Source: a virus. Taken from it: DNA of 25,859 bases. The translations under genes and the position numbers were made by a program. Within the stretch, counting starts at the first letter, position 1; each line of letters begins with the position of its first letter. The stretch covers positions 1-25,859 of IMG/VR virus record IMGVR_UViG_3300020194_000487; one strand, given 5' to 3'. Below the pieces are notes generated by a model. The model made no database searches and had not been told where the DNA came from. It was given only the letters and a program-made list of their open reading frames with translations. Shown piece after piece: positions 1-25,859 of the stretch.

Positions 1-1
1 A

Positions 2-505
2 ATACGTATACTTGCAGATATAACAAAATATATAGAACAAGAAACAGGTAATGCTAATGGAATATATTGGTCGGTTGAAAATAATGGTATAGGAGAAGCT
101 GCACTAATTGTAATAAACGATTTTGGCGAAGAAAATATTGCAGGACTATTTGTTAGCGAGCCTATACGTAAAGGGCATGTACGCAAATTTAGAAAAGGAT
201 TTAATACTACACACGGAACTAAAATAACAGCATGTAGCAGACTAAAAACAATGATAGAAAATGATAAAATGGTAATACATTCAAAACCATTCCTATCTGA
301 ATTAAAAAATTATGTTGCAACAGGCAGTTCGTATCAAGCAAAGCTAGGTCAAACAGATGATCTTATAAGTGCTACACTATTATCGATTAGAATGATGGCT
401 GTATTAAAAGATTGGGATCCTAGAATATATAATACATTTACACAAGCGGAAGAAATAGAAGACTACGAAGCACCAATGCCTATCTTCATAAGTAGCAACT
501 ATTGA
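2..505 (+). CDS. terL: Large terminase subunit (T4 gp17-like), C-terminal part, 5' end outside window
   Basis: This is the end of the phage packaging motor. gp17 has an N-terminal ATPase and a C-terminal RNase H-fold nuclease that cuts concatemeric DNA; only the nuclease part is here. The frame is open from base 2 with no start in view, and about 167 residues are visible. The match to T4 gp17 rests on the segment YWSVENNGIGEA (compare the ELND segment of gp17), the run KITACSRLKTMIENDK followed by VIHSKPFLSEL, and GQTDDLI, which corresponds to the HDDLV motif carrying a catalytic acidic residue. An internal ATG at 251 could be mistaken for a start, but conserved sequence continues upstream of it. 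The ATPase domain should lie just left of the window. The family assignment is confident. Confidence 0.85.
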   Translation: MRILADITKYIEQETGNANGIYWSVENNGIGEAALIVINDFGEENIAGLFVSEPIRKGHVRKFRKGFNTTHGTKITACSRLKTMIENDKMVIHSKPFLSELKNYVATGSSYQAKLGQTDDLISATLLSIRMMAVLKDWDPRIYNTFTQAEEIEDYEAPMPIFISSNY

Positions 506-518
506 TAAATACAATACA

Positions 519-2675
519 ATGAAAAATTTAGATCTAATATCAGAAGAACTTTTTAATAAAATACGTGGACGTTTTCCTAGTGTCACTATTGGTGATGTTA
601 ATGGAAAAGTTACAAATAAACCACACGATGCACGGTTTTTCGATTTTGATTACAAAGAAGGAGATGCAAACTTAGGAAAAGTAAGTATCAACGTAACTGA
701 AGAATCAATAGAAGTAATGTACAGTGATAATTTTGTAGGAGAACAAGACGAACTTACTCAACAAAAATGGTATGACTTTTTGAAAGAGTTGAGACAATTT
801 AGTAAAAAAAGGTTAATGAAATTTGATACACGTAACATTAATAAATCAAATTTAGATCGCCGAGACTATGAATTTTTGGCAACAAATCGCGGAGACAATA
901 CAATGAGTGAATCAAAATTATATGGTACTAATAAAATTAGTTACCAAAAAATAGGCGAAGCACGTATAATGATAAAACATACAGAAAATGTAAATCCAGA
1001 GTTAGGTGTACAGCGTACACGTAACATAGGAAGAATTTACATTGAAAGTGCAGATGGCGAACGCTTCTTATATCCATACAAGCATCTTACTGGTGCTAGA
1101 GCAATGGCAAGACACGTTGCTGAAGGTGGTAAGCCACATGACGATTTTGGAACACATATTGTAGGCCTAAGTGAAGAGATGAATAAACTCCGCAAGTTTA
1201 AATCTTACATGGGTCGCTCAGCTGTAATGGCAGAAAGCCTAGCAGGATATATGGATGTTGTCAAAGAAAGAATTATCACAGTAAGAAAAACAATTGAATC
1301 TCTACAAAAGCCAAACTACTATAAAAAAGCATTTGAATCTTACGAGAAACCAATGTTGGAAGATGTACCTGCAGACGTAGCGGAAAACTGGATTGATCAA
1401 TTAACTATCAAACAATTTAATGAAGAATTAAAAGATGTATTTCCGTACATATACAATCTAGTAAGTGAAGCAACTAAAGCAAAAGAAATAGGACCTGATG
1501 AAATGTTAGAAGGTCCAATTGATTATATTAAAGACAAGTATGCAGATTTTAAAAAAGGCAGAGAAGAAAGCATGGCACAGTACAAACAAGATTTACATAT
1601 CTTAAGAACTGTACTTAAATCTCATGGATATGACGATACAACAATACAAAAAGTTGAAGGTGGATGTCTTAACGATCCAAGAGTTTGTTTATATAACCTT
1701 ATAAGAAAAAACAATGCAGATACCGGCGATATGGACATGGAAGTAAAGCGCATAGGTAAAGAATTAAATTCAGGATTTACTACTATGATGGGAACAGTTG
1801 ACGAACAACATATTGAAGATGCATTTGAATCCTTAATGGGCCAATTTGCTGAAGACACTTTAGACGAAGGTTACATGAAAGGATATAGCAAGTATCATTG
1901 TAAAGACTGCGGATGCCAGATGCATAACTGTAAACCAGATTGTGATTGTAAACATGATTCGCATGATGAGTCAGGTAGCTGGTGGGTAGATAAAAACGGC
2001 AATGGTATTCCAGATGGCTTAGAAAAAAGCATGGGAGAAGCAAAACAAGAGATGTGTCCAAAAGCATGTTGTGGAAAACCTGTGACTGAGTGTACATGTG
2101 GTCCAGAGTGTAAACACTGTGATTGTTATGAAAAAAATAAAACGAATGAAGGTAATAGATTTAGTAAAGAATTAAAAATTGCTAGAGACAAAGACGATGA
2201 TGAAATGGAACTAGACGGTAAAAAAATTCCAGTAACAGAATTTGTATTGTCATTGTTCGACAGAGAAACAGGACAGTTTCCAAAAGGTGAAACAGCAGTA
2301 TTAACAGCAATTGAAAAAGATTATGGCGAACAGTATATTGAGCCAGCAAAACAATTTATAGAGCGTATACAATCAACGTTCGAACAGTACAAAACCTCTG
2401 CACAAGAGCCGATCATTGACGAAGAACCTATTGAACAGTTAGGCACAGTAATGGAGCCTACAGTTGCACAAGATGAGGAAATGGACGAATCAGGCTTACA
2501 ATATTACACAGGTGTTAAAAAGCACGGCGAAGAATATATGAAAAAAGCGGCTCAAGCAGGTCGTGATGGAGCTAGCCAAGAAGAATTAGGCAGACTAAAA
2601 GACAAGTACAGCAAAGCGGAAAAGAACAAGACCACGAAAGAAGCACAAGATATTATGAGATTAGCAGGGCTATAA
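519..2675 (+). CDS. Large conserved phage protein with Cys-rich segment and calcium-loop-like motif, function unknown
   Basis: This 718-residue protein has a function I do not recognise. It is hydrophilic with no signal peptide or membrane segment. The N-terminal 130 residues look like a folded domain (FFDFDYKEGD, then WYDFLKELRQFSKKR). The middle is charged and helical. Residues 461-540 hold two clusters of cysteines (C461, C464, C466 onward, and C513 onward in the CPKACC and CTCGPECKHCDC runs). Between them lies DKNGNGIPDGLE (491-502), which has the spacing of a thrombospondin type 3 or EF-hand calcium loop. The C-terminal third is acidic and ends in a lysine-rich helical tail. The gene starts 13 bases after the terminase stop and has no good Shine-Dalgarno sequence. 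Its place beside the terminase makes a virion or packaging role possible, but that is a guess. Confidence 0.85.
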   Translation: MKNLDLISEELFNKIRGRFPSVTIGDVNGKVTNKPHDARFFDFDYKEGDANLGKVSINVTEESIEVMYSDNFVGEQDELTQQKWYDFLKELRQFSKKRLMKFDTRNINKSNLDRRDYEFLATNRGDNTMSESKLYGTNKISYQKIGEARIMIKHTENVNPELGVQRTRNIGRIYIESADGERFLYPYKHLTGARAMARHVAEGGKPHDDFGTHIVGLSEEMNKLRKFKSYMGRSAVMAESLAGYMDVVKERIITVRKTIESLQKPNYYKKAFESYEKPMLEDVPADVAENWIDQLTIKQFNEELKDVFPYIYNLVSEATKAKEIGPDEMLEGPIDYIKDKYADFKKGREESMAQYKQDLHILRTVLKSHGYDDTTIQKVEGGCLNDPRVCLYNLIRKNNADTGDMDMEVKRIGKELNSGFTTMMGTVDEQHIEDAFESLMGQFAEDTLDEGYMKGYSKYHCKDCGCQMHNCKPDCDCKHDSHDESGSWWVDKNGNGIPDGLEKSMGEAKQEMCPKACCGKPVTECTCGPECKHCDCYEKNKTNEGNRFSKELKIARDKDDDEMELDGKKIPVTEFVLSLFDRETGQFPKGETAVLTAIEKDYGEQYIEPAKQFIERIQSTFEQYKTSAQEPIIDEEPIEQLGTVMEPTVAQDEEMDESGLQYYTGVKKHGEEYMKKAAQAGRDGASQEELGRLKDKYSKAEKNKTTKEAQDIMRLAGL

Positions 2676-2718
2676 TAGCTCTACTATAAGTTTTTCAGTA
2701 TTTTCTTTAAAAAAACAC

Positions 2719-2747
2719 TTGACAATGTTAGTAGTTGATAGTATTAT
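2719..2747 (+). promoter_or_regulatory. Sigma70-type promoter upstream of gp32
   Basis: TTGACA (2719-2724) matches the -35 consensus exactly. After a 17-base spacer comes TATTAT (2742-2747), five of six matches to the -10 consensus. It lies in the largest gap of the window (2676-2810) and would start a transcript near 2754, giving gp32 a leader of about 57 bases. It would drive gp32 and, through or past the 3827 hairpin, uvsX and the genes beyond. Recognition by host RNA polymerase, hence early or middle expression, is inferred. Confidence 0.7.
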
Positions 2748-2754
2748 ATAAACT

Positions 2755-2810
2755 GTGCTACTAACAAATAGGCACAAAGCACATAGGCATAACATATAGG
2801 AGGCAAAACT
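2755..2810 (+). promoter_or_regulatory. gp32 leader: small hairpin, repeated ATAGGCA-type motif and strong ribosome binding site
   Basis: GTGCTA (2755-2760) can pair with TA plus GCAC (2769-2775, one bulged G), enclosing an 8-base loop. The following stretch repeats ATAGGCA-like blocks and then gives AGGAGG (2798-2803), 7 bases before the gp32 ATG. T4 gp32 is known to repress its own translation by binding a folded leader plus an unstructured stretch; this A-rich leader of similar length could act in the same way. I see no convincing pseudoknot, so autoregulation is only a suggestion. Confidence 0.35.
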
Positions 2811-3815
2811 ATGGCATCATTAGCAGAAATTAGAGCTAAACTTAAAGAGCAAGAAGCCAATACTGGCGGAAACCGAGGACCACAAGGTCCAAACCCAATT
2901 TACCCATTTTGGAATATCAAAGAAGGTGAGAGCGCAACTATGCGTTTCCTACCCGACGGCGATGCATCAAATACTTTCTTTTGGAAAGAGCGTTTGATGA
3001 TTAAACTTCCATTTAGCGGTGTTAAGGGAGATACAGGTAGCAGACCTGTACAAGTGCAAGTACCATGTATGGAAATGTACGGCGATAGCTGTCAAATCTT
3101 ACAGGAAGTACGTGGTTGGTTTAAAGATCCAAGTCTTGAAGATATGGGTCGTAAATATTGGAAAAAACGTTCTTACGTATTCCAAGGATTTGTAACTGAT
3201 AATCCATTAACAGATGATCAAGCACCTGAGAATCCAATCAGACGCTTTATTATTGGTCCGCAAATCTTTCAAATCATTAAGCAGGCACTTATGGATCCTG
3301 ATATGGAAGAATTACCAACAGATTATACTGCTGGTGTTGACTTCCGTCTTAATAAAACATCAAAAGGTGGTTATGCTGATTACGGCACGAGTAATTGGGC
3401 ACGTAGAGAGCGTCCTTTAAATGACGCAGAGATGAATGCCATTAACACGCATGGATTATTTAATCTTAGCGATTTCCTTCCTAAGAAACCAGGCGAAGTT
3501 GAAGTTAAGGTCATGCAGGAAATGTTTGAAGCGTCAGTAGACGGTGAAGCATATGACGCAGATCGTTGGAGTAACTATTTCCGTCCATCAGGTATGGCGG
3601 CTAGAACTGGTGATCCAAATACAGCATCAACTAATGGTACAGCAACGTCTATGACAGCAGCTACTCCAGAAGCACCAGTTGCAGAAACAGCACCGGCAGC
3701 ACCTGCTCCGGCAGCACCAACACCAGAAGCGACACCTGCTCCAGAAGCAGAGTCAGCACCAGCTGGTGACGGCGCAGACATTCTTGCAATGATACGTGCG
3801 AGACAAAATCAATAA
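2811..3815 (+). CDS. 32: Single-stranded DNA binding protein (T4 gp32-like)
   Basis: The protein coats single-stranded DNA during replication, recombination and repair. It has 334 residues; T4 gp32 has 301. Recognisable parts are a basic N-terminal stretch (LAEIRAKLKEQ), the start of the OB-fold core (YPFWNIKEGESATMRFLPDGD, split here as residues 31-51), and core segments around KYWKKRSYVFQGFV and FIIGPQIFQIIKQAL. The T4 zinc site (one His, three Cys) is incomplete: only C86 and C94 are seen nearby. The C-terminus is a long Ala/Pro/Glu linker followed by a short predicted helix, DGADILAMIRARQNQ, in the place where T4 gp32 has its acidic partner-binding tail. AGGAGG stands 7 bases before ATG. 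It heads the recombination block with uvsX and the uvsY-like gene. Confidence 0.92.
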   Translation: MASLAEIRAKLKEQEANTGGNRGPQGPNPIYPFWNIKEGESATMRFLPDGDASNTFFWKERLMIKLPFSGVKGDTGSRPVQVQVPCMEMYGDSCQILQEVRGWFKDPSLEDMGRKYWKKRSYVFQGFVTDNPLTDDQAPENPIRRFIIGPQIFQIIKQALMDPDMEELPTDYTAGVDFRLNKTSKGGYADYGTSNWARRERPLNDAEMNAINTHGLFNLSDFLPKKPGEVEVKVMQEMFEASVDGEAYDADRWSNYFRPSGMAARTGDPNTASTNGTATSMTAATPEAPVAETAPAAPAPAAPTPEATPAPEAESAPAGDGADILAMIRARQNQ

Positions 3816-3826
3816 TACAAAATAAT

Positions 3827-3846
3827 GTAGGGGAGAAATCCCCTAC
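3827..3846 (+). terminator. Perfect hairpin between gp32 and uvsX (attenuator, processing site or weak terminator)
   Basis: GTAGGGG (3827-3833) pairs perfectly with CCCCTAC (3840-3846) around the six-base loop AGAAAT. It lies 11 bases after the gp32 stop. A G/C-rich seven-pair stem is striking in such AT-rich DNA. Only CTTT follows instead of a long T run, so full termination is doubtful. Partial termination or protection of the gp32 mRNA 3' end would let gp32 be made in excess over uvsX. Confidence 0.5.
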
Positions 3847-3869
3847 CTTTGGCTTAACAAGGAGAAACT

Positions 3870-4955
3870 ATGGCTAAATCATTTGACGTTAGTAAGTTCC
3901 GCAAAGACTTAACTAAATCTATCTCAGGCATGAGTAGCGGCTTTAATGATCCTACAGATTGGATCTCAACAGGCTCATATGCACTTAACTATCTTATCAG
4001 TGGCGACTTTCACAAAGGTGTTCCATTAGGTAAAGTAACTGTGTTTGCAGGTGAATCAGGAGCAGGTAAATCTTACTTTTGCTCAGGTAATATTGTAAAA
4101 CACGCACAAGATCAAGGTATCTTTGTAGTACTAATTGACTCAGAGAACGCACTTGATGAATCGTGGCTACAAGCATTAGATGTAGACACGTCAGAAGAAA
4201 AACTACTTAAATTAAACATGTCAATGATTGATGATGTAGCAAAAACTATATCAACATTTATGGCAGATTACAAAGCAATGCCAGAGGAAGATCGTCCAAA
4301 GGTTCTATTTGTAGTTGACTCATTAGGCATGTTACTAACACCTACTGATATTGATCAGTTTAACAAAGGTGATATGAAAGGTGATATGGGTCGTAAGCCT
4401 AAGCAATTGACTGCACTTGTTCGTAACACTGTTAACATGATTGGTAGTTGTAATGTAGGCTTAGTATGTACTAACCACACTTACGCATCGCAGGATATGT
4501 TTGATCCAGATGATAAGATCAGTGGTGGCCAAGGTTTTATCTATGCATCAAGTATTGTTGTTGCAATGAAAAAGATGAAACTAAAAGAAGACGAGTCTGG
4601 TAATAAGATTTCAGAAGTACGTGGTATACGTGCAGGCTGTAAAGTTATGAAAACTCGTTATGCAAAACCGTTTGAAGGCGTACAGGTAAAGATACCATAT
4701 GAAACAGGTATGAATCCTTACAGTGGTCTTATCGAACTGTTTGAAAAACAAAACTTGTTAGTTAAACAAGGGAATAGACTAAAATATATTGATCTTAATG
4801 GTGAAGAACATATTGACTATCGTAAAGCATGGATGTCACCTGATAAGATGAATTTAATTATGTCTGAATACGAGCAAAAAATTGCTCCTGTGGTAAATAC
4901 CGAAGATGATGATGTTGTAGAAGTAACAACTGAAGTCGAACTAACCGAGGAGTAA
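3870..4955 (+). CDS. uvsX: UvsX, RecA-like recombinase
   Basis: UvsX forms filaments on single-stranded DNA and catalyses strand exchange in recombination-dependent replication. The protein has 361 residues; T4 UvsX has about 390. Walker A is GESGAGKS (61-68), LIDSENALDE (89-98) matches the RecA region with the catalytic glutamate, and Walker B is VLFVVD (145-150) followed by SLGMLLTP. The stretch GLVCTNHTY and the later SGGQGFIYASS match loop regions of the family. The C-terminus is strongly acidic (EDDDVVEVTTEVELTEE). AAGGAG (3859-3864) precedes ATG by five bases. It is followed after three bases by the small acidic gene and then by the uvsY-like gene, so recombinase and mediator are co-expressed. 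Confidence 0.95.
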   Translation: MAKSFDVSKFRKDLTKSISGMSSGFNDPTDWISTGSYALNYLISGDFHKGVPLGKVTVFAGESGAGKSYFCSGNIVKHAQDQGIFVVLIDSENALDESWLQALDVDTSEEKLLKLNMSMIDDVAKTISTFMADYKAMPEEDRPKVLFVVDSLGMLLTPTDIDQFNKGDMKGDMGRKPKQLTALVRNTVNMIGSCNVGLVCTNHTYASQDMFDPDDKISGGQGFIYASSIVVAMKKMKLKEDESGNKISEVRGIRAGCKVMKTRYAKPFEGVQVKIPYETGMNPYSGLIELFEKQNLLVKQGNRLKYIDLNGEEHIDYRKAWMSPDKMNLIMSEYEQKIAPVVNTEDDDVVEVTTEVELTEE

Positions 4956-4958
4956 CAC

Positions 4959-5195
4959 ATGGATGAAAGCCAAATCGTCGATACATGGACTTTATTTAAA
5001 GAGTACATTGACAAAAAGAATATTGAAATTGCCGCTGAACGTTTTGTTGATATGTTAGCAGACTATGGTATAGATGATCATACATTAACACAAGTATTAG
5101 GATCTGACAACCACTTAGATGCCGCTATAAACTATTTTTTAGATGTAGATGAAGAAAACTATGCAGACGACGATCCATGGGAAGATGACGAATAA
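4959..5195 (+). CDS. Small acidic conserved phage protein between uvsX and uvsY
   Basis: This 78-residue, strongly acidic protein has a helical body (WTLFKEYIDKKNIEIAAERF) and the tail DEENYADDDPWEDDE. The fold suggests a short helical bundle: the stretch from VDMLADYGIDDHTLTQVLG to LDAAINYFLD reads like two or three helices. I do not recognise a catalytic motif. It starts three bases after the uvsX stop, with a GAGGAG ribosome site inside the end of uvsX. Its stop overlaps the next start by one base (TAATG). The tight coupling to uvsX and the uvsY-like gene suggests a role in recombination or as a DNA-mimicking partner, but this is inference from position only. Confidence 0.8.
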   Translation: MDESQIVDTWTLFKEYIDKKNIEIAAERFVDMLADYGIDDHTLTQVLGSDNHLDAAINYFLDVDEENYADDDPWEDDE

Positions 5196-5650
5196 TGGGT
5201 TGGTATAGTGAAATCTCACGTGACGTATCTAAAATACCAGACGCTGTAGCCCACTTCGATAAAGAACTTATACAAGCTCGTATTGAAGTAAAACTAAAAG
5301 GTAATGTTGAACGTGCAGCGGCAGAAATGCCAGGCATTGTTGAACATAGATTTAACCAACTACAAGAGATCGAAGCTATACTAAACTATTTGAATATTGA
5401 ATTACGTAGACTACGTAGTTCATACTTCAAGAAATATCTTGAAAATTATCAACGAGCTCTGTCTAGTCGTGACGTAGAAAAATACGTTGACGGCGAGGCA
5501 GACGTTGTTGACTATGAAAAGATTATTAATGAATTTGCACTAATGCGTAACAAGTGGTTAGGCTTACTTAAAGGTCTTGATCAAAAGCAATGGCAAATAA
5601 CAAACGTAGTTAAATTACGAGTAGCTGGTATGGAGGACGCAAGTCTGTGA
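5195..5650 (+). CDS. uvsY: UvsY-like recombination mediator
   Basis: UvsY helps load UvsX onto DNA covered by gp32. The protein has 151 residues; T4 UvsY has 137. It is all-helical in appearance, rich in charged residues, without membrane segments. The assignment rests on the resemblance of the C-terminal half (SSRDVEKYVDGEADVV, then NKWLGLLKGLDQKQWQITNV and KLRVAGMED) to the end of T4 UvsY in spacing and pattern, on length, and on its position next to uvsX. The N-terminal half shows little similarity that I can see, and the name could be wrong. It starts at ATG 5195 in a TAATG overlap and ends in the GTGA overlap that begins the glycan cassette. Confidence 0.6.
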   Translation: MGWYSEISRDVSKIPDAVAHFDKELIQARIEVKLKGNVERAAAEMPGIVEHRFNQLQEIEAILNYLNIELRRLRSSYFKKYLENYQRALSSRDVEKYVDGEADVVDYEKIINEFALMRNKWLGLLKGLDQKQWQITNVVKLRVAGMEDASL

Positions 5651-6219
5651 GCGGAATAAAAAATAAAAGAGTACAGCATTCACCTGAAGGTGCACCACAC
5701 TTAGGCGGTCACAACTGGCGCACACACGTAGACACGTCTGTACTAGATTATTTCAAAGAACAAGGCGCTAAATCATTTTTAGATGTTGGTTGTGGTGTAG
5801 GAGGCATGGTAATTGAAGCCATGGATCGCGATTATGATGCTTATGGAATTGATGGTGATTTTAGATTAGTAAGATCAAAGCCTGAGCATTTTATTTTACA
5901 AGACTTTACAAAAGGACCTGCACCTATTGATAGACATTTTGATTTAGGCTGGAGTTGCGAATTTGTAGAACATGTAGAACAAAAATATGTAGATAATTTT
6001 ATGCAAGCATTTGTACATTGTAACACTGTTGTAATGACATATGCTCCTGTAGGAAAAGCAGGACACCATCATGTAAACTGTAATACGCAAGAGTATTGGA
6101 TAAATGTATTCAAAGATTATGGGTTCACATACAATGATGCTCTAACACAAACTATTAGAGCAAACAGTAACATGAAACAAGACTTTGTAAGAAATTACGG
6201 ATTATGTTTTGATAAATGA
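5647..6219 (+). CDS. Class I SAM-dependent methyltransferase
   Basis: This 190-residue enzyme has a Rossmann-type methyltransferase fold. Motif I is LDVGCGVGG (45-53), followed by an acidic end of strand 2 (YGIDGD) and a motif IV-like FDLGWSCEFVEHV. The substrate is unknown; its company of glycosyltransferases suggests a sugar or a lipid-linked glycan. The start is GTG at 5647, in a GTGA overlap with the uvsY-like stop, so translation is probably coupled. It is the first gene of the glycan cassette. The stop overlaps the next start by four bases (ATGA). Confidence 0.85.
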   Translation: MSGIKNKRVQHSPEGAPHLGGHNWRTHVDTSVLDYFKEQGAKSFLDVGCGVGGMVIEAMDRDYDAYGIDGDFRLVRSKPEHFILQDFTKGPAPIDRHFDLGWSCEFVEHVEQKYVDNFMQAFVHCNTVVMTYAPVGKAGHHHVNCNTQEYWINVFKDYGFTYNDALTQTIRANSNMKQDFVRNYGLCFDK

Positions 6220-7133
6220 AGTTAATTGCATTTAGCCATCATTCACGGGCAAAAAGTTTTCCGATAAAGTTTAAATTACCTAATTGGCATTTAGTAAAAT
6301 TTGAAAAAGATAAAGAATATGATGCTGATGTTTATTGGCAACTAAATGTGCAAGGTAGATTTAAAAAGATAGATCATGCATTTGCATATATCGATAGCAC
6401 AAACAAACCAAAACTTGTGTGTGAGTCGACTCCCTTTCGAAAAAATAGTTATATTGAAGGAGATGTTAACACCTGGAGATATAGAGTAGGTTGGGAACAT
6501 TTTCTAAACACAGGTAAATTTTACAACAGTAATTCACCTAGCGATAGATGGGAACAAATTTGTAAAGCTCAAAAAATTAAAATAAAGCCTTATTCAGACG
6601 GCGAATATATTTTAATCTGTTTGCAAAATCGTAGAGACACTACATTAAATAGCCTCTATGATAATTGGAATACATACGAAGAATGGTTCGACGATCTAAT
6701 AAACAACATTAGAAAGTATAGTGATAGAAAAATTATTGTACGTCCTCATTTAACAACAGGACCTTGGGTCGCACAAAACATTGCCCGAAGAAATGACCCT
6801 TCAATAGAACTTAGTAAAACTTTTAAAAATAGAAGACAGCACGAAGGCGGCAAAGGTTTAGAATCTGAAATACGTAGTAGTAAGGTTGTGTTAGGTTATA
6901 ACACAAATGCACTAGTAGAAGCTGTATGCTTAGGCAAACCTGTTATTGCTTTATCTAAGGAAAGCATGACTTGGGATATAAGCGATAATCTAAAAAATCT
7001 AGAGTCATTAAACTACCAGATAAATAGAACACAATGGTTGCACGATATGGCATACACGCAATGGACTCTAGAAGAAATTGCTAACGGTAAAGCATGGGAA
7101 CACCTGAAGCAAGGATATACTAATGAAAGATAA
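6216..7133 (+). CDS. GT-B-like glycosyltransferase, capsule/Kdo-transferase type, paralogue A
   Basis: This 305-residue protein resembles the broad KpsS/KpsC and CDP-glycerol-transferase-like group of GT-B enzymes. The visible signature is IIVRPH (173-178), then a C-terminal nucleotide-binding-like block LGYNTNALVEAVCLGKPVIA (226-245). It ends with WLHDMAYTQWTLEEIANG, a tail shared with three other genes in this window (10473, 11239, 13875). In this fold the RPH segment and the following N/S-x-x-x-x-E region usually hold the donor. Donor and acceptor are unknown; CMP-Kdo is attractive because kdsA and kdsB lie in the same window. The start is in an ATGA overlap with the methyltransferase, and the stop overlaps the next gene by 11 bases. 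Confidence 0.75.
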   Translation: MKLIAFSHHSRAKSFPIKFKLPNWHLVKFEKDKEYDADVYWQLNVQGRFKKIDHAFAYIDSTNKPKLVCESTPFRKNSYIEGDVNTWRYRVGWEHFLNTGKFYNSNSPSDRWEQICKAQKIKIKPYSDGEYILICLQNRRDTTLNSLYDNWNTYEEWFDDLINNIRKYSDRKIIVRPHLTTGPWVAQNIARRNDPSIELSKTFKNRRQHEGGKGLESEIRSSKVVLGYNTNALVEAVCLGKPVIALSKESMTWDISDNLKNLESLNYQINRTQWLHDMAYTQWTLEEIANGKAWEHLKQGYTNER

Positions 7134-7614
7134 AATCATTTCATATAAACACAAGAATGTATGGAGAGTGCGTAATAAAGAAATTTTAAAACTTATAAAA
7201 GGTTTTAACGGCAGTGTATTAGACTTAGGCTGTGGCGACAAAGATATTTTAAATTATTTTATTCCACGCAAAGGTGTTATTGTAACAGATTACCTTGGAT
7301 TAGACAGAGTCAAAACAGCAGATATAATAACAGACTTTAACAACGAGAATTTAAAATTAGATAAAGAATACGACTTAGGACTAGCAATAGGATTATTAGA
7401 ATATTTAGAAAATCCTATGGACGTCCTAAAAGCATACAAGCCTTATGCTAAACGTTGGATTATACTTACACATCATTCGCCAAAAGGAAGAAAGGGATTG
7501 AAACAAACATGGCATCATAGATTTTTTCCTGAAGATATAGATAAGTTTAGAGAAGTATATAGTGTCGTGCATATGGATCGCCACAAAACAAATTTAATAT
7601 GGAATTGCAAATGA
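7123..7614 (+). CDS. Class I SAM-dependent methyltransferase, short
   Basis: This 163-residue protein has motif I VLDLGCGD (32-39) and a later YDLGLAIGLLEYLENP stretch that corresponds to motif IV and the following helix of the class I fold. The C-terminal part carries several His and aromatic residues (THHSPKGRKGLKQTWHHRFF). It is short for the class, so it probably lacks an added substrate domain. The target is unknown, though the surrounding genes favour a glycan. It overlaps the GT-B gene before it by 11 bases and the FkbM gene after it by four bases (ATGA at 7611-7614). Confidence 0.8.
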   Translation: MKDKIISYKHKNVWRVRNKEILKLIKGFNGSVLDLGCGDKDILNYFIPRKGVIVTDYLGLDRVKTADIITDFNNENLKLDKEYDLGLAIGLLEYLENPMDVLKAYKPYAKRWIILTHHSPKGRKGLKQTWHHRFFPEDIDKFREVYSVVHMDRHKTNLIWNCK

Positions 7615-8267
7615 GGACATACAAAAGAGCAGAAGACGGAATAATATTTCCTTGGTTACAAAAAAATTTACAACCACAACGCACTATAGTTGATATAGGT
7701 GCAAGAAAAGGCCACTGGTTTAAAAGTATTGCATATTTTTTTCCAGATTCACCTGCTCATCTGTTTGAACCTACACCTAACATCTATGAATGGTTAGATA
7801 GCAAACACAAAAACAATGACCATGTAAATATACATGGTGTAGCATTAAGTGATGTTTCAGCAACATTAGATTTTCATATTGACTTAGAATTAGGCGGATG
7901 GAGTGGACTTACTCAACAACGCGAAAACGGCAAATACAAAACTATCCAAGTTCCTGTTAAGACACTAGACAGTTATAAATTAAAAAATGTTGGCTTGATT
8001 AAAATAGATGTAGAAGGCAATGAATTAAAAACAATAAAAGGTGCGGGAAAAACTATACAAAAAAGTAAACCAATTTTATATTTCGAATGTGCAGATGTAC
8101 ACATGACAAATTATAACTACGATAGTGGAGATATTTTTGATTTTTTTGAAAACATAAATTACGATATCTTAGACTTAGATCTAAACAAATGTAGTAGAAA
8201 TAAATTACTTGAACACACAGCATCTAAATTAAGTCTTTATCACAACTTTATTGCACAACCTAAATGA
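7611..8267 (+). CDS. FkbM-family methyltransferase
   Basis: FkbM-type enzymes transfer a methyl group from SAM, usually to a hydroxyl of a sugar or polyketide. Counting from ATG 7611 the protein has 218 residues. It shows VDIGARKGHW (27-36, SAM-binding motif I), LFEPTPN at the end of strand 2, and the family hallmark LIKIDVEGNE (129-138). An in-frame ATG at 7599 would add four residues; I prefer 7611 because it forms the ATGA overlap seen at other junctions in this cassette. O-methylation of a surface sugar is the likely role, inferred from family and neighbours. The stop overlaps the next start by four bases. Confidence 0.88.
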   Translation: MRTYKRAEDGIIFPWLQKNLQPQRTIVDIGARKGHWFKSIAYFFPDSPAHLFEPTPNIYEWLDSKHKNNDHVNIHGVALSDVSATLDFHIDLELGGWSGLTQQRENGKYKTIQVPVKTLDSYKLKNVGLIKIDVEGNELKTIKGAGKTIQKSKPILYFECADVHMTNYNYDSGDIFDFFENINYDILDLDLNKCSRNKLLEHTASKLSLYHNFIAQPK

Positions 8268-9022
8268 TATATGAAGTACACAGAAAAGTAAAAAATAATG
8301 TAGGGGATTACTATTGTAACCCTAGCCGTTATTTTGATATGCATTGTGTATCAGGTGAACTGATGTACAATGATTATCCTATTGAAAATAATCACTTAGT
8401 AGTAGGCGGCGGTGGGTTGATACATAAAAAGTTTAGTAAGCATATACAAACACTTATAGAAAAACAACCTAAGACTACAACATTATGGGGCATAGGACAT
8501 AATTTTGGCAAAAAGCATATTGCAAAAACCAAAGGAGATGTGTATTATCCTGAATGGATTAATAATGCTACACTAATTGGAATTAGAGATTGGATTGAAG
8601 GATATGAAAAATATTACTTGCCTTGTGTAAGTTGTTTGCATCCAGCTTTTGACAAAACTTATGAATCTAAACGTGAAGTTGTTTATTTTACACATGCATA
8701 CAAAACAAAATTTACAAATCCAGAAACACTTCCTTATATGAAAAACAACGAAATGGATTTTGATAAAGTTATTGAATTTTTAGGAAGTGCCAATACAATA
8801 GTTACCGATAGTTACCACGGTGCTTATTGGGCTCAACTACTAGGTAAGAATGTACAAGTTTCTAGTTGGAGCGTAAAATTTAATCATATGAAACATCAAC
8901 CACACTTCATTGACAGTATTAATGACAAATATGTAAAAAAGAAAAATGCTGTTGATGGATTTCTACAAGAATGTAGAGAACTTAATAATGAATTTTACCA
9001 AAAGTTCATGAGTCTGTTATAA
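8264..9022 (+). CDS. Polysaccharide pyruvyl transferase-like protein
   Basis: This 252-residue protein matches the CsaB/WcaK-type family, which adds a ketal-linked pyruvate to sugars of surface polysaccharides using phosphoenolpyruvate. Supporting features are the N-terminal NVGDYY (12-17), the glycine-rich VGGGGLI (47-53), WGIGHNFG, the region IGIRDW, and the C-terminal TDSYHG (181-186) followed by AYWAQLLGK. The last block is typical of the GT-B-like fold of this family. Pyruvylation adds a negative charge to the glycan. It is coupled by ATGA to the FkbM gene. After its stop comes an 18-base gap with a late-promoter-like sequence. Confidence 0.8.
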   Translation: MIYEVHRKVKNNVGDYYCNPSRYFDMHCVSGELMYNDYPIENNHLVVGGGGLIHKKFSKHIQTLIEKQPKTTTLWGIGHNFGKKHIAKTKGDVYYPEWINNATLIGIRDWIEGYEKYYLPCVSCLHPAFDKTYESKREVVYFTHAYKTKFTNPETLPYMKNNEMDFDKVIEFLGSANTIVTDSYHGAYWAQLLGKNVQVSSWSVKFNHMKHQPHFIDSINDKYVKKKNAVDGFLQECRELNNEFYQKFMSLL

Positions 9023-9027
9023 CCCTA

Positions 9028-9035
9028 TATAAATA
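9028..9035 (+). promoter_or_regulatory. Exact T4-type late promoter sequence TATAAATA
   Basis: TATAAATA is the -10 sequence read by the T4 late sigma factor gp55. It lies in one of the few gaps of the cassette, five bases before the ATG at 9041. Initiation six or seven bases downstream would put the transcript start at or next to that ATG, giving a leaderless message. No Shine-Dalgarno sequence is seen. An eight-base AT-rich match can arise by chance in such DNA. Confidence 0.35.
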
Positions 9036-9040
9036 TCTAC

Positions 9041-9808
9041 ATGGATATAGTATTAGTAACAGGCGGATTTGATCCTTTACATTCGGGACATATTGAATAT
9101 TTTAAAGCGGCAAAAGCATTAGGCGATAAATTAATCGTCGGGCTTAACAGTGACGATTGGTTAACACGCAAAAAAGGAAGGCCATTTATGCCTTTCAAAG
9201 AACGTCTATCAATTATACAGGAACTTTCAATTGTAGATGACGTAATCAGTTTTGACGATTCTGATGATAGTGCATGTGGTGCAATTTATAAAACTTTAGC
9301 AACACATAGTAAAGTTAAAATAATTTTTGCAAATGGTGGTGATAGAACTGACACAACTACACCAGAATATAAAACTTACGGTGATCTACATTACGTAGAT
9401 TTTGTATTTGGTGTCGGCGGCGAAAACAAAATGAATAGTTCTAGTTGGTTGCTAGATGAATGGAAAGCACCAAAGACTGAAAGGCAATGGGGGTACTATA
9501 GAGTGTTACATGAATATGATAATCATACTAAAGTAAAAGAATTAGCTGTACCGCCGGGTCATAAACTATCGATGCAAAGACACAGTGAAAGATCAGAACA
9601 TTGGTTTGTTGCTGAAGGAACAGCAACAGTTTATACCATTAATGTTAGTTCTGATTTTGAATTAGTGGGTAGATATAAACAACATCAAAGTTTACACATT
9701 CCAAGAGGTACATGGCACCAATTAGCTAACGAAGATAGAATACCATTAAAGTTAGTTGAAATACAATATGGAACTAATTGTGTAGAAGAAGATATAGAAA
9801 GAAAATAA
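9041..9808 (+). CDS. Bifunctional fusion: HxGH nucleotidyltransferase + mannose-6-phosphate-isomerase-type cupin
   Basis: This 255-residue protein has two domains. Residues 1-140 form an RfaE/TagD-type cytidylyltransferase: VTGGFDPLHSGH (6-17) holds the nucleotide-binding HSGH, and KGRPFMPFKERLSII (45-59) is typical of the RfaE group. Residues 150-255 are a cupin like the C-terminal domain of type II phosphomannose isomerases: PPGHKLSMQRH (171-181), EHWFVAEG (186-193), IPRGTWHQLAN (220-230) and a final EEDIER. H181, H187 and H226 are candidate metal ligands. Together it could isomerise and activate a sugar phosphate, but only the cupin part of a type II enzyme is present, so the activity is open. 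There is no upstream Shine-Dalgarno sequence; see the site at 9028. Confidence 0.85.
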   Translation: MDIVLVTGGFDPLHSGHIEYFKAAKALGDKLIVGLNSDDWLTRKKGRPFMPFKERLSIIQELSIVDDVISFDDSDDSACGAIYKTLATHSKVKIIFANGGDRTDTTTPEYKTYGDLHYVDFVFGVGGENKMNSSSWLLDEWKAPKTERQWGYYRVLHEYDNHTKVKELAVPPGHKLSMQRHSERSEHWFVAEGTATVYTINVSSDFELVGRYKQHQSLHIPRGTWHQLANEDRIPLKLVEIQYGTNCVEEDIERK

Positions 9809-9811
9809 AAA

Positions 9812-10489
9812 ATGAAAGTATTTGTAGGTTACGATACAAGAGAAGATATTGCATATCAAGTATGCAAACACAGCATTGAAAGCAAACAGCCTGAAGCAAA
9901 AGTTAGGCCGTTAAAACAACAAGAGCTAAGAGATGCTGGCTGGTATACTAGAGGTATAGATAAACTTGCATCAACTGAATTTACATTTACACGGTTCCTT
10001 ATTCCTGAACTATGCAACTTTAAAGGTTGGGCATTGTTTATGGATTGCGACATGATTTTAAAAACAGATATAAAAGAACTGTTTGATCAAGCAGATGACA
10101 AGTATGCTGTCATGTGTGTACAACATGATTATTCTCCAAGTGCTACAACCAAAATGGATGGACAAGCACAAACAATATATCCTAGAAAAAATTGGTCAAG
10201 TGTTATGCTTTTTAATTGTGGACACAAAGGCAACGAAAAACTTACACAAGACTTAGTAAATAATCCAGATGTTACTGGAGCATACTTACATAGATTTAGT
10301 TGGTTAAAAGATAAAGAAGTAGGCGAATTATCCCCTGAGTGGAATTGGCTAGTAGGACATTATAGTGAGCCAAAGGATGGTACACCAAAATTAATACACT
10401 ATACAGAAGGTGGTCCTTGGTTTGAAAACTATCGAAACTGTGAATATCACCAAGACTGGAAAGACGAACTATATGATATGTTTAAGTAA
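9812..10489 (+). CDS. GT-A-type glycosyltransferase
   Basis: This 225-residue protein starts with VFVGYDTREDIAYQVCKHS, a beginning typical of GT8-like phage and bacterial transferases. LFMDCDM with DCD at 78-80 is the DxD motif that binds a metal and the nucleotide-sugar phosphates. Later segments NWSSVMLFNCGH and LSPEWNWLVGHY, then LIHYTEGGPWF, match acceptor and metal-binding regions of that group. The sugar transferred is unknown. It starts three bases after the fused cytidylyltransferase/cupin gene and overlaps the next gene by 17 bases. It is the shortest of three GT-A enzymes in the cassette (others at 12147 and 12983). Confidence 0.85.
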   Translation: MKVFVGYDTREDIAYQVCKHSIESKQPEAKVRPLKQQELRDAGWYTRGIDKLASTEFTFTRFLIPELCNFKGWALFMDCDMILKTDIKELFDQADDKYAVMCVQHDYSPSATTKMDGQAQTIYPRKNWSSVMLFNCGHKGNEKLTQDLVNNPDVTGAYLHRFSWLKDKEVGELSPEWNWLVGHYSEPKDGTPKLIHYTEGGPWFENYRNCEYHQDWKDELYDMFK

Positions 10490-11252
10490 AAACCTCACTG
10501 ACGAATATATTAATATGTTTGCTCAAGGCGGAGGTTTGCCTATATATGATTATAATCATGAATTTGAAAAGGGCCCTATAGTAATACGTAGCATGGGAAA
10601 GCGTAAACTTATAGATAGATGTTGGCGCGATAACATAGAATTTTATTATATGGATAGCGGGTACTTTGGCAACTATCCTTGTAAAGTTAATCCTAATGGA
10701 TGGAAACTTTATCATAGAATTGTAAAAAATGATGTTCAACATAACAAGATTATAGAGCGTCCAGCTGATAGATGGTTAGCACTTGGTTTATCATTAAAGG
10801 AAAGACAAAAGAATGGCAAACATATTTTACTTGTTGTGCCAAGCGAAAAGCCATGTAAATTTTATAAATTAGACTTAGAAAGTTGGAAACATCGTACTAT
10901 AAGAGAAATAAAAAAATACACTGACAGACCAATTATTATAAGAGAAAAAACTGACCGCAAACAAAGAGTACACGGTAACACTATATTTGATGCACTAAAA
11001 GATTGCCATGCACTTGTAACATTTCAAAGTATTGCAGCTGTTGAAGCTGTGATGCAAGGTGTCCCTGCATTTACTACAGCACCTACAGCGGCAGATCCTG
11101 TATGTGATAAAGATCTAAGTTTGTTAGAATCTCCAACTATACAGGACAATATGAAAATATGGAAATGGGTGTGCCATTTAGCATACGGACAATTTCATAT
11201 TGATGAACTTAAAAACGGAACAGCATATAGGATTTTAAATGAAAACAGTTAA
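10473..11252 (+). CDS. GT-B-like glycosyltransferase paralogue B, lacking the RPH motif
   Basis: From ATG 10473 this protein has 259 residues. An upstream in-frame ATG at 10410 would add 21 residues read through the end of the previous gene in another frame; I prefer 10473. The C-terminal block TFQSIAAVEAVMQGVPA (183-199) and the tail WVCHLAYGQFHIDELKNG align with the paralogues at 6216, 11239 and 13875. Where they have R-P/A-H this one has IIIREKT (154-160), so a residue usually linked to donor binding or catalysis is missing. It may use another donor, act as a partner for a paralogue, or be inactive. It overlaps the gene on each side (17 and 14 bases). Confidence 0.7.
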   Translation: MICLSKNLTDEYINMFAQGGGLPIYDYNHEFEKGPIVIRSMGKRKLIDRCWRDNIEFYYMDSGYFGNYPCKVNPNGWKLYHRIVKNDVQHNKIIERPADRWLALGLSLKERQKNGKHILLVVPSEKPCKFYKLDLESWKHRTIREIKKYTDRPIIIREKTDRKQRVHGNTIFDALKDCHALVTFQSIAAVEAVMQGVPAFTTAPTAADPVCDKDLSLLESPTIQDNMKIWKWVCHLAYGQFHIDELKNGTAYRILNENS

Positions 11253-12150
11253 GATATTTTACGCAGGTATTCCTAGTAAAAATACTAATAGTGAAAAGGT
11301 TGACGTATTAAGATTTTTTCATATGGGAGTAACTGGTGCAAACAGTATAGAAGTAAAAGAAGCTCAGCACAGTGCATGTGATCTTGCTGTAATGCAAGGA
11401 TGGGTACATGAGAATAGTGGACGTACACCACACTTAATGTTTAGAAGAGAAATAATTAGACAACAACGATTGGCACAAAAACATGTACTTGCAATTGATA
11501 GTAATTTATTTTTATGGAAAGATCCTAGTAACACAAAACATTATTTAAGATTTAGTTTAAATGATGTATTTCCTCAAACTGGAATATATTTTACAAATAA
11601 TATTGATCCTAATAGATGGAAACAAATACAAAATGATCTAAACATTACAGTACAACCTTGGAAGAAACAAGGTAGACATATATTAATTTGTTTGCAACGT
11701 AATGGAGGATGGAGCATGAAGCAACTTCCGGTCATGCAATGGTTACCAAAAATAATTAAAAAGATACAAACGCATACAGATAGAAAAATAGTAGTTAGGG
11801 CTCATCCTGGAGATGGTAAAGCAAGAGAATATTTAAAAATTAACCAACCAGGAGTACGTATTAGCACCAATCCTAGTATAATACAAGACTTTGTAGATTG
11901 TCACGCTGTAGTGACATATAATAGTAGTCCTGCTGTAGCAGCAGCTGTTGAAGGAATACCTGTTTATGTAACTGATCCAGATCCAAAATCAAGTCAAGCA
12001 TATGATGTTGCAAACACTGATTTAAAAACTATTGAAGATCCAAAAACTTTTGATAGACAACCTTGGTTAGAAAAACTAGCAATGTGTCACTTTAATTTTG
12101 AGGATTTAAGACAAGGTACAGCTTGGAAAATTATTAAGGATTACATATGA
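11239..12150 (+). CDS. GT-B-like glycosyltransferase paralogue C
   Basis: This 303-residue member of the four-gene GT-B-like set has VVRAHPG (185-191) and TYNSSPAVAAAVEGIP (226-241), then a TIEDPKTFDRQPWLEKLA tail and FNFEDLRQG. The preceding segment GRHILICLQRNGG matches YILICLQNRR of paralogue A, a strong sign of common origin. It follows directly on paralogue B, an apparent tandem duplication that has since diverged. The start overlaps the end of B by 14 bases and its stop overlaps the next start (ATGA at 12147). Donor and acceptor are unknown. Confidence 0.75.
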   Translation: MKTVKIFYAGIPSKNTNSEKVDVLRFFHMGVTGANSIEVKEAQHSACDLAVMQGWVHENSGRTPHLMFRREIIRQQRLAQKHVLAIDSNLFLWKDPSNTKHYLRFSLNDVFPQTGIYFTNNIDPNRWKQIQNDLNITVQPWKKQGRHILICLQRNGGWSMKQLPVMQWLPKIIKKIQTHTDRKIVVRAHPGDGKAREYLKINQPGVRISTNPSIIQDFVDCHAVVTYNSSPAVAAAVEGIPVYVTDPDPKSSQAYDVANTDLKTIEDPKTFDRQPWLEKLAMCHFNFEDLRQGTAWKIIKDYI

Positions 12151-12983
12151 TAAATCAATCTATTAGCATAGTAACAACATTCCATAAAAAAGGGTTAGAT
12201 GACTATGCACAGAACATGTTAGATACTTTTGCACAGATGTGGCCAAAAGAAATAACTTTGTACGCATATGCAGAGGATTGTACACCTGTAGTTACTGCAC
12301 CTAATATTATAGTAAAAGATTTACATGCATCTAGTCCAGAACTTGTAGCATTTAAAAATAAATGGAAAAATGTTCCTAAAGCAAACGGTGATGTATCACA
12401 AGATCCTGTTCGTAGTTTACGCAAAGATGCAGGCAAAGGATTCAAATGGGACGCTGTAAGATTTGCACATAAAGTTTATAGTATATTTCATTGTGCTACA
12501 ATATGTAACACTGATAAACTTATGTGGATGGATGCTGATACTATATGTCATAGTCCTATTGATATGAAGCGTATAAATGAAATACTTCTTCCAGCATATG
12601 ACTTGTGTTATGTCGGAAGAGACAACAAATGGCCAGAGTGTGGACTATATAGTATTAATTTACGAAATAAAATGGGACAAACTTTTTTAAAAGAATTTCA
12701 GAGAGTGTACGATGAAGCTGAAGATGGTATATTCCAAATGGCAGAATGGCATGACAGTTTTGTATTTGAAGAAGTTAGGAAAAAACTAAATCCACACTGT
12801 TTGAATTGGGGGCAAGGTATAATTAGAGGCGAAGGTCATCCTCTTATTAATAGTGTTTGGGGAGCATATCTTGATCATTTAAAAGGTGGAAGAAAAGCAC
12901 TAGGTAAGAGTAAAGCAAGTGATCTACGTATAACAAGGACTGAAGAGTATTGGAAAGACTCTCATCAATGGAGTAGTAAATAA
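12147..12983 (+). CDS. GT-A-type glycosyltransferase
   Basis: This 278-residue protein has an N-terminal SISIVTTFHKKGLDDYAQNM strand-helix unit, then KWDAVRFAHKVYSIF and MWMDADT with the DxD-like DAD at 129-131. LCYVGRDNKWPECGLYSIN contains the acidic and aromatic residues expected near the acceptor site, and AEWHDSFVFEEV is a likely catalytic-loop region. The same order of elements is seen in the next gene, so the two look like diverged paralogues. It is coupled to paralogue C by ATGA and to the next gene by TAATG. The transferred sugar is unknown. Confidence 0.82.
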   Translation: MINQSISIVTTFHKKGLDDYAQNMLDTFAQMWPKEITLYAYAEDCTPVVTAPNIIVKDLHASSPELVAFKNKWKNVPKANGDVSQDPVRSLRKDAGKGFKWDAVRFAHKVYSIFHCATICNTDKLMWMDADTICHSPIDMKRINEILLPAYDLCYVGRDNKWPECGLYSINLRNKMGQTFLKEFQRVYDEAEDGIFQMAEWHDSFVFEEVRKKLNPHCLNWGQGIIRGEGHPLINSVWGAYLDHLKGGRKALGKSKASDLRITRTEEYWKDSHQWSSK

Positions 12984-13897
12984 TGGAATTACCAGTTTGG
13001 AAACCACGTGTGCTATACAATAAAGGTGATGTTATAAAACATGGAGAAAAAGTTTTTGAGTGTGAGCAGAATCATGTTTCAATAGAAGACTTTGATAAAG
13101 GTAGATTTAAACGAATCAAAGCAGATAAATTAACAGACGAACCTAGGGATTTAGAAATGACAAATGGAAAAAAGTTTGCGTTAATTACAAGTATGGATAA
13201 AAGATATTATCAAGAGTCTGGTAAAGCAATGTTACAAAGTTGGAAAAGACATGCTTCTGGATTGGGCACCATGTATTGTTATAACGAACAATTATTTGAT
13301 CCTAAAGTAAAAGGAGTAAAAACAGCTGGCTGGATGTTAGGTGAACAGTTTATTAAGTTTCAACAAAGACATACTAATCATAAAATTAAAGCATTTGCAA
13401 AAAAAGCATTTCCAATTATAGATGCTACAGAAAAATTTTGTGATCATGATAGATTACTATGGGTAGATGCAGATGCTGTGTTTACAGAAAACTTTCCTAG
13501 ATTACTTACTGAACTAATTGCACCCGATGATGTTCTAAGTACACATTTTAGTGTATGGCACGAAAAGAACGGCAAAGAATATCATAGTTGCGAAACAGGA
13601 TTCTTTATTTTAAATTTAAAACATCCTGGTTTTGGACATTTTATGGACTTATATAAAGACATATATTATAATGATAAAGCAGAAGAATACGATTTACGTA
13701 GATTCTACGATGGAGAAGTATACGGAAAGTGTGTTGAAATACTAGAAGCAAAAGGTCATAAAATGATGAACTTAAACACAGGACGCCACAAAACTCCAAT
13801 TAGTAGAAGTTTGCTTGCTCCTTACATAAGTCATTTTAAGGCAGGACTAAAAGAAAGGACTGATTTTTCTGAATATGAAGACGAAGAAGAAGTTTAA
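12983..13897 (+). CDS. GT-A-type glycosyltransferase with N-terminal carbohydrate-binding-like domain
   Basis: This protein has 304 residues in two parts. Residues 5-45 resemble a CBM5/12 (chitin-binding type 3) module: PVWKPRVLYNKGDVIKHGEK, then VFECEQNHVS and FDKGRFKRI, with W6, Y12, G15-D16, F25 and H31 at the usual places. Such modules are common in phage tail and adhesin proteins. Residues 64-300 are a GT-A domain with FALITSMDKRYYQESGKAM, LLWVDADAVF (DAD 162-164), and ETGFFILNLKHPGFG. The module may hold the acceptor glycan. It has a TAATG start. Its acidic tail EDEEEV overlaps the next gene by 23 bases. Confidence 0.8.
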   Translation: MELPVWKPRVLYNKGDVIKHGEKVFECEQNHVSIEDFDKGRFKRIKADKLTDEPRDLEMTNGKKFALITSMDKRYYQESGKAMLQSWKRHASGLGTMYCYNEQLFDPKVKGVKTAGWMLGEQFIKFQQRHTNHKIKAFAKKAFPIIDATEKFCDHDRLLWVDADAVFTENFPRLLTELIAPDDVLSTHFSVWHEKNGKEYHSCETGFFILNLKHPGFGHFMDLYKDIYYNDKAEEYDLRRFYDGEVYGKCVEILEAKGHKMMNLNTGRHKTPISRSLLAPYISHFKAGLKERTDFSEYEDEEEV

Positions 13898-14738
13898 TTT
13901 ACATGAAAGATTTGGTGCTCTCAATAGTAAGCCTGTGTTTGATGCCTTTCACGCTGGTGCTAATGCTCTTGGGCATGATGTTGTTGTTAATGGTGATGAT
14001 GGGATTGATGTTATTTGGAGCGTACTTTGGAACGGTCGCATGGCTGGAAACCAAGCTATATGGGAACAAAATCAACAGCAAAAACGACCAACAATAGTTT
14101 TAGAAGTTGGCGGCATAGTAAGAGGAACAACTTGGAAAGTAGGTCTTAATGGGATTAACAGAGATGCTTACTTTAGCCCCAGTGGTAATAACTCTGATCG
14201 TGTGCGTCTACTCGGCTTACAAGTAAAACCATGGAAATATGATGGCGAATATATTCTAGTATGTGGTCAACATGATAAGAGTTTGCAATGGAAAGATATG
14301 CCATCAATGTCTAATTGGGTATACGATACTATAACATCTATAAGGGCTCAAACGAAACGTCCTATTATATTTAGACCCCATCCAAGGTCTCCGTTACCAT
14401 ATATTGAAAAAGAATTTAAAAATGTATATAGACAAGATCCAAGACATTTACCCGGGACATACGACGACTTTGATATGAAGTTTAAAAACATATGGGCTAC
14501 AGTAAGCTGGTCAAGTAACCCAGGTGTACATAGTATAATTAATGGTGTGCCTGCATTTACAGGTCCAAGTAGTCTTGCATTTGATGTAGCAGAACAAGAC
14601 TTACGCAATATTGAAAATCCTTTATATGGTGACAGGACACAATGGCTTAATGACTATGCTCATACCGAATGGACTACACAAGAAATTTCTCAAGGAATAC
14701 CTATTAAACACTTGACATCTAAGATTAATATGCTATAA
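13875..14738 (+). CDS. GT-B-like glycosyltransferase paralogue D
   Basis: This 287-residue protein is the fourth of the GT-B-like set. Its N-terminus (VFDAFHAGANALGHDVVV, then GIDVIWSVLWNGRMAGN) is the clearest match to KpsS-like capsule proteins. It has IIFRPHP (164-170), SWSSNPGVHSIINGVPAF (211-228) and the tail QWLNDYAHTEWTTQEISQG. PWKYDGEYILVCGQ parallels PYSDGEYILICLQ in paralogue A. The start at 13875 lies inside the previous gene and no nearer in-frame ATG exists. It ends the cassette; its last codons contain the strong promoter for the uvsW block. Confidence 0.78.
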   Translation: MKTKKKFNLHERFGALNSKPVFDAFHAGANALGHDVVVNGDDGIDVIWSVLWNGRMAGNQAIWEQNQQQKRPTIVLEVGGIVRGTTWKVGLNGINRDAYFSPSGNNSDRVRLLGLQVKPWKYDGEYILVCGQHDKSLQWKDMPSMSNWVYDTITSIRAQTKRPIIFRPHPRSPLPYIEKEFKNVYRQDPRHLPGTYDDFDMKFKNIWATVSWSSNPGVHSIINGVPAFTGPSSLAFDVAEQDLRNIENPLYGDRTQWLNDYAHTEWTTQEISQGIPIKHLTSKINML

Positions 14739-14739
14739 T
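14712..14739 (+). promoter_or_regulatory. Consensus extended -10 sigma70 promoter for the uvsW block
   Basis: TTGACA (14712-14717), a 16-base spacer, then TATAAT (14734-14739) preceded by TG at 14731-14732, form a perfect match to both hexamers plus the extended -10 element. It lies in the last codons of paralogue D. The expected start point, about seven bases past the -10, is the A of ATG at 14746, which suggests a leaderless message for the next gene. It marks the border between the glycan cassette and the uvsW block. Confidence 0.7.
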
Positions 14740-14745
14740 AATAGT

Positions 14746-15987
14746 ATGTTAAAAAATTACATTCATGACAACACAGCAGAAAGTTGCATAGAGATACTAT
14801 CAGGTGTTCATCCTCATCATGACTATGACGGTGTAGATGTAAACAACAACGATAAACATTTGATTATGAGTCTTACAAAGCAAACATTTAAAGGTATTGC
14901 TTATACAGATAGGCAATATGAACTTGTCAAAAGCAAGATATTATTATATAAAAATGTTCTTGAAAACTTAGATATAGATGTTGACAAATGTATTAGTACA
15001 CTACGTAAAGACATTAGGCATATAGACAGGTCAAAATGGATTGGAATACGTGAAATTGATAATGTTAATTATATTGCTGTAAGGTTTACCTTTAACAAAA
15101 AATTAATTTCTGCATTAGAATCTTTAAGAACTAGTGGCATTTCAAAATTAAAATTGCAAAATAATACTGATAACAAAATAAGTTATTATAATTTAAGTGA
15201 AATAAACATTTACAAAATTATTCAAATACTAAAAGATAGAAATTTTAAAATAGAAGATAATATCAATTCTCAATATGAAAAAATAGAAATGATGATGGAA
15301 AACAAAAAAAATTATTTACCCGGTATATATGGATTTAAATTAAAAAATTTAAATGATAAAGCTGTAGACTATATGATAACAGATATTGGAAATGAACCTT
15401 CGCCTGAGAATTTAGCATTGTACAAAGATAGAGATGCACTATACGGCATAGAACATTTTGACGAAGAGGATTTAGAATCAAGTTGTAAAAATCTTACAAC
15501 ATTGAGTCAACGTATTGTTAGAAGATCAGCAACGCAAGTTTTAATTAATCCACAATCTTTTACAATTAATAACATTGCAGAGTCTATATTAGAATTAAAT
15601 AGATATCCGTTGCTAGTATGTTTAGATAGTGAAAGTGATACAGATGACCTAACAACTGTATTTCATAGTTTTAGAAACATTTTTGCAAATGAAGACTTTT
15701 GTGTATTGTATAGAAAAGATAACGACACAACAGAAAATAAGCATTTTAATCAATACATTAAAGAAAACAATTTGAATAATTCACTTGGCAATAACTCAAA
15801 AATAGTGTATACTACACAAGATAAACTAGTAAAAACATTACTAAAAGGTAATTGGAGTCCTAAGTCTGCATTAGTATTTGGTTGCACAAGGCAAGTAAAA
15901 ATTAAAACATACTTAGACGAATTAGATTTAGTTATGTATTATGATACGGATGTTAGTCCGTTTTTAAGAAACATAGAAAAGATTTAA
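14746..15987 (+). CDS. Conserved protein upstream of uvsW, function unknown
   Basis: I do not recognise this 413-residue protein. It has no membrane segment or signal peptide. The sequence is Asn- and Lys-rich with an N-terminal region YIHDNTAESCIEILSGVHPH and a middle rich in charged helices. The last 170 residues look like an alpha/beta fold: YPLLVCLDSESDTDD, ANEDFCVLYRKD, NSKIVYTTQDKLVKTLL and SALVFGCTRQVKIKTY resemble alternating strands and helices of a P-loop-like or helicase-like domain without a Walker A motif. Overlap with uvsW (TAATG at 15985-15989) suggests the two proteins work together. No Shine-Dalgarno sequence precedes ATG 14746, which fits the promoter placement. Confidence 0.8.
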   Translation: MLKNYIHDNTAESCIEILSGVHPHHDYDGVDVNNNDKHLIMSLTKQTFKGIAYTDRQYELVKSKILLYKNVLENLDIDVDKCISTLRKDIRHIDRSKWIGIREIDNVNYIAVRFTFNKKLISALESLRTSGISKLKLQNNTDNKISYYNLSEINIYKIIQILKDRNFKIEDNINSQYEKIEMMMENKKNYLPGIYGFKLKNLNDKAVDYMITDIGNEPSPENLALYKDRDALYGIEHFDEEDLESSCKNLTTLSQRIVRRSATQVLINPQSFTINNIAESILELNRYPLLVCLDSESDTDDLTTVFHSFRNIFANEDFCVLYRKDNDTTENKHFNQYIKENNLNNSLGNNSKIVYTTQDKLVKTLLKGNWSPKSALVFGCTRQVKIKTYLDELDLVMYYDTDVSPFLRNIEKI

Positions 15988-17450
15988 TGGCAACTTGTAG
16001 ATTAATAATTGAAGATGAAGTAAACATCAAACTTGAAGGACTAGAAGTTGATGTACGGCGTAAACTTGCAAACGCATTAAAGTTTGAAGTACCATATGCA
16101 CGTTATATGCCTCAATATAAACTAGGACGTTGGGATGGAAAAGTTGCTTTCTTTGGCATCGGTGGATCAGGATATGTTAATCATCTTGATACTATTTCAG
16201 AAGTGCTTGCAAAAAACAATGTTCAAATAGTTGATATTGAAGACCGACGTCATCCGATTACACTAGACTTAAAACCTATTACAGAACGTTATTGGGCTGA
16301 CCAAGATATACGTTGGCCAAAAGGACATCCTGCAGAAGGAGAAGAAGTTATTCTGCGTGACTATCAAGTTGAAGCAATAAACAACTTTCTACAAAACCCG
16401 CAGAGCTTACAAGAGATTGCAACAGGTGCTGGTAAAACTATTACAACTGCCACACTATCTCATATTACTGAGCCATATGGACGTAGTCTTGTAATTGTGC
16501 CTAACAAATCGCTTGTTACGCAAACAGAAGAAGACTATGTTAATTGTGGGTTAGACGTAGGGGTTTACTTCGGAGACAGGAAAGAGTTAGGTAAGACTCA
16601 CACTATATGCACTTGGCAAAGTTTGAATATTCTTGACAAGAAGCACAAGGACGGTAGCGCAATATTATCGCTTGCTGAATTCCTTGAAGGTGTGAGCACT
16701 ATTATTGTTGACGAAGTACACCAGGCCAAAGCAGAAGTTCTTAAGAACTTGCTCACTCGCAACCTACGTAACGCTCCAATACGTTGGGGACTGACAGGTA
16801 CAGTTCCTAAAGAGAAGTTTGAGTTTGAATCAATTCACGCTTCGTTAGGTCCAGTAATAGGACAGATTAGTGCTAAAGAATTACAAGACAAGGGTGTGCT
16901 GTCAAAGTGCCATGTTAATGTAGTACAACTAATAGATACAGTAGCACACGCAGGATACCAAGAAGAATTAAAATATCTAGTAACAAATCAAGAAAGAATA
17001 AACTATATAGGCAAATTATTAAACAATGTTAAACAATCAGGCAATACACTTATACTTGTAGATAGGATTAGTGCAGGCGAAATGCTACAAGAACTTATAC
17101 CAGACAGTACATTTGTAAAAGGTGATGTAAAATTAAAAGACAGAAAAGATACATATGACGAAATTCAAGAATCTACTAATAAAGTTATTATTGCAACTTA
17201 TGGAGTAGCGGCTGTTGGTATCAACATTCCTAGAATATTTAATTTAGTTTTAATCGAACCAGGCAAATCATTTGTAAGAGTGATACAGTCAATAGGCAGA
17301 GGCGTAAGAAAGGCAAAGGACAAAGACTTCGTTCAAATATGGGATCTTACATCAACATGTAAGTTTGCGAAGCGACATCTGACTCAGCGTAAAAAATTTT
17401 ACAAAGAAGCAGAGTACCCTTTTACAATAGAAAAAGTAGACTGGAATTAA
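15987..17450 (+). CDS. uvsW: UvsW, superfamily 2 DNA/RNA helicase
   Basis: UvsW unwinds branched DNA and R-loops and shifts T4 replication from origin-dependent to recombination-dependent initiation. The protein has 487 residues; T4 UvsW has about 500. The N-terminal 115 residues form the substrate-binding domain (KFEVPYARYMPQYKLGRWDG). Helicase motifs follow: RDYQ (124-127), ATGAGKT (145-151, Walker A), DEVH (242-245, motif II), WGLTGT (motif III) and QSIGRGVRK (motif VI). All key residues are present. It is translated from a TAATG overlap with the unknown gene before it and shares the 14712 promoter. Confidence 0.95.
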   Translation: MATCRLIIEDEVNIKLEGLEVDVRRKLANALKFEVPYARYMPQYKLGRWDGKVAFFGIGGSGYVNHLDTISEVLAKNNVQIVDIEDRRHPITLDLKPITERYWADQDIRWPKGHPAEGEEVILRDYQVEAINNFLQNPQSLQEIATGAGKTITTATLSHITEPYGRSLVIVPNKSLVTQTEEDYVNCGLDVGVYFGDRKELGKTHTICTWQSLNILDKKHKDGSAILSLAEFLEGVSTIIVDEVHQAKAEVLKNLLTRNLRNAPIRWGLTGTVPKEKFEFESIHASLGPVIGQISAKELQDKGVLSKCHVNVVQLIDTVAHAGYQEELKYLVTNQERINYIGKLLNNVKQSGNTLILVDRISAGEMLQELIPDSTFVKGDVKLKDRKDTYDEIQESTNKVIIATYGVAAVGINIPRIFNLVLIEPGKSFVRVIQSIGRGVRKAKDKDFVQIWDLTSTCKFAKRHLTQRKKFYKEAEYPFTIEKVDWN

Positions 17451-17453
17451 TAT

Positions 17454-17966
17454 ATGAGAATGTTAACCTTAGAAAACAAATGCTTCGCACTTAATGACTT
17501 ACCTGACGAATTAGGCGAAGACGAAGATGTAAGATTTAGTGTGTTAGATAACAGTGATCCTAAAGAACCTGACTTCTTTTTTATACCACTAATTTTCTTA
17601 GAATCTTTCAGTAGTCCGGCTATAGTAATGGAAATAAACGGAAACGAAATAATGATGCCTGTAGATTGGCATATTGCTGTAGGCGATTCTTCAGCAGGCT
17701 CTGATGTAGAAGTATTACCATTAACTAGTATAAATGATAGAGGATTTGAAACATTTTTGTTCAATCCTTTAACAAGTTATAAACTAGATTTTGGAACACT
17801 AAAAATTATTAACTTTTATAATGATGTTAAATGGTATTTTCCTAAAATGAAAAATGGACAATTATTAAGTGTGCCTATTACAGAAGGAAACAATCCTTTA
17901 TGTGCATTTTTTGTAAAAGATATTAGTAGACAAAGCGAAACGATTGACTACAGTGCTTTATTATAA
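17454..17966 (+). CDS. Conserved protein downstream of uvsW, function unknown
   Basis: I do not recognise this 170-residue protein. It is acidic and looks rich in beta strands: FFFIPLIFLESFSSPAIVME, IMMPVDWHIAVGD, VEVLPLTSINDRGFETFLFN and LKIINFYNDVKWYF are hydrophobic strand-like runs separated by turns. No catalytic motif, cysteine cluster or signal peptide is visible. ATG 17454 follows the uvsW stop by three bases; a second in-frame ATG at 17460 is possible. Position suggests co-expression with uvsW. A regulatory role would fit but cannot be shown. Confidence 0.75.
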   Translation: MRMLTLENKCFALNDLPDELGEDEDVRFSVLDNSDPKEPDFFFIPLIFLESFSSPAIVMEINGNEIMMPVDWHIAVGDSSAGSDVEVLPLTSINDRGFETFLFNPLTSYKLDFGTLKIINFYNDVKWYFPKMKNGQLLSVPITEGNNPLCAFFVKDISRQSETIDYSALL

Positions 17967-17977
17967 GAAAGGATAAT

Positions 17978-18337
17978 ATGACAATGAAAGCAGGAAAGAT
18001 TTGGGGTCAAACAGAATTGATCCACGCAAACGGTGTACTAGAGTTTCACCGTATTGAATACAAAGCAGGTTACAAATGCTCAGAGCATGAGCATCAATTT
18101 AAATGGAACGGATTCTTTGTTGAATCGGGCAAGATGATTGTCCGTGTTTGGCAAGATGATCAGGATGGTCTCGTAGACGAAACTATTCTTGAAGCAGGGG
18201 ATTTTACACAGGTTAAGCCTGGTAAGATCCATCAGTTCGAAGGCGTAGAAGACGGAGTTGCTTTTGAACTTTATTGGGCAGAATTCAACCACAATGATAT
18301 TGTGCGTAGAACTGTCGGAACTAAAGTGAAAAAATAA
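17978..18337 (+). CDS. Single-domain cupin protein
   Basis: This 119-residue protein folds as a small beta-barrel. Cupin motif 1 is seen as HEH (37-39) followed by FFVESGKMIVRVW, and motif 2 as VKPGKIHQFEG with H85. Together these three histidines could bind a metal. Such small cupins often act as sugar-phosphate isomerases or epimerases, or as sensors; the substrate is not evident here. AAAGGA (17968-17973) precedes ATG 17978 by four bases; a second ATG two codons later is possible. It is followed by the YhhQ-like transporter after 11 bases. Confidence 0.82.
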   Translation: MTMKAGKIWGQTELIHANGVLEFHRIEYKAGYKCSEHEHQFKWNGFFVESGKMIVRVWQDDQDGLVDETILEAGDFTQVKPGKIHQFEGVEDGVAFELYWAEFNHNDIVRRTVGTKVKK

Positions 18338-18348
18338 TAGGAGAACAT

Positions 18349-19071
18349 ATGTTCAATAAACTTTTAGATGGTGTAGACAGGTCACTAGTTACTAAACTAG
18401 TAATCCTACACACACTAGTAATTGCAGTTAGTAATTACCTAGTAACAATTAGATTTGATCTATTCCCAGGTGCAGAGTTGCCCTTGTTTGGATCATTTCC
18501 ATTAGCGGCGGCGGCGTTTACATTTCCGATCGTTGTTGTAGCAACTGACTTAACAGTTAGACTTGTTGGTAAAGAAGCAGGTAGAGCTGTTGTAGCAATG
18601 GCAATCATTCCTGCCATTATTGCATCGGTACTTGTGCTATTAGCACTAGGTGACGAACATGCTTACAGAGTAGGTTTTGCATCAGGTACTGCATACGCAA
18701 TTGGTACTATGCTTGACGTATATGTATTCCAAGCAATTAGAGAACGTTCAAATGCATGGTGGGCGGCACCAGCACTTTCAACTATTGCCGCAAACATCAT
18801 TGACACATATTCATTCTTTTATGTGGCATTTGCAGGCTCGTTAGATGCAGAAGGTAACCTATCATGGATTGGTGCTAACTGGCACGTAGTTGCACAAAAC
18901 AATACACTTACAAAAATTGTAGTTGGACTGATTGTGTTCCTACCAGCTTATGGTTTATTACTTTCATACTTAGGTAAAAAAGTTGCAACAGAACCACTGG
19001 TGCTAAAAGACGAAGTAAAAACAGAAGCACCTAAAAAGCGTGGACGTAAGCCAAAAGCAAAGGCGAAATAA
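18349..19071 (+). CDS. yhhQ: YhhQ/VUT-family queuosine-precursor (7-deazaguanine) transporter
   Basis: This 240-residue inner-membrane protein has about six hydrophobic segments (about 14-34, 47-66, 78-100, 108-127, 140-160, 188-207). The family pattern is seen in FTFPIVVVATDLTVRLVGK (58-75) and in GTMLDVYVF (119-127), WWAAP and IIDTYSFFYVAF. E. coli YhhQ imports preQ0 and preQ1, the precursors of the tRNA base queuosine. Some phages use such bases to modify their own DNA or that of tRNA. The last 13 residues, PKKRGRKPKAKAK, form a basic AT-hook-like tail that is not usual for this family. TAGGAGA (18338-18344) precedes ATG. No other 7-deazaguanine gene is seen in the window. Confidence 0.88.
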   Translation: MFNKLLDGVDRSLVTKLVILHTLVIAVSNYLVTIRFDLFPGAELPLFGSFPLAAAAFTFPIVVVATDLTVRLVGKEAGRAVVAMAIIPAIIASVLVLLALGDEHAYRVGFASGTAYAIGTMLDVYVFQAIRERSNAWWAAPALSTIAANIIDTYSFFYVAFAGSLDAEGNLSWIGANWHVVAQNNTLTKIVVGLIVFLPAYGLLLSYLGKKVATEPLVLKDEVKTEAPKKRGRKPKAKAK

Positions 19072-19611
19072 ATGTATAGTAAACAATATTTGGAAGAACT
19101 TAAAAATTTACATTATGACCCAAAAAGACCAAATGGTTTTGGCGGCAAAGTAAAAGATTTAGGAGAAGCCTATAATTTTATAAATTATTGGATGCCAAGT
19201 ACTTGTTTAGATTACGGTTGTGGGAAAGGAGTAATTCTTTCCCACCTCAACGAAAAGTTTCCTGATACAGAATTTATTGGTTACGACCCTGCATTACCTA
19301 TGTGGGATAATAAACCAAAAAATACATTTGATATGGTTTTTAGTAATGATGTATTAGAACATATAGAACCAAAATACATAGCAGATGTTTTACAAGACAT
19401 TAACAAATATGCAAACAAATATATTTGGTTGCGAATAGATACACAACCAGCAAGGAAAGAATTATCTGATGGCAGAAATGCACATTTAATAATCGAAAAC
19501 CAAAAATGGTGGACAAGAGTTTTAGGCCTAAATATAGAAGGCACAATAGTCTATAATGAAGTTAACAAAAAAGGCAAATTAGACATTGCAATCGAGAAAA
19601 CTAATAGCTAA
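19072..19611 (+). CDS. Class I SAM-dependent methyltransferase
   Basis: This 179-residue protein has motif I CLDYGCGKG (45-53), IGYDPA at the strand-2 end and FDMVFSNDVLEHI at motif IV, a layout typical of the type 11/23 methyltransferases. The substrate is unknown. The C-terminal WLRIDTQPARKEL and INVEGT-like region differs from the cassette methyltransferases at 5647 and 7123. It starts with no gap after the transporter stop (TAAATG). It overlaps the next gene by 26 bases. Confidence 0.82.
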   Translation: MYSKQYLEELKNLHYDPKRPNGFGGKVKDLGEAYNFINYWMPSTCLDYGCGKGVILSHLNEKFPDTEFIGYDPALPMWDNKPKNTFDMVFSNDVLEHIEPKYIADVLQDINKYANKYIWLRIDTQPARKELSDGRNAHLIIENQKWWTRVLGLNIEGTIVYNEVNKKGKLDIAIEKTNS

Positions 19612-19849
19612 TGAAGCATTAATATACGAAAGAGCTAATGGAGTTGTATATGCAAGGTATGCTAATAAACCAGAAATACCACGTTGGATAATAGGCGGTG
19701 ACCCTGGTGCTGTTGCTAGGGCACAAGGGAAGTTAATAGATTATAGCGAATGGCAAAATTTATGCGATGTTGCAAATGAAAACGAAACATTAAAAAAACT
19801 AATGGACAAATTAATAACAACTTATTATTTAATAAAGGATAGCAAATGA
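19586..19849 (+). CDS. Small conserved phage protein, function unknown
   Basis: This 87-residue protein has a probable TTG start at 19586, inside the preceding methyltransferase gene; no in-frame ATG lies near the beginning. The sequence ALIYERANGVVYARYANKPE, then PRWIIGGDPGAVARAQGKL, is well structured, and a C-terminal helix contains LKKLMDKLITTYYLIK. No known motif is seen. Similar short proteins occur in marine T4-like phages. The stop overlaps the SGNH hydrolase start (ATGA). The exact start is uncertain. Confidence 0.7.
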   Translation: MQSRKLIANEALIYERANGVVYARYANKPEIPRWIIGGDPGAVARAQGKLIDYSEWQNLCDVANENETLKKLMDKLITTYYLIKDSK

Positions 19850-20469
19850 GGTTAGTTACTTTTGGTTGTAGTGTTACATACGGGCAATATCTTCCAGATA
19901 CAACTTGGAAAAAGGACAAAGATATTACTCCTCCTAGTAAATTAGCTTGGCCTGCTATATTAGGGAAAACTTTAAATATACCAGTTTATAATAACGCAAT
20001 ACCAGGAATTGGAAATTACCTTATTACAGATCAAATTACTAATTTTAAATTAGAAGAAAATGATATTGTTATTGTAATGTGGACATACAAAGATAGATAT
20101 GACATAATATATAATAAAAGATATAACAACCTTAGGCTAAGAAAAACTGGATATGAAAAACTATATGAAACTATAGGACCTTGGATAGAAAGTAGAAAAT
20201 CAACTACTGTATTCAGATATTTATATAATGATGTAGATGCATTAATTAGAAATCAACATTATATAAACTATGCAAGATTATATCTCGATACATTCAATAT
20301 AAAACACTTTCATACAAGTTGTTACACTGAAGATTATAAAAATGTTAATGATATAAATGTCAGCAAATTAAGGAAAATAGATACAGCTCTTGATGATTTG
20401 CATCCAGGACCAAAAAGTCATATTGCAATAGCAGATGCAATGTATAATTATATTAAGGAAAAAATATGA
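19846..20469 (+). CDS. SGNH/GDSL-type hydrolase
   Basis: This 207-residue protein has the SGNH signature: GCSVTYG (7-13) with the candidate nucleophile S9, PGIGN as block II glycine, and DDLHP with the candidate D183/H186 pair of block V. The block III asparagine is not obvious; VMWTYKDRYD stands near its expected place. Enzymes of this family remove or transfer acetyl and acyl groups, often on glycans. The lack of a signal peptide points to a cytoplasmic role. It lies between small phage genes and kdsA, coupled to both by ATGA overlaps, so a role in O-acetylation of the surface sugar is plausible but unproven. Confidence 0.78.
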   Translation: MRLVTFGCSVTYGQYLPDTTWKKDKDITPPSKLAWPAILGKTLNIPVYNNAIPGIGNYLITDQITNFKLEENDIVIVMWTYKDRYDIIYNKRYNNLRLRKTGYEKLYETIGPWIESRKSTTVFRYLYNDVDALIRNQHYINYARLYLDTFNIKHFHTSCYTEDYKNVNDINVSKLRKIDTALDDLHPGPKSHIAIADAMYNYIKEKI

Positions 20470-21239
20470 GAATAATAGCAGGACCATGTCAACATGAAAC
20501 ATTAGAATTAAGTTTACAAATCGCAGAAGAATGTAAACGTGTTTGCGATTTACATAACATTGAATATATTTTTAAAGCAAGTTTCGATAAAGCAAACAGA
20601 AGTAGTATGCAAGGTAAACGTGGTGTAGGACTTGGTCAAACACTACAAGCCTTTGAAAAGATCAAAGACAAAACGGGTGTTAAAACGCTTACAGACGTAC
20701 ACACAACACAACAAATAAAAGATATAAGCAATTGGTTCAATCACACTGTAGACGTATTACAGATACCTGCATTTTTGTGTAGACAAACAGACCTTATACA
20801 AGAAGCATGTGCCACAGATAAAATAGTAAATATTAAGAAGGGACAGTTCCTAGCACCTTGGGACGTCAAAGGTATACTATCAAAGACTGAAGGTGCAAAG
20901 GATGTCTGGATAACTGAAAGGGGTACAAGTTTTGGTTACAACACTCTTGTTGTCGATTATACTGGTCTTATGTATATGCTTGACAATTATGATTCCGATA
21001 TTGTGTTTGATGTTACGCACTCTGTCCAAAAACCCGGAGGACTGGGGACTAGTAGCGGCGGGAATCGTGATTACGTGCCTGGGCTCGCTCGTGCTGGGTC
21101 TGCTCTTGGGATCACTTCCTTCTTCATCGAAGTCCACCCTGTGCCTGATGACTCGCCAAGCGATGGTCCAAATATGCTTAGACTAGATAACTTTGAAGGA
21201 GTTGTAGATGACATCGTCCGCTATTCTTATACCAGCTAG
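20466..21239 (+). CDS. kdsA: KdsA, 3-deoxy-D-manno-octulosonate-8-phosphate synthase
   Basis: KdsA joins arabinose-5-phosphate and phosphoenolpyruvate to make Kdo-8-phosphate for LPS or capsule. The 257-residue protein is close to the family's usual size. IIAGPCQHE (3-11), FKASFDKANRSS (36-47), QIPAFLCRQTDL (99-110), VNIKKGQF (121-128), FDVTHSVQ (181-188) and EVHPVPDD plus SDGPNML (222-238) are all family blocks. Cys8, His185, Glu222 and Asp233 fit the metal-dependent class; the metal-free class has Asn in place of the Cys. The stretch 21021-21170 is much richer in G and C than the rest. It has an ATGA start and overlaps kdsB by 32 bases. Confidence 0.93.
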   Translation: MRIIAGPCQHETLELSLQIAEECKRVCDLHNIEYIFKASFDKANRSSMQGKRGVGLGQTLQAFEKIKDKTGVKTLTDVHTTQQIKDISNWFNHTVDVLQIPAFLCRQTDLIQEACATDKIVNIKKGQFLAPWDVKGILSKTEGAKDVWITERGTSFGYNTLVVDYTGLMYMLDNYDSDIVFDVTHSVQKPGGLGTSSGGNRDYVPGLARAGSALGITSFFIEVHPVPDDSPSDGPNMLRLDNFEGVVDDIVRYSYTS

Positions 21240-21891
21240 ATACGGTAGCACACGGTTCGAAGGAAAGCCGCTGTGTATGTTAGATGGTGTTCCTATGATA
21301 AAGCGTGTGTATGACGCTTGTAGTGCGTCTAAGATACCAACATATGTGTTAACAGATGACGAACGTATTGCTAATCTATTTGACAGTCAAAATGTTCTAA
21401 TTGACTATTACCCATATGAAAACGGTACAGAAAGATGTTCTGGTGCATTAAAACAGGATGCTCTTAAAGGCTATGAACATTTTGTGAATGTGCAAGGCGA
21501 TATGCCAGATGTTACAATAGAGATGATAGCAAGATGTTTTGAATGGTTGAAGTCTTATCCAATCAGTACAGTCTGGACAGATATGCCTTTAGAAATGCAA
21601 AACAATCCCGATTCAGTAAAAATGGTTAGAGCAGGTGATCAATGTTTATGGTTCGGTAGAGGTATGACTGGCTATGGACATTGGCACTTAGGTATCTATG
21701 GATATAGACGCGATGCGCTAGAATTATACCATGATTTAGAGATAACTGTAGAAGAAGAAACTGAGAAACTTGAGCAATTACGTTGGTTAAAAAGTGGTTG
21801 GCAAATTGGATGTTCTCATGTATACTTTAAAGGTACAGAGATTAATTCACCAGAGGATGTAGATATATGGCACAAGCAAAACTCCCAATAA
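21208..21891 (+). CDS. kdsB: KdsB, CMP-Kdo synthetase
   Basis: KdsB activates Kdo with CTP to CMP-Kdo, the donor of Kdo transferases. The 227-residue protein has IPARYGSTRFEGKPL (8-22) for nucleotide binding, YVLTDDERI, GTERCSGA (73-80), VNVQGDMPDV (93-102) with the metal-binding aspartate, and GYGHWHLGIYGYRRDAL. The C-terminal SPEDVDIW matches the second metal-site region. E. coli KdsB has 248 residues, so this is slightly short. It overlaps kdsA by 32 bases, and the start fits the position where the family begins. The KdsC phosphatase and KdsD isomerase are not seen in the window. Confidence 0.9.
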   Translation: MTSSAILIPARYGSTRFEGKPLCMLDGVPMIKRVYDACSASKIPTYVLTDDERIANLFDSQNVLIDYYPYENGTERCSGALKQDALKGYEHFVNVQGDMPDVTIEMIARCFEWLKSYPISTVWTDMPLEMQNNPDSVKMVRAGDQCLWFGRGMTGYGHWHLGIYGYRRDALELYHDLEITVEEETEKLEQLRWLKSGWQIGCSHVYFKGTEINSPEDVDIWHKQNSQ

Positions 21892-22334
21892 AAGATATAC
21901 TAGCAGCCATTGATATGAATGCTAAAAGTGTGTGGAAGGAGTTTACTTTAGATGAACGTAAACAGGTGTCATTTTGGCTTCTTAATCGCTATATAAGCGC
22001 CGTACAAGGGTCTGCAGATGATCAAGCACTAGCTGTGTTCAAAACTAATGAATACTATAATAAGCACTTTAACACTATAGGTGTAGGCAAAGAAAACGGA
22101 CATCAAGAACTTATGTGGCAACTGTTATGCATGAGTGGCGCATGGGGCAAGATCAAGTTTCATCCATATATTGGATTTAAGAAAAAAGGTGCAAATAATA
22201 ATGTTGCAATTAAATTATTAGAACGTATACATCCTAACATGAAGCAATTAGAAGTTGAGATGTTAGCCGGCATGTATACAACTAAAGAACTAAAACAACT
22301 TGCTGAAGATTATAATATAGAAAGCAAATTATAA
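21867..22334 (+). CDS. 62: Probable clamp-loader small subunit (T4 gp62-like)
   Basis: gp62 joins gp44 to load the gp45 sliding clamp. This 155-residue protein has the layout seen in marine T4-like gp62: an N-terminal helix (LPIKDILAAID), VWKEFTLDERKQVSFWLLNRYISA, a middle with HQELMWQLLCM and KIKFHPYIGFKKK, and a C-terminal TTKELKQLAEDYNIE. These match the pattern of the family as I recall it, but T4 gp62 itself is too diverged to confirm by eye. gp44 and gp45 are not in the window. The start overlaps kdsB by 25 bases, and TAATG joins it to the oxygenase gene. Confidence 0.6.
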   Translation: MAQAKLPIKDILAAIDMNAKSVWKEFTLDERKQVSFWLLNRYISAVQGSADDQALAVFKTNEYYNKHFNTIGVGKENGHQELMWQLLCMSGAWGKIKFHPYIGFKKKGANNNVAIKLLERIHPNMKQLEVEMLAGMYTTKELKQLAEDYNIESKL

Positions 22335-22978
22335 TGAAATATTATTATAATACATTACCCAACTACGGGGTTTTAGAAATTAAACTAAAACAAACACATA
22401 TAGATTTACTATATTCATATATTAAAGAATCAGCATACGAAGGATATAAGTTTGAAGGCAATACAGTGATATCACATGCCAAAGACAATCAATGGAGTTT
22501 AATTGATCGAGAGGGTATATTTGAAGAAGAAGTCTTAAGGCCTTCTATACAAAAATATGTAGAGCAATGGGGATGGCCATATAAACATAAAACAACACAA
22601 GCACATGACTTTGAATTTAATAGATTTTGGACACGCATTACTACTAGCGACCAATATCAAAGTTTACATGATCATCAAGGTGTGTTTAGTTTTAATATAT
22701 GGTTACAAATACCGACCGACTGGCGTGAAGAACAAGAAGGTGATTTAGGATTTGCACATCCTGATGCTAGTGATTTTATTTTTACATACACTGATACGTT
22801 GGGTACAATAAGAACAAATAATTATAAACTATCTAAGGAAATGGAAGGCACAATGATATTATTTCCTAGTGATTTAAATCACGCTGTGTATCCAAGTTAT
22901 ACAAATCCAAAAGGATATAGAATTAGTGTTTCAGGTGATCTTAGTCTTAGTAGTAATAGAGTGTTAGGTGCAGAATGA
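22334..22978 (+). CDS. 2OG-Fe(II) oxygenase-like protein
   Basis: This 214-residue protein matches the short 2-oxoglutarate/iron oxygenases common in marine T4-like phages. The double-stranded beta-helix is marked by SLHDHQGVFSFNIWLQIP, with candidate metal ligands in HDH (112-114), then LFPSDLNHAVYPSY with H183 and YRISVSGDL with R196 as the likely 2OG-binding arginine. Between them DLGFAHPDASDF holds further polar residues. Hydroxylation of a sugar, protein or nucleic acid is possible; nothing selects one. TAATG and ATGA overlaps tie it to its neighbours. Confidence 0.78.
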   Translation: MKYYYNTLPNYGVLEIKLKQTHIDLLYSYIKESAYEGYKFEGNTVISHAKDNQWSLIDREGIFEEEVLRPSIQKYVEQWGWPYKHKTTQAHDFEFNRFWTRITTSDQYQSLHDHQGVFSFNIWLQIPTDWREEQEGDLGFAHPDASDFIFTYTDTLGTIRTNNYKLSKEMEGTMILFPSDLNHAVYPSYTNPKGYRISVSGDLSLSSNRVLGAE

Positions 22979-23658
22979 GTAAACCCTACGTATGCGAATA
23001 TTGTGGCAATGGTTACACAAGAGAAAAAACTCTTGCTGTGCATATGTGCCAGCCTAAACGTAGAGCATTACAGAAAAATGAAAAGCGTGTACAACTAGGT
23101 ATGTATGCATTTAATCAGTTTTACAAACTAAGTGCAGGTGCAAAGAAAGATAAAACCTACGAAGAATTTTGTAAGTCGCCATACTACAATGCGTTTGTTA
23201 AGTTTGGTAGTTTTGTATCTAATGTAAAACCGTTGTATCCAGAAAAATATATTGACTATGTTGTTACCAGCGGAGTGAAATTAGATCATTGGTGTAGAGA
23301 TGAAATGTATGAAAAGTATGCAATTAATCTTATACAAAAAGAAGGAGTTGAGACAGCACTAGAACGTAGTGTCATGACTATGATGGAATGGGCAGATGAA
23401 AACGAGCCTGCACCCTGGAATCATTATTTTGATCACATAAGTTTAAATAGGGCTGTATGGCATATCAAAGATGGCAAAATGTCTCCTTGGTTATTGTTAA
23501 ATTGTGCAAGCGGAAAAAACATGTTAAGCAAGTTTAATGATGAACAATTACAAATGATATTTCATATAGTGGATCCAACACATTGGGCTATGCGTTTTAA
23601 AAGGCAACAACGTGATGTAGATCTTGTTAAAGAAGTTGTTAAGGAAGCAAACTTATGA
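22975..23658 (+). CDS. Conserved phage protein with N-terminal zinc finger
   Basis: This 227-residue protein has a single N-terminal finger: C7-x2-C10-x12-H23-x-C25, so a C2HC arrangement with an unusually short final spacing, followed by a basic run (QPKRRALQKNEKR). The remaining 200 residues are well conserved in character but have no motif I know; YEEFCKSPYYNAFVKFGSFV, GVKLDHWCRDEMYEKYAI and the Trp-rich HYFDHISLNRAVWHIKDG suggest a helical domain. Similar proteins occur in marine T4-like phages. A nucleic-acid-binding role is a fair inference. It has an ATGA start and an ATGA link to the CysC-like kinase. Confidence 0.8.
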   Translation: MSKPYVCEYCGNGYTREKTLAVHMCQPKRRALQKNEKRVQLGMYAFNQFYKLSAGAKKDKTYEEFCKSPYYNAFVKFGSFVSNVKPLYPEKYIDYVVTSGVKLDHWCRDEMYEKYAINLIQKEGVETALERSVMTMMEWADENEPAPWNHYFDHISLNRAVWHIKDGKMSPWLLLNCASGKNMLSKFNDEQLQMIFHIVDPTHWAMRFKRQQRDVDLVKEVVKEANL

Positions 23659-24080
23659 AAGTATTAATTTTTGGATTACCAGGAAGCGGTAAAACGACAT
23701 TGGCAAAACCCTTTGCAGATTTGATAAATGGTGTGCATATTAATGCAGATGAAGTTAGAAAAAAATATAATGATTGGGACTTTACTAGAGCAGGGCGTAT
23801 AAGACAAGCACAACGTATGAGACATCTAGCGGATGGTGTAGTAATGGCAGGTAAAATAGCTGTTGCTGACTTTGTTTGTCCTACTTATATAACTAGATTA
23901 GAGTTTGATGCAGACTTTACTGTATGGATGGATACAATAAAACAAAGTCCATACGAAGATACTAATGCATTATTTGAAACACCAGACACTGTAGACTATC
24001 ATGTTGCAAAATGGTTTACTGATACTCATCAACAACTTACGCAAGTTGTCGAAACTTGGAGGGAGAGAAATGCCATTTAA
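23655..24080 (+). CDS. Adenylylsulfate-kinase-like P-loop kinase
   Basis: This 141-residue protein opens with VLIFGLPGSGKTTLAK (3-18), a Walker A typical of APS kinases and related small-molecule kinases. HINADEVRKKYNDWDFT and AQRMRHLADGVVMAGKIAV match the acceptor region and the second helical block of CysC, and VADFVCPT matches its strand with the Phe. True CysC proteins are longer, about 200 residues, and the C-terminal part here is reduced. It could phosphorylate APS or a different nucleotide-linked or sugar substrate. The following gene is an HxGH nucleotidyltransferase, so the two may work in one pathway. Confidence 0.78.
   Translation: MKVLIFGLPGSGKTTLAKPFADLINGVHINADEVRKKYNDWDFTRAGRIRQAQRMRHLADGVVMAGKIAVADFVCPTYITRLEFDADFTVWMDTIKQSPYEDTNALFETPDTVDYHVAKWFTDTHQQLTQVVETWRERNAI
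24058..24062 (+). promoter_or_regulatory. Shine-Dalgarno sequence that sets the start at 24070
   Basis: GGAGG lies seven bases before ATG 24070. It is one of the few strong ribosome sites in the second half of the window, and it favours this start over the frame-open codon at 24001, which lies deep in the kinase gene. Confidence 0.6.
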
Positions 24081-24480
24081 TTCTTTTGCACCTACAACAC
24101 AAATGTTAGGTAGATGGCAACCTTGGCATCCGGGACATACAGAATTATTTAAAAGAGCTCTTGCTGAAACCGGACAAGTATGTATTCAAATAAGGACGGT
24201 ACCACAAGACACAGATGCTTCAGGTGGACGTACGATGCTACAAGATGACAATCCTTTTATTGTAGAAGACGTCAAGGAAAATATAAAAAAAGAATTAGCA
24301 AAAGAAGGCTTTACATATAGAGAAGAATATGTTATAATGATAGTTCCTAATATTGTAGATATTAGTTATGGTCGAGGAGTAGGTTATACTTTTACAGAAC
24401 ACGATCTAGGAAAAGACATACATAATATTAGTGCTACTAAAATAAGAAAACAAATGAGAGAGGATGGTAAACTTGCCTGA
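24070..24480 (+). CDS. HxGH nucleotidyltransferase (cytidylyl/adenylyltransferase-like)
   Basis: From ATG 24070 this protein has 136 residues. LGRWQPWHPGHTELFKRAL (13-31) contains the HxGH (20-23) of the nucleotidyltransferase superfamily, with R15 and W16 before it, as in NMN adenylyltransferase-like enzymes. The C-terminal ISATKIRKQM is the second signature (ISxTxxR). It has no extra domain. The overlap with the kinase before it is 11 bases and with the DnaE-like gene after it 17. It could activate a small molecule made by the kinase, or an NAD or sugar precursor; the sequence does not decide. Confidence 0.82.
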   Translation: MPFNSFAPTTQMLGRWQPWHPGHTELFKRALAETGQVCIQIRTVPQDTDASGGRTMLQDDNPFIVEDVKENIKKELAKEGFTYREEYVIMIVPNIVDISYGRGVGYTFTEHDLGKDIHNISATKIRKQMREDGKLA

Positions 24481-25039
24481 TATTGATATAGATTTTGCAG
24501 ACAGAGATATTATTTTAGATAAAATAAATCACAGGATTGCTAGATTAGACTCAGGTAAAAAACACAACACTGGTGTTTATGTTACAGAGTGTCCTCATAA
24601 TCCTATTGATAATATTAGTACTATCGAACACAAGACAGCAGAAGAACGTGGTTACTTTAAATTAGATTTTTTAAATGTGTCAATTTACAAAGACGTAAGA
24701 GATGAGACACATCTAAAAGAACTAATGGAAAGGAAACCAATATGGCAACTACTGGAACACAAGGACTTCGTCGACAAAGTATTTCATCTAAGCGGACACG
24801 ACGATCTATTGAAGCAATTGAAACCTACCTCGGTAGATCAATTGGCGGCAACACTAGCAATAATTCGTCCAGCGAAAAGATATCTAGCAGAAAAGGATTG
24901 GCAGACGATAGCAAACGAAGTTTGGACAAAACCAACAAACGGTGAATATTTTTTTAAAAAAGCACATGCATATGCTTATGCTGTAAGTGTAGTTGTACAT
25001 ATGAATTTGTTATGTGAGCAATACAATGAACAAACTTAA
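24464..25039 (+). CDS. Miniature DnaE-like protein (DNA polymerase III alpha palm motifs)
   Basis: This 191-residue protein carries, in order, five segments found in bacterial DNA polymerase III alpha: PDIDIDF (5-11, with D8 and D10 at the first catalytic pair), HNTGVYV (34-40, matching HTGVHAA), KLDFLNV (66-72, D68 at the third catalytic aspartate, as in KFDFLGL), PTSVDQLAATLAIIRP (121-136, matching the VALFRPGP region), and FKKAHAYAYAVSVVVHMNLL (164-183, matching FNKSHAAAYA). A real polymerase alpha is about 1,100 residues; PHP, thumb, OB and clamp-binding parts are absent. Whether it is catalytic is unknown. Start: ATG 24464, or TTG 24473 just before PDIDIDF. Confidence 0.75.
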   Translation: MVNLPDIDIDFADRDIILDKINHRIARLDSGKKHNTGVYVTECPHNPIDNISTIEHKTAEERGYFKLDFLNVSIYKDVRDETHLKELMERKPIWQLLEHKDFVDKVFHLSGHDDLLKQLKPTSVDQLAATLAIIRPAKRYLAEKDWQTIANEVWTKPTNGEYFFKKAHAYAYAVSVVVHMNLLCEQYNEQT

Positions 25040-25511
25040 GATTCCAAGAACAATTCAATGGAATAGCAAACCAAATAGAAAATATTTTTTAAGACACTTA
25101 ATTGAATCAAATAATTTTAGTACAATGTGCGAAGTAGGAGTTAGAGACGGACGAACTACTTTTTACCTATTAGATAAAATACCTAATTTAAAAATTTATG
25201 CAATTGATTTAGATATTAGACTATTTTATAATAAAGAAATAAAAGAAAAATATAATGAAAGATTAATTCCTATACAAGGAAAAAGCGGCGTTGTTGCTGA
25301 TAAAATACCTAGTGTAGATTTAGTTTTTATAGATGCTGATCATTCTTATCAAGGTTGTAGTATTGATATAAAAGCCTATACACCAAAAGTAAATACTAAT
25401 GGTATATTGTCAGGGCATGATATAGACTTTCCTGGAGTAAACAAGGCAGTTAATGAACAAGTTAAGACATACGAAGTTGGTCCTAACAATGTTTGGTTTA
25501 AATTTATTTAG
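25026..25511 (+). CDS. Class I SAM-dependent methyltransferase (type 24-like)
   Basis: From ATG 25026 this protein has 161 residues; an upstream in-frame GTG at 25014 would add four. EVGVRDGRTTF (36-46) is motif I, YAIDLDIR the strand-2 end, and VDLVFIDADHSYQG (97-110) the hallmark of the Methyltransf_24 group seen in glycan and antibiotic clusters. The final GILSGHDIDFPGVNKAV is also typical. It is the fifth methyltransferase in the window; its substrate is unknown. It overlaps the DnaE-like gene by 14 bases. Its stop lies in an eight-base overlap with the converging minus-strand gene. Confidence 0.82.
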   Translation: MNKLKIPRTIQWNSKPNRKYFLRHLIESNNFSTMCEVGVRDGRTTFYLLDKIPNLKIYAIDLDIRLFYNKEIKEKYNERLIPIQGKSGVVADKIPSVDLVFIDADHSYQGCSIDIKAYTPKVNTNGILSGHDIDFPGVNKAVNEQVKTYEVGPNNVWFKFI

Positions 25512-25859
25512 ATTTTTTTCTGACTAATTGTACACTTTTACGTTTTATTCTTTTAACACTTAATGCGTTTAAATTTACACAAGGGCCAATACTTACTCTA
25601 ACATCTTTGCTGTTCATTGTCATTAAAGCATGATTAAATCTTGATATATCAGTCCTTAGGAATATGTTGATAGGAATCATTCTGTTTGATTCCCACCACC
25701 ATGTATCACCTAATTCAAGGAAACGTTTTTTTTCTTCTTCTGTTTTAAGCAATGTATATATGTACATACTAGTAACATACTGGTCTTGATTGGCAATTAT
25801 ACCAACGTATTCATTACCACCATATGTAACAACGCTTATAAACGGAAAGTCTTTTTCAA
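25504..25859 (-). CDS. Conserved phage protein, 5' part outside window, function unknown
   Basis: On the minus strand this frame is open to the window edge, so the gene starts beyond 25859; 117 residues are visible. An ATG at 25767 is internal, because the sequence before it reads on sensibly (FPFISVVTYGGNEYVGIIAN). Later features are KTEEEKKRFLELGDTWWWES, PINIFLRTDISRFNHALM, and the basic end SVKRIKRKSVQLVRKKSK. I know no function; similar proteins occur in marine T4-like phages. The basic tail hints at nucleic-acid binding. It is the only minus-strand gene in the window and converges on the methyltransferase. Confidence 0.75.
   Translation of the reverse strand, partial: EKDFPFISVVTYGGNEYVGIIANQDQYVTSMYIYTLLKTEEEKKRFLELGDTWWWESNRMIPINIFLRTDISRFNHALMTMNSKDVRVSIGPCVNLNALSVKRIKRKSVQLVRKKSK

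What the first reader, a model, noticed from the sequence alone, without database searches (positions are those of the whole stretch)
24464..25039. A 191-residue C-family (DnaE-type) polymerase relic or minimal palm in a T4-like phage
The protein has PDIDIDF, HNTGVYV, KLDFL, a RP-containing helix and an SH/AH-AAYA-type helix in the same order as in bacterial DNA polymerase III alpha, including the three catalytic aspartates (D8, D10, D68). The distance between the first pair and the third aspartate is about 60 residues, against roughly 150 in E. coli. T4-like phages replicate with a family B polymerase, so this could be a minimal palm with new activity, a decoy for the host replisome, or an assembly partner.
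Basis: partly seen in the sequence, partly recalled or inferred. Interest (0 to 1): 0.78.

Follow-up and report, generated by a model that had tools for sequence, protein, structure and literature searches.

The report
Half of a split phage DNA polymerase
This small phage gene encodes one half of a stripped-down, bacterial-type (DnaE-like) DNA polymerase whose other half is made from a distant gene; the split enzyme was already predicted in giant phages in 2021, and to my knowledge nobody has shown what it does.

Summary
The ORF at 24464-25039 is real and is genuinely related to bacterial DNA polymerase III alpha (family C). It is not a decayed relic and not a complete palm. It belongs to PHROG 11778. 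Iyer et al. 2021 (PMC7824862) already described this family: a minimal, phage-specific Pol III alpha split into two proteins in jumbo phages that also carry a family B polymerase. The window protein is the C-terminal half (metal and template binding).

My tests support the split. An AlphaFold model of this protein aligns to E. coli DnaE 397-784. A model of the other half, from a related phage, aligns to 279-395. The cut falls at one point with no overlap. The two halves occur in the same 59 of 60 listed phage records. They are never fused in the sequences examined, and no intein sequence flanks the junction.

The catalytic aspartates are D6, D8 and D68 (not D8/D10/D68), invariant in 176 distinct sequences; dN/dS is about 0.12. 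The thumb, part of the fingers, the PHP domain and the clamp-binding region are missing. The likely role is a low-processivity helper polymerase for recombination, repair or gap filling. That is inferred, not shown. The partner gene lies outside this 25.9-kb fragment.

The parts
24464..25039 (+). C-terminal half (Mg2+ and template-binding palm plus part of the fingers) of a split minimal Pol III alpha; PHROG 11778 member, 191 aa
24476..24496 (+). PDIDIDF motif; D6 (24479-24481) matches E. coli DnaE D401, D8 (24485-24487) matches D403
   Evidence: invariant in 176/176
24659..24667 (+). K66 and D68, matching DnaE K553 and catalytic D555
   Evidence: invariant in 176/176
24866..24880 (+). R135-P136-x-K138-R139, fingers motif matching DnaE R639-P640
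24953..24967 (+). F164-K165-K166-A-H168, matching DnaE F756-N-K758-S-H760 (incoming nucleotide contact in DnaE by general knowledge)
25504..25857 (-). Convergent conserved neighbour, PHROG 11637, function unknown; cut by the window end. The RaK2 and PA5oct-group copies are the same family; a minus-strand gene holds the same place in most other reference phages
22975..23658 (+). Conserved upstream neighbour, PHROG 11058, zinc-finger-like; homologous to the gene just upstream of the C-half in PAC2 and to RaK2 ORF122
21867..22334 (+). Conserved neighbour, PHROG 11758, homologous to the PAC2 coil-containing gene
2811..3815 (+). gp32-like single-strand DNA-binding protein
3870..4955 (+). UvsX-like recombinase
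5195..5650 (+). UvsY-like recombination mediator
15987..17450 (+). UvsW-like helicase

Best explanation
The protein is the C-terminal half of a minimal family C DNA polymerase that the phage encodes as two separate proteins. SHOWN: it aligns with E. coli DnaE from residue 397 onward; a standalone partner family (PHROG 11127, ~175 aa, GRGSS nucleotide loop) covers DnaE 279-395 and almost always occurs in the same phage genomes; both halves keep the family C catalytic residues under purifying selection. INFERRED: the two proteins assemble without covalent linkage, the partner holding the dNTP triphosphate with its Gly-Ser loop while this protein supplies the two-metal site (D6/D8/D68), K66 and the fingers lysines and grips the template. 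Without thumb, PHP nuclease domain or clamp-binding tail it should be a distributive, low-processivity polymerase. Its place in the gp32-UvsX-UvsY-UvsW / primase-helicase gene cluster suggests repair, recombination-coupled or lagging-strand gap filling, beside a family B replicase carried by nearly all well-covered relatives.
For: Fold: C-half model (pLDDT 92.2) residues 1-190 align to E. coli DnaE 2hnh 397-784, Z 8.8; the top 14 rows are all Pol III alpha/PolC, the next row is Z 3.6. N-half model (pLDDT 89.8) residues 81-179 align to 2hnh 279-395, Z 10.2, rmsd 2.6 A. The two cover adjacent, non-overlapping parts of one DnaE. Sequence: the N-half profile matches DnaE 320-392; C-half profile against Pol III alpha chains E=7e-4 and hhalign probability 89%. 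Phyletic profile: among 50,697 phage records the C-half is in 61 and the N-half in 60, with 59 of 60 listed shared. In 14 viral contigs of 200 kb or more both halves occur in 12, and family B polymerase in 13; all 8 reference phages have all three. None of 145 C-half and 93 N-half ORFs is fused. Residues D6, D8, D10, H34, K66, D68 are 176/176; N-half G-R-G-S 89/89. Median dN/dS 0.12 for the C-half, 0.18 for the N-half (few pairs). Published reading: PMC7824862.
Against: No physical interaction or activity is shown. The fingers arginines R709/R710 of E. coli have no counterpart. One 262-kb relative (G001) lacks the N-half and family B hits, and one 359-kb contig (G030) has the N-half but no C-half hit; both are classed as linear and may be fragments. 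The partner and family B genes were not seen in the window itself (only 25.9 kb).
Confidence: 0.72

Rival explanations
1. The split pair assembles but is not a template-directed polymerase: it is a nucleotidyltransferase with another job (for example end tailing, primer maturation, or protein or nucleotide modification).
For: Thumb and most of the DNA-gripping parts are absent, as is the R709/R710 fingers stretch. The fold class is the broad Pol beta-like nucleotidyltransferase fold (general knowledge).
Against: RPxK(R), FKK-H and the DnaE-type order beyond the metal site are kept, which are fingers/template features of family C, not of generic nucleotidyltransferases; the gene lies in a replication-recombination cluster.
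Confidence: 0.15
2. It is a structural or regulatory subunit of the phage family B replisome (or a partner of a DnaQ-like exonuclease) that keeps the palm fold but no catalysis.
For: A family B polymerase is present in nearly all well-covered genomes. RaK2 has a DnaQ-type exonuclease gene in the same cluster (PF00929 E=7e-12).
Against: Every metal ligand and K66 is invariant in 176 sequences; a purely structural role would not need them.
Confidence: 0.1
3. A relic or a decoy that mimics host DnaE to poison the host replisome.
For: Truncated relative to DnaE; weak similarity to host Pol III alpha.
Against: Purifying selection, invariant active site, conserved partner, none of the clamp, tau or exonuclease binding parts that a decoy would need.
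Confidence: 0.03

Closest known systems
Phage split minimal DNA polymerase III alpha of group 2.2 jumbo phages (Iyer et al. 2021, PMC7824862; PHROG 11778 C-half, PHROG 11127 N-half)
   Same: Same family: standalone Mg2+/template-binding half in T4-like jumbo phages, partner encoded far away, family B polymerase present in relatives.
   Different: Nothing essential. The window belongs to a metagenomic branch (35-51% identical to the reference-phage copies) with a sugar-metabolism gene block in the cluster; the partner is not in this fragment.
Bacterial DNA polymerase III alpha (DnaE) and PolC
   Same: Palm D401/D403/D555, K553, RP and K758-H760 motifs in the same order; same fold by structure comparison.
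   Different: About 190 + 175 residues in two chains against 1160 in one; no thumb, no R709/R710 fingers stretch, no PHP, no clamp-binding or OB region.
Cyanobacterial DnaE split by the Synechocystis-type split intein (general knowledge)
   Same: A DnaE encoded as two distant genes.
   Different: There the cut lies elsewhere and intein halves join the pieces by trans-splicing; here the N-half mostly ends one residue after EFL/EFF and the C-half starts at the DIDID motif, with no intein sequence, so assembly must be non-covalent.
CBB_328 of phage vB_PcaM_CBB (PMC5259590)
   Same: Noted there as a truncated 172-aa Pol III alpha; by length and match it is the N-half partner of this family.
   Different: It is the other half, not this one.

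Membership tests
Family C DNA polymerase (DnaE/PolC) | Catalytic aspartate triad matching E. coli D401, D403, D555 | tested here: met
   D6, D8, D68 by alignment; invariant in 176/176
Family C DNA polymerase (DnaE/PolC) | Gly-Ser nucleotide-binding loop of the palm on the same chain | tested here: not met
   Absent from the window protein; present on the standalone partner family in relatives. So the window protein alone is not a complete family C polymerase.
Family C DNA polymerase (DnaE/PolC) | Fold of the DnaE palm/fingers | tested here: met
   2hnh 397-784, Z 8.8, rmsd 6.0, 181 residues; top 14 rows all Pol III alpha/PolC
Family C DNA polymerase (DnaE/PolC) | Thumb domain | tested here: not met
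   60 residues between D8 and D68 against 152 in E. coli
Family C DNA polymerase (DnaE/PolC) | PHP domain, clamp-binding and OB regions | tested here: not met
   The protein starts at the region matching E. coli 397 and ends at the one matching about 784
Family C DNA polymerase (DnaE/PolC) | Template-directed DNA synthesis | not testable with these tools
   needs biochemistry
Phage split minimal Pol III alpha (PHROG 11778 + 11127; Iyer et al. 2021) | Match to the C-half family | tested here: met
   phrog_11778 E=9.4e-59, residues 6-186
Phage split minimal Pol III alpha (PHROG 11778 + 11127; Iyer et al. 2021) | N-half encoded in the same genome | tested here: inconclusive
   Not in the 25.9-kb window; in relatives 59 of 60 listed phage records and 12 of 14 contigs of 200 kb or more carry both
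Phage split minimal Pol III alpha (PHROG 11778 + 11127; Iyer et al. 2021) | Family B polymerase in the same genome | tested here: inconclusive
   The window pfam scans list none; 8/8 reference phages and 13/14 contigs of 200 kb or more have it
Phage split minimal Pol III alpha (PHROG 11778 + 11127; Iyer et al. 2021) | Gene setting: recombination/replication cluster with PHROG 11637 next to it | tested here: met
Split-intein DnaE (cyanobacterial type) | Intein halves at the junction | tested here: not met
   N-half mostly ends 1 residue after EFL/EFF; C-half starts at the DIDID motif

The most novel reading that the evidence does not exclude
A thumbless, two-chain family C DNA polymerase of about 370 residues, held together without covalent linkage, is an active second DNA polymerase in T4-like jumbo phages, working with a family B replicase; in some marine relatives a further polymerase gene, a compact PHP-less ~550-aa DnaE, lies 5-9 kb downstream.
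Probability: 0.5. Interest if true: 0.72.

Novelty: new member of a known kind. Interest (0 to 1): 0.5.

Why it matters
If the pair is active it would be among the smallest family C polymerases and one whose nucleotide-binding and metal-binding halves are separate proteins, which would show what the bacterial replicase core minimally needs. It would also bear on why phages with a family B replicase keep a bacterial-type polymerase core. The question can be tested directly because cultured phages (RaK2, 121Q, PA5oct, Atu_ph07) carry both genes.

Tried and rejected
Relic: rejected on invariant catalytic residues and dN/dS. Self-contained minimal palm: rejected, the Gly-Ser loop is on the partner. 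Natural N-C fusion: looked for in 145 C-half and 93 N-half ORFs, none. Trans-splicing by split intein: no intein sequence at either end. N-half inside the window: not found. The long ORFs that hit the N-half profile weakly (L108, L109, L138) turned out to be a different, contiguous compact DnaE. A profile comparison of the C-half with the N-half gave nothing, as expected for different regions. A DnaQ-type exonuclease in the window: RaK2 ORF117 has no counterpart among window ORFs. A single-sequence PDB search was too weak to decide. One script ended with an error after printing its main counts. No model coordinates were available, so aspartate distances were not measured. WH_AprA is taken as a chance hit, below its cut-off.

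Full report
THE OBSERVATION. The 191-aa ORF at 24464-25039 is real. It matches PHROG 11778 'DNA polymerase' at E=9e-59 and the long phage DnaE family phrog_405 at E=1.5e-8. Pfam's finger domain hits only weakly and below cut-off, and PF07733 does not hit the single sequence. Hundreds of relatives exist in viral contigs, and 61 records of a 50,697-record phage collection hold it; those listed are almost all jumbo phages (PA5oct group, RaK2, 121Q, GAP32, CBB, Atu_ph07, Phosso, SCTP-2, XacN1).

RESIDUES. Aligned with E. coli DnaE, D6, D8 and D68 match D401, D403 and D555; K66 matches K553, H34 matches H511, R135-P136 match R639-P640, and K166/H168 match K758/H760. That D401, D403 and D555 are the catalytic residues of DnaE is general knowledge. 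Over 176 distinct relatives D6, D8, D10, H34, G37, K66 and D68 never vary. Median dN/dS is 0.12 over 110 pairs (synonymous sites are near saturation, so this is a rough figure). This is not a relic.

THE OTHER HALF. Iyer et al. 2021 (PMC7824862) reported that group 2.2 jumbo phages have a family B polymerase plus a minimal Pol III alpha split into an N-terminal NTP-binding and a C-terminal Mg2+/template-binding protein encoded by distant genes. The N-half is present in all eight reference phages tested and is PHROG 11127. It carries the invariant GRGS loop (89/89) and mostly ends one residue after the EFL/EFF that matches ERFL shortly before PDFDVDF in DnaE. The CBB paper had noticed a truncated 172-aa alpha, which by length and match is this half (PMC5259590).

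TEST OF THE SPLIT. Structure models were made for the window protein (pLDDT 92.2) and for an N-half from a viral contig that carries both halves (pLDDT 89.8). Compared with solved structures, the C-half covers E. coli DnaE 397-784 (Z 8.8, rmsd 6.0, 181 residues; top 14 rows are all Pol III alpha/PolC, the next Z 3.6). Residues 81-179 of the N-half cover 279-395 (Z 10.2, rmsd 2.6, 99 residues). The two proteins therefore tile one DnaE core with the cut at 395/397. None of 145 C-half and 93 N-half ORFs is fused.

CO-OCCURRENCE. In the phage collection the C-half is in 61 records and the N-half in 60; of the 60 listed for each, 59 are shared. The one listed C-only record is a 109-kb record; the one N-only record (RAS14) is probably the 61st, unlisted C record. 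Many of these records are close relatives, so the number of independent lineages is perhaps ten. Among 14 contigs of 200 kb or more, both halves are in 12 and family B in 13. The exceptions are G001 (262 kb: no N-half, no family B) and G030 (359 kb: no C-half hit).

SETTING. The window carries a terminase piece, gp32, UvsX, UvsY and UvsW, then PHROG 11758, PHROG 11058, the C-half and the convergent PHROG 11637 gene. The same families surround the C-half in PAC2 and RaK2, followed by primase and helicase genes. The window is a 25.9-kb fragment, so absence of the N-half and of a family B polymerase from it says little.

HOW IT PROBABLY WORKS. Shown: family, split, co-occurrence, constraint. Inferred: non-covalent assembly, dNTP held by the partner's Gly-Ser loop, metals held by this half, low processivity because thumb, PHP, clamp-binding region and the R709/R710 fingers stretch are missing. 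The helper role in recombination, repair or gap filling rests on gene neighbourhood only.

NOVELTY. The family and the split idea are published; what is added here is the structural test of complementarity, the residue correction, the phyletic profile, and its spread in viral contigs. I found no experimental study in the held library, which lacks most subscription journals. A side finding is a compact PHP-less DnaE 5-9 kb downstream of the C-half in part of the marine relatives.

Noticed in passing
L108:1492-3180 (+), L109:3-1262 (-), L138:10833-12206 (+); also L306-L385: A different, contiguous compact DnaE (~550 aa; PF07733 E=1e-42 plus fingers, no PHP) lies 5-9 kb downstream of the C-half in part of the marine relatives; 308 related loci in viral contigs, and 22 of the 80 fetched loci show the C-half upstream. 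Patchy: absent from many contigs with the C-half. No separate N-half seen on the 17 (partial) contigs searched, and no family B exonuclease domain.
   Followed up: partly
23655-24080 and 24001-24480 (+): Two overlapping ORFs match successive halves (3-115 and 118-228) of one 230-aa family, phrog_10255 (kinase / nucleotidyltransferase): a second gene that is split in this window.
   Followed up: no
5647-14738 (+): Block of methyltransferases, glycosyltransferases, a cytidylyltransferase/mannose-6-phosphate-isomerase-type protein and a CBM_5_12 protein between UvsY and UvsW, where reference phages have few genes.
   Followed up: no
20466-21239 and 21208-21891 (+): Adjacent DAHP-synthase-family and CTP_transf_3 genes, which look like a KDO or related acidic-sugar activation pair (KdsA/KdsB-like, from family names only).
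   Followed up: no
18349-19071 (+): Vut_1 (PF02592) membrane transporter family, known elsewhere as queuosine-precursor transporters (general knowledge), in a phage.
   Followed up: no
25014-25511 (+): A methyltransferase (Methyltransf_24) gene sits between the C-half and the otherwise adjacent PHROG 11637 gene.
   Followed up: no
L083:2625-3443 (+): RaK2 has a DnaQ-type exonuclease (PF00929) between UvsX and UvsW in the same cluster; no homologue among the window ORFs.
   Followed up: partly
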